From Owenia fusiformis (Eukaryota > Annelida > Polychaeta > Sabellida > Oweniidae): a stretch of 64,000 bases of DNA. The notes beneath the pieces were generated by a model that was not told the DNA's origin, did no database searches, and saw only the letters and a list, made by a program, of their open reading frames with translations. Shown in pieces: positions 1-64,000 of the stretch. The DNA lies in NCBI GenBank assembly GCA_903813345.2, contig CAIIXF020000005.1, forward strand, positions 5,673,375-5,737,374. Reading direction: 5' to 3'. The number at the start of each line of letters is the position of its first letter. The stretch's first letter is position 1. Made by a program: the position numbers and the translations under genes.

Positions 1-39
1 TGAGCATTTGTACCTGGGCTTGGTGTACATGTTATATTG

Positions 40-222
40 CAGTCCCGTAGCCAGGGGGGGGGGTTCGAGCCAAAAATTCTTTCAAAATCATGCAGTTTTT
101 CACCATTCTGAGCACTTTTTAAGTGATTTTGGCCATTTTTGGACCAAAATTGTCAAAAGTGAACCCCTCCTGGAATTTTCCAAAAAGTGGACCCCCCTTG
201 GCAAATCCTGGCTATGGGCCTG
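40..222. mobile_element. hAT-like MITE, copy 1
   Basis: Short non-coding element. The left end reads CAGTCCCGTAGCCAGG and the right end is its imperfect inverse CCTGGCTATGGGCCTG. It is flanked on both sides by TATTG (35-39 and 223-227), which looks like a 5-bp target duplication. The interior has C- and G-rich tracts and no credible reading frame. A related copy lies at 47,766-47,955 with its own 5-bp duplication. The CAG...CTG ends suggest the hAT superfamily; a 5-bp duplication would fit the hAT5 group. The superfamily call is inference. Confidence 0.65.
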
Positions 223-227
223 TATTG

Positions 228-1225
228 GATGAGATAATTCCAATGAGAAAGATCAAATACACTTTCTTGAGTAGGAAAAGTATCGCCTGGAGGTTTTCTG
301 TGGTGATAAAAGTTTCCTGTATATTTTCACTCTGTTTGAAGAGAGGGAGACACTTGAAAACACAAACATAAAATAAAACATCAAGCGGATGATACCAACA
401 ACCAGGCAAGATGTTAGAGATGAGATGCAATCATTTGCTGTATCAATGTACATGTATTTATCACAATCAAAAATAAGAGAGACTTTTAGGAGTCATAAGT
501 TATTGTTTATACCAAAAACTCCGATATTATAAGTATTTTTACGTAACAAACGCTCCATAAGTTAAATGTTATACGGGAATAATAAACATGATATATGTGA
601 GTTGCAAAATCTCTCTAATATCTCAAGACATTTTGGTCAACAGAGCAAGCCACAGTAATTCAAGTAAACATATACATGTCATAACTCTTCAAAGTAAACA
701 CAAAATAATATGAAAATAAATATCAAAGGAGCATTTTGACATGATCAACATCGAAATCTGAAATGCAAGGGTGGAGGCATATGCTATGGATTAGTCATTA
801 TGTTCAGATATGCTGTTACACCATTTGCGCTCACCTGTCTTCCACCTAGTATGAAGACGAACAAGAATCCACAAAAAAACAGCTTGGGTTTGAAGCAATT
901 CGACATACTTGAAACCTGCCAGTTAAATAGCTAGCTCGATTTCAGATTCAGAAATGAGTCTAAATCTTCAGACGTTTGGGAGAAGTTTATGCAATCATTC
1001 TATCAGTTACACGGACCATATCAAGAGTACCTACAATATTAGATAGTCATGCAAGCTAAGATATCAGAGAGAATGAAACATTTATGAGTAGACCCCCTTG
1101 TGTATTTTGGCAAACGCAATAGTATTCAGCACCTGCATGTTAAACAAGATACCATGGGATGATTCATTGCCCAGTTTACTTCATAGTTCCCACACAAGAC
1201 TGAATACACTTATCTTTTCTGCAGT
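228..1225. other. Intergenic, nothing recognised
   Basis: AT-rich sequence with only short stop-bounded frames. I see no splice-supported coding sequence, no tandem repeat and no element ends here. Confidence 0.5.
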
Positions 1226-1227
1226 TA

Positions 1228-2316
1228 CGAGGGGTGATTCAAAAGTAATGGACAAAATTTTATAGGCATACTAAATTTCACCCAATCAGTCTAATTTTTT
1301 CACAGTGAATAGATCAATCAATTCTCTACTTTGTGTCGAATTCTCATTTAAATGCAACTGAAATTGTTTCAGCTATGCGTAACCATGGTAACAAGGGTAA
1401 GCATGGGTGGAATTGGTTTTTTAATGATAATTGAATGTTTTTGTCATTTTTGCTTGATTTCGTTTTAATGACTCAATTACCACACATATGTCTAACAAGC
1501 ATGGTAATGCAATTGTCAAGCAAGACTCACATGCCCATGGTCTACATGACCTGTAATAAATAGGTATAAGGGACGTTATTATCACAACACTAATGACATT
1601 GCTCAATTTTTAAAGTTACTTTCCATGCGTTATACAAAAAATAATCGAAATAAATTGATATTGTCTTGGGCCTTCCAGATCGCTTTAGATCTAAGACTCT
1701 CGTATCCCCTTCACTAAAGTCTTTGTACCATCGCTCAATGGCTTGCCTTGACAAGGCCTTGTCTCCATGTGTCTCTTTTATTTTCTTGACAACTGCCTGC
1801 CTTGTCTCTCCAGTAGCTACCAAATATTCAATAACAATCCTTTGCTTAACTTTGATTTGTTGTAAAGTAGACATTTCTTGGATGTGTGTGAGTCTAAGAG
1901 TCTGATCTACTTTCTGACTCACTGTGACTCATCATTCTTAGAAATATCATTGTGATGTTATAGCACAATTGGCTGCTGAATTTAGAACTCAACAGCAAAC
2001 ACATGGGCATGTGAGTCTTGCTTGACAATTGCATTACCATGCTTGTTAGACATATCATGTGTGGTAATTGAGTCATTAAAACGAAATCAAGCAAAAATGA
2101 CAAAAACATTCAATTATCATTAAAAAACCAATTCCACCCATGCTTACCCTTGTTACCATGGTTATGCATAGCTGAAACAATTTCAAATGCATTTAAATGA
2201 GAATTTGACACAAAGTAGAGAATTGATTGATCTATTCACTGTGAAAAAATTAGACTGATTGGGTGAAATTTAGTATGCCTATAAAATTTTGTCCATTACT
2301 TTTGAATCACCCCTCG
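1228..2316 (-). mobile_element. Mariner-like element, internally deleted, with long inverted repeats
   Basis: The element is bounded by TA dinucleotides at 1226-1227 and 2317-2318, the usual Tc1/mariner target duplication. Its ends read CGAGGGGTGATTCAAAAGT and the inverse. The inverted arms are unusually long: about 312 bp on the left (to about 1539) and about 315 bp on the right (from about 2002), nearly identical. Between them lies only the N-terminal part of a transposase on the minus strand, so the element cannot be autonomous. Confidence 0.85.
1590..1922 (-). pseudogene. Mariner transposase N-terminal fragment (HTH region only)
   Basis: A 110-codon minus-strand frame. The segment QIKVKQRIVIEYLVATGETR, followed by RWYKDFSEGD and RSGRPKTIS, matches the helix-turn-helix pair and GRPK hinge found at the start of mariner transposases. 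The catalytic DDE domain is absent, and the frame then runs into unrelated AT-rich sequence. It sits between the inverted arms of the element at 1228-2316. It is a remnant, not a host gene. Confidence 0.75.
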
Positions 2317-3446
2317 TATAACTTAAGTTTTTTTTCTTTTTCACTCTCATAAATATTATTTAATATTTTTTTAATGTTACCTTAAGTATCGTTAAACTCA
2401 TCTTAGACATACATGTAGTTGTATTTTTAATTTTACCATTTGTGCTTTCGAGCTTTCTCTCTAGTTATGCTTGAAATGTTACCCCTTGTGCTTTTCAACT
2501 TACTTATTTGTGATCTCTAATGTAACCCTTTGCATTTTTCTGTTCAAATATGCCCTCAGTTATGTTTTTAATGTTACCCTTTGTGCTTCAGTTTTGGTAA
2601 GATGACATATGCCTGTGCAGTTCAAATCCCTAGTGCTTCCAGATTCCAAATTCTTGAATCTTGATAATCAAAAAAAAGTTTTTTAAGATGAATACATATA
2701 TAAAATAATGAGGTCACTATAACCCATAACCTTTAATTAAACAGTAATCATTGAACTCAACTGAACATTCGGTTCAAGCCAGTCTCATTTCCCGTTTTTA
2801 ACTCAAATTTAGGGTTGAAGTTTTGAGATGAATATATCAGGTCAAAAATGCTAAAATATGCTAAAATATGGTTATTTGAATAAGGTTTGTTTTTTCGCTG
2901 GCAAGATAAATGAATACGAGCTACTTGAGCTTGTTAGATATGGTAGCCCAACAGTTGCTAAGGCTGTGTAAACTCATTTCACACCCTACATACTGAGTTA
3001 TAAAAACAAGGCAAGGGCCGCTCTATTTCTGGAAGCCACTAGAATATACACGAAAAAACAACTTCTTCACAACTTTTTCGCTATTACCTAAGATAGGAAA
3101 GCGGATCTATGAGACCTGCTGAGTTACCATTATTCATAGTACTGAGGTGTTCTCAGGGGGTTAGCACTAATTACTAGGAGAACAGACTGATGTGTCAGTT
3201 ACCATGAAAATGCCAAGCAATTTGAGATCGTATCTGCTATTCTTGAGATTGAATGATAAATCACCATTGACTTGGCATTTCTGTATTGAAGAAAGATGCA
3301 TGAAATAAACTTCTACCATAAAACATCATAAGTCAATAGTATAGAATTTATAATAGAATGTTCTAAAGATAAATCATCAAAAATTAGAGCATAAAATATT
3401 TTCAGAAAGGTTGCTATGATAGATTCTAATAATGAATTTTATTCAT

Positions 3447-3596
3447 CAGGGGTTTCATTAGCAGCAGGCAACAGTTGATTTTCGCCTGTTATTTTTAGGG
3501 ACTTTTCAACTTTTCCATGTTAAATTTATGATTTCCATTAATTTTGCTTGTTTTCATTTATTTAGCCTCTTGTGAGAAATTCTGTTGAAACCACTT
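3447..3596. mobile_element. hAT-like MITE (second family), copy 1
   Basis: A 150-bp element beginning CAGGGGTTTCATTAG and ending GAAACCACTT, so the termini are imperfect inverted repeats. The flanks ATTCAT (3441-3446 and 3597-3602) match. The same family occurs at 19,477-19,630 inside a NOC3L intron, and a lone end lies near 11,224. Confidence 0.6.
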
Positions 3597-6085
3597 ATTC
3601 ATATACAATTGTATACATCTTAAAGGTAGACCTAGAAAGATGATTTTTAAGATAATTTACCAGATTACTCATTCTACTAACAAAACTTAATCTATGGTTT
3701 AACGGTTTCCAAAAATTTAAATCTAATTGAAGTCTGAAGGTTTAATCAGGTTTGATTCATACATCTTGGATTTCCATGGTTTCAAAAAATCAAACTGGGA
3801 AGCAAATAATTGACTTTCCCAGAGGCCTGTATGTGATTACAAGTATTTTTCTGTTACTTGATTTTAACATCATTCTAATTGTATGTTATAGCTTTAAAAC
3901 ATATGTCCTGCATGTTCAAGCACTAATTAAACATATTAAAACTGGGAGGGTCTGATAGCCCATATAAATTACCTTTGAAGCAATTATATTTTAAGGCCAA
4001 TGCAAATAAGTGTTTTCGAATCATATATCACATTCAATTTTCATATTTTGCACAAAGATGAAAGGCTTTATTCTTATTATTGAGCTGTTTATATATATAT
4101 CACACCGAATTAAAGGCACCAAAATAAGTTTATAATTCATTTAAGTCAGGGTGGATTATTAACATACATTTAAAACACTGAAATTAGTTATAAAAATTAT
4201 GAATATAATGTCAGAATTAGAATGAGAGATACTGAAGGGATTTTTTAAGTCAAGTTCCTATTTCAAAAAGGTGCAAGGGGTCGCATGATTAATAAGAATA
4301 TCGAACAGCTAAAGAAATGAAAACAGGCAAATTTATTAGAAACTATAATTGAGGTTTGGTGAGACATATAAAATATTTGTTAAACACTGTGTTAATTATT
4401 TTGGCCTGTGATATACCTACAATATATGTCCCAGACACTTCAATTCTTCATACAGGTGTCAATGTTACATTTAAATGGCTGTGGTTCTTTATTTATTACT
4501 TCTACTACTACACAAAATGTGAACTTTGTCAATCTTGACCAAATTTTTATCTAATCCAGGCATCGATTCAAATATGTTAACAATAAGGAACAGTGACTCT
4601 AAATATAGAGTCATGAAAACTTATTTTCTTTCAGTAAAAATTATTTTTTGTAATCATGCCAAACTTTTGAAGCCTGCAATTTTGTACTGGCTGTGATCTT
4701 GTTAAATCAGCAAGAATGTTGTTCTATGTATATATAATCCTTTAAAATCTTGCGAGTAAATATAAATCGGTCAAAATGAAAGCTAACTGTTTGTTAGTTC
4801 ATAATACTACATTCTTAAATGAAGTTAGCAAACAGGATTTGGTCTTAGCTGGGAAAACTACAAAAAGATCATTTCTTAAGGTCAAACAAGTTGTAAAACA
4901 TATCGTCAATAAATTTAATTAAAGATTGAGCAAATAAAATCGTTAACATCCACAGATGTACTTTTATCATGTCATTGTTTCTAAAATACTCGTAAACATT
5001 TCAAGTAATGCAGCAACTACATAAAGTTATGTGTACTATGCCTACCGCTCATATAGTACAATCACTTTATTTGTATATATTTCTAAAGACAAGTGTTTGA
5101 TTAAATATTCCTACTGATAAGCTTAATAAGTATGAATTCACTTCATAAATTTAATTTAAGTCAAATATTAACCAGCCAAAGTATAGGATAACATAATGCC
5201 AAGTAACAATAGTCTTGTAACCTATGAGTGCCTATATAAGAAAAACACCATTGAACTTTCAAGGCCCAAATTATCGAACAGCTATCCCAGTTACCTGAAA
5301 TTACCAGTTACAAGAACTTTGAAATGCAAAACATAGCTATATACATGAAATCATATATTTTAAATTATCATCTTACTAGCTTCTACTGAATAATTTTATA
5401 TCTACATACCTGTAAATCTTAAATCTTATTTATCTAATATATCCTTAACATGAAAATTATAATCATCAATACCTTCATGTATACAGTACATTTTAACTCT
5501 ATTGAATTTACTAATAAGTAATAACCACTATTCATAAATCATTCAGTTTGTTTAAGTATACTTAATAAGGAAGGGAGTAACAGTTTGAAGGATAAGGGCG
5601 GTATTAACTTAAGATCAACTATTGGGAATACTTTGAATGTAAAAGCTGGTTGAAAATCAATATATTTGAATACAATGGTGATAAACACATGCATAGGGTC
5701 TCTTTCAATAGGCTGCATAACATAATTGAAGGTGGTTGTTTCCCATAACAGCAGGTGGAAAAGATGCAATTTCCTGTGAAAGCATACAAAAGTACATACA
5801 TGTTTACAAAGTTATATTCCAAATCATAAAAAGGGAACTTTGCATTCAAAAATTAAAGCTAATATTATCATGACTTTGAAAATAGAGTTGAAAAATCTAG
5901 ACAAATACAAAATGTTCATGTAATCCAGGGTAGAATGTGTATTTTCGATATGAATTTATGAAAGGTATTCAGCATATATACCTACATGTAGTAAACATTG
6001 TTTTGTATTTTTGATAGAAAAACCTACAGTCCGAATCACTTTTTCTGTACATCAATCAAACTTAAAAAGTAAGCTATCAAATTCA

Positions 6086-6282
6086 TACGGAGGCTACTTC
6101 GACATTGGGGTTATTTCAACCATGGTCGATAATTCAAATTTCCATGTTCGGGCATCTTGAATTAAGATCTTGCCTACTAAAGATTTGATTTATTTCTTAA
6201 TTTTTCAAAATACAAACATGATGGACTGTATAGATTGAACAAATGTCAAAATAGCCCCATGACGAAGTAGCCCCATATATCA
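6086..6282. repeat. Small inverted-repeat element
   Basis: GGCTACTTCGACATTGGGG near 6092 recurs inverted, with a few changes, as CCCCATGACGAAGTAGCC near 6255. The arms are about 30 bp and the loop about 130 bp. It is probably a degenerate MITE. No coding potential is seen. Confidence 0.4.
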
Positions 6283-7425
6283 AAGTTCAAAGAGGACCAT
6301 TATATGTTGGATCGTTGTGGTTTGGCTAATAAAAACTGTAACCTCTTGTGTTTTAATACTTCTCAGACATTTGTTAAGTATATAGCCAGAATTACATAAC
6401 GCAAAAACTTTGTCTGACTGTGAGTCAAACCCGGGACAAGCAATAGGTTTCAGCTTGGTTCTGCCAATGAGACAGTGGCTTGACTATGGTTTACTGCACA
6501 TGAAACTAAAAAGTTCTGCACCTAAATTATAAATGTTCTTTTCTATATATAACTTGCACAGTTTGATTGTTATTGGACTCGGCCTGTAATTTTGTATGCC
6601 AGATTTCAATCATAAATTTCACACGATGACCCTTTTGCCAGTTATGGCCTGGGGACATTATCAGATCTAAACCTAACACTAAATATAAGTCAGCATTTAT
6701 AACTACTTATAATATGTTACTTGATGACTTCTAGTTGGTCTCAATCCATGTCTAAGGTTTAGATAAGATATTGACTAAAATGTCAAAAATAATTCAAAAT
6801 GAGCTCAAATTTGACTCAAATTTACTCCAAGATTCCAAACAAGTGATATAAAATTTGGACAAGAGTCTCAGTCCTAGAGATGCAGAAAATACTCACCTTT
6901 AACATGATGTAATCAAAACGTCAATCGAAATCTGTTCTGCTGTTGAATATATCGAAAACTTATCCAATGACCTAAACTCGAAACATCTTTTTCCAAACTT
7001 CTTGGCTCTTAAACTTATGACGGTGTTTTATAATCACTAAATTTTTAATTTGCAAAGTGATTACAATTTTTAATAAAATGCTGTTTTTTAGTTATCAATT
7101 ATATGTTGATATTTTATTTTATTCATTAGATTGTAAATAAATGTATTTAGAAGTATTTTGAGTAAAAGGGCAAAAGAGAAAGATATTTATGTATTTCGTG
7201 ACATACTGAACGCATTCATGCAGGTGCTTTCATGACAGAACAAATTATCAATAATAATAACTTGTTCTTATCATCATTATCATATATAAATCCACCTCAT
7301 CAAGTATTAATGAAAATTAAACTATCTTAATAAATCTTACAAATATTGATAATAATAATATAAAAGTGAAAATTGTATTTAGATTGAATGTAAGTACCGT
7401 AGTATTTTAGTTTAGAGCTCTCGTC

Positions 7426-7434
7426 ATGGCTGTG
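7426..7434 (+). other. NOC3L: Candidate first coding exon of NOC3L (Met-Ala-Val)
   Basis: ATG GCT GTG is followed directly by a strong donor, GTAAGA. It ends in phase 0, which the next exon at 12,260 requires, and joining them gives [11 protein letters not shown]. Human NOC3L likewise begins with a few residues before RRNKK. No other ATG between here and 12,259 has an equally good phase-0 donor; a weaker alternative is ATGGCTGATGGA followed by GTAAAT near 10,873. Transcript evidence would be needed to decide. Confidence 0.4.
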
Positions 7435-7934
7435 GTAAGAAACATGTTTTTATTTTATTTTTCATTTTATGTGCCAAAACTGCATTTTCCAATATTCCAT
7501 ATCAGTTAAAGTAAATGCGAATCAAAAAGACAGTTTTCTATTGTTTTGACAATTTGCCTGTAGGGCCTTGATCTTACATGAACATGATGTTTTTCGGATT
7601 TGGGCCCAAGGTTTCTCCCAGGGTTCCATCGATACTCTAGCCTAATTTCAAATGTAACATAAATGTCGGTTATCGAGTCCTACGACCATTTAAGATTGTG
7701 GCCGTACGCTCGAACCATTGGTCAGTCAATGTTTTTTACAAAGTTGGAGAAAAATACTACGCATTGCATACTAACATGGGCTTTCAATTAGAAGGGTATG
7801 CAACTCTGTGTAATAACATTAGATCTTCAAAATGAACAATGCCATGCTTCCCTTTTATGGTAATATTTCAAAAAGTATTAGATAAATGTATATGTTTTAG
7901 TATTATTTTGAATAAAAATCAATTTTCAATATGA

Positions 7935-8948
7935 TTAAGGCGACGCTATATTAAATAAAAAGTACAAAAAATGACTGCCATATTGTTTTGATAAAGACAC
8001 ATGTTTTTAAAATCTGTTTACCTTGTATATGAATTGTGTATCTTGACTAATGAAGCATGTCAAAGTTAACATCACACATAAACGCATTTTCCAAACTATG
8101 AATTGGAGGTGCATGGATCCCCAAAGCTAGCATGAAGAGTGCGAAGTGAGGCTAATTTTTGAAAGTTTCAAGGAGTAGCCTTGCAACAGTCACACATTTG
8201 CAAGAGTCTAAAATTTCCACAAATCATCTTACCTTACCAAGGAACAACGAAGGAGCACGAAAATGTGTACTTCTTGCATTGTTAGAGTATAATAAAGCTC
8301 AAACCATTGTGAATTCTAAATATTTCATGTCCAACATTTTGTTTCCTGGAACTATTTTTTAGTCCAGAGTTATCTTCATTCATGTTTCCATTGTTTATCA
8401 TTCATAAAGCCTCTATCATGTATCTATCATGATAATTACACTGTAATAGATAAAACATACAAGTGATAATCCATGCCACTTGGTGTAGTCACAAAACTTG
8501 CATGAGGATTAATCAGGAAGTCTAGAAGTAGTTCCGGCAAACAAAATGTGGACATGAAATATTTAGAATTTACAATGGTTTGAGCTTTATTATACTCTAA
8601 CAATGCAAGAAGTGCACATTTTCATGCTCCTTCGTTGTTCCTGGGAAAGGTAAGATGATTTGTGGAAATTTTAGACTCTTGCAAATGTGTGACTGTTGCA
8701 AGGCTACTCCTTGAAACTTTCAAAAATTAGCCTCACTTCGCACTCTTCATGCTAGCTTTGGGGATCCATGCACCTCCAATTCATAGTTTGGAAAAATGCA
8801 TTTATGTGTGATGTTAACTTTGACATGTTTCATTAGTCAAGATACACAATTCATATACAAGGTAAACAGATTTTAAAAACATGTGTCTTTATCAAAAAAA
8901 TATGGCAGTCATTTTTTGTACTTATTATTTAATATAGCGTCGCCTTAA
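7935..8948. repeat. Large palindrome with arms of about 430 bp
   Basis: Left arm about 7935-8370 and right arm about 8515-8948 are inverted copies at high identity. They share for example the stretch around AGGCGACGCTATATTAAAT and the stretch around GCATGGATCCCCAAAGCTAG. The spacer is about 145 bp. No transposase is present. It lies in the presumed first intron of NOC3L. Short related inverted pieces (TGGGCTTTCAA near 7770 and its inverse near 9310) lie outside the arms, so it may be the core of a larger foldback element. Confidence 0.8.
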
Positions 8949-9353
8949 AGCATAAAATATATTCAATCTCATTTAAAAGTAAACAAAAAAGACCAATAAG
9001 AATAAGGGTATCAAGATGTGCTCTTCAAGTATTGCATTGTGGGTAATTATTCAAGAACACATTCCAAAAAATATATAATTTGTGGGTGAATGTTCACTTT
9101 CTGTATTGTCATAATTACAATGAATTCCATTTTTTATTAAATTATCAACATGTATGTAGATGATCATGTTTTTATTTTTGAGTTATTTCTTTAAATCATC
9201 TATAAAAAGGACAAAATAAGATTTTCTTGGAATGTGTACATTCTCCAATTTTGAAAAGCCAAAGGCAATGCTTATGTATGAAATATGGGAAGTTGCCTAC
9301 CCTTCTAGTTGAAAGCCCATGATACTAATGACCTAAAGTCATTTTTTTTATTC

Positions 9354-10150
9354 TGGGAATCAGTTCATATGGTTGAAATAAGGAAAGAATGTGATGTAAC
9401 CAAGTGTCTACTTACCGGCTTGTCTATGTCATCCATCGGACTAGGTTACATCGTGGAATGCAGCCAAACACGACAATGAAGCAAGTATTCTGAGGTTATA
9501 AAATCTAAATCTAAATAATTTCCCATTTGCAGCCCCTTGGAGATTTCCGGAATTGAACAAAATAGCGAACGTTGCGATCTATCAACTTTAGTTCGTTCTT
9601 TTTCACCACCTTAGGTGTAGTGTTTTCATTTAGGAGGCGGTCTTATTTGAATGCATCATTTCAGGTCTTTATGAATCAAAAGATCAATAAGCAGACTAAA
9701 AATACAATTTAGCAGTTTCTTTCATTGCTTACTGCGCCTGTTAGGCACGAAATACAATTTAGCAGTTTCTTTCATTATTGGGCCTTCTATAATCAGTAGC
9801 AAATGCTCGGAAAACATTTTCCAAAATATTTACTTCCGTTTTCCTTGAAGACATGGTTGGGTGACACGTCATTGACATGTCATTAAGTCACGTGATCGAT
9901 ACAGTAACTAGTCACGTGATCAGACACGTGTCACGTGTCAGTCAAGTGAGCTTGCAAAATGGACGATCTAAATTTTTAAAAATTCGGCTAAGATCAAGAT
10001 AGATATGCTGTTGCCTTCAGTGTCGTGTTTGGCTGCGTCCCACGATGTAACCTAGTCCGATGGATGACATAGAACAAGCCGGTAAGTAGACACGTGGTTA
10101 CATCACATTCTTTCCTTATTTCAACCATATGAACTGATTCCCAGAATAAA
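9354..10150. repeat. Inverted-repeat element with arms of about 125 bp and a promoter-like centre
   Basis: About 9354-9475 and 10,019-10,150 are inverted copies; both contain the sequence around CCATCGGACTAGGTTACATC. The roughly 540-bp centre is less AT-rich than the surroundings. It holds a 27-bp direct duplication (9704-9730 and 9751-9777) and a cluster of CACGTG sites. It is probably a non-autonomous element. No reading frame of note is present. Confidence 0.7.
9889..9937. promoter_or_regulatory. Cluster of four CACGTG E-boxes
   Basis: CACGTG occurs at 9889, 9913, 9925 and 9932, four palindromic sites within 49 bp, two of them in the wider context GTCACGTGATC. CACGTG is the core site of bHLH-zip factors such as Myc/Max, USF and TFEB. 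The position, in the presumed first intron of a ribosome-biogenesis gene, makes regulation conceivable. However, the cluster lies inside an inverted-repeat element and may simply be part of it. Confidence 0.4.
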
Positions 10151-10283
10151 AGAAATGACTGTACCTCGATACATTCATTAGTATTTAGAATACTTTTTAT
10201 GTATTGCCAATTGTATGTAAAAAAAATGTATTAGTAAAAAAATCTGTGTGAAAAAGCGTCTATTACTTTTGATCAAAATTACA

Positions 10284-10800
10284 AAACAGGAAGTGACAAA
10301 ACCATGTTAGGTTTCAAACATTTTTTGAGCCAAGTTCTGTTTTGACCTCCAGTCAGTTTAATTAATTCCACATATCATTTACATGACCAGAAACACAATG
10401 AAAATGGTCAGAATGACCCTAAATATGATGAAATAACTTTTTCAGCCCTCTGAAAATATGACTGAAAAATATCTAAAAGTAGGTGCTTAGGAAAGGTCAC
10501 TGAACAGAATCTTTTGAATTTTTCTGAAAGAGTGCCCAATATATTACTCTAAATGATATAATCTTTGAAAAGTTGATATCATTCATAGAAAAGTAAAAAA
10601 AATGAAAAAAAATGAACTGAATTTTCTTTTTTATGACCGCCATTTTTGTTTCAGACAATTTTCTAAAATTTCAAAGATTGTATCATTTAGAGCAATTTAT
10701 TGGGCACATTTTCTAAAAAATTCAAAAGATTCTGTTAAGTGACCTTTCCTAGGCTGTTTGAAATCCAGCATGATTTTGTCACTTCCTGTTTTGTTTGTCA
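10284..10800. repeat. Foldback repeat of about 520 bp
   Basis: Two nested arm pairs are inverted copies. The outer pair is about 10,284-10,320 with 10,757-10,798, around CAGGAAGTGACAAAAC. The inner pair is about 10,490-10,577 with 10,665-10,752, around AGGAAAGGTCACT. The DNA could form a long imperfect hairpin. No coding sequence is seen. Confidence 0.65.
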
Positions 10801-11380
10801 TTTCCTGTTAAGTTCCACGGCACCTTAAAATTTGGGATTGAAAACATTTGTTTACATAGAAAGTGCCATTCAAAATGGCTGATGGAGTAAATTAATTTGC
10901 ATATTTGTTACTTCCTAAAATTGATAATTTTGTGCAAAAAATTCACTGCAATTCTAACAAAAAATAAGGTTGACAGACTGAGTTCTAGGCAGTCTTTCAG
11001 ATACAGACTAAAGTCAATATCAAGATGGAACCCTGGGAGTTATCCTCCTTGATTCGGGGTTCTAGATTTCTAGTCAAGATCAACCAGTTTATCTAGCTAA
11101 TGCGCCCAAGCCTTAAAAATGTCACCTTATATTTCATCCAGTCATAATCTGTCATATTTGTACAAAGAGTACATTATTGCACTTAAATTATTATTTTGAG
11201 TTTAAATATTTCTCTACAATCAGGGGTTTCACTAGAATTTCTACAGCCATCATTTTAATTCTGGACCCTCAATGCATAAACAAAGTGACTCTACAACTAT
11301 TTACTGCACAACTAATATTCATACATTCTTTGTGCATAAACATTTTAATATCTGAATATGTGGATCTACCGTAACATTTA

Positions 11381-11859
11381 CTGTAGATTGGGTTAATTTG
11401 GCGCTACTTAATTTGGCGATTTTGCCATTTTTTGCATATTGGCGGCTATTTAATTTGGCGGATATGCGAAAAAAAATTGTTTGCGAATTACCATGTAAAT
11501 GGGCATATTTGGCTATGTTCATTTTTTGAGGACCACTGGCGATATTCACCACGTTTGTACATTTTTGTGAGATCATCCTTTACATTTTGCACCTCGATCG
11601 ATGCTGCTACAATACCACACTTTTCCTTTCCAGTTCTTCCCTGAGTATTAATGAGTGACTGACCAGTTCTGAGCCAATTTATGAGAGACATTTTTTTCAT
11701 ATTTTTGGGAAAAACTAAACAGGAAGTGACCTAAATACACTGGACGTAATACCTTAGATAATTCCCGGGGATTCATTCTGAATTTTGGCGAAGATTTATA
11801 TTGGCGAATTTTTCAATTTCGCCAAATTAAAGCGGGCGCCAAATTAACCCAATCTACAG
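11381..11859. mobile_element. TA-flanked MITE
   Basis: Ends CTGTAGATTGGGTTAATTTG and its inverse enclose 479 bp, with TA at 11,379-11,380 and 11,860-11,861. The body repeats variants of AATTTGGCG. It has no transposase. The TA duplication fits the Tc1/mariner superfamily. Confidence 0.7.
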
Positions 11860-12259
11860 TATTCACGAGAGGACTATTTCGTCTTTAAGATATTAATATT
11901 TATTTTCTGTAAGATTTGGAGAAGATTATTGGGTATGAGGTGAGATATTAGGAATACAGTGCTGGGTGAACATTTTTTGTTTGGTGCTCCTGCTCTTTTT
12001 CTTAGGTACACAGAGAGTAACTAGGGATAGATTTTCATTACAGTTGATTCTATTATCTGTTCTGTGGATCCTATGCCTGTGCCCACAAATCTATTTTTGA
12101 ATATTTTTTGCATTATCTCCACAGAAATTACTGTATTGAAAAATGGAAGTTTTTTGAGTGAATTAATTTCAGTTTTTGTTTTTAAAGGGAACCTGTAGAA
12201 AAAAATGCTCCAAAGTAACCCAAAGTCTTAAATAATGCAAAATCAATGTGATTTTTCAG

Positions 12260-15200
12260 CGAAGAAACAAGGGGTCTAAAAAATCAACCAAAAACAGGAA
12301 AGTGAGCCGTGTCAAACTTTCAAATAAGAAACTCAGCAAACTAGCAAAACAGGGTAAGCTAGGCCAGTTGAAGAAACGACGCCAGTTATTGCGGGCTAAA
12401 AGTGGGGAACCTAACGATGAAGAGACTGATGATGTCACTGAAGAAGTAATTGAAGCCCCACTTGAAGATGCTGATTATGAATATTTTGGTACTGGAGGAA
12501 AAGGTCATAGATTTTTAGCTAGTTATGGAGAAAGGTATGAAATTTTTAACTCACATGCATTGAAACTAGTGAAACTGTGTATTTAACAAATTATCATTTA
12601 TAGCTTAGCACTTTGAAAGTCTTTCACATCAAAAATGTATAAATTCAGTACAGTCATACTTCAACACTAAGAACACATAAGACTCTCTAGAAGTCACACC
12701 TTTGGTGAACTTATCTGGTACCATTAGAAATAGTACTGTATAATACTAATTATCTGCAATCTGAGACCTTCACATATTACTTGTTTATAATTAGAGATAA
12801 AAATGGAAAGAGGAAAATAGCAGAAGATGAAATCGAGGACAGATATGAACAGTTGCCAAGGAAACAAGCACGTGTAGAAACAAAGGCTCTGCTCCCAGTG
12901 AAGGACAAGCAGGGAGTAAAGCAGAGGCATGTTGTAGTTCAGTCCAGTAAGTAACATTTTACCATCTTATTGCATATCCTTTTTCATTTCACAATACTCT
13001 ATGGTAAGAAAATATAAGGAGCAACATCACAAAATCAAAGAAATTATCCAGCAAACATGATACTTCAAAATAACAGGATTGAAGTAGTACTCCTGGGATT
13101 GTTAATATCTTGATGTATTTGTTTAAATTTGCTTCTGTGTTCCTTCAATCAAGATAAAGGTGACCACTGTCCATAGGATAGTCTACAATAAGGGTCTACA
13201 AATTGTGAACAGTTTAATGACTTGTTTTGTCTATTTACAGATGGTGCTGATGAAGCTGCATCAGATAATGAAGAAGAAGAAGCCAAGTCAGTTGAACCCC
13301 CTGCCCCAGCATCTATCACTGAACTGTTTCTCACCAGACAGCAGAGGGTTGCTGAAGTGAGGCAGAAGGTCGCAGTTCTTGCTAGTGCTGTCGTAGAAAA
13401 CCCACAAGATAATGTAAGTGCCTATAACCAGTGAAATGTAACAGAACACCATACTAGACAAAAAGCAATGTAAATGTTATATGTTCCCAATATTGTCTTG
13501 TTACTATACACTGATCTTTAGCAGGATAAAACTTACTGGAGTTAGTCTCATCCAAAATATTGGACCAAGTTTATTCCATATCAATTTACCATTAATATCA
13601 TTTAAGCCAATTAAAGTCTTGATTCCATATATTTTGCCAATGCAAGCAAATAAATGAAAATTGTAAACAACTGCTACAAAGAAATTCTCATTTTAAAAAT
13701 TGGAATTTTTTAAAAGAAAATGGATTCATTAAGGATGAGGCTAACCTTTTTTTACATTTGATAAAGCTGAAACTAATTATTATTATAATATTTTGCAGAC
13801 AAAGAAGCTGAAGGAGCTACGTGCAATGCTTGAGGAGACAGATCCTCATATATTCCTGACTGTGCGCAAATTGGCCATGGTGTCTCTCCTAGAGGTGTTC
13901 ACTGATATAGTTCCTGGGTATCACATAAGACAAGCCACTGACAAAGAGAGGCAGCAGACAGTGAGTTGACCCCCCCCCCCCCCCCCTTTGTCCCCTGTAG
14001 TTCATTGGGGAATTGCCACACTAATACTCTGTTTTCTACATTTTCCAAGTGAAATTCGAAATTATAATTTATAGGCCTTGTAGTTAAATATCCACTTAAA
14101 TATAACTTCTGTCTCGCTTATTTCAATTTTTGGATCACCCATTGAATAGTTCATAAAGTTGAAGCAATTTCTGTTCAGCTTTTCATGAAATGATATCTGC
14201 TGCAAATTGTAAAATTGACAAGTGAAAAATATGCAATCTTTGAACAGGTTAAAAAAGAGACCAAGAAACTGAGAGAATATGAAGAAACATTATTGCGGCA
14301 CTACAGACTTTACCTAGAGTTCTTAGAAGCAACTCTAAAGTCAGGTAAGCATTGTATGATTCATAGGTCAGACAAGCACCAAGGTACTGATCTTGGCCCC
14401 ACCACTAACATCATCACAGTTGTTTTATGGGAATAAAGTGGAAAGTTCTTAGGTCATGTAAAATGAATAACCTGACTTGATAATCTTGAGCTTTAACAGG
14501 TCATCAGTAAGTTCTGAGAAATAATGCCCTTAAATAAAGAATGTTTCATTTCAAATATAATGTCAAATATCAGCTTGCATATTGACATAGTATGCACATA
14601 AGGAAATATAATTCAGTAGTAGTAAAAGGAAATGTTAACATTAACTTTCACTGAAAATTCAAAATACATATACTTATGAATTAATTCCAATTGTTATTAT
14701 GTCACCATCAGAAATGGTGACATATTGTTATAGTCTCCATCTTTTTTGTGGATGGTGATTGGCAGTTGGTGTTTTGTGTTTGGCATTCTGCATATGCATT
14801 GGGTGGTATGTGTCTGTAACAAATGGCAGGTTGTGACATGTTACATGTAAATGCCTTCTTTTTGATTGTTGTACCCAGTAGTACATGTACATTATTTTGT
14901 AAATAAAGTTAAAATCATTTCTTATTGCTTGCTTTATACTTGTAGGGATCAAACATGGTAATGGTGTAAACAAGAAATTACCAGAGCAAGCTGGTAAAGT
15001 TCTCTCCCATCTGGCTGTGAAATGTCTCTGTCGTCTCCTAGTAGAGAACCACCATTTTAACTACACAAGCAATATTATTACCATCCTCATGCCATACTCT
15101 ACACACAATGATCCGATGGTAAGTGACACTTTACTAGGAGAAGATAATGAAAATGCACAGGGAAAAGGTAGTACCATAAGCTAGAATGAGTTTGCTCAGG

Positions 15201-18200
15201 ATATCATCAGTTCAACGAGAAGCCTTACATATACATTCATGTACACCATTAACATTAGTTATTATTCTGCAACAAGCTCAAATTATGTTGGGTTCTGGAT
15301 GGTACCTTTGTGATTGTGATAGCTCAATATCAAAAATAACTGAATCACTGGAAACCAGTTTCTTGTTTATTAAAGCAGATGTAAATATATTTCATATTGT
15401 TGTTCCACATCCAATATTTTGCATAGTTGACATACACTTTCATTCAAGACATATTTCTTTAGGGTAATATCTTAGACGTTATTGGTTATTTCTTTTTACA
15501 TACAGGTACAAATGATTACCTTTCATCTAAATTGCTGATTTTAAGGTGCGGATACTACTTTAATGTACATTTGTTGGTATCTCTTTGTCCAAACAAGGTA
15601 TACAAGTATGTGTACATATTATTGCTTGGTATTCCAGATATGTACTGCAGTTCAAGATGCTGTGAAGACTGTCTTCAAGATAGACCATAACCAGGGCCAT
15701 ATAACACTTCAGATCTGCATCTTACTCAGTCGACTCATCAAAAATAAAATTAATAAAGGTGTTCGAGTTGATCCCAAGGTAAAGAATTTTCAGTCTTAAG
15801 TACAGAATATTTTATGGTTCAAAAAGGTTTGTAATTTTGCCTTTTTTTATGTCATCACCAGAAGTAGTGGTATAATGTTATACATTTAGTTTCCATTGGT
15901 TTTTGGTGTCTGTAACAGCATTTGGAGGTTGTTGTCTGTACCAAATGGCAGGTGGTGACAATTTTCATGTAAATGCCTTGTCTGGATCTGTCCTGAAAAT
16001 AAAACTCAACTTGATATTGAAACATGCATCCTTCTTATTTTGTAATTATAAGTGTTCCACTGTTGGCTTTGTTAGACAACTCTTTATGCACAATAAAATT
16101 CAAGAAGATTCGATCAAAATTGAGATAATAATTAATAAACTTGAACATTTTTCTGTTTCACTCTGTACTTTGTTTATGCAATGCTCATGGAGTCATTGTT
16201 GGAAAGTTGGAAAAATATATTGAAAACGAACTAACAGAGATCTTTCTTGCTCATACGAGTATGCATTTTTCAGTCTACATGTAACTGTTTTTGATTTATT
16301 TGCAGGCGATTGATGTGTTTCTGGCATTACGGATTAAAGAAGTTGACTTCGATAAATCATCTAAGAAAGACAAAATGACTCATAAAGAGAAAATGCAAAA
16401 GTTTTCCCGAAGGAATAGAAAAGTAAGTGCTTATTATGAGAGAGAGCTTAGTATGTAATGAGAGAGCTTATTATGTTATGAAAGATTGAAAGTCTATCAG
16501 TGCAGCACATGTAGTATGTTTGACCATATTTTTATATTGATCATATACATACTTGTACGAGTCATATTTTCCAAAATCCCAAAAGTCAAAATTGAATCAT
16601 TCCTACCCATCATACATGTCATACATGAAACAAACATAAGTACTGTTAAGAGCTAAAACTTAATTCATATTACTAGGAGAACTATGGTTGCTTTCACAAT
16701 TCAAATGTATGAGTGATCTATTATAGCCTGACTGTGTCATGATCCATATTTTTGTTAATGATATTTAATCATATTGATATTATGTTTTTATTTTAGCGCA
16801 ATAAAGAGATTGAGAGATTAGATAAAGAACTTGAAGATGTTGCAGCAACAACTAATAGAAAGAAACGTATTGAACTGGTTAGTTGAATTATGTGATGTTT
16901 ATACCACCCTAACTTATTTTTGATCTACCTTACAGCAATCGTGTATTACAGACAAGAAAAACATAATTTGTGACCAATCAATATTGAAATTGATGTAATG
17001 ATATTACTACCAACTCTAAATCAACCATGGAACTCTTTACACATAGAAAACCATATTTCCAATTATAGTTAGATAATACATTCATATTTGCATCACATGA
17101 TATCTACTTGCAGCACACGAAAATAGTTGAAGCAGTATTCTTGACATATTTTCGAATTCTCAAAAATTCTCAGAAATCACCACTTATATCTGCAGTATTG
17201 GAGGGCCTAGCCAAGTAAGTTACCGAAGAACTTTGAGATTTAGTTAAAGTATGGTTTTAGTTTGAAAATGTGAATCAATGGAATTGAATGAAACTCTACA
17301 ATGATGTAAGCATCAACAACAAAATCTGAGGACAATTTAAATGACCTCTCTGGGGGTTGGCTGTCCGAATTACCATAACTTAAACAATGTTTCTGAAACT
17401 CAAACCAAAGGCATTCTCCAGAAGGTCCACACCCCAAATTGCAAAAACAGTTTAATAAAAAGATTATAAAAATTGGAGACAAAATACTTTTAACCAGCAA
17501 TATGATCGGCCCTAATTCGCCATACTCTGACCAATCAAAGCTGAGTGTTTGGATCGACATACTGATTAATTGATTTTTTCATTTTTTCCTCAGGTTCAGC
17601 CACTTGATCAGCATAGACTTCTTTGATGATCTCTTCAATGCCTTGAATGGCCTCTTAATTACTGGGGTATGTAGCCAAATATTGGATTGTTTGCAAGAAA
17701 ATTATGTTTTATATTACCATCAACAATAAAAAAAAAATTATGGTTTTAACATGAAGTCAGTTTCAAAACACCTGTAAATAACAAGTGGAATAATCTGAGA
17801 AAATTGCCCGTTGCTCATAAAACTGCTGGATATGTATATTCAAATTTTTTAAAATTGCCCTTGTAGTGTGTCATTGCACAAGCCTTCATGTAAATGTGTG
17901 TAAATGTAAATGATAATGAAGTAAGATTACCTATTGTATTTTTAAAGTAAATTGACTTCATCCTGAAGAATGAAGGAAAATACAAGACGCTAATGATTTA
18001 TATGTTTAAAATTTCTTTTTAGGATCTTGACTATAAAGAGAGCCTGCATTGTATACAGACTGTGTTTACTATGATGTCAGGTCCAGGAGATGCCTTCAAT
18101 GTGGATCCTGCCAACTTCTATACACAATTATACACTCTGATTTCTAACTTCACTCAAGGTCAGTTCATTTCACCTCATTGCCGATAATGTTGTCCTGTCA

Positions 18201-20099
18201 ACAATGGCAATTTGTAAAAATGTAACCAATTGATTTTTAGAAATAAATGTGAAGTATGTAAAAAAAAATTTTCACCTAATTTATTAAAAAGCAATCATTA
18301 TACAATATACAAGCATCCTTATGTACTGTCTTATACAGCCTATTAATTAAGTGCATGAGTAATACATGTATGCAAATGAGAGGGGGCACCCAAGAATTAA
18401 TAGTTGAACACCTAGTGGTTCAATTTTGCATGGAGAAAGGTCCATCTATGAGTTCTGGGTTATTTCCTCTTCTTAAATATTCATGTTATTTTTGTGTTTT
18501 CAAATATGAATTAAATATATGTTTTTCATGCCATCTATAGGATAAAAAAATACACATTATTTACTTTTGAAATATTCTCATTTTAGATAAAAGCAAAGTT
18601 TGCACGGGTCCATTGTTAGACTGCTTAATGGCAGTTGTTGTAAAAAGAAGAAAACAGCTTAGTCTAGCGAGATTACTGTCCTACATTAAGCGTTTGTGTA
18701 CAGTTTCACTTCAGCTGCCTACATATACAACTGTTCAGTTCTTAAAGGCAGCAAATACTTCATTACAGGTACAATACTAGTAATTTACTAATTTTAAGAA
18801 AAAGGAAAAAGTTGTAAATGGAAACTTTACAAATCATAACAGACTTACATTAGAAAAGACTAAGCCAAAGTGACTGAAACTTTCCATTGGACCTTTGAAT
18901 ATAAACATGGCTTCAAAAATATAAATCTGCCACTACTTCTAGATGTAATCATGTCCATAATCTAATTTTGCTTTGTATGCCAAAATAACAAAAAGAGATA
19001 AAAAAGACTTCAGGCAGACATTTATTTTCCATTTATCCAGTTGTATACACATAAACAGGCAGTACTTAAAGAGAGAATCAGATATAGCGAGCATGCTTAA
19101 CAAAAAATTGTTTTAATTTTAGAATATTTTTGTCTCATGGTTTCAATCACAAGGGTGCATACTTTATTCCAGGAAAACTAAAGATTTTTACAGTTATGTA
19201 TTATTTTTCTATAAGAATGGTTACCATTCTTATTATTTGGGAGAATTTAAACATTTTTTCACTCCTTTTTGCACTTTGAATCATTAATAACTTCATTAAT
19301 TTATAACATATTGTGAATCTTTTGGGAGATATTGTATTTGATATTGTAAGGAATAGATTGGTAGGTCAATTATACATGTTGCTTGTAATTTTGTCACCCC
19401 CTATAGATCAGATTTTGCCTTTAAATTCATATTTTCAAAACCAGATTAACACATTATTGAACCAGATTAACACATTCAGGGGTTTCATTAGCTGCAGGTA
19501 ACAGGCGATTTTCACCGGTTGTATTCACAAAACCGCCTGTTGTTTTTAGGGACTTTCCAACTTTTCCATGTTAAAATGACTTCCTTTTAATTTGCCTGTT
19601 GTTTTCATTTAGCCTGTTGTGAAACCACTGACATTACTGTAGTCTCTTTTTTAGACTTAATCCATAAAATAACCACTTTATTTCAGAGTCATCCAAAGGC
19701 AGATATGCTCTATGACTCAGAGGACTTTGGGGGAGGGGTGTACATGCAAGACTGTGGAGATCCAGAGATGGCAAATACACATAATACAGCTCTCTATGAA
19801 CTGTACAACCTCAGGGTAATTACTTATCAACTATAATATACTCTAAAAATAAATGATAGGCTCATTTAAATAACATCAGAGTAATATAAATAGATCAAAT
19901 TGTGTTTACCAATAAAACATCTCATTTTCAAAATCTCTTTTTACCTTTTCTTAATTCTCTCATTATTATATATCATAGTCTAGTCAATAAAATATATAGA
20001 TGAAGATGACTTTGAAATTGTATATTTTTTCAGCATCATTACAACCCATCTGTAAGAAAACTAGCCAATCAGATGAGTCAGCAGACTTTGCAAAGCTAG
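12260..20099 (+). CDS. NOC3L: Nucleolar complex protein 3 homologue (NOC3L)
   Basis: Fifteen exons join in frame: 12260-12534, 12795-12946, 13241-13413, 13799-13960, 14248-14344, 14946-15118, 15638-15778, 16306-16422, 16797-16877, 17114-17214, 17594-17666, 18023-18158, 18587-18768, 19687-19815 and 20034-20099, stop TAG. With the candidate exon at 7426 the protein has 688 residues. A basic N-terminus (RRNKGSKK) precedes the NOC3 domain, with [16 protein letters not shown] near 204. A CBF/Mak21-type domain follows from about residue 485, with VLEGLAKFSHL and [12 protein letters not shown]. These segments match human NOC3L in order. In other eukaryotes Noc3 works with Noc2 in the nucleolus and nucleoplasm on large ribosomal subunit assembly; a nucleolar role here is inferred. 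The protein is about 110 residues shorter than human NOC3L (about 800) and lacks the usual C-terminal tail. Confidence 0.93.
14698..14890. repeat. Dispersed intronic repeat, copy 1
   Basis: The segment running from the GGTGACATATTGTTATA block to the AACAAATGGCAGG and CATGTAAATGCCTT blocks recurs, with changes, at about 15,848-16,000 in another NOC3L intron. There are no clear ends and no coding capacity. Confidence 0.5.
15848..16000. repeat. Dispersed intronic repeat, copy 2
   Basis: A diverged copy of the repeat at 14,698. It keeps CCAAATGGCAGGTGGTGACA and CATGTAAATGCCTT in the same order. It lies between two NOC3L exons. Confidence 0.5.
19477..19630. mobile_element. hAT-like MITE (second family), copy 2, inside NOC3L
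   Basis: Begins CAGGGGTTTCATTAG and ends GTGAAACCACTG. ACATT flanks it at 19,472-19,476 and 19,631-19,635, a 5-bp target duplication. It ends about 55 bp before a NOC3L exon, so it sits where branch point and polypyrimidine signals would be expected. Confidence 0.7.
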
Positions 20100-21340
20100 C
20101 TCTTAATTCCTCAAGAGTTATGGCTATTTTAATCTAGGTGAGTACATTGGCTTTAATGTCATGTTTAGCCCTTATAAAGGCTTGTTAACGTATATATATA
20201 TAAATATATGTTCCGAGACTTGAGAATTGATATGTCATTCAAATTGGAAACTTCTGATTTGGTTGGAGACAAGTGTAGACGAGGTTTCGCGAGTGGGTCA
20301 GATGTGACCGAGCAAAAGCCTAGATTCATTTATGAACAAAAAAACGAACAAATGACATCGATGGTGCAAACAAAACCTCTAACCACAGTGCCATCCCTGA
20401 AACTTGATTCAGTAGGGTTATTTTTTAAACATATGAATAACTTTGGAAAAAAATTGTATCACTACACAACACAATTAACAATTAAAAGAAAAATCATACT
20501 TAAGATTTTAAAATGCATGTCTGATTAAGTATTTTAAGCCAAAGGATTTAAGGATGTTTATTCCAGTTTTCATTTTGAGAATCTATTTCCTGTTATGACA
20601 AGTTTAAAGTGCAATTCCAATTTGAACCCATCTGAATAGAAAGATGAGGGTTTCTTGAGACATATATCTTGAAATCTCTAATTTCCCCCTCTAAAGTACT
20701 TGAAAGTTGTTCTAACATTTTAGAATAAATCATTTTTTGCTTACTTAAGAAATAATGTGTCATATATTGCCACAGTTATTTATGTTTGAAACAATGTAGA
20801 ATTTATGTAAAAAATGAATTCAAAAACATGTTTAGCTATCACTTTTAAAAAACATACGGTTGCTATTCACAAAGTGATAAATTGCTTTGGCCTTACCCAG
20901 CTTTGAGTACACTATACTGTCTAGGGAATCAAAACACAACGACCCAGTACTAGACTAACTGCTTGGTGACATAAGCAAATATGTGTTTATATTCTGTTGA
21001 GGTATGAAATAGTAATGATTTGACCAAAAAAGGTAAAACTAGTACTTTGCCTTCTGTTGAAATAAAGGTCTGAATGTTACAGATGCTTGGTGTCATTGAC
21101 TCCTGGTAATTTTCGTGTGCTACTATATTTCCTGCTACTATATTGTGTTGCGAAATTCCTGTAGTTCAAATTCACAAAATATATTTATTTTCAGTCCTGC
21201 CAAGCTACTCCACTGCAAAACCTGCTCCAAGAGTACCTGCATCGACACAGCTATTAAGTAAAACAAGCCACAAGTGGTCAAGTTTACACCAGTGAAATTG
21301 CTACTTATAGAGGGATAATAAAATGAATTGGACTTTAAGA
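20100..21340 (+). other. NOC3L 3' region, probably a spliced 3' UTR
   Basis: After the stop a strong donor (CTAG then GTGAGT at 20,136) and a strong acceptor (TTTATTTTCAG ending at 21,194) are present, so the transcript may splice once more in its untranslated part. AATAAA occurs at 20,724, 21,061 and 21,317; the last would end such a final exon. No frame of the 21,195 exon resembles the NOC3L tail. Confidence 0.45.
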
Positions 21341-21628
21341 ATACAAACAGTCATATTTGTGAAGCTGCTGAAACATGCATTTTTAGAACTTTTAGGTTTC
21401 TAAATTAAGTGCCTGCTTATGGCGGAAGGATGAAATAAATTAATAGATTTAAACCAACATGAATCAGCTTCATTATAATGTATGCATTTTGGCATTTCTA
21501 ATCCCCTTGGAAGAAATGTGAAAACTATTTTCTCAACTGCTCCATAATGAAACACCATTTTTATATGGCATGTCTCATCCAACATTCATTTTAGTGACAC
21601 CCGGCAGTTGGCATCTCTAACAAACAGA

Positions 21629-22591
21629 CTTGCCAACCTAAAAAGAAAAATTTGGGGATATCTGTAAAAAAAATTGCGGTACTTTCACGGAAGTTTTTTT
21701 TTTTAAATCCGGTAGTTTTTGTGGGAGGTTTTTTAAAAAAATCCGGTAGTTTTTGCAGTAGATTTTTGGAAAAACTTTAGTTTTTACAGTCGATTTTGAA
21801 AAACAGGAGTATTTTCAGTAGATTTGGAGGAAAAAACGGTAGTTTTTACGGTAGGTATGAAATAAAATGGAAGTTTTTGTGGACGTTTTTTTTAAAAAGG
21901 CGATTAACTCCAGTTTTTTTCGAAAAAAAAGAAGTAGTTTTTGCGGTAAATTCTAGAGATTTTTTAAAAAAACTGTAGTTTTTGCGGGAGATTTTTGAAA
22001 AAACTGTAGTTTTGCGGGAGATTTTTGAAAAAACTAGTTTTTACGGGAGATTCACGATGTGGCGGATTTATACGTGAATCTGTGACATTAAGAATAATGT
22101 TTAGTAAAATGCAATCGGAAAACAAAACAATATGACAAATAATATTGAGTATAAGGTTGATGATCGAATTGCTTACATGAAAGTTGGGCCAGAACAAGTA
22201 GTATGAGGGTCTGTTTGCTCAGTCTTTACATTACAAAAAAATTATACATTTTCCTGGCCGCGAAACTGAGAGTAAAAGAAAGACGGGCGACTATGATAAT
22301 ATCGGTTTTTTATGGTTCATTTATTCGATAATATAAGTCACAGATTTGTTAGATTTCTTTATAAAATAGTCGGTAGATTATAGCAAAAATACGGGAGATT
22401 TTATTGGAAATATCAGCAAAAATACGAGAGGCTTCAGCAAAAAACGGTAGATTTTACAAAAAAGATTTACAGGAGATTTTAGTCGAAATATTGTTCATGA
22501 GTTTACGGGAGAAAACGGTGTGGGAGTTTGTTTTTTTACGGAAAAACAAAATTTGACAGGAGATTCCCATAAAAACGGGAGGTTGGCAACT
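21629..22591. repeat. Element of degenerate short repeats with TTGCCAACCT ends
   Basis: CTTGCCAACCT at the left and AGGTTGGCAAC at the right are inverted. The body repeats variants of CGGTAGTTTTTGCGG and CGGGAGATTTT every 20-45 bp, all on one strand. Open frames inside are artefacts of this biased composition. Family unknown. Confidence 0.55.
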
Positions 22592-24083
22592 CTGGACAAA
22601 TCTGTCACACTTTGCAACCATTTGCAGGTGACGAGATTTCTTATGTCAATGCCCTGTTAACTTTTTAATGTCAACATTTTGAATAAAGGTAGATCCATTA
22701 AATATGATACATGATGTTAAAATATAACAAAGAAACTTTAGCTACAAATCAAAGGCCTGACACCTGAAAACAAAGAAACTGTTTTCTAAAAGAAAAGAAA
22801 AATGTATTTTTTTACCAGGACCTCGATCCCGGGACCTCGCTGTTCTTTGTTGCAGTGTCTTCTTCACCTGAAAAATACCTGCACGCTAATAATAATTAAT
22901 CATTACAGTGGCGGATTGTTCGTTAAATCAACTTCAAAAGGACCGGTTAACTTATGAAAATTGAAAGGTTAATCCGTTTGCCGACAGTCGACAGTGGCAT
23001 TTGCGAATACAAGCTAAGATTTCGAGAAACGTTTGAATACATTATGTAAATACGATTGAAATCATTGGAATACTACAGTACTATTATAATATGTAGAACA
23101 TTTGTTTCAGCTTCATTTGTTCAAGAACACAAAACTTTTTATCCGATGCGATACTGTTGCCTATTACATGGATGAGTCAGGTAATACCAAAATGATAATT
23201 ACTAAAACTTTAACAGCGTGTCACAGAACCCCCCCCCCCCCAAAAAAAAAAGAAAATGGTTACAATGGTCAGTTATATAGAGGACGCTTACGTCAATCTG
23301 TCCAGGCAATAACTCAAATGCCGTCGGCCTAATATCATTTACATTAATTCACATATTAATCAGTAATAGTTCTGCTGATTAGCCAGTTTTGAAACGTAAC
23401 CACCCATTTCAAAATAGCCGCCATTTCAGTGTCGATATTCCAGTATTTTAGTTACAATATACCGTATTATTAAACCTTTTTAACACAAGAAATTCCCACG
23501 CTACATTTTTATGTCTCCATCACATAGTGTGGTGCCATATTGTGGGCCTACAGATAAACTTAGGTCCTTGTTTCCAAACTTTAAGAAAAACTTGTCTAAC
23601 GTGCCCAAAACCTATACTAAGCTGATGTAGTGTTTAGGCAGATGTTCGAGATTTAGAAATAGCCTATCGCGGTAAATTTTTGAAATATTTTAAATATTAA
23701 ATAAGGAATGATTAGACAATAATTTTTGTTCGGTTGGGGTTGCTATTCCGTCATCCTCCTTGGCAGGTATCCAGAATCCGTACCTCCTTTGGAATTTGGA
23801 AGCGCCCGATTTAACTGAATCACGTGATCTAATTATGCAAGTGACTTGTACATGATTTCTGTCGCAGTGTTGCGACAGCCAATCAGATTGCGAGTTCTTA
23901 ATCGTGGAAATGCTTAACTGCTTATCGCAGGGGGTAAAAAGAAAGAATATATTCTGGATTTTGAAGCTCTGTGATCGGAGGATGCTATTCCGTGGAGTTG
24001 CTGTTTTTCTAGTTCAACTAGAACACAACTAGGCTAGAAGTAGTAACACAGTGTCAGTTGAGGGTGTCCTTCAGAGAAGAAAC
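22592..24083. other. Intergenic and upstream region of oxidase A
   Basis: No gene recognised. There is a degenerate tRNA-like box-B motif on the minus strand near 22,815 and a C/A homopolymer block near 23,229-23,251. At 23,988 an isolated TCCGTGGAGTTGCTGTTTTT matches the end of the repeat family found at 51,580. The last few hundred bases should contain the oxidase A promoter; no TATA box is evident. Confidence 0.4.
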
Positions 24084-27000
24084 ATGTTCTTGGTTGCTTT
24101 CCTAAGCACATCAATCGTAAGTATATATATTTTTACTGCTTTTATGGTGATGTATATAACTAATATACATACATTATATATTTAACTATGAGAATATAGA
24201 CGTACACTTTTTCATGTCGCTCTTGAAAATGCAAAAGTAGTTTTTAATAGAAAGATACATAACATCGAGGAAATTTTAACGTTCATTGAAGCTGAGATGA
24301 CGTGCACGAAACTAAGACGACTCAAAAACAGACTTCTTCCGTCATGACATTATATTTTATATACTAGCTAATCAAATCACTATTATCTGTTAGTCTCAGC
24401 TACTATATGCCATTTTCATACGCTTTTCACCGACATTTTCAATGAGTATGAGATAGTATAGACCATTGTTTTTACTTAAGTTTAGTAAAATTTTGAGATT
24501 AGAGTTATTTTACAGATATCTTAAACTCGAAAAAGTATCAACATGCAAACGTGTTCATCCTTGGCCCAAGAGTAATTCATTGCAATTACATTAGCTGAGC
24601 TGCTATGAAAGCAGTGAAGGGCCGACCAGATGAAGAACCAACCTTGAAGGATGAACGTGTCGACATGGAAGTTGTTCACATGTTTTAATTGAATCCGATC
24701 TGCATTTTGAAACCTTTTATAAAACACCACCTACCAATAGGCCTATGTGAAACTCAACGCTCGATTTATTACGTGTGTTGAATATAAATACAGGGTGTCC
24801 CAAAAAAGGAAACCAGCAATAGATTGCTTATTTCTCAAATATGAATGATGATAGGAAACTTTCACAGCTACCATCTGATGGATTATGATGTCCTCTTTCG
24901 TATGATACCAAAGCTGTCTATTTTCCTTCACGGATGACTGAGTTATAAGGGATTTAAGTGACCATGTTAGAAATGAGTTTGTACCACTTTCAGCCAAGTC
25001 AATTTCACCATCATAACAAAGTGAAAAGTAACAACAAACATCAGGATATTACACATTACACATATCATATTTAACACCCCTTTTAAATCCCAATGTCCAT
25101 TCAAAGTTGTTTTAACCCCAGTGTCCTTCAACATGACCCCCATTCCTTTCAATGCAAATGTCTGCCCTTGATCTCATCGCACGTACTGCATCCCTGATGA
25201 TGTCTCTCTGTCCCCTTAGATCCTCCACTGCTGCGACAATCCTGGCCCTTAGATCATCAACGTCTCTTGGTGGTTTTGTGAAGACTTTACCCTTGAGATA
25301 ACCCCAAAGGAAGAAGTCGCAGGGTATCAGGTCTGGAGATCTCGGTGGCCACTCAATCTCGTGGTTCAAGGCGTACTCTAAACTGATCAGCAACCTGCTG
25401 AAGGCTCCCACTTCTGAGCCACTCACTTACTACGAATACTCTTTGATCTTGGGTCAGCTGCATGAATGCTTGTTCAGAAATGTGTATTTCGAATAGGACA
25501 TGGTCTTGGATAGCCATTTTAATCCCTCATTGTTCAGCCATTCATGACAGAAAAAGTGGCACAAACCAATTTCTGACATGGTCACTTAAATCTCTTAGAA
25601 CTCAGTCATCCGTGAAGAAAAATAAACACCTTTGGTATCATAAGAAAAAGGACATCATAACCTATCAGATGGTAGCTGTGAAATTTTCCTATTATTATTC
25701 ATATTTGAGAAATAAGCAATCTATTGCTGGTTTCCTTTTTTTGGGACACACTGTAGTCAAGATGAAAAGTTTTGCACCAGAATGCAGGTCAGAGGTACTG
25801 AAAAATAAAGTAATACTGAACAAGTACTGAAAATTCTTTAAAAAAAGTCAAAGACCCTATTCACATTTTTTGTGATAACGTCCACTTTCATTCCCAGATC
25901 CTGTCAATGGGGGTTGAAGGTCTGGCAGACCAACCTTCTGTTGAGGAACTGAGAAAAGAGATTGGTTTTAACATTACGCTAACTACATTTTGGGACGAAG
26001 CTGAGCGACAGAGTGCTGAGATATTCTGGGCCCAGCCTACCACAGTCAAAGAAGTAAGTAAATCACAGTACATGATCGAAAAGTTAACCAAACAGATTGC
26101 ACTGAATATGATAAACCATAATAAACAACAAACAAGACACTGCAGTGAACCAGTCCAACACCAAACCCATTCTGAGGGCCCAAACCACAGTATAGACAAC
26201 TACAACTTGCAATAGATAAGACAGAACAACGACAAGGCAGATTTGAACTTGATATTAAACAGTTGAAGGCTTAGACATTCAGAAAATATATAGGCTTATA
26301 TCGAATAATTTATTTCTTTTCAGATCCAAAAACTTGTGCTAGCGGCTAAAAAGTTTGGGTTACACGTGCGACCTGTTGGTGGAAGACATTCCTGGTCGCC
26401 ATTATTTGCGGACAGGGGTAACATAGGACTTGACTTAGCCATGTTAAAGGGAAAGAAATTCCGATTTGACAAGGTTACATTATGCCTGGCTATGGCATTT
26501 TTTATAAAGTAATCTGAACGAAAAAAATGAATTAAGGAATATGAGCTTCCCTAAACGTCCAGATAACTGCAGTATCTGAGGAACCCTTGTCTTCTGCCTT
26601 ATATACCTAAATGTATCAATCTAATGTACAAACGCCCATTAGCTTTTTAAAACTTGAGTTTTTTGTAGATTTAAAACTGTTGCTCTGCTATATATATTTT
26701 CGAAAATGTAGATTTTAAGTAGATTTATTGGGTTTAACGCCTTGCTTGTTCTTTTTCTTGTCAAGTGGTATTGTATTTCAGAAGCGAATGTTGGTGAGTT
26801 CTCTTGCCTCTGGCACAATGGAAGAATTGCATGCGTTTAACAAGAAAAATGGCGTAACAATTCCATCTGCGCCTGACCTTGGTGATATTACCCTACAAGG
26901 TACCACTGGTACCTCTGCTCACGTACGTAGAAGAGTTACATTAACAAAGCCAAAGTTAAGTTCCAATTGTAGTAATTCTCAGTCTAAATAACTCTTAAAT

Positions 27001-30000
27001 ATTTATTTTGATATATATGTATGATATTATTAGACTCCAGATGTCAATCTGGAGTCTATTGTTTTTGCCAGTATTCTTCTTTATTATTCTTATTATTATT
27101 ATTATTCTTCTACCTACGTTTTCTCAGTAACTAGAAGACATTGAGTCAAGATCTGTATATGGTCAATTTAGGTTCAGTATCTAGTTCCTCGGAAATTGGG
27201 TCAAATTTTTATCTAGGTCAGAGGTCAAGAACTAGGTCAAATCCAGTACTTTGTCACTTTTTTCGATTTTCTCGGTCGTCCTTCAATATTTTCGATCCGG
27301 GTTTTTTTCATTGTGTTCCTTTTAAAAAAGTAGGAAATCTAGGGTCGATTTAGTTTTTTGATATCTCAAACCGATTTCGAGATATCAGTGTCCGAAAACG
27401 AGGTCCAAAAAATATTTCTCCCAATCAAATGTCAAGGATATTAGTCTTATAGGAAATTTTCTCAGGATTCCGAATCTGAAAACCAAATTCGAATCAGACT
27501 TCCAGTTCGGAAGTTATGGCGTTTTGAAAACTCAAAAATCGCTAAATTTGGTGCCCATGTTAAGTCAATGGGAAAAAAGATTTTTTTGAAGTGAAAAATA
27601 CGGAATATAGACTGAGTTCAGCTTCATATAATCAAAGCCTTTAAAAGAAGGGGACCTCAAAAGCCATCTAGCTTGAAAATTTGGACACCAAAATGCCTAG
27701 GTCAAAATCTAGGTCAAATTCATAGGTTTTCCTTATTTTTTCGATTCTGACACTACACTTTAATTATATTCTTCGAAATTGTGTATACATGTAGCCAAGA
27801 ATATGCTTATAGTGTTAGCCTTTTGCCGTCAGAAAGTATTTTGACCCACTTTTGAGATATGGTGTCCGAGAAGTAGGTCAAAATAAAAAATTCTCCAAAT
27901 TTAATATATGAGTTATGTATTAAGGAAAAAATTTTGTCAGGAATCCGAATCTGCAAACCAAATTTTGATCCGACTTCCGGTTCGGAAGTTATGGCGTGTC
28001 CGAAAAGTAGGTCAAAATAAAAAATCTCCAAATTTAACATATGAGTTATGAATTAGGGGTAGAATTTTGTCAGGAATCTGAATCTGCAAACCAAATTTCG
28101 ATCCGACTTCCGGTTCGGAAGTTATGGCATTTTGAAAGCTCAAAAATCGCTAAATTTGGTGCCCATGTTAAGTCAATGGGAAAAAAAGATTTTTTTGAAG
28201 TGAAGAATACGAAATGTAGACTGAGTTCAGCTTCATATAATCAAAGCCTTTAAAAGAAGGGGACCTCAAAAGCCACATAGCTTCAAAATTTGGACACCAA
28301 AATGCCTAGGTCAAAATCTAGGTAAAATTCAAAGTTTTTTCTTATTTTTGCGATTCTGACACTACACTTTAATTATATTCTTCGAAATTGTGTATACATG
28401 TAGCCAAGAGTGTGCTAATAGCGTTAGCCTTTTGCCGTCAGAAAGTATTTTGACCCACTTTTGAGATATGGTGTCCGAAAAGTAGGTCAAAATGAAAGTT
28501 CTCCAAATTTAACGTTTGAGTTATGAATTAAGAATAGAATTTTCTCAGAAATCTGAATCTGCAAACCAAATTTCGATCCGACTTCCAGTTCCGAAGTTAT
28601 GGTGTGTCCAAAAAGTAGGTCAAAATATAAATTCGCCAAATTTAACGTATGAGTTATGAATAAGGGGTAGAATGTTGTCAGGAATCCGAATCTTTAAATC
28701 AAATTTTGATCCGACTTCAACTTCGGAAGTTATGGCGTTTTGAAATTTCTGAAAATCGATCTGATGGTATCCTGATAGAAAGTCAAGAGTAGAGAAGAAA
28801 ATATTGAAAAATTCATCCATCCATCCTTCCTATCTGATCCTATCCTTCCTATCTATCCTTCCTTCGTATCCTTTCCTTCCTATCCTTCCTATCCTCTCCT
28901 ATCATATCCTTTCTTCCTATTCTGTTCTATCCTATCCTTCTTTTTTATTCTATCCTATCGTTCCTTCCCATTATATCCTATCCTACCTTCCTATTTTATC
29001 CATCCATCTTATTCTGAATGACTCAGCTTATTCTGGATGACTCGGCTTATTTTAGATGACTGGGCTTAAAAAAGTCTAGATCTGGAGTCTGAAATTGAAC
29101 TTCGTTCAATTTCCAAAGTCTAGTTATAATTATGATATTATGATATGTAACTTACAAAATCAATATACTCAGACATGAACCTTCCTTTCTGAAAAAATCA
29201 AAACTTGAAAAGGACTCCTCACCAAGTGACCATGCAGACGACGTTCCAAAATTGAAAAAACTACTTGCATTGCTCCTTTCTCAATTTTTAAAGGCAATAA
29301 TATTTTCTACAGGGACAACCTTTTCAAGTCTTAGTAATAACATAAAAGAATGCCTATGTTCAAGTCTAATATGTAAGTTACATATTTTAGGGTTATTTAG
29401 GCTACTTTGATTTTGAGTACCGACGATTTGACCCCCAAAAATTACATTGAATAAAAAAGGATTAATCACTTCTTATTCGTTGTCAAATGCTGGCAAAGAC
29501 ATGTTGACATTTTTGACACTGACATTTTTCTCTTGACATTATTTTAGTATATATTATACACGTACACGACACTAATGCCTAAAAATTGTAAATGAATGAT
29601 AAAAACATATATTCAAACTATACTTGGGTCTTCTAAGCCTCAGTCACACCTGCTCTATGGCAACCGTACTGCTGGCGTAGCTTCCGAAAATCGTGAATTG
29701 TGAAGTAACGGCCGCCGTAGAGCAAATGTATAGTTTGAAAAGATGTTTTTATCATTAATTTACTATTTTTTGCATTTATTTTAGAGATTTTTGAAGAAAA
29801 GTTGTCAGCTTTTTATTTCTCAAATATTCAAATTTCCCGCCATTTTTCAAATAAAAGTTCATCATAAAATATTCTTCTATTCAGTGCAACATTGTCTTTT
29901 TAACACCATTCTCACTGTAGATGGTGGACAAAGGACATGCTATTTGAATATTAAGAATTGGACCGTAAGTGACCAAAATGTCCCTCAAAAACCACCTTTT

Positions 30001-33000
30001 GAAATTAAAAAAAAGTTTTACATATCACATTTTGATAACATTAGCAAATATAAGCTCCCTGGACGATCGAGCGTAGTCAGGGAGGTTACATGCTTTGTCC
30101 AATCATGCTCCATCTTCATGTACATTGGGCTCGATAATGCTCCATCTTTATGTACATTGGGTCCGATCATGCTACATGTTTATGTACATTGGGCTCGATC
30201 ATGCTCCATCTTTATGTACATTGGGTCCGATCATGCTACATGTTTATGTACATTGGGCTCGATCTTGCTGCATCTTTATGTACATTGGGTCATATGTACA
30301 TTGGGCTCGATCATGCTCCATCTTTATGTACATTTGGTCCGATCATGCTACATGTTTATGTACATTGGGCTCGATCATGCTCCATCTTTATGTACATTGG
30401 GTCCGATCATGCTACATGTTTATGTACATTGGGCTCGATCATGCTGCATCTTTATGTACATTGGTCTCGATCATGCTCCATCTTTATGTACATTGGTATC
30501 GATCATGCTCCATCTTTATGTACATTTGGCTCGATCGTGCTCCATCTTTATGTACATTGGGCTCGATCATGCTGCATGTTTATGTTTACAGGGCTCGATA
30601 ATGGAAGATGGTCCAACTGCGACGTATGTTTATGCAATTGACTTAGTTGATGGCCAAGGTAATGTGAGACAATTTAACGAGGACGATCATAAAGTGATCA
30701 TTACTGCTTGCAAGGTTCATTTAGGAATGTGCGGGATCATCTATAAAACAACAGTCAAGGTAAGATATCTTATTTAGAAACTCGACACTCATTTTACAGA
30801 CCCTTACATGCTTCTACAGGTCATCCAAAAAGTGTACCTTTTGACCATGGGCTTTCAACAGAAAGCCCATGTTTTGATCAAAACCTTGTTTCGGACATTT
30901 TTGAGAGGTTGAATTCTGAAAAATTCAGGTTTAAGTTCGTCAAATCCTGCACTGACTATTAAATGTCATTCTGATACTAAGACCATCTTTTCCTTACTTA
31001 AATGTAGAAAGGCACTAATAGTCTTGCTGCGATCTCTAACTTGGATGTTTAAATGAAAACCAAGAATAGTTTCCCGACTTGAAAGATCTAAGTGTCCCAT
31101 ACGTAATGGATTATTTGACGGTTTACACAGCCCAGTCGATATCAGTCGATCTTTAATTTGTTAATTTACTGAATATATTCTTCTTTAGGTGGTTCCCGAC
31201 AGAGTTTTTAAGTTTAGTATATCGGAAATTAAAGTTTCCGACTTAATACTGAATCAGGAGAATCGCAAAGATTTTGTGATGAGAAACTATGGGCTGTTTA
31301 CTATGTGGCTCGTCTTCAGTGGGGCTTCTGCTCGGGAGATCCAAGCTAGAGAATCTGACCCTTTACGCAGACCACCAGATAGTTGGAATCCAGCTAATGA
31401 TTTGGTCAGAGTGTGGTATGTTAGCACCATTCCAAGTAACATATATATGTTTAACATCCTGCTAAGGGGTTCAATCTTAGAAGGGTGGGATGAGAAAAAA
31501 ATCTGGAATATTGAACACTTCACAAGAAGAAAAATGTAATTTTTATAGAAGTATGCAAAAATGAGTGTTCTAAAATTAAACGGATTTCATAGTCCATATT
31601 GCAATAGTTTTTTAATTGCATGTTCACTACGGTTTTTGGATTAGATTAGATTAAAAAATCCGAAAAATTCACGTTGTTGTTACACAATTTCTATGAGTAG
31701 AAACCACTAAATGGAAAAAAGAAAATCTGATATTGGTCCTTTGTTCTGTAAGCAAGAATCCACAATGGCACATTTCAGGACAATGAATCCGGTGAACAAC
31801 GACTCTATTACCCCGGACAAAGTTTCATTTGAAGACTCCTTTCAATTAAAAGATGGCACAGTGATCACTGGTACTGCTGACTACAGGATGGCTTCTGAAA
31901 CTATCATCTTTCCAGCTTGGACAGGCACTAACGTCCATCTCAGGTCTAATGTTGCTTGGGCTACACCAGAGTCAAAAGATTTCTCAGCCAGTCAAAAAAC
32001 AATTGAGGTAAAGTTCCCTCGTTGGTCGTGTTACGTCGCCATTTTCTCGGCACTACATCGAAGCGGCGTCTGTCAGTGTGAGCTTTGAGTAGCTTTTACC
32101 ATTGATAAGTCCAGTGATTTATGTTGCTATCGCAACTCTGTCCGCTGTCACATCGAGGGTTACCGGTCACAGCAATTCGGATCAAATAATTTCGTTTTCA
32201 GAATCATGAATAAACATGCACAATGGACATGTTACAGTCCAAATATCCTTGAGTTTCTTTGTTGCATGATCTAATGAATAAGATATATAGTTTTATATGT
32301 CTCATGAGGAGTCGTCATCATATTCATTATTTTGTCTAAAATGTTTGCTCAATACCATAGAATTTCTTCGATGTCTACGAAACCGCCATTAAAAGATTGG
32401 GACTCTACACTGATTCGTTTGGGTTTTTCCGCTGGATTAGCCACAAAGATGATTGCACGTTATGCCATACAAAGGTAATGATTGCAATAAGTGTGACTTG
32501 TATTTTATTGATATTATATTAGTTTTGTAGTCGAAGCAAACTCCATTCACGATGAAACTTTCAAGACGCCATGGGGATATCATTTCAAGTCTGATCGTAC
32601 CAGTATTTGTACATCACATGACACATGTTAGCTATTAAGTAAGAAAATGTATAGAAATACGAGGGGTGATCCAAAAGTCTTGGACGCCTCGCTCTAACTT
32701 TGCTATTTTCTAATATAATTACATGAAACTTTCAGACAGTAAAGTGTGTATAAGTTTCAATAGAAAATAATATATTTTAGCTACTTTTCTAAATATTTTT
32801 TAATACCGGGTCCCTGCCACCCGGAACGGTATTTTAAAATAGCAAATCACGTCACAACTGTTATAATATGGCGAATACTTTAGGTGCAGGTGCACAACCT
32901 AACACCAGCAGGGCCGTCAGATGGGGGGGTGCGATGGGTGCGACCGCACCCCCCTTTGTCACCCCCCAAAAAAATTTGAAAAAAAAATTTGAAAAATTTT

Positions 33001-36000
33001 TTTTTTTGAAAAATTTTTTTTTTTGTAATTTTTTTTTCATTGACTCATACACTTTGAAAGTACCCAGAAAGCACCAAATAGCATCTTAAAATTATAAAAT
33101 TTTCTAGGGGTATTAACCACCCGTCACACCCCCCACAAAACAATGGAAAAGTTCTAAATTTATTTTAGAGTTTTGTCTCAGACACTTTTAAAGTGCCCAG
33201 ATATCATCAAATAGCTCCTTGAAATAGTTAGTGTTTCTGGGGGACTTACTCCCCCTCTTGCATCTTGCACTTGCATAACCCCCCCCCTCTGGCACCCCCC
33301 CCCCCCCCCTTGACCCCCCCCCCCAAAAAAAAAATTGTGATTTTCTCAAATTCTTTAATTGACTCATAAACTTTGAAAGTGCCCAGAAAGCACCAAATAG
33401 CGTCGTAAAATTGTAAAATTTTCTAGGGGTATTAACCACCTGTCACACCCCCCACAAAACAATGGAAAAGTTCTAAATTTATTTTAGAGTTTTGTCTCAG
33501 ACACTTTTAAAGTGCCCAGATATCATCAAATAGCTCCTTGAAATAGTTAGTGTTTCTGGGGGACTTACTGTACTCCCCCTCTTGCATCTTGCACTTGCAT
33601 AACCCCCCCCCCCCCTCCTTGACCCCCCCCCCCCAAAAAATTGTGATTTTCTCAAATTCTTTAATTGACTCATACACTTTGAAAGTGCCCAGAAAGCACC
33701 AAATAGCGTCGTAAAATTGTAAAATTTTCTAGGGGGAGTGGGCCACCCCTCACACCCCAAACAAAACAATGGAAAAGTTCTGAATTTGTCTTATGTATTG
33801 TCTCAGACACTTTTAAATTGCCCAGACATCATCAAATAGCTCCTTGATAAAGTTAATGATTCTGGAAGACTAACACTTACTCGCCCTCTGGCATCCCCAC
33901 TCCACCTCCCCCTCTGGCAGCCCCCCTCCCTTAACACCCCCCCCCCAAAAAAAAAAAATTGAGATTTTTTTATTGACTCATACCCTCTGAAAGTGCCCAG
34001 AAAGCACCAAATAGCATCTTAAAATTGTAAAATTTTCTTGGGAAATAGGCACTTTTAGGCACAGACACTTTTAAAGTGCCCAAACTTCATCGAATACCAC
34101 CTTGATATTGTAAATTTTGATATGGGGGACAAACACTCGCTCCCCCTCTGGCACCCGAGCGCCACCTCCCCCTCTGGCACCCCTCCCCCCCTTTGACACC
34201 CCCCAAATTTGAAAAAAATTGTGATTGTTTTTCAATGTTTTTATTGACTAATACACTTTAAAAGTGCCCAGAAGCACCAAATATCATCTTTAAATTGTAA
34301 AATTTTCTAGGAGAGTTAGCTACCCCTCACATCCCCCACAAAACAAAAGAAAATATTCTGAATTTCATGTATTGTCTCAGACATTTTTAAAGTGCCCAGA
34401 CATCATCAAATAGCACCTTGATATGGTCAATGTTTCTGGGGGACAACCCATTGCTCCCCTACTGGCACCCCACCCCACTTCACCCTCTCATCCTCTTTGA
34501 CACCCCCAAAAGAATTTGAAAAATTTCACATTTTTCTTATTGATTTACGCACAGGCGTACCAGATGGTTGCAAATTCGCTCCAAATACAACCAAATTTCA
34601 AAATTTTCCTGTGGGAGAACCCCCAGACCTCCCTGAATGCTCGGTTTTTTATTCACTCAACTCTTATTCTTGTGGTGGTGGCGTACTACTTAGAAACTTA
34701 CACTTTGTAAGTGCCCAGAAAGCACCAAATAGCATCTCAAAACTGTAAAATTTTCTAGGGGGAGTGGACCACTCCTCACACCCCCCACAAAACAATTGGA
34801 ACGTTTGGAAGTTGCCATGCATTTGTTAATTACAAACCAATATAGGGAGTAACTGACCCCCCCCCCCCCCCTCTGTCTTACGCGATTTGATTTACGCGGC
34901 AAAAAAATGACAATTTTTTTATTCTCTTTAGTAAGCTAAAAACCGCACCCCCCTTGGAGAAAAGTGTCTTACGGGCCTGACCAGTCATGATATGAGATAA
35001 CTTCCGATTTTCAGTCTGAGTATCATCTGCCATCATCATCTTCAGATATTAAGACCTACTTTTCAACATATTTTCAACGAATTGGAACACATTTTTTATA
35101 CCGTTTTACCTATGAATGGAAGACATTTATGAAATCGCCATTGCTTATGTGATACAAATGCTGCTGGAGTGCCACTCTAAACCTCATACAATGAGTAATA
35201 AAAAAATTCTTTCAAACCTCCTTTTTTCTGGAGAAAAGTAAGAAAATCACACGGAGCCATATCTAGACTGTATTGTGCATATGGTAGCTGCTCAAGGTCA
35301 ATAATAGTGAAAATATCTTGTAGTATTCTTTGTCTAACTTTGATTTCTTTCATGTTCTGCATTTCAGCAGCCATCTTGCAGCAAAAATGATACCAGAATG
35401 AGGGTTGCTTGTCTGATGTTATTTTCTTAGAATTTGACATATACGGCCATTGTCCTATGTGACATTATAGCTAAAGCACAATTAATTGGTTGCCTAGTAA
35501 CAAAGGAAGTAAACCAACATGGTTTAACATTCAAAATTCAAAGAAAGATAGTGGTCAAGACTTGCGAAACAAGTGAAATGGCGGCAACATTTAAGAATCA
35601 AAGTTGCCATGTGCGAATACCGTTCCGGGTGGCAGGGTCCCTATATTACAAACTATCTAGAAAACTACATAAAATATATCATTTCCCCTCGAAATTAATA
35701 CACAAAGTAGTTAGGTTGTTGGTCTTTATTATTGGAAAGTTTAAAGTAATTTTATCAAAAACCAACAAAATTAGAACAGGGCGTCCAAGACTTTTGGATC
35801 ACCCCTCGTATGATATACTCTCTGCTATATACACGGTGGGTCAAAAACAATGCACAAATTAAAAATGCAATAAAGCATTATTTATCCCACATGCAGAAAA
35901 TGATACGTATACACATCCTTTTGAGGATACTTTTCCCCCTTTATTTGATATTTAACAACAAAGTATAAGCAGAAACAGATTATTAGTCCATTTTAACAGT

Positions 36001-38857
36001 AACAATTGGATTAATGTGTAAAATATTTAATAATCAATTTCAGGTGGCTGATGATGACTTCAGATTGATCTTAGAGTTGGAGTTGGCCCCATCTTGCAGA
36101 CCATGTAACGATCATTTATTGGATGAACAAACCAGGGACAAAGTTTGGAGTTCAACGGTATGCTCTGTTAATTAAACTATACCGATACGATGCTTCCTAG
36201 TCAACTCGTACCCAAGACAACTCGTACCCAAGACAACTTGTACCCAAGACAACTCGTACCCAAGTCAACTGGTACCCAAGACAACTTGTACCCACGTTTA
36301 TTTTCTGTATTATGGGTGCATATAAGAAAACAAATTGAGTCTGTGTCAAAATGTTTAATGTTATAATGTGCCTCAATATTTTTTCTGAATTTAGAAGACA
36401 TTTTTTCTCAATGGATTAAGCAAAGCATTTTGTTTTAACTTGGATTACCTTTGAAGTCCTTTGAAGGGCTTGTTCTCAACTTTTTTTGTAATTCATATAT
36501 ATAAATGAATATAATTACAACAGTCACTTTTTAACAAATGAATCAAACAATTAATTTAGCTTAGTGCATTCAGAGAAAATTAATAAGGGAACTTTAATCT
36601 GTTAATTTCTTTTCCATTTTGAACTTAATTGGATTATATTTGAACACATGCATGCAAAGTGTATTATATCATGTATGAATAAGTATCAAAATAATATTTG
36701 ATATTCATATTATTTAGAATATTTTTTATTGCTTAATTTTATGAAGGTGACTTCTTAGAATTATCATTCTTTAATCTGATAATCTGAAATCCTAAATAGA
36801 TTATCTGTTTAATAAGAAATAGGCGCAAGTTTTGAAAATCTTTATATTTTTGATAATACCATACAGTATTTCAAGATGAACTAGATAACGGCAACTCCGC
36901 GGAGTAGCAAATCCCAACGAACAAAATATCAATTACCGAATTCCAATCAATTATACTCATTACTTTGGTTGAAAATGAAAAAATTAGATTTTAGAATTGC
37001 GAATTCCTGCAAAGCAGCCATTTTGAATTTTCTGAGGTACAAATCTGAAAAATAATACCATAATTGTGATCTACTCCAAAATTCCTTCAATTTGAGTATA
37101 ATATAGCCATACTTTTAAGAGATCGAAAAATTATTGCGAAATCGTACATTAGACGGCCATTTTGAATTTTACGAGGCTCGAATCAGAAAAAAGATACAAT
37201 ATTTGCAATCTACTCTTAATTGCTTTTCATTTGAGTATAATAAAGCTATACTTCAGAAAGATCTAAAAATTACCGAAAATTTCTGTTTTCCTGTCCCCCC
37301 ATACATGGCCCCTGGGGGTCAGGATGAAAAACACATGTGAAATAGATAAATGTTGTAAATACACTACCAAAATTTCAAACAATAATATTAATTACTTTGG
37401 TTTAGAATGAAAAGATTATGATTTTTGCGAAAAAGTTCCGTCATTTTTAAAGCGGCGGCCAATTTTTTTTTGCGTAAAACTATTCACCAATATACATCTT
37501 TCCACTAAATATGAAGAAAATCTGTCAACTAGTATTTGAGTTATCTTCCGGACAGACGGACGGACTGACTGACTGACGGACAGACGGACGGAGGGCTTCA
37601 CTATATCCCTAACGAACTTCGTTCGTTGGGATAATTAGATCTGATACTTGTTCCAAACACTCATTAACATACAAAAATACCACTAATATTGTGAACAATG
37701 ATTATGAAGATGTTGAATAAACATAAATCTCTTCCCTCGAACATCTGAATCTGTGACCAATATATTTGGTCACAAATTTCAATCAATTTCTCCCAAAAAC
37801 TCTTCTACATACTTCAAACTATTCTGAACTGTATGTAACCATTATAATATGTATATCTATACCCATTCCCAGCCCAACACTTGATTCAAAACAAAACATA
37901 TACTTGGGTACGAGTTGTCATGGGTACGAGTTGTCTTGGGTACGACTTGACTTAGGTACGAGTTGTCTTGGGTACGAGTTGACCAGTTACCGATACGATG
38001 ACTATTATGACGCCGTGGTTTTATAATTGTCCCTTTTCTAAATAACAGCTTTGTAATCTCGTTGAAGTCTCGTTTTAATGAGATTTTATGGGATCTGTAT
38101 TTTTTAACCACTTAAGACCAACATTTTCTTCTTTTTGATGGCATATTTGAGTTCTCCCTATTATTTTCTATTAAACAACTTAAACTTGCAGTTATTTACC
38201 TTTATTCAAATTTCCAGGATTTTCAAGTTTTCTGAAAAATGTCGGGCTAATTTTAATGTTAAATAACAATCTACATGTCAACAAGATCACATAGTCATTC
38301 TCAATTTACATGCTCATTGAATGTAGACCATGTATATCACTGTTGTACTGTGGACCCATATACAATTTACATGTTCTTTGAACGTGTAAACACAACATTT
38401 AAATAAAATAGTAAAACAATTTCGCTTGTGTAATTTTTGAAATAGCCTACGAATAGCATAGTAGGTGCAAGAATGCTGCACAAATGTATTTATTGTTACG
38501 ATGTATACAGTGTACTTTTATCGGCGTTTTGGATTACAGGTTGGCGTTGGCGTTATGTCAAACAACAGTCGTATCTTGCCACATTGGGGTAAATACTATG
38601 ACTATATTCCCGGAATGATTGACCACCTCCGTCAGAACTATGGCACCAACTTTGACGATTTCATCAAAATCCGTAATGAAGCAGATCTGGATCCTGACAA
38701 CATGTTCACTAATTCTCATTTGAGAACCTTGTTCCATGAAGCGATCGTTCGAAATGCTGAGACGAAAACGTGTTCCAGTGTGAAGCAAGTTAATACAATG
38801 GCAAAAAAGCTGACGAAGTTGTTAGATGATATGGATCTAGAAACATGCAACGCTTAA
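24084..38857 (+). CDS. Secreted or ER-targeted FAD-dependent oxidase, aldonolactone-oxidase-like (copy A)
   Basis: Nine exons join in frame to 549 codons: 24084-24116, 25898-26053, 26324-26473, 26782-26922, 30592-30759, 31189-31415 with 31779-32007 (phase 2 junction), 32361-32474, 36044-36157 and 38540-38857, counting that pair as two would make ten coding blocks. Exon 1 encodes a hydrophobic start (MFLVAFLSTSI), which suggests a signal peptide or anchor. RPVGGRHSWSPLFAD (His about residue 85) fits the FAD-binding loop of the VAO family, followed by ITLQGTTGTSAH and the fold-ending LGMCGIIYKTTVK. The C-terminus has LPHWGKYYDY, like the HWxK motif of gulonolactone and arabinonolactone oxidases. 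Substrate is not predictable; a bacterial-type sugar or sterol oxidase relative is possible. AATAAA follows at 39,020. Copy B at 50,455 shares every junction phase. Confidence 0.85.
24791..25753 (-). mobile_element. Mariner-type element, internally deleted, in oxidase A intron 1
   Basis: TA flanks the element at 24,789-24,790 and 25,754-25,755. The ends read CAGGGTGTCCCAAAAAAGG and the inverse, and the inverted arms extend about 220 bp. Between them is a minus-strand transposase remnant in which an N-terminal part is joined directly to a C-terminal part. Confidence 0.85.
25112..25525 (-). pseudogene. Deleted transposase: N-terminal HTH piece joined to C-terminal DDE piece
   Basis: Reading the minus strand from about 25,525, a start region with FEIHISEQAF and LTQDQRVFVVSEWLRSGS resembles an N-terminal helix-turn-helix. 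The sequence then passes, in another frame, into WPPRSPDLIPCDFFLWGYLK, the conserved segment around the last catalytic residue of mariner-type DDE enzymes. Most of the catalytic domain is missing and the two parts are out of frame, so it is non-functional. Confidence 0.75.
27031..29127. repeat. Element with terminal hairpins and an internal duplication of about 600 bp
   Basis: The left end carries the hairpin AGACTCCAGAT-GTCA-ATCTGGAGTCT. The right end has GAAATTGAA-CTTCG-TTCAATTTC followed ten bases later by CTAG. Inside, a block of about 260 bp (27,460-27,720) recurs at 28,070-28,330, and GACTTCCGGTTCGGAAGTTA-like segments recur at 27,966, 28,098, 28,576 and 28,708. The hairpin-then-CTAG right end resembles a Helitron 3' terminus, but no Rep/helicase is encoded. 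It lies in an oxidase A intron. Confidence 0.6.
28812..28995 (+). repeat. Pyrimidine-rich microsatellite
   Basis: Imperfect runs of CCTTCCTATC and CTATC for about 180 bp, within the larger element ending near 29,127. The frame running through it encodes only a low-complexity peptide and is not a gene. Confidence 0.8.
29586..29760. repeat. Short inverted-repeat element (MITE-like hairpin)
   Basis: ATTCAAACTATAC with upstream ATGATAAAAACATAT near 29,593-29,622 pairs with GTATAGTTTGAA and its extension near 29,727-29,757. The arms are about 33 bp and the loop about 105 bp, with no coding capacity. Confidence 0.6.
30105..30591 (+). repeat. 32-bp minisatellite abutting an oxidase A exon
   Basis: About fifteen head-to-tail units of 32 bp. 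Two variants, GGGCTCGATCATGCTCCATC... and GGGTCCGATCATGCTACATG..., alternate and each ends TTTATGTACATT. The array stops at the acceptor of the coding exon at 30,592, whose first bases GGCTCGATAATGGAAGATGG resemble the unit start. Only the last unit changes TATGTACATT into TATGTTTACAG, creating the acceptor. The overlapping long frames through the array are artefacts. Confidence 0.9.
32909..34979. mobile_element. hAT-like element nested in the mariner element, with internal tandem repeats
   Basis: ACCAG flanks it at 32,904-32,908 and 34,980-34,984, a 5-bp target duplication. The left end is CAGGGCCGTCAG and the right end CTTACGGGCCTG, imperfect inverted repeats. The interior has about five diverged units of about 310 bp, recognisable by GCCCAGAAAGCACCAAATAG near 33,077, 33,388, 33,694, 34,000, 34,270 and 34,715. 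These are separated by long C tracts. No transposase is present. Confidence 0.7.
35177..35440 (-). pseudogene. Deleted mariner transposase remnant
   Basis: An 87-codon minus-strand frame. MKEIKVRQRIL resembles the transposase start (compare IKVKQRIVIE in the element at 1228). It passes directly into LPYAQYSLDMAPCDFLTF, the conserved PYSPDLAPCDF-like segment near the end of the catalytic domain. The bulk of the enzyme is deleted. Confidence 0.7.
36193..37987. mobile_element. Foldback element with 16-bp terminal subrepeats and a 13-bp target duplication
   Basis: TACCGATACGATG occurs at 36,180-36,192 and again at 37,988-38,000. Just inside, the left end has about six copies of a 16-bp unit (GTACCCAAGACAACTC; about 36,200-36,294) and the right end about five inverted copies (about 37,906-37,986). 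A copy of the ACGG repeat family (36,879-37,634) lies within. No transposase is seen. It lies in the last intron of oxidase A. Confidence 0.75.
36879..37634 (+). repeat. ACGG repeat family, copy A
   Basis: Starts with AACGGCAACTCCGCGGAGTA and ATCCCAACGAAC. It ends with a GACAGACGGACGG-type tetranucleotide tract, then AACGAACTTCGTTCGTTGGGAT. The 12-bp termini ATCCCAACGAAC and GTTCGTTGGGAT are exact inverses. It is almost identical to copy B at 46,034. Non-coding. Confidence 0.8.
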
Positions 38858-39019
38858 GAAAAACATTTTGCAACCATTTGCGCAACTTTTAAACACCGAG
38901 AATAGTTATGTGAGAAATATGTTCAAATACAATTTTCGGGGGAAATGTGGCTCAATTTTAAAACATCATTTAAAATGTCAAAATACTTTTTTTTAAATTC
39001 ATCATTTTTGATTAGCGTC

Positions 39020-39025
39020 AATAAA
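39020..39025 (+). terminator. Poly(A) signal of oxidase A
   Basis: AATAAA about 160 bp after the copy A stop codon, in a T-rich context. A second AATAAA lies near 39,207. Confidence 0.6.
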
Positions 39026-40600
39026 GTTTATTTCTTAAATTAATAAAAATACATGGACAATATACGTCAGATCTTAACAAAGTTGGTACTTGGTTGGGCC
39101 GGCAGGACTACAGATTGAAATTTTGTCATGTTTCATCCCAGCTGTTTTAGGCTCAACTAGCACAATTGTGTATCTATATAGCATGTTGTTGCTCTTTTGA
39201 TGAGCAAATAAAATATGATCTGCTACATACGCTTGCTTATGTTATTATATGTTTAATATTTGTATTTGCAACGAGCAAGTCCCAAACAGCAATTTGAGCG
39301 AAAGTATCATAAGATAAGAAATTAGTTTGTCATATCCATATTATTAGTTATTCATGAAATTGATATCATCTACATGTATATTATTGCTTAGACCTCTATC
39401 CTCAAATCATATGGACCTCTCTCCTCTATTACAAATCCACTGAGACAATTTCGACTACATGGATGTTAAAACGTGTCTTAGGGTTGTAATTACAGTGATA
39501 CTTATGTCAACCAAAGTTCGTGCATGCTACAGTAGGGCCAGTAAGTATTATCCGTTGTTACTTTTATCACTCATAAACAGATTATAAAGGTGCAGGTAGG
39601 TTATCCAAACAATTTCAGACGATTCTAACTTGAATTCTGAATATTTTCTGATCATGAACACAAATGTATCTTTAGACCCATTCATTGTCTCCAAGAAAAA
39701 AAATATAATGATAATTAAGTTATCAGACTAAGTGATATTAAAGGGGCAATGAACCAATCAGTATACATTTTAAAAAATGTTGACCCAACTTTCACTTAAA
39801 ATGCAACCTTTTATTATAACGTTGAATGCTTATTTAGAATGTACTTTGACACTTGTTCTATTTCCTTAAAGAAAAGTGAATTCCCCCAGGGACTTTAAAG
39901 ATACTGAATTTGATGTCCAAAATGAGCTGAAATTAATGGATACCATGAGTTTTTTCAATGGGGGAAATGACATGGGGAACACAAATCTAAGAGGAGTTGG
40001 TGAAAATGAAGTCAACATCTTTGAAAAAGTGTGTTGACGTGTTGATTTTTAGATAAATATCTCTGACACTAATTGACTTTATTATCAGTGTATCATTTGT
40101 ATATCATTGTATATATTTTTCTAATGAGGATAATGAATGGATCTAAAAGATATACCTGTCTCCATGGTCAGGAAATGGTCATAATCCAGTCACGCCCCTG
40201 TGCATGAAATACGTAAGTAAAGTGGAAATTGAATTGACTGATAGATTATGATTGAAACTAGTCTTGCTTCAAGACCCTGGTCCCACTAGTGGTACTTTCT
40301 ACATTTCAGTGAGTGCAGATGAGAGTTAACTTTTTTATTCCTCATGGAAAGAAATGAAATACCCATGGACAAGGATGAAAAGCATTTAATGGTGAAGGTT
40401 ACCTTCATCCTAGAGTTTACATTTTGGGGATAAGCCCGGGGAATAAGCACACAAAACTTTTATTCTTGGGCATTGAATTCAAACGTGACTACCTTTTATA
40501 TTGTTATGTACATACAGGACGTATAGGCAATCCGTCCCGACAAACTTGATTTTATTCACAATAATTTGTAAAAGGTTGAATATTGGTATTATGCATTTAA
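39026..40600. other. Intergenic region between oxidase A and the Toll-like receptor
   Basis: No gene is seen. A segment at about 39,935-40,155 (around CATCTTTGAAAAAGTGTGTT) recurs diverged at about 56,575-56,866 in oxidase B intron 2. Otherwise unremarkable AT-rich sequence. Confidence 0.5.
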
Positions 40601-40606
40601 TATAAA
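40601..40606 (+). promoter_or_regulatory. TATA-box-like motif upstream of the Toll-like receptor
   Basis: TATAAA 64 bp before the receptor ATG. A short upstream frame (ATG GTG CAG TTC AAT TAA from about 40,613) precedes the main start. It is plausible as a core promoter, but the motif is common in AT-rich DNA. Confidence 0.35.
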
Positions 40607-40669
40607 ACGGCAATGGTGCAGTTCAATTAAACATAAAGACGAAAGAGGCATAGGCTTACAAAAAGCAAT

Positions 40670-43600
40670 ATGTTCAACATGCAAAGTTTAATTTGCTTTG
40701 CTTTCGTGTTTGTGCTAATTACCGGTAGTCTTTCGAAGACACGTCGAATTGTATTAGATGAGCCTCCGACTGAAAACTGGGTTATGTACAGAGCAACATC
40801 TCAAGACATTCCAAAATATAAGTACAAATGGCCATTGGAAAACGATCAAGGCCAGGTTGTTATTCCTCTAGACAGTTCGAAACGGTTAACCTTTGGTTTA
40901 TATTCGACTTTGCTGGATCTGAAGAGCAACACCATCGTGAGCACAATCTATCCCTATGGCATGAAAGCTGAATGGGAGAATCGTTGGGTTCAAACAAACA
41001 CGACCGTTTTGCATGTAAAATGTCGAAAATACAATGGATTGAAACCTTCGATTCCAAATAATGTTACGTTGGGACAGTATAAGGATATTCGTTACTCTAG
41101 AATTGAATGTTTTTTGAAGAATGTTTCTAGACCATTCTTAAAGGGTCTCATGCACGTAAGATGGTTGGATTTAGCGAACAACGATATTACTGAAATTGAA
41201 CAGCATGCGTTTGATGATTTGGTTGCATTGGAAGAGTTAGTCTTAACCAGAAATCCAATAAGAATCCTTCCTCATGGATTATTTTGCACTATGCCAAAAC
41301 TGAAGGCATTGAAATTGGATAACCTAAACCTGACAGGATTCCCAATTGCTGCGTTTCATCCTAACATTGACACTGCAAATAACCAATCCGAAACGACATG
41401 CCTAGGCAATCTTCAAGATCTGGATTTCTCGAATAACAAATTGTTCTATATCTTAAATGGTTCATTTTCTGGAATGACGATGTTGACCAACCTAAAATTT
41501 TTTAATTGCTCCATACACATATTGGAAGCAAATGCCTTCGAAGGGTTGGCAAATATAGAAGTTTTAAACTTAAACTTAAGTGAATTCGATAAAAGAATTA
41601 CCGATGGACATATTTTCAAGCATGCCGAAATTAAACTCACTTGGACTGAGTGTGAACAACATTACGCATTTTTCTTTCGATTTGCTTTCAAAATGCGAAG
41701 CGTTGACATTTGTATACCTCGAGATGAATCAAATTGAACGCATAGGCGGAAGTATTATTAACAACACTCGACTTGAATTCATAGAATTGCAAGACAATGC
41801 CATCGGATCTTTACCATCCAATGTGTTTCATTCTAATGGAACGAAATCTCTCGACCTGACCAATTGTAATATATCAACCATTCATCCAGATGATTTGTTT
41901 ATGCCAAACCTAATGGTATTAAGATTAAATAGGAATAACTTGACATTTCTGGGAAACTACACGTTTCATCATCTAGGTAATCTTAGATTTTTAAACCTAA
42001 CGAGCAATAGCATTGCAGAACTTGGTGCCCTAGCATTTGCAGGTCTCAAAAAACTTAAATATCTTTTGCTGGACTACAATAACCTCAGCCAGGTTCCACC
42101 TGGATTTGTTAAAGAACTGCAATCTTTGAAATTCTTGTCACTGAGACACAATAATATTCTTAGCCTAGATGGAACCATGTTTGAAGGCGTTGACTTGTTG
42201 GAAGAAATTTACCTAAACAATAACATGATTCAAAGAATTGAAAGAGACACATTCAAGCACTGCAGCTTGCTTAAAAATATTACACTTCAGTGGAATCACA
42301 TAGATACCATACCATATGGTACATTTGGACATATGCGAGGCTCATTAGAACTAATAGATCTGAAAAGGAACAACTTAAGTTCACTCCCAGCAGATTTGTT
42401 CACAGGATTCCTACATTTACGTGACATCGATCTTTCGCATAACAAAATCGTCAATCTATCTAGGAATCTAGTTGATGGTTGTTCAAGTTTACAATTATTA
42501 ATTTTAAGTTACAATCAGCTAAACGTATTCAACGTTTCTTTGGAGTCGATCACTTATTTAAGCAATTTATTAATTGCAAATAATCAACTGAGGGACGCAT
42601 GGAATATCTTCGAACATATACATCTTATGCCATCACTGGTAAATTTAGACCTATCATCAAACCATATGACTTCACTTGGACCGATTCCACATGTATTGGC
42701 AAATGATCCATCTGTGCTAGCTAGAGTGAATATAAGTCACAATCGCATCACAAATATTCCAGAAAATCAATTCTATCTCTCGACATCGTTGCAAAGTATT
42801 GACCTGTCTTCCAACAAAATACAAACGATAAACCAACCGAAGTTTAGGAAGAAACCTGAATATCTAGTCGAATACATTGTTGGTCAAGAAAATCCGTTTG
42901 TGTGTGATTGCCATATGAGATGGGCAAGAAACATGATAAATGAATCTGTGTGCACAGTTCCGGTTCTGAATGAATTGACGGAAAAAAGGATGGCAGATGT
43001 ACCACTTTTTCAATATCTTTGTAAAAGAAAAATGGAGTGTCCAGAAAAATGTGAGTGCTTCGCTGAAGTAGAAAGAGGGCCGTATTATTGGATACATATC
43101 AAATGTTCTAACAAAGGACTTGAGTACATACCTTTTGGAATACCAAATACCACTAATGTACTGGATGTATCTAATAATATCATCGGCCAATTGGATTCAA
43201 CAACATTTCACAATGATACCTTTCCTCAATTGAAAGTTTTGGATTTGTCTCTGTGTAAAATCAGCAACCTCTTCGGAAACGACATTTTCAATGGATTCGT
43301 GCAGTTAGAAATATTGAACTTAAGAAATAATTACATAGTACAGCTAAATGGGGAACCATTCAAAAATCTATTTTGGTTGAATGAACTTCACCTTGCATAT
43401 AATCGGATTAAGACAATTCAAGACAACGTATTTTCTGATCTCAAAATGCTGTCTTTCCTTGATCTTGAAGGCAACCAGCTACAGACTGTAAATGTTAGTA
43501 TCTTTGAAACGCTACAACTGATGTTGATAAATAGCAATGTGGGGTACATTAGTTTACTTGATGGTTCCCGTGTCAATGTTCGAGAGCCACAGAAATCAAA

Positions 43601-44474
43601 ATGGTCTATTTTACTATCTTATAATCCATGGGACTGCTGTAGAGCTCTACCATTGAAGAAATGGTTAAACGCTCACCAATTGATCATTCCGAATTTGGAT
43701 GATATTTACTGTTTAAGAGACAATATGACCTTGACTGAGTTTTCGTTGGATGGTCCTTTGAAGTCGAAAGTTCCTTTATTCAAAATCAGTGATTCGAACC
43801 TAACGTGTATTCCGGAGTCACCCGTGCCATTCCAACAGACTTCGTACTTCCATGCAATTATAGGAGTACTTGTTTTTGTATTATTCTTTCTCACGACAAT
43901 ATTAATTGTTAAACGGTTTAAATCACATATAAAACTGAAGCTTTTTATCTGGTTTGGTTGGAGATTTGACAGGATAGACAACAATTATAAACAGTATGAC
44001 GCATTATTGTCATACAGTGGACTCAATGGTGAATGGGTGCGTGATGAATTGTTGATACATCTTGAAGAAGCAGGGTACAAACTTTGTCTACACGAACGTG
44101 ACTTTAGAGCTGGGGAACCTATCGTAGATAATATAAATAACGCCATAGACAACAGTAAGAGGACGATTATTGTTCTTTCGAATGAGTTTCTACAAAGTGG
44201 ATACGCAATATATGAGTTTGTAAGATCGCACGATGATTGGGTCAGAGGTGAACGAGATCCTGTCATCTTAGTGCTTTATGACCCGTTGGATATTTTAGAC
44301 GAAGATGAGTTGGCAAAACATGAAACTCTGAAGACGTACATATCTACAAGAACATATCTTGAGAGAAATAATAAATACTTCTGGGAAAGCATCATGCTTG
44401 CAATGCCCCGGCGACGAAGGCAACGAAATATAGACAACGATGATGACGAAAATGAAAATATCATGCTGCAATAG
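40670..44474 (+). CDS. Toll-like receptor, multiple-cysteine-cluster type, with one frameshift
   Basis: Intronless. The first frame (40,670 to about 41,578) starts with a signal peptide (MFNMQSLICFAFVFVLITGS) and leucine-rich repeats. A second frame continues from 41,580 for 964 codons. In that second frame: repeats, a C-terminal cap (NPFVCDCHMRW, about 437), an N-terminal cap (CPEKCECF, about 486), more repeats, a second cap (NPWDCCRALPLKKWL, about 681), a transmembrane helix (about 755-777) and a TIR domain (about 802-945). Box 1 is YDALLSYS, the BB loop ERDFRAGEPI has Ala where many TLRs have Pro, and box 3 is YFWESIMLAM. A net +1 (or -2) shift near 41,570-41,600 breaks one repeat; it may be a sequencing error or a young pseudogene. 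Expected role: cell-surface innate immune or developmental receptor signalling through TIR adaptors. AATAAA at 44,882. Confidence 0.88.
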
Positions 44475-44518
44475 TCATCATGTAGGAAAAAGTGAATTGA
44501 ACAAACTAGATCCCGGAT

Positions 44519-44870
44519 GCATGATTCACATGCGTATATCAATCCTGTATGATTCATACTAACAGGATTCATACAGAAATCGCTGCTTAAATAGTATACA
44601 AATGAAGCCTGGAACCATGCAGAACTCACACGAACGACTACAGATGATTCCTAGAGACACGATTAAAGCAGGATTCATAAAAACGATTTACAAATGAATC
44701 CAGTGGATAGGAACCATGCAGGATACATACGAAACTCCGTTAGACAGGCCGGGCAGACAGGATCCATGCAGGTTGATAATTTACAAATGAATCTAGCCGT
44801 CGGCAATCAATCGTGCAGGATTCATATCACAAATAGTTTACAAATGCATGCAGGATTCATACTACATCTC
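44519..44870 (+). repeat. Degenerate tandem repeat in the receptor 3' UTR
   Basis: The motifs CATGCAGGATTCATAC and GTTTACAAATGAATCC recur about every 60-70 bp, in five or more diverged copies, between the stop codon and the poly(A) signal. A short frame at 44,694 arises from it and is not a gene. Confidence 0.55.
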
Positions 44871-44881
44871 TTATTAACTAG

Positions 44882-44887
44882 AATAAA
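44882..44887 (+). terminator. Poly(A) signal of the Toll-like receptor
   Basis: AATAAA about 410 bp after the receptor stop codon. It is the first such hexamer downstream. Confidence 0.5.
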
Positions 44888-46033
44888 ATATATTGACATT
44901 CGTATAATCTGCGTTTAAAGGTGCAACAATTAGTGCAAAAGATACGCAATATGAGTGATGATTTCATTCGAGATGTGTATTATTTAGGTTTACATGTAGA
45001 AACAATATGCCACCTTTTTTAGGATTGTATGATCCAGAACCCTGTACGATAAAAAAATGGCTTCCATAATGATCCAAGTCAACGATCATCGACCAGTGTC
45101 AAAATATATTTAAGTTTGGATATTTTGCATATGATACGACGTCAGATACTGTACATCGCGGCATTTTACTGCATTTTTACATGCGTACTTACTTTTAAAA
45201 CCGCAATATCTCGACAGCAATATCATATTTTTCTACAATTTTTCGTCATCAGTTGAACACGTATGTCCATGAAATATTTTGCCCAGAATTCTAAATTACT
45301 GATCCCGGACTTTTTAAATGAGAATCACGCAAGCCGTATTATGCGACTTTCTATGCTAAAACCGGGTGTGGACTGTAACATTTTGAAGAAAAATGATTTT
45401 AATTTTAAACGAAAAATGAAGATAACTATTACATTTCTTAACGGATCTTTCTCAAATTTTCACAATATTTAAATCCACCATTTTGGAAAAGACAAACAGA
45501 TTCTGTGTGATGACGTCATAATATAACAATGCTAACTTAACGCTTATATTTATTCAAAAAAAGTGTGGACAGGCAGAATTTCGTACCAACAAGATATATA
45601 TTTTGATCAATTAAACATTAAATCGTTTGAAAGGTGAATTATTCTTTTTTGATTCCTGAAAGGCATATCATATTCTATATTTTTATCTTAAAATTCAGTC
45701 TGTAAGAAGTATAAATTGAAAGAAATATGAAGTGAAGCCATGTGAAAAATTCAGAAAATTACGTTTCATTTTTTGAGTTCAAATATTTCTAATTAAGGGA
45801 TACACATTCACCAATGTTTCAGCATGTTCTTTTAAATATACCCCTTACTACATACAATTAATTTCATTTAATTTGAACCAGTATATATTGAGATAGACAT
45901 CATTTTATCACCGCAACCCCAAGTGAAGCCTTTACAAAATAAGACGTAACGCCGTTAGCGTATTATATGTTCTCCTCTATTATTCATTGCTTTAAATAAA
46001 TAAAACTAAATATTCGAGTTAAAATAAATTACA
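44888..46033. other. Intergenic, nothing recognised
   Basis: AT-rich sequence with short frames only. No repeats with clear ends and no family resemblance. Confidence 0.5.
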
Positions 46034-46812
46034 AACTAGATAACGGCAACTCCGCGGAGTAGCAAATCCCAACGAACAAAATATCAATTACCGAATTCCA
46101 ATCAATTATACTCATTACTTTGGTTGAAAATGAAAAAATTAAATTTTAGAATTGCGAATTCCTGCAAAGCAGCCATTTTGAATTTTCTGAGGTACAAATC
46201 TGAAAAATAATACCATAATTGTGATCTACTCCAAAATTCCTTCAATTTGAGTATAATATAGCCATACTTTGAAGGGATCGAAAAATTATTGCGAAATCGT
46301 ACATTGGACGGCCATTTTGAATTTTACGAGGCTCGAATCAGAAAAAAGATACAATATTTGCAATCTACTCTTAATTGCCTTTCATTTGAGTATAATAAAG
46401 CTATACTTCAGAAAGATCTAAAAATAAGCGAAAATTTCTGTTTTCCTGTCCCCCCATACATTGCCCCTGGGGGTCAGGATGAAAAACACAGAATATATGT
46501 GAAATAGATAAATGTTGTGAATACACTACCAAAATTTCAAACAATAATATTAATTACTTTGGTTTAGAATGAAAAATTTATGATTTTTTCGAAAAAGTAC
46601 CGTCATTTTTAAAGCGGCGGCCATTTTTTTTGCGTAAAGCTATTCACCAATATACATCTTTCTACTAAATATGAAGAAAATCTGTCAACTAGTATTTGAG
46701 TTATCTTCCGGACAGACGGACGGACTGACTGACTGACTGACTGACGGACTGACGGACAGACGGACGGAGGGCTTCACTATATCCATAACGAACTTCGTTC
46801 GTTGGGATAATA
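46034..46812 (+). repeat. ACGG repeat family, copy B
   Basis: Near-identical to copy A at 36,879 from AACGGCAACTCCGCGGAGTA to GTTCGTTGGGATAAT. It differs in the length of the GACT/GACG tract and a few bases. Its ATCCCAACGAAC and GTTCGTTGGGAT ends are intact. The high identity suggests recent spread or gene conversion. Confidence 0.8.
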
Positions 46813-46856
46813 ATGCATTTAACAATCCTTAATATCTTCCCGTCTGTGTATATCAG

Positions 46857-46948
46857 ATGAATATGACAAGGGGCACTGTGAAAGAGTCTAGAAAGACGGT
46901 ACGACAACGAGAGCGCAGGGCCGAAAAGCGCGACAAAGAAGAAAACGG
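46857..46948 (+). other. Possible isolated coding exon
   Basis: A GC-richer stretch behind an acceptor-like TCTGTGTATATCAG and before a donor-like GGGTAGGG. It reads through 30 codons of a highly charged peptide containing TVRQRERRAEKRDKEE. It matches no family I know, and no partner exon was found. It could be an exon of an unrecognised gene, a retroposed fragment or chance. Confidence 0.2.
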
Positions 46949-47213
46949 GTAGGGTTTGAAATGTCTACTTTCTGGTGATTCTAATTCTGTATATCGTGAC
47001 ACAACCTTTTTGAATATAGAATTGTATTGAAGCGCATATTAATCTGAACAAAACTTGAAGTTTTTAAGAAGATTCCACGAATATTAAAACTTTTGCAATT
47101 ACTTGGAGGAGCATTGCGCATATTTAATATCTTTTTTCTGTTTTTATATTAACAGAAAACTATATTTACATCGCGCCAGCATATACAAGCTTCAGCGCGA
47201 TATTTTGAGTGTG

Positions 47214-47458
47214 TTAATAAATAAAGTGCGCAGAAATCGATCTTACTGGGCCGCGGTGTGCGATATCGCTCGTAAACAATTTTTAATTGCGCACTGAATG
47301 AATTACAGGGGGCGCGTTGTGCAAAGTGAATTAAATAAATAAAGTGCGCAGAAATATATCTGACTGGGCCGCGGTGTGTGATATCACTCCCATGTTAAAA
47401 CTCCATTGAATTTTAAATTCTGCGGTATATCCCCTTTCGCTTTCCGTAAGTTTTCTGT
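47214..47458 (+). repeat. GCGCACT module and flanking repeat, copy 1
   Basis: A 61-bp module (47,289-47,349) begins GCGCACT and ends AGTGCGC. It is followed by a block containing ACTGGGCCGCGGTGTGTGAT. A shorter copy of that block precedes the module near 47,232. The block recurs in the same orientation near 49,836, but the module there is inverted. Confidence 0.6.
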
Positions 47459-47765
47459 TAATAAATGCCCAACAAGAAAGGGTAGCACAACGAATTCAAC
47501 TTTTTTCGAAAGACTGCAGACTTGACCTGCGAAATTGTTATTTTGGGTCACAGTGATGCCTCTAGAGAGGATATCTATGAGAATTACAGATTATAGTGCG
47601 CAGAATTATAAAGTCAAACTGACCTCAAAATGGTAGTACACAGTGTACACTGCCATCTTTCAATAAAGTGTGTAATACAGACCTTCGTATACAAAATACC
47701 AGAATGATTGATGTAATACCTGTATACCATTTCTTCTGGGAGAAGGAAAGTTCCTATATGTATTC

Positions 47766-47955
47766 CATGGCCGTAGCCAGGGGACCTCACCCCCTCCCCC
47801 TTGCCAAATATTCGTTCAAAATCATGCAGTTTTTCACCATTCTTAGCACTTTTCGCATGATTTTTTTGCCATAACTGTCAAAAAGCTCCCCCCTCTTGGC
47901 AAAATCTCCCCCTTGGTAAAACCACTCCCCCAGGTTAATCCAGGATACGGGTCTG
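47766..47955. mobile_element. hAT-like MITE, copy 2
   Basis: Same family as the element at 40-222. The left end is CATGGCCGTAGCCAGG and the right end CCAGGATACGGGTCTG. TATTC flanks it at 47,761-47,765 and 47,956-47,960. Internal similarity includes CAAAATCATGCAGTTTTTCA. No coding capacity. Confidence 0.65.
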
Positions 47956-48253
47956 TATTCTTAGACGAGATTGTTCAAGAACATAAGGTAGACATAAGTG
48001 CCACCTGTTAAAAGCTAGGAGATCTTTTCTAAGTTATTAAGTCATCAATCAGCAGACTGGTAATTGTATCCCCCACCCACTTCAAACTCCATACACTAAC
48101 ATACTATTACAATTTTATCTGTGTTTATTTGACTGTAGAAGGTGTACAATATTCATAGCATTGAATTGCATTTCATTGCATTGTATTGTATTGTATAGCA
48201 CATCATTGCAGGTGTGCAGTGATGATATAATATCCTTAATGAAATTAAGGATA

Positions 48254-48348
48254 TTTTCTAGTTATTTTTGTTGAAGAAATTAAGGATATTGATAAAAATT
48301 AGCGATTAACTCAAAAGCGCATTAAAGTAGTTCAGAGAAAAAACTTTA
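48254..48348 (+). repeat. Duplicated 95-bp segment, copy 1
   Basis: From TTTTCTAGTTATTTTTGTTG to AAAAAACTTTA, nearly identical to 51,596-51,691. Here it leads directly into the pentamer satellite. There it directly follows the end of ACGG-family copy C. Confidence 0.75.
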
Positions 48349-49325
48349 TTGCACTGCACTGTATTGAACTGCGATGTATTGTATTGCACTGCACTGCATT
48401 GTATTGCACTGTACCACATTGTATTGCACTGCATTGTATTGAAATGAACTACATTGTAACTGTATTGTATTTTATTGCACTACATTGCACTGCATTGTAT
48501 TGCACTGTATTGAACTGCGATGTATTGTATTGCATTGCATTGTATTGCACTGTACCACATTGTGTTGCACTGTATTGTATTACACTGTATTGTTTTGTAT
48601 TGCACAGCAATATATTGCACTGCACAATATTGTATTGCACTGCATTGCAATGCACTGCATTGTATTATATTGCACTGTATTGTATTGCACAGTATTGTAT
48701 TGCATTGTCTTGAATTACACTGCATTTTATTACACTGCATTGTATTTTATTGCAGTGTAATGTATTGTATTGCACAGCATTGTATTGTATTGCACTGTGT
48801 TGTATTGCATTGTATTGAATTGCACTGTTTTGTATTTTATTGCACTGCATTGCACTACATTGTATTGCACTGTATTGAACTGCGATGTATTGTATTGCAC
48901 TGCATTGTATTGAACTGTACCACATTGTATTGCACTGCATTGTATTGAAATGAACTACATTGTATTGCACTGCACGGCATTGTTTTGCACTGTATTGCAT
49001 TGCACTGCATTGTATTGCATTATATTGCACTGTATTGTATTGCATCGTATTGCACTGCATTTTATTGTATTATATTACACTACATTGTATTGTATCATAT
49101 TGCACTGCATTTTTTGCATCATATAACACTTCTTTGCATTGCATCATATTACACTACATTGTACTGCATCATATTGCACTGCATTGTATTGCATCATATT
49201 GCTCTGCATTGTATTGCATCATATTGCACCGCATTGTATGACATCATATTGCACCACATTGTATTGCATCATATTGCACTGCATTGTATAACATCATATT
49301 GCACTGCATTGTATTGCATCATATT
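48348..49325. repeat. Pentanucleotide satellite (TATTG/CATTG/CACTG)
   Basis: About 1 kb of 5-bp units, chiefly TATTG, CATTG and CACTG, in irregular order. A later part is enriched in GCATCATATTG. A small outlier lies at about 48,156-48,210. Because 5 and 3 share no factor and the units contain few stops, long frames open on both strands; their Cys/Ile/Ala/Leu/His-only peptides are artefacts. Confidence 0.92.
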
Positions 49326-49775
49326 CCGTATTTACCATTTCGTTACAGTTTCATTACATAAAATGTTATTTATAAGATTATAATTTTCAAACATTGAAAA
49401 TATTTTATACAATATCAATTAAAAGATATGAAATGGCCCAAAATAATATATTTTCAATGGAACCCTTTGCAAGGGTCACTTCAACATAACGCCACGTGTA
49501 ATCTGTATGCATACGCCCTCTTTTTATGAACATTATCTTTGAAACCATATTAGAATCGAATCTGATAAAAGTGCGCATGTCCTGGATGTGCTGCGCGCTA
49601 GAATCGGGAAATCTCAAAGTTCTCCTCGTTAGAGCCATCAATATTATCCAAAATTGTCATTTCGCTGGTTCACTCCGCAGTCTTTCGAAAAAAATCAAAT
49701 TCGTGGTGCCACGAATTTGTATTCGTTTTTTATTCACAGATAATCATTTTTTCATCGCGCACTGAATGCCGGAAT

Positions 49776-49938
49776 TTTTGCGCACTTTATTTTAATTAAC
49801 TGCACAACGCGGCCCCTGTAATTCATTCAGTGCGCGATGAAATCTATCTGACTGGGCCGCGGTGTGTGATATCACTCCCATGTTAAAACTCCATTCGATT
49901 TTGAATTATGCGCATGTCCCCTATCGCTTTCCGTAGGA
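49776..49938 (+). repeat. GCGCACT module (inverted) and flanking repeat, copy 2
   Basis: A 56-bp module at 49,780-49,835 matches the reverse complement of the module at 47,289-47,349. The following block (ACTGGGCCGCGGTGTGTGAT to CTATCGCTTTCCGTAGG) matches the block after 47,350 in direct orientation. It lies about 0.5 kb upstream of oxidase B exon 1. Confidence 0.65.
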
Positions 49939-50454
49939 GCAAAGAACATTAGTCAGGTTTTACAAAAGAATCTCAACGGGAGAGTGAGTTAACACGTCTT
50001 TTCTGCCAAGCACTAAATCCCGCGCTCTGTTTTACAGAGTGATATTCATTTCTAAGGCGGATGAACCACCTGAGTTTGTTTTCCTCCATAACGTTTTTTT
50101 CATGTTGGTAGGCCCCCGGGGGAGGCCAAAGTTGAGTCATCAGTTTCAGGTGTTAAAACGATCCCAGGGGCCAAATAGCAAACCATAATTAAAATCAAAA
50201 CATATTTTGTCGACACATACAGACAAATAAACGTTTATACTCTCGGAATACGCAGCTATTGCTAAGAAACGAACGATAAATCTGTTCTTGAAAATAAGAA
50301 TTCTTTTCTTCAAAAGCTTTCGTGTAGAACTTTTTAACAATTTATGTCACTGGTGTAAGGCTTTATGTGACAAACTGTTCGTGTGTACGTGTGTATATGT
50401 GTGTGAGCGTTCATAAACTGGTGTCATTTGATGATGCTCCCTCTAAATGAAAGC

Positions 50455-53400
50455 ATGCAGTTCTTGGCTCTCCTGGGCGCCACGTTTGTAAGTATTTACT
50501 GCACGAAATATATTTTTTGTACTATTTGTTTTGTGTAATAAAATGTAAAATTATAACTGTGACTGTCATCTCCAACATATTTGAGGGGAAAAACCATATA
50601 ACTTTTACTCAAAGACTTCATGAAGTTAATCTATTGTAATATATATACATGTATATACAGATTCTAATTTATTTTAATGAACACGATTAGTTATAAATTG
50701 AAATGAAGATTTTTGTAGGTATATAGAGAAGCCCTCCATCCGTGCGTTCGTCCGTCCGCCCGTCCGTTCGTTTGTCCGGACGATAACTCAAATACCGGTT
50801 GATGGGTTTGATTCAAATTGTATAGGCGTATGCCCTATGAGGACCTCTGCTCGAGAAGGAATTTTAAATATGGTTACCAAATTAAAAATGGCTGCCATTT
50901 TTCATAAAAAATGTAATCTTTGAATACTCAAATACTAGTCCACAGATTTGGTTCAAATTTTATATGCTGATGCCTAGGAATAAAGGAGCTTTGCTTTTCA
51001 AGATGGCCACTGAGTTTTAAATTGGCGGCCATTTTTCGTAAATATATATAATCTTTAATAACTCCAATGCCAATGAACAGATTTGGTCCAAATTTTATAT
51101 GTTGATGCCTAGAGACAAAGGAGCTTTGCTCAAGAAGACATTCTCAAGATGGCTTTCAAATTTCAAAATAGCCGCCATTTTTCGTAAAAAATGTAATCTT
51201 TGATAACTCAAATACCAGTAGACGGATTTGATTCAAATTTTATACCTTGATGCCTAGGGACAAAGGAGCTTTGCTGAAGAAAAGATTTTAAAAATGGCCG
51301 CTGAAATTCAAAATGGCGGCCATTTTCGTAAAAATATGTAATCTTTGATAATTCAAATACCAGTAGACTGATTTGGTCCAAATTTTATATGATGATGCCA
51401 AGGGATAAAGGAGCTCTGGCCACCATTTCTCGGGAAAAACATTTGATTACTCAAATGCCAGGGAACGGATTTGGTTCAATAATATACTGATACCTATGGA
51501 CAAAGGAGCTCTGTTCAAGGAGAAATTTTCAAAATGGCCACTATTTAACAAAACATGTTTTGTTCGGTGGGATTTGCTACTCCGTGGAGTTGCTGTTTTC
51601 TAGTTATTTTTGTTGAAGAAATTAAGGATATTGATAAAAATTAGCGATTAACTCAAAAGCGCATTAAAGTAGTTCACAGAAAAAAACTTTAACAATATCA
51701 AGTTCTCCAATGATAAATGTGATATAGCTAAATAATCCCCAACATCCCCAAAATGATCTTACACAAGCATATACTAGTACTACACAGTGTACTAGTATAA
51801 AGTAGTAGCCACGAACATACGTTTCCCTCGTCTTCAATTATCCCATGCCAGGATTATACTGGCACGTGCATAGCTCTCTACCATTCAGTAACTCAGAAAA
51901 TTAATTGAGGTAGGCATATGTTTATGCCACACTGGACATAGAATATTCGTGACATTTTGAACTTCAGACAATGTATCTCATTTATAGTTTCGACCTTGAG
52001 TTTTTATGTTTAAATATCTGAAAAGTGTCACCAACAGTTAGACTGACTCAGTCAGATGGTTCCGCGTCACGTTTTAATAACATGATCCATAAATTCGAAA
52101 GACAGTGATTTTATTTGAAAGTTATAGGCTATAGCGACTACACGGTGACCAAGAGTTAACAGTGCAAATCGGCCCGGTCGTGTTTTTTTAAACTCTTTAG
52201 TCGTGTTTTGTTGAAAATTTGAGAGGTAGGTTGATAAATTTGGTCATGAAATTGCTGTCACTTGACTTTATGTAAAAGTAAGTAATTTATATTGCTTTCC
52301 ATACTATATATCTTAACTTCAGGTATTCGTAAACGTGTTATTTGCACGAATCGTATGCTATAGTCTTGTTATATCGGGAAATGAGCAATTCTGTCAGTGT
52401 TATACATATTTTGCCTGAAAATCACTTGCCTGACTTGTATTCAATGAATACATCGATTCATAAGAAAAGCATTCACAATATGTGCGAAAATCAAAAGTTA
52501 GAAGAGCTTAAATAAGTAGCAATTGACCGAATAATATTTTTTAGATTAAACTCTTTAGACGTGTTGAAAAGATTGCGGTTAATGACGTTGACCTGTTAGT
52601 GAAACGTTCTAGACGTGTAGAGACATTGAGGTTTAACGATTTGGAAGTAGGAAACAGCACAATTAACATTATGTATTTCCCAAAAAATGATCACAATGTG
52701 GAAGAAGTTGTTGTCTGAGTGATACTATCTTAATTATAAATGATTAACAATAATCAAATGTACGACATAATATGTCAAGATTGATCTATGGGATCACTAC
52801 CGAATTTGATACTTAAATCAAAATGGTTAGAATCAGACACGCATGGTTAATGCAAGCGAGCTTTGCCTCGTCGCTCGTCATTTTGAAAATTTGACCAGTC
52901 ATATTATTTTTTAATTGCCCTGTCGCTCATTAAATGGCTCGTTGCTATTTTTGAATTTGCCTAAAATACGTTTTAAAACGTCCCTATTGGCCTTAAACTC
53001 ACTTTTCCCTGTCAAGAACGTAAATAAATTTATTTAAAATGAGAGGAAATGTTTAGTTTGTGATGCACTACATGTAAATGCATATATATGATCACCTAAT
53101 GTAAGGAATAACTCCACCATTATTAAAATCGTATGCTCAATATCTATTAGGTTTGCCTCAGGATTTTTAACAATTTGATTCGATGTTATTCCCTAATTCG
53201 CCTCACACAATGCAATACAATTTCAATTTTAATTTTCAAATTGCAATAGGTAAAAAACGCTACATATGCTGCTATCGTTCTATGAGTGATCTATGAACTG
53301 TAGTGTAACATAGTTTTCTAGCGAATTAAATTACAACATCTGTTGATCTTGTTAAATCATATATCTGTCTTTTTTATTTATTCATATCTTGACTACAAAT

Positions 53401-56400
53401 TACAATAAACGGGTGACACATAATGTATATTCCCGTGTTTAGTACTAATACGATTATTTTCAGAAGCACAGACAAATTATTAAGCAACAAAACATGGTCA
53501 ATGTGAACAATATTACAAGACAATTCAAAGTCGTTAATTTTATCACGTCTAAAACGTTATCTTTACAATTCCAAAACGTTAAGATGCTTATTATAAGACA
53601 CGTCCATGACGTTATATTGTCCCTTCTCCATAGTTAACTCCACTTTCTACATTTACGGTCATTTATGGTAATTTTAAGATAAATACAGTTAAAATATTTA
53701 CACGATCTTTAGAGTAGTGAATATTATTCCACGTTGTTGAATGGATTGTCTGTTTAAACTTGATTAAATAACACTAAATGCAAATTAAGTACATATTTCT
53801 GGCACTTTTGGTATATAATTGCGATTGATATGAAGTATGATGGATTTATCCCCAAAATAGATTCGTTGGTATGAAGAAGAACATCTTAGGTAGAAGTCAA
53901 GATATGTAAGTTTGTAAAATATAGAATATTCTTACCATTTTGCTCCATTCTATCGAATGTCGCATCCCATGTTCTTACAAAACACGACTAAAGTGTTTAA
54001 AAAAACACGACCGGGCCGATTTGCACTGTTAACTCTTGGTCACCGTGGACTAGACTTGTTTAGATACTTCAACTGAGGGTCAATGCCTCAGTATTAATCA
54101 TTCCTCTTTTCGAAAATAAGCTAGAAATAAGCAAAAGTCTACTTTGTTCACAAATATCGTCGATGTTTTTTGCTTTTTGCCGAACGGCAATGCCTTTTTG
54201 TGATGGAAATCAATAGCCATTTCTCACACGTTTTAAACCAGGATTCAACGTCATTTCGGTAATGGCCATTGATATTTCACACGCTGTTCTATATGTGAAA
54301 CACTGTGTTCGGATTGGCTGGAATCGGACACACCTTGCCCAGCTTAAGTGAATGTAGTTGAGACCACCGTGTATTTATAAAAGGTAAAATTTATTTTGAT
54401 AAATCAATTGCAAATTTCACACTTTATTGGTGAAGTTTCAGGATCTCCTGTATGTGTTTAATCTGAAAAATTGACTTCTCAAGTATAAGTAGAGAGCATG
54501 GTAGCGCTATGGTCTTATGAAATGTAGTACAAATGAAACAAAAATAATACAAGGATTTATATTGGCTCGTGTATTCTTTGAATAATTCACCCTCGCAATA
54601 TTTACAGATTGAAAACTTCTGAACGGAGGAGACAATCTTTGACAATGTGTATTCAACTTCTAGATTTTAGAATTTTCCAGTTGCATGTTGACATCCCTTC
54701 TATCTGGTATTATTTGTTAAAATGATTTATTAAATCATTGCAATTGTTTTATATTATATCTCGTGCATTTCAATTACCGGGACAACGTACATTGGAGATG
54801 ACAACGTACATTTTTCATTTGTTAAAATTATACCAAATTCATGAATATTTATTAAACCTTCAACCGTCTTAAATTGTGTAGTTTAAAGAAACATAGTCTC
54901 ATATAAATATCCGGCACTCTTAGACGACAGGGGAGAAAACGATCAGAGGAAATGTGTAAAAAACACAATTTTTCAACCGAGTAATTACATGGGTAGATCA
55001 ACAACGAAAAAAATCGAGCACTGCTCGAAAATCTTTTGACGTAATTAGAAAGGTAAATGTCTTCCAAATCAAATACACACGAAATCAAACATGAATTCCT
55101 TTATGTATTCCTCAAATTAATTTTTGAAAACCAATATCAAACCTACATCATAGTTTTCGCTTCAAATCAGTTAATAGTGACACCGTACACCTAAAGTGTA
55201 CGACGGTATATTTTGTCACTGTACGTTGTCGATGGTTAGGCGTGTAGCTCAATTTTGAAGGAAGTTGCTTCATTTATTGTAAAATTTAAAACAGATCTTT
55301 TATGGCTCGCTTATGCCACGATCGCACCCCCCCCCCCCCCCTGTCTGAAAACCGAAATATTCCCCGTGACCAAAAAATGGGTGCGCCCCTGTTGTGTGTA
55401 TATATAACGTAACTTAATCTTGAAATTATATTTCGCGTTCATATAAACAGATATTATCAACGATGGCTGTAGAAGATGAGCCAGGCCCACCTACTGCTGA
55501 GAAACTGACAAAAGAGATTGGTTTTGATATTACGCTGACTACAATTTGGGACACAGCCGAGCGACAGAGTGCTGAGATATTCTGGGCCCAACCCACTACT
55601 GTCAAACAAGTAAGCATAGATATCATCACACACAGAATCTCTCTTCGAGAGGAAGTCACTACTACACTACAGTCTCAGCTGTAGTGGCTAGCCCTTATGG
55701 CTCAGGTGTAGATCGTCTGACTCGAGAGCGGAAGTTCCTAGGTTCGATTCTCGTACGGGGCATTGGATTAAGTACACACTCTTTTGAGTCTAGTATCTGG
55801 CTCGTTAAATTATTATGCATCTGTTGGGGAATATTCCATTGGCTTATATCCTAGATGCGAGTAGAAATAATCTTGATTTACGTCATTATCAATTCAAAAT
55901 TCAGTCAAACTGTTTACTACAAGTAAAATTACATCTAGAAATGTGGTTTCGCAAGAGTTTATCAACTTTGAAAATGTAACTTCTAGGTCGGGGAGTTTCC
56001 CCATAGACCCCATGTTGTAAAATCACAAAAAGTGAATTTTTTTCTTTTGTTGGGCAGATAATATTTTCTTTTACTGGACATGTTTTAATTTGTATAACTA
56101 TCAGATACATAAGGGTTATATGAAAAGTGAACCACTAACTGATGACTATTCAAGTTAAAGGGAATTTTGTAATACCCTCCCATTTTATTTCCCCCAAATC
56201 AACCACCTAGTGGCGAAACTGGTAACTACTAACTACCTACTCGCATCTGAGTGTAATTGAAATTGGTCACATTCCACAACAGAAAATTCAGTGAATTCCT
56301 GTAACCCCTTTTTTGTCGCTCTGAGTATCCAATATTACATCAGTATTGAACGGTTGTGTAGTAATAGAGGATGAGCTTCACTTTATCCTAAGCTGAGAAC

Positions 56401-59400
56401 TACAAACTCAGGAAAATTTGTTTGAAACTTTAAAACCAGATTTGAAACAGCACAAAGATCCAGATAAACTGTTTTTTGTCTAGTAAAAGCTCTCGTGTTA
56501 ACTTACATTTAACCAAAGGAGCGCGTAGGTTGTCGCAAACAATTTCAATGTCAGACGATTATATGAACATGGTTGGATGGATAACATGTTTTTTTTTCAA
56601 TGTGTATTACATGGAGAACACTAATCTTAGAGGAAAACAGTTCTTTCAAATTACTATACTTGATACATCAAAATAGAGGATAGTATTATGCATTAAAAAT
56701 TGTATAAAATGATTGCATTTTTGGTAAAAATGAGGTCAGCATCTTTGAAAAAGTGTGTTGATGGGTTGATTGCTAGCTAAATATCTCAGAATCCGATTGA
56801 CTTTATTATTATTGTATATAATGATTTTCTTTGAGATATTGTATGGATCTAAAAGCTATGCTAAAAAACACGGTCCCTAATGTAATGTTGACTGATTGAC
56901 AACAATTTAATGCGAAAATTATTTATATATATTCTATATTACTGTTTTTATTAACATTTTTTGTGTTTTAGTGCAATTGTTTTTTGTTCCTTTTTACCAA
57001 TTCTTGAGAATGAAATAAAATATCTTTTCGAAGCTTGTTGGAACAAAATACCATATACAACATTTTCTTAGACCTCTCAATATTATAGTTATCCAAAGGA
57101 AATTTTGGTTGATTTTACAAAATGTATTAAAAAATTAAAACAAAAAAAAAACAAAATAGATAAAAAATTAAGATAACCCTTTTATTTCATTAACAAGATA
57201 CTTTATTAAAATCAACCAGACTTTCCTTTGTATACAATTACAACATTAACACGTTGTGTTTATGTCATTTAGTTCCTATGAGGTTCGGATAGATGTTTCA
57301 TTTCATTCCGAACATATGATACCAAGAACAAAAGAGGTATCTGGTGTTTTTTCTAAAACAATATAGAGAAAAGTATATAATTATATTTATTTCAAACAAT
57401 ATTGTCACCATTCAAAAGATGACCATTAAATTGACGATGTGTAAAATTTACAGAATTTTTTGATGACTGGTTTAAGAGAAACGTGTGTTCAAAAAGTTCA
57501 GCATATCGATACCCATCCTTTAGAAAATGATTAATTATAAATGTACACATGTTTTAAAACCATGTTCTTCTATTTCAAGATTAAAGATTTGGTAAAAGCT
57601 GCTAGGAAGTTTAGTTTACGCGTTCGACCTTACGGCGGACGACATTCCTGGGCGCCGTTGTTTGCAGATAAGGGTGACATTGGCTTGGATCTGTCATTGT
57701 TTGCGGAGGGAGACAAATTCACAGTTGACAAAGTATTAATGCAATTACTATTTGAAGGATGAGTATCTAAAATATCTAAATGTATTCGATGCTATATTTC
57801 TGATAAGGGATCATGAACACTCATACTCTAAAACCGTATTTGACAAAGTCTTAGTTTTTGAAAATCTTCTGACCCAACGTTATTGAGCAGTATTCTTTTT
57901 AGTTCCTTACTCTTAATTGATTCCAACAACGTGAAAGTCTAAAATGAGCGAATATCATAGGGCATTCATGACAACCTATGTCACAGACAACCTAAATAAA
58001 AAAGCTGGTCCTGGAAATAAACGAAAAGCGGGGTTTTGATTGGCATACCCTATATAATAATGGCCAATAATACAACCAGAACAACGGCAACGCCAAAGCG
58101 TAGCGAATCCCATCGAACAACCATGGATGGCATTTTTACAAACAAAGTATATTTTTCAAAATGGCCGCCTTCTTTCAAAAGTGTCATTAGACCATGTGCC
58201 ATAAACTTATAGTATTCACATACCAAATATGAACAAAATCGCTCCACTACTTTTCAAGTTATAGTAAAATACTTTAAATGGTGGCCATTTTTCAAAATGG
58301 CCGCCTTCTACCAAAAGTGTCATTAGACAGTGTGCCATGCTTTTAGTATTCAAATACCAAATATGAACAAAATCGCTTCACTACTTTTCGAGTTATAGTA
58401 AAATACATTTTCAAAAAAAATTTCAAAATGGCCGCCTTCTACCAAAAGTGTCATTTGACAGTGTGCCATACTTATAGTATTCACATACCAAATATGAACA
58501 AAATCGCTCCACTACTTTTCAAGTTATAGTAAAATACTTTAAATGGTGGCCATTTTTCAAAATGGCCACCTTCTACCAAAAGTGTCATAGGACAGTGTGT
58601 CATACTTATAGTATTCACATACCAAATATGAACAAAATGGCTCCACTACTTTTTGAGTTATAGTAAAATAAGTTTAAATGGTGGCCATTTTTTAAAATGG
58701 CGGCCATTTTTTAAAATGGCCGCCTTCTACCAAAAGTGTTTTTAGACAGTGTGCAATGTTTGGAGTATTCACATACCAAATATGAACAAAATCGCTCCAC
58801 TACTTTTCGAGTTAGAGCAAAAATCGTAAAATAACGAGTAAAGGCCGCCATTTTTCAAGATGGCTGCCATGTGCTTCTTTAATATCTACACTTCTAGCTT
58901 TAATAATGTCCTATATAATTTTTTTACATCTAAAACATATTGCTATTACAATTTTACATATTGCATCTAAATTACTGTAAATTCGGCACTAAAATGGCCG
59001 CCATTTTGAAATGAGCGGCCATTTTGAAAATCGGCTTTCGAGCAGAACTTCTACCCCCATAGGGTATATGTGTACAAAATATAAACAAAATCGGGCCAAC
59101 GGTATTTGAGTTATTGCCCGGACGGACGGACGGACGGACGGACGGACGGACGGACGGACGGACGGAGGCGTTCCCTATATCCCTCCGAACTTTGTTCGAT
59201 GGGATAACAAAAGGTCATCAGACTTAAACTGCCTCAGCCGGGAATCGAATCTTATCCACTTGTGAACTGCTATTTCATGTATTACCTAAAATTATTTCCA
59301 TGTGGAATTTTGTTTTAGGAAAGAATGTTAGTCAGTGCCTCGGCCTCTGCTTATTTGCATGAACTGTATCAGTTTAACACGGACAATGGAGTTACTATCA

Positions 59401-62400
59401 TCTCTGGACCAAATATAGACAACGTTACTTTGCAAGGTGCTACTGGAACATCTTCTCATGTAAGTCCAATAGGCCTGCTCATAGGAAAGATGACTATAGG
59501 TGTATTTCTAAGTCCCACAATGTTTAGATCTTAAGTACTGAATATAGGTGCACTGTATAATATTATACTAGACAATGGCACCTCTTCTTTTTGATCTATT
59601 ATCGCTATTCAATAACATGTAATTTATCTCAATAATTCTTAATATAGGGCCAGATGAAGGCCGAAGGCACCCTTGCAACGTATGTGTATGCGATAGACTT
59701 GGTCGATTACAAAGGTAGGAATAGACATTTCGACGAAGACGGTGATAAAGAAGTGATAACTGCATGCAGAACTCATTTAGGAATGTGTGGCATCATCTAT
59801 AATACAACCATAAGGGTAACTATTTTAAAAGATACAATGGTGGAAGGGGCGTAGTATGAGAAGGAATGAAATACACAATCGGCCAAACGTACAGTGTCAA
59901 CCAACCCCTCCAACACCAAACACGGTCAGACAAACTAAGCAAGCAATACAAGATCATTAAGACTCTGAATATGGCTGAATAGCCAGTTTGTTACACTGAT
60001 CGACCTAAGCAAGCAATATAAGATCATTAAGACTCTGAATATGGCTGAATAGCCAGTTTGTTACACTGATCGACCTAAGCAAGCAATACAAGATCATTAA
60101 GACTCTGAATATGGCTGAATAGCCAGTTTGTTACACTGATCGACCTAAGCAAGCAATACAAGATCATTTAGACTCTGAATATGGCTGAATAGCCAGTTTA
60201 TTACACTGATCGACCTAAGCAAGCAATAAAAGATCATTAAGACTCTGAATATTATGGCTGAATAGCCAGTTTATTACACTGATCGACCTAAGCAAGCAAT
60301 AAAAGATCATTAAGACTCTGAATATGGCTGAATAGCCAGTTTGTTACACTGATCGACCTAAGCAAGCAATACAAGATCATTAAGACTCTGAATATGGCTG
60401 AATAGCCAGTTTGTTACACTGATCGACCTAAGCAAGCAATACAAGATCATTAAGACTCTGAATATGGCTGAATAGCCAGTTTGTTACACTGATCGACCTA
60501 AGCAAGCAATACAAGATCATTAAGACTCTGAATATGGCTGAATAGCCAGTTTATTACACTGATCGACCTAAGCAAGCAATAAAAGATCATTAAGACTCTG
60601 AATATTATGGCTGAATAGCCAGTTTGTTACACTGATCGACCTAAGCAAGCAATAAAAGATCATTAAGACTCTGAATATGGCTGAATAGCCAGTTTATTAC
60701 ACTGATCGACCTAAGCAAGCAATTCGAGATCATTTAGACTCTGAATATGGCTGAATAGCCAGTTTATTACACTGATCGACCTAAGCAAGCAATAAAAGAT
60801 CATTAAGACTCTGAATATTATGGCTGAATAGCCAGTTTATTACACTGATCGACCTAAGCAAGCAATAAAAGATCATTAAGACTCTGAATATTATGGCTGA
60901 ATAGCCAGTTTGTAATACTGAATGATCGACCTTATCAAAATATGTCCGCCGAGATACATAAAATCTGTAAAATTCGGCTCTTTGCTACCGATTCCAATAT
61001 CTTTAAAAATCCATAATTCAAATCCTAGCCCCTTTCCGTCCAATACATATGTGAGTCATTTTTATTGTTTCCGATTGTACATTTGACACGTAGGTGGTTA
61101 AAGACACAGTGGTCAAGTTCAGCAAAACACATATGAAGGCTTCTGACATCGTAACGAACCAAGATAATCGTAAAGCAGTCGTCATGGATAATGCTGGAAT
61201 GCTTATCATGTGGAGAATGTTCACGAGTGCTACTGACGAACAAATCATGGCAAGAAACACAGATCCGCTTCAAAGACCACCACTTAATTGGGATCCGGCT
61301 GATGATGTTACCACTGTATGGTATGTTAAACAATCACATTACAGTTATAGATATATCAAAAATACAAGGTGGGCCAAAAAACGCCACTTTTTTTCAAGAC
61401 ACTACAACTTTTTTATTTTCCAACAGTACATACCCCAGATTTTGCAGTTGAATAGTGCCAGGGGTTCTTAGTAATAATATAGTGTAACAAGTCCTTCAAC
61501 TTGGATTATATTTGATCTAAAAGAGGAGTTCCATTGGTCCGCCACCCTATTTAATGATATATTTTAGTTTTACCCGCCTTGCTGATATAGCAGTATTAAT
61601 GAAATGTTCAGTAGCTAAGTTTTTTTCAACATGTCTTGATTGCCAGCTTTAGTTGAGCAATTTTCTAGATTGGGTGACTTCATACAATCTCCTGCAGACC
61701 TTCCCATACCCTATACTCACTGGGGTTTGCATCAGGGCTATTAGCTTGGTGATCCTCAGGCCGATCAGTTCAGGAACATTTTGCAAATTATGCTTACTAG
61801 TATTTCTCATGGTACACCACATGTTTAAGTGAGACGCTGGTGACATATTTTATTCAAGTAAAAGTGTATTATTCATGATCCATTGCTAGATAACAACCTC
61901 AAGTTTCATTTGGTATGCAAATTATGATTTTGTATCAAAAATTAAAAAAGTTGTAGCATTTCGAAAAAAAAGTGGCGTTTTTTGGCCCACCCTGTAGTAT
62001 TCACATAAATTCTAATCAACACCATCATATGTATTCAAAATAAATAATTTTTTAAATTAGTTTTTCTGAGAAAATATGGCCTTTTTTCCTTAAATCGCCA
62101 TGATCCAAAACAACTATAAACGGAACACTTCCTGAGTGGATTAGCTTTGTCCCAAAGACGATGAATTTACATATGCTTTGAGACACTACAGATATTAAAA
62201 ATATTATGACTAAACGTATTTCTGTAAAATTCTTTTACGATAAAAATACAGGACAATAAACCCAGTTGATGATGTTGACATCAGACCTAACAAAGAACCA
62301 TTTGAGGACAAGTGGCGACTAAGTGATGGAAGAGAAGTGACTGGTACTGCAGACTACAGGATGGCATCTGAGACCATGTTGTTCACTGCGTGGACAGGCC

Positions 62401-63505
62401 CTGATATCCATCTTAGGAACGATATTGCTTGGGCTACTGCTGAGTCAGTAGACTTCTCAGCAAGTCAAAAAACAATTGAGGTACAATGCAATCAAACACA
62501 TGTCGACATCTGCAAGGCATTTGATCCGAGAGCTACTGGACTGATGCTAATGCACAGAGCAGAGTTGATTTAGTGTAGCTACAATTAACCCTTACAGTTG
62601 TGTGAGAAGGTTTTAGTCAAATAGAGGGGGGTCTTGTAGCTAGACTGAGATCATTGTGCACTGATAAATCTATGATTGACGTCTCTTACTAAATAGATTG
62701 ATAATATATCGAAATCTAGATTTACTTATCGCTAATTACTGAACGCCCCCTCGAAACAATACTCTTTCTGACAAAGTTGTCTCATATTACAGAATTTCAT
62801 GGACGTATACGAAACTGCAATGAAAAGGTTGGGCTCGTACAGATCATTTGGAATTTTCCGTTGGTTAAGCCACAAGGATACCCCCACATTAGCTAATACT
62901 AAGGTATTTACCTATTTTCACTGACAAAAAAGTCTACCTGCTAATATTACCTATCACACTACCCTACCACGTGACCACATTTAAAAATGATACAGGGTAC
63001 GGATAAGTTGCAAATGGAGCGGGTATTCTCTATCTTTGTCCATTGGGCTTTTCTGGTAATAATACGTTGCAAACTGCTCGATGAATCTATACTATGTATA
63101 GTAGAACACTTAGAATATGTGTAAAATCTAGTATACATTCAGATCTATGGAAATAAACAAACGTCCTCCATTTGCAACTTCCCCGTAGCCTGTACTTCTT
63201 TTAAAGGAATACAGGATACAGTATGGGGGTATAGTAGTGTGCCTATATATGGAGTGGAGTTGCCACCTTTTGTATTTTTACACTAAAAATATGATTAGTT
63301 TATCTCAAAACTTAACTTGCAAGGTGGGTGGGTTCATGTGGCAACGTTAGCAACGTTAGCAACACAAATTAATACTTCAGTTCGATGATTACAGGTTGCT
63401 AATGACTTTAATCTGGTCTTGGAATTGGAGCTGACGTCATCTTGTGAACCTTGTAACAAGCATTTGTTGGAAGAAATAACTAGGGACAAAGTCTGGAGTG
63501 CAACG
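50455..63505 (+). CDS. Secreted or ER-targeted FAD-dependent oxidase, aldonolactone-oxidase-like (copy B), 3' end outside the window
   Basis: Coding blocks: 50455-50487, 55451-55609, 57580-57732, 59319-59459, 59648-59815, 61094-61320 joined to 62252-62480 (phase 2), 62793-62903 and 63395-63505, giving 444 codons in phase with copy A. The last exon, about 105 codons with the expected HWGK motif, lies beyond 64,000. Exon 1 encodes MQFLALLGATF, a hydrophobic start like that of A. RPYGGRHSWAPLFAD (His about residue 86) is the FAD-loop segment and LQGATGTSSH follows. In the block at 59,648, 34 of 56 residues equal copy A by eye. No stop or frameshift is seen, so it looks intact. Intron 1 is about 5 kb and full of mobile DNA. 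Substrate unknown. Confidence 0.85.
50720..51604 (-). repeat. ACGG repeat family, copy C (reverse orientation, one end lost)
   Basis: Reads in reverse: CCGTCCGTC-type tract near 50,740, then about five units of about 150 bp containing AAATGGCGGCCATTTT and GACAAAGGAGCT. It ends GTTCGGTGGGATTTGCTACT and GGAGTTGCTGTTTTCTAGTT. The terminal 12-mer GTTCGGTGGGAT is present only at this end; its partner beyond the CCGTCC tract is missing. Located in oxidase B intron 1. Confidence 0.7.
51596..51691 (+). repeat. Duplicated 95-bp segment, copy 2
   Basis: Nearly identical to 48,254-48,348. It follows directly on the end of ACGG-family copy C. Confidence 0.75.
52141..54046. mobile_element. Non-autonomous DNA element with CACGGTG ends and a 5-bp target duplication
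   Basis: The terminal inverted repeats are about 69 bp with a single mismatch (52,141-52,209 and 53,978-54,046) and start CACGGTGACCAAGAGTTAAC. GACTA flanks both sides (52,136-52,140 and 54,047-54,051). The 1.9 kb interior has no transposase frame but repeats short motifs such as TAGACGTG and AAACGTT. CAC-NNTG ends with 5-bp duplications are typical of Transib and RAG-like transposons. Chapaev/CACTA-type elements are the alternative, though they usually make shorter duplications. It lies in oxidase B intron 1. Confidence 0.75.
55691..55762 (+). repeat. tRNA-like sequence, probably a SINE head or tRNA pseudogene
   Basis: A 72-base stretch with box A TGGCTCAGGTG (55,698) and box B GGTTCGATTCT (55,741). 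A partial acceptor stem (GCCC with GGGC) and a weak anticodon arm with loop CTCGAGA (CGA at the anticodon position) can be drawn. The T stem barely pairs, so it is not a functional tRNA. It lies 80 bp after an oxidase B exon. Confidence 0.4.
56575..56866 (+). repeat. Diverged copy of the repeat at 39,935
   Basis: Shares GCATCTTTGAAAAAGTGTGT, the following AAATATCTC...GATTGACTTTATTAT order and the closing ATGGATCTAAAA with 39,935-40,155. No clear ends are visible. It lies in oxidase B intron 2. Confidence 0.5.
58078..59207 (+). repeat. ACGG repeat family, copy D, with internal tandem units
   Basis: Begins AACAACGGCAACGCC and ATCCCATCGAAC. About five units of 130-165 bp follow, each with TTCAAAATGGCCGCCTTCTA and TATAGTATTCACATACCAAA. 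It closes with a 60-bp GGAC tract (59,108-59,166) and GTTCGATGGGAT. Its terminal 12-mers differ from copies A and B at matching positions, so they remain perfect inverses. The AAAATGGCCGCC motif resembles a YY1 site, perhaps by chance. In oxidase B intron 3. Confidence 0.8.
59933..60925 (+). repeat. 70-bp satellite array in oxidase B
   Basis: About fourteen head-to-tail units of 70 bp, each containing CGACCTAAGCAAGCAAT and TGGCTGAATAGCCAGTTT. Some are lengthened to 73 bp by an extra ATT. GGCTGAATAGCC is a small hairpin in every unit. The units are almost identical, suggesting recent expansion. It lies in the intron after the 59,648 exon. Confidence 0.93.
61365..61994. mobile_element. TA-flanked mariner-like MITE in oxidase B
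   Basis: The right end is the inverse of CAGGGTGGGCCAAAAAACGC. The left end reads CAAGGTGGGCCAAAAAACGC. TA lies at 61,363-61,364 and 61,995-61,996. The end style resembles that of the element at 24,791, but only short frames lie inside. Confidence 0.75.
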
Positions 63506-64000
63506 GTATTTAGTAATAAAATACTATTCTGTAGTGAATCTTATGTATTGATGCTTTCTTCAAAAAAACTATCATACGCGAATCATGACATTTCTGGCCT
63601 AAGTTCGTTCAATGGCTAAAAAACGTCCGACGACCTAGGGCTCAGTTGTTTGAATTTGGCGGCATATACAGTTAGCAGTTTCAACGTTCACTTCAAAATT
63701 CAAACCTCAGACTGTATGAGTTCATAATACTTCTAAAAATGTTTTGGTTTATGGAATTAATTTATGCACGGAACGAAGCCATTATTCTAGCCTTCAAACA
63801 GTACCTCATGTCACTAACAACTTATTGATTCTTGGGCTCAACTTATTCGATAAAGCACGATAATTCGAATTCTAATATGATACGTGACGTCACACTAGCT
63901 AGAACAATTGATTTACTGGTCTATATTGGAGTATGTATGACCAATGAAATTCATAAATGCAAAAAATCATGTTTCTTGTCTGTTTATCATATTAGAATCG
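63506..64000 (+). other. Last visible intron of oxidase B
   Basis: It begins at the donor GTATTT and is not closed within the window. No other feature is seen in it. Confidence 0.6.

Follow-up and report, generated by a model that had tools for sequence, protein, structure and literature searches.

Gene context and the two gene copies

The window, by which we mean the whole 64,000-nucleotide stretch of DNA analysed, holds two paralogous gene copies on the plus strand, hereafter referred to as copy A and copy B (Table 1). Copy A, which carries a minisatellite array at the 3' end of one of its introns, is predicted from its domain matches to encode an animal-type oxidase of the FAD-binding/aldonolactone-oxidase type. 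Its modelled exons have GT-AG borders and lie at 26782-26922, 30592-30759, 31189-31415, 31779-32007 and 32361-32474. These five central exons alone gave no Pfam match; with an N-terminal piece added, the protein matched PF01565 (FAD_binding_4; 38.4 bits, cut-off 26.4), and with a C-terminal piece (38525-38713) a match to PF04030 was obtained (ALO, D-arabinono-1,4-lactone oxidase; 30.1 bits, cut-off 23.1). The nearest PDB sequences among the matches listed were L-galactono-1,4-lactone dehydrogenase (E 1.8e-5) and xylitol oxidase (E 6.4e-4). Bacterial relatives of the copy A protein were found in 12 plasmid records, while no relatives were detected in phages, nor in the genome and viral collections when searched with patterns from the protein alignment.

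Copy B (59319-62903) shares 60% amino acid identity with copy A over five modelled exons. The intron that bears the array in copy A lies at the same codon and in the same phase (phase 0) in both copies, between H and G of ...GTSAH-G in A and of ...GTSSH-G in B, but its length differs greatly (3669 bp in A vs. 188 bp in B). As originally predicted, the copy B intron has no array: its best alignment to the array scored 18, a value equalled by 197 of 500 shuffles and by 161 of 500 window stretches, and the intron is not unit-like. Because copy B has the same codon and phase at this position together with an intron that is not unit-like, the splice boundary is older than the array. The next intron of copy B (59935-60921) contains a separate 70-bp array of about 14 units (95% match) that reaches neither exon.

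Several other features were observed in the window. Between two later exons of copy A lies an insert (36180-38000) with inverted terminal arrays of one 16-bp unit (36202-36294 and 37903-37981) and, on either side of them, a 13-bp direct repeat, TACCGATACGATG (36180 and 37988); we take this insert to resemble a foldback-type element. Two highly similar repeat copies (36889-37635 and 46044-46829) have 139-bp internal periods, and in both a CGGA-type array lies near the end. A 964-codon open reading frame with leucine-rich repeats and a TIR domain (41580-44471) is a candidate Toll-like receptor; taken with the presence of introns, it makes an animal origin of the DNA likely.

Table 1. Positions in the window of the array, its parts and the surrounding exons and introns of the two gene copies
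Feature	Start	End	Strand	Remarks
Upstream coding exon, copy A	26782	26922	+	Ends ...GTSAH; donor gtacgtag, phase 0; homologous exon in copy B at 59319-59459
Array-bearing intron, copy A	26923	30591	+	3669 bp; array at 3' end
5'-most partial unit	30097	30126	+	30 bp; type-B-like start, GTCCAATCATG
13 full 32-bp units and a 16-bp half unit	30127	30558	+	Half unit at 30287-30302; every end is GTACATT; no AG
Last intronic unit	30559	30590	+	Alone in ending TTTACA(G), the splice acceptor
Final partial unit	30591	30603	+	GGGCTCGATAATG; acceptor G and the 12 first coding bases (G S I M), including G-S of the H-G-[S/T] motif
Coding exon starting inside the last unit, copy A	30592	30759	+	GSIMEDGPTATYVYAIDLV...; FAD_binding_4 match over joined exons
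Homologous intron, copy B	59460	59647	+	188 bp; no array, no unit-like sequence
Homologous exon, copy B	59648	59815	+	GQMKAEG...; used for ancestry comparison

Structure of the array

The array lies just 5' of the acceptor and runs across it, occupying 30097-30603 rather than the 30105-30620 first proposed. Tandem Repeats Finder bore out the tandem arrangement of a 32-bp unit and gave its highest score (703) to a period of 64 over 30097-30585. The array is made up of a 30-bp partial unit, 14 full units, a 16-bp half unit and 13 closing bases. Two unit types can be distinguished, type A (GGGCTCGATCATGCTCCATCTTTATGTACATT) and type B (GGGTCCGATCATGCTACATGTTTATGTACATT). The start GGGCTCGATMATG, initially given for the unit in general, is found in some units, but four begin with GGGTCCG/TGGTCCG (type B) and three with GGTCTCG, GGTATCG and TGGCTCG. 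Likewise, the predicted A/B alternation with its 64-bp higher order, although in agreement with the best-scoring period, is confined to 30127-30430, with the half unit in between; the four units in 30431-30558 are all type-A-like, and the last intronic unit is a mixture of the two types (6 mismatches to A and 7 to B).

The ends of the units agree with what had been expected: GTACATT closes 15 of the 16 intronic repeats, and TTTACA(G) is found in the last one only. The hexamer ATAATG is common to the exon and the 5'-most full unit, whereas ATCATG stands in 11 of the remaining 13 full units and ATCTTG (30255) or ATCGTG (30527) in the last two of these. This sharing fits array edges that have escaped homogenisation.

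The three forward frames of the array contain 0, 0 and 1 stops, and the unit itself is stop-free. Given that the frame of the exon is also open from 29785 (region 29785-30774), retention of the intron end would give no early stop. We considered whether the array might be a coding repeat and rejected this, because 17% of shuffled units are stop-free too and homology to copy B begins at the acceptor; for the same two reasons the array is read as intron.

Overlap of the array with the coding exon

The first bases of the exon are the last partial unit of the array, as had been proposed from the sequence. The 13-base segment GGGCTCGATAATG matches the first of the 14 full units (30127) at 13/13 positions, five others at 12/13, two at 11/13 and the remaining six at 9-10/13. 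We then searched each of the eight introns between modelled exons, a subset of the introns of the two genes, for copies of the 13 bases at its own acceptor and donor (16 boundaries in all). Copies matching at 11/13 or better were detected at this acceptor only (1 of 16 boundaries; 8 copies, best 13/13), where 0 of 200 shuffles reached 13/13; for the remaining 15, the best matches were 7-10/13 and were equalled by 19 to 200 of 200 shuffles. The overlap between exon and array is not chance, and it is in phase with the unit, which combines about 20 intronic and 12 exonic bases of one splice boundary. A short segment lying across the splice border was apparently duplicated into the intron about 15 times, head to tail, and the array is probably a minisatellite of the 'mirage' kind, with units that span a splice boundary.

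Alternatively, an intronic array of satellite or transposon origin, with no relation to the exon, could have come to lie beside it by coincidence, and many other arrays do occur in the window. This explanation is almost certainly wrong, however, given the 13/13 in-phase run into coding sequence and the restriction of copies at 11/13 or better to one of 16 boundaries; moreover, the window outside the array yielded only 11 short matches to it (11-15 bases, E 6.0). The 24-base core of the unit had 0 exact matches in the viral collection and 0 in the bacterial and archaeal genome collection, and an Rfam search gave no match.

Two further candidates for exon-derived sequence were set aside. The stretch 30609-30640, deeper in the exon, aligned to the type-B unit with few gaps and a score of 24 (eight other exons, both strands: 14-19; dinucleotide shuffles, 0.014, n = 500). 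Four scoring schemes were applied: synonymous recodings did equally well in 129, 62, 26 and 526 cases of 1000, and window stretches in 24, 47, 18 and 410 of 1000. Under two of these schemes one or both nulls come out at 2-3% or lower; we treat the alignment as a hint that is not robust and make no use of it. The reverse complement of the exon gave no signal against the array (0.632 of shuffles equally good).

Exon edge and array: which came first

Having no array, copy B allows the age of the exon edge to be assessed. At the 12 bases of the exon edge, A and B agree at 8, similar to the next bases (15 of 24); 122 of 63,441 window 12-mers (0.19%; array and both edges excluded) are as close to the copy B edge. 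When the unit consensus was slid through its 32 phases along the copy B exon edge, both types reached 8/12 in the exon phase; in the other 31 phases the highest match was 5 positions for type A and 6 for type B. Such a phase-specific match to the exon of an array-less copy speaks against a foreign array, which would have no reason to match in this way. This comparison at the base level rests on one paralogue and concerns the exonic part of the unit; the intronic part has no outgroup, because the intron tail of copy B is unrelated.

The encoded residues point in the same direction. As first noted, copy B encodes GQMKAEG where copy A has GSIMEDG; the exon of A therefore starts with G-S and completes an H-G-S motif, and B reads H-G-Q. 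We compared this motif in 10 of the 12 plasmid records (H6 and H12 left out; L010 reaches only H-G-T), of which about eight are independent over the compared stretch (L004 = L005, and L006 and L009 are one residue apart), and found H-G-S or H-G-T in 10/10. Among the PDB alignments listed (3 of 12 and 5 of 27 rows), HGS or HGT occurs in four of five enzymes (AldO 2vfr, 8ot8, GALDH and 3js8), the exception being DprE1 (4g3t), whose HGK breaks the H-G-[S/T] motif. Judged by these alignments, GS in A is the family-like state and GQ in B the outlier. Ordinary divergence can thus account for the difference between GSIMEDG and GQMKAEG, which gives no indication that A was rewritten.

From the H-G-[S/T] motif, the 8/12 agreement with copy B and the in-phase match, we infer that the exon edge is probably the older element and seeded the array, which favours the first of two options in the original prediction, namely an exon-edge origin of the repeat followed by its spread into the intron. 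The second option places the array first, inside the intron, with the initial exon codons later overwritten from it by slippage or conversion. Codons 3-4 (I-M) do sit at family-variable positions, so overwriting there would be tolerated. Furthermore, once the GGC codon is left out (a glycine conserved in all rows compared), only 5 of 9 bases are shared by A and B, and the likelihood ratio in favour of descent falls from 52-72 to 3.5-5.8, a weak signal that leaves room for a possible partial rewriting of codons 2-4. Overwriting is nonetheless unlikely in view of the conserved G-S at the exon start, the agreement of 8/12 with B, which is like that of the neighbourhood, and the fact that the unit fits the array-less paralogue better in the exon phase than in any other. 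The two options lead to different expectations. If the exon edge came first, GGCTCGATAATG should be found at the exon start of an array-free orthologue as well; if the array rewrote the exon, TCGATAATG should be tied to relatives with the array, and codons 2-4 should differ in array-free orthologues.

Proposed mechanism and the AG-free zone

Under the exon-first reading, the array may have originated by tandem duplication of the last ~20 intron bases together with the first 12 exon bases. The upstream copy would have become intronic and lost its AG, TTTACAG changing to GTACATTG. Slippage or unequal exchange could then have multiplied this AG-less copy, both singly and in A/B dimers, and made the units partly uniform; the array would leave the transcript together with the spliced intron. 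The most 3' copy would stay fixed, because it carries the real acceptor and the codons for H-G-S of the FAD domain. An upstream copy that still bore an AG could act as a rival acceptor, and the 32 bases gained would cause a frameshift, so it is the AG-less copies that could spread. The array, its in-phase overlap with the exon, the conservation of the intron position and that of the exon residues are read directly from the sequence; the direction from exon to array, the order of AG loss and amplification, the mode of copying and the use of this acceptor in RNA are inferred.

None of the 16 intronic repeats contains an AG, and the sole AG in 30097-30591 is the acceptor itself, so the gap ahead of the acceptor extends over 507 bases (30083 to 30590), the second longest in the window. 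The longest gap on the plus strand, 571 bases (48776-49347), lies inside a TGCATT-type array. Notable as this is, we do not take the AG-free array as proof of selection, as an AG is likewise missing from 24% of shuffled units and the gap of 571 belongs to another array. That AGs were purged by selection against cryptic acceptors, with only AG-less copies able to amplify, so that the exon edge continues to lengthen its intron and also builds an AG exclusion zone of ~500 nt whose length, and with it the splicing of this exon, varies between individuals, seems to us quite improbable.

We also rate as very improbable the idea that the array is a selected splicing element whose AG-free zone permits a distant branch point and whose unit number tunes use of the exon. 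The position of the acceptor AG, 507 bases past the preceding one, would suit such a role, and precedents exist in the available parts of two reports: in some human exons the branch point lies 100-400 nt away from the 3' splice site and AG-free zones are present (PMC1431707), and the minisatellite CeRep25B is over-represented near alternative splicing regions of C. elegans (PMC4039745). A regulatory role for the array is, by analogy, possible in principle. However, AG-free units occur among shuffles as well and the longest AG gap belongs to a different array; the pyrimidine content at this acceptor is ordinary (0.63, compared with 0.53-0.68 at seven other acceptors); the array is absent from the paralogue; and the exon encodes core FAD-domain sequence, the skipping of which would presumably be harmful.

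Comparison with known systems

Mirage minisatellites, whose units span an intron-exon boundary, have been described in amphioxus in the globin genes BflGb6 and BflGb9 and in Adh3, in the available part of the report (PMC3087553). The same part describes duplication of the 3' intron end and the 5' part of the next exon in BflGb6, and gives unit lengths of 10-72 bp in Adh3 and 150-160 bp in the globins. It further states that AG/GT signals are kept in many but not all units, that regular splicing proceeds without interference, and that the boundaries of mirage clusters escape homogenisation; mirages are also proposed there as a way in which new introns could arise (PMC3087553). The array in copy A resembles these mirages, as far as they are described there, in that one unit holds the intron and exon sequence of a single splice boundary, in its 32-bp unit, which falls inside the range reported for Adh3, and in its edges, which seem to have been spared homogenisation. 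Unlike the amphioxus mirages described there, many units of which keep splice signals, 0 of the 15 upstream repeats have an AG here, and the gene is of the FAD/aldonolactone-oxidase type rather than a globin or Adh3.

Related cases are known from other genes. In lancelet PGBD5, 60- and 108-bp repeats lie over splice sites, and this system differs, in the part of the source available, in its longer units, its three copies of the 108-bp repeat and its gene (PMC3902484). The introns of earthworm metallothionein genes contain minisatellite clusters, for which the available part of the report yielded no boundary-spanning unit (PMC12783039). With the human distant-branch-point exons, as far as the accessible text describes them (PMC1431707), the array shares a long AG-free stretch before the acceptor, here well over 100 nt; unlike in those exons, the AG-free zone here can be a by-product of an AG-free unit. 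The literature searched, chiefly surveyed superficially, contained no mirage outside lancelets, and we make no claim of absence.

Overall, the boundary-spanning kind of repeat is rare and has already been described, and the AG-less upstream units are the twist of the present array. With the paralogue as control, it illustrates clearly how a minisatellite can be seeded by the edge of a coding exon and make an intron longer with the reading frame left intact. It also suggests that loss of the AG from its copies allows a seeded array to spread. Should the host prove not to be a lancelet, the range of mirages would be widened beyond the published cases found.
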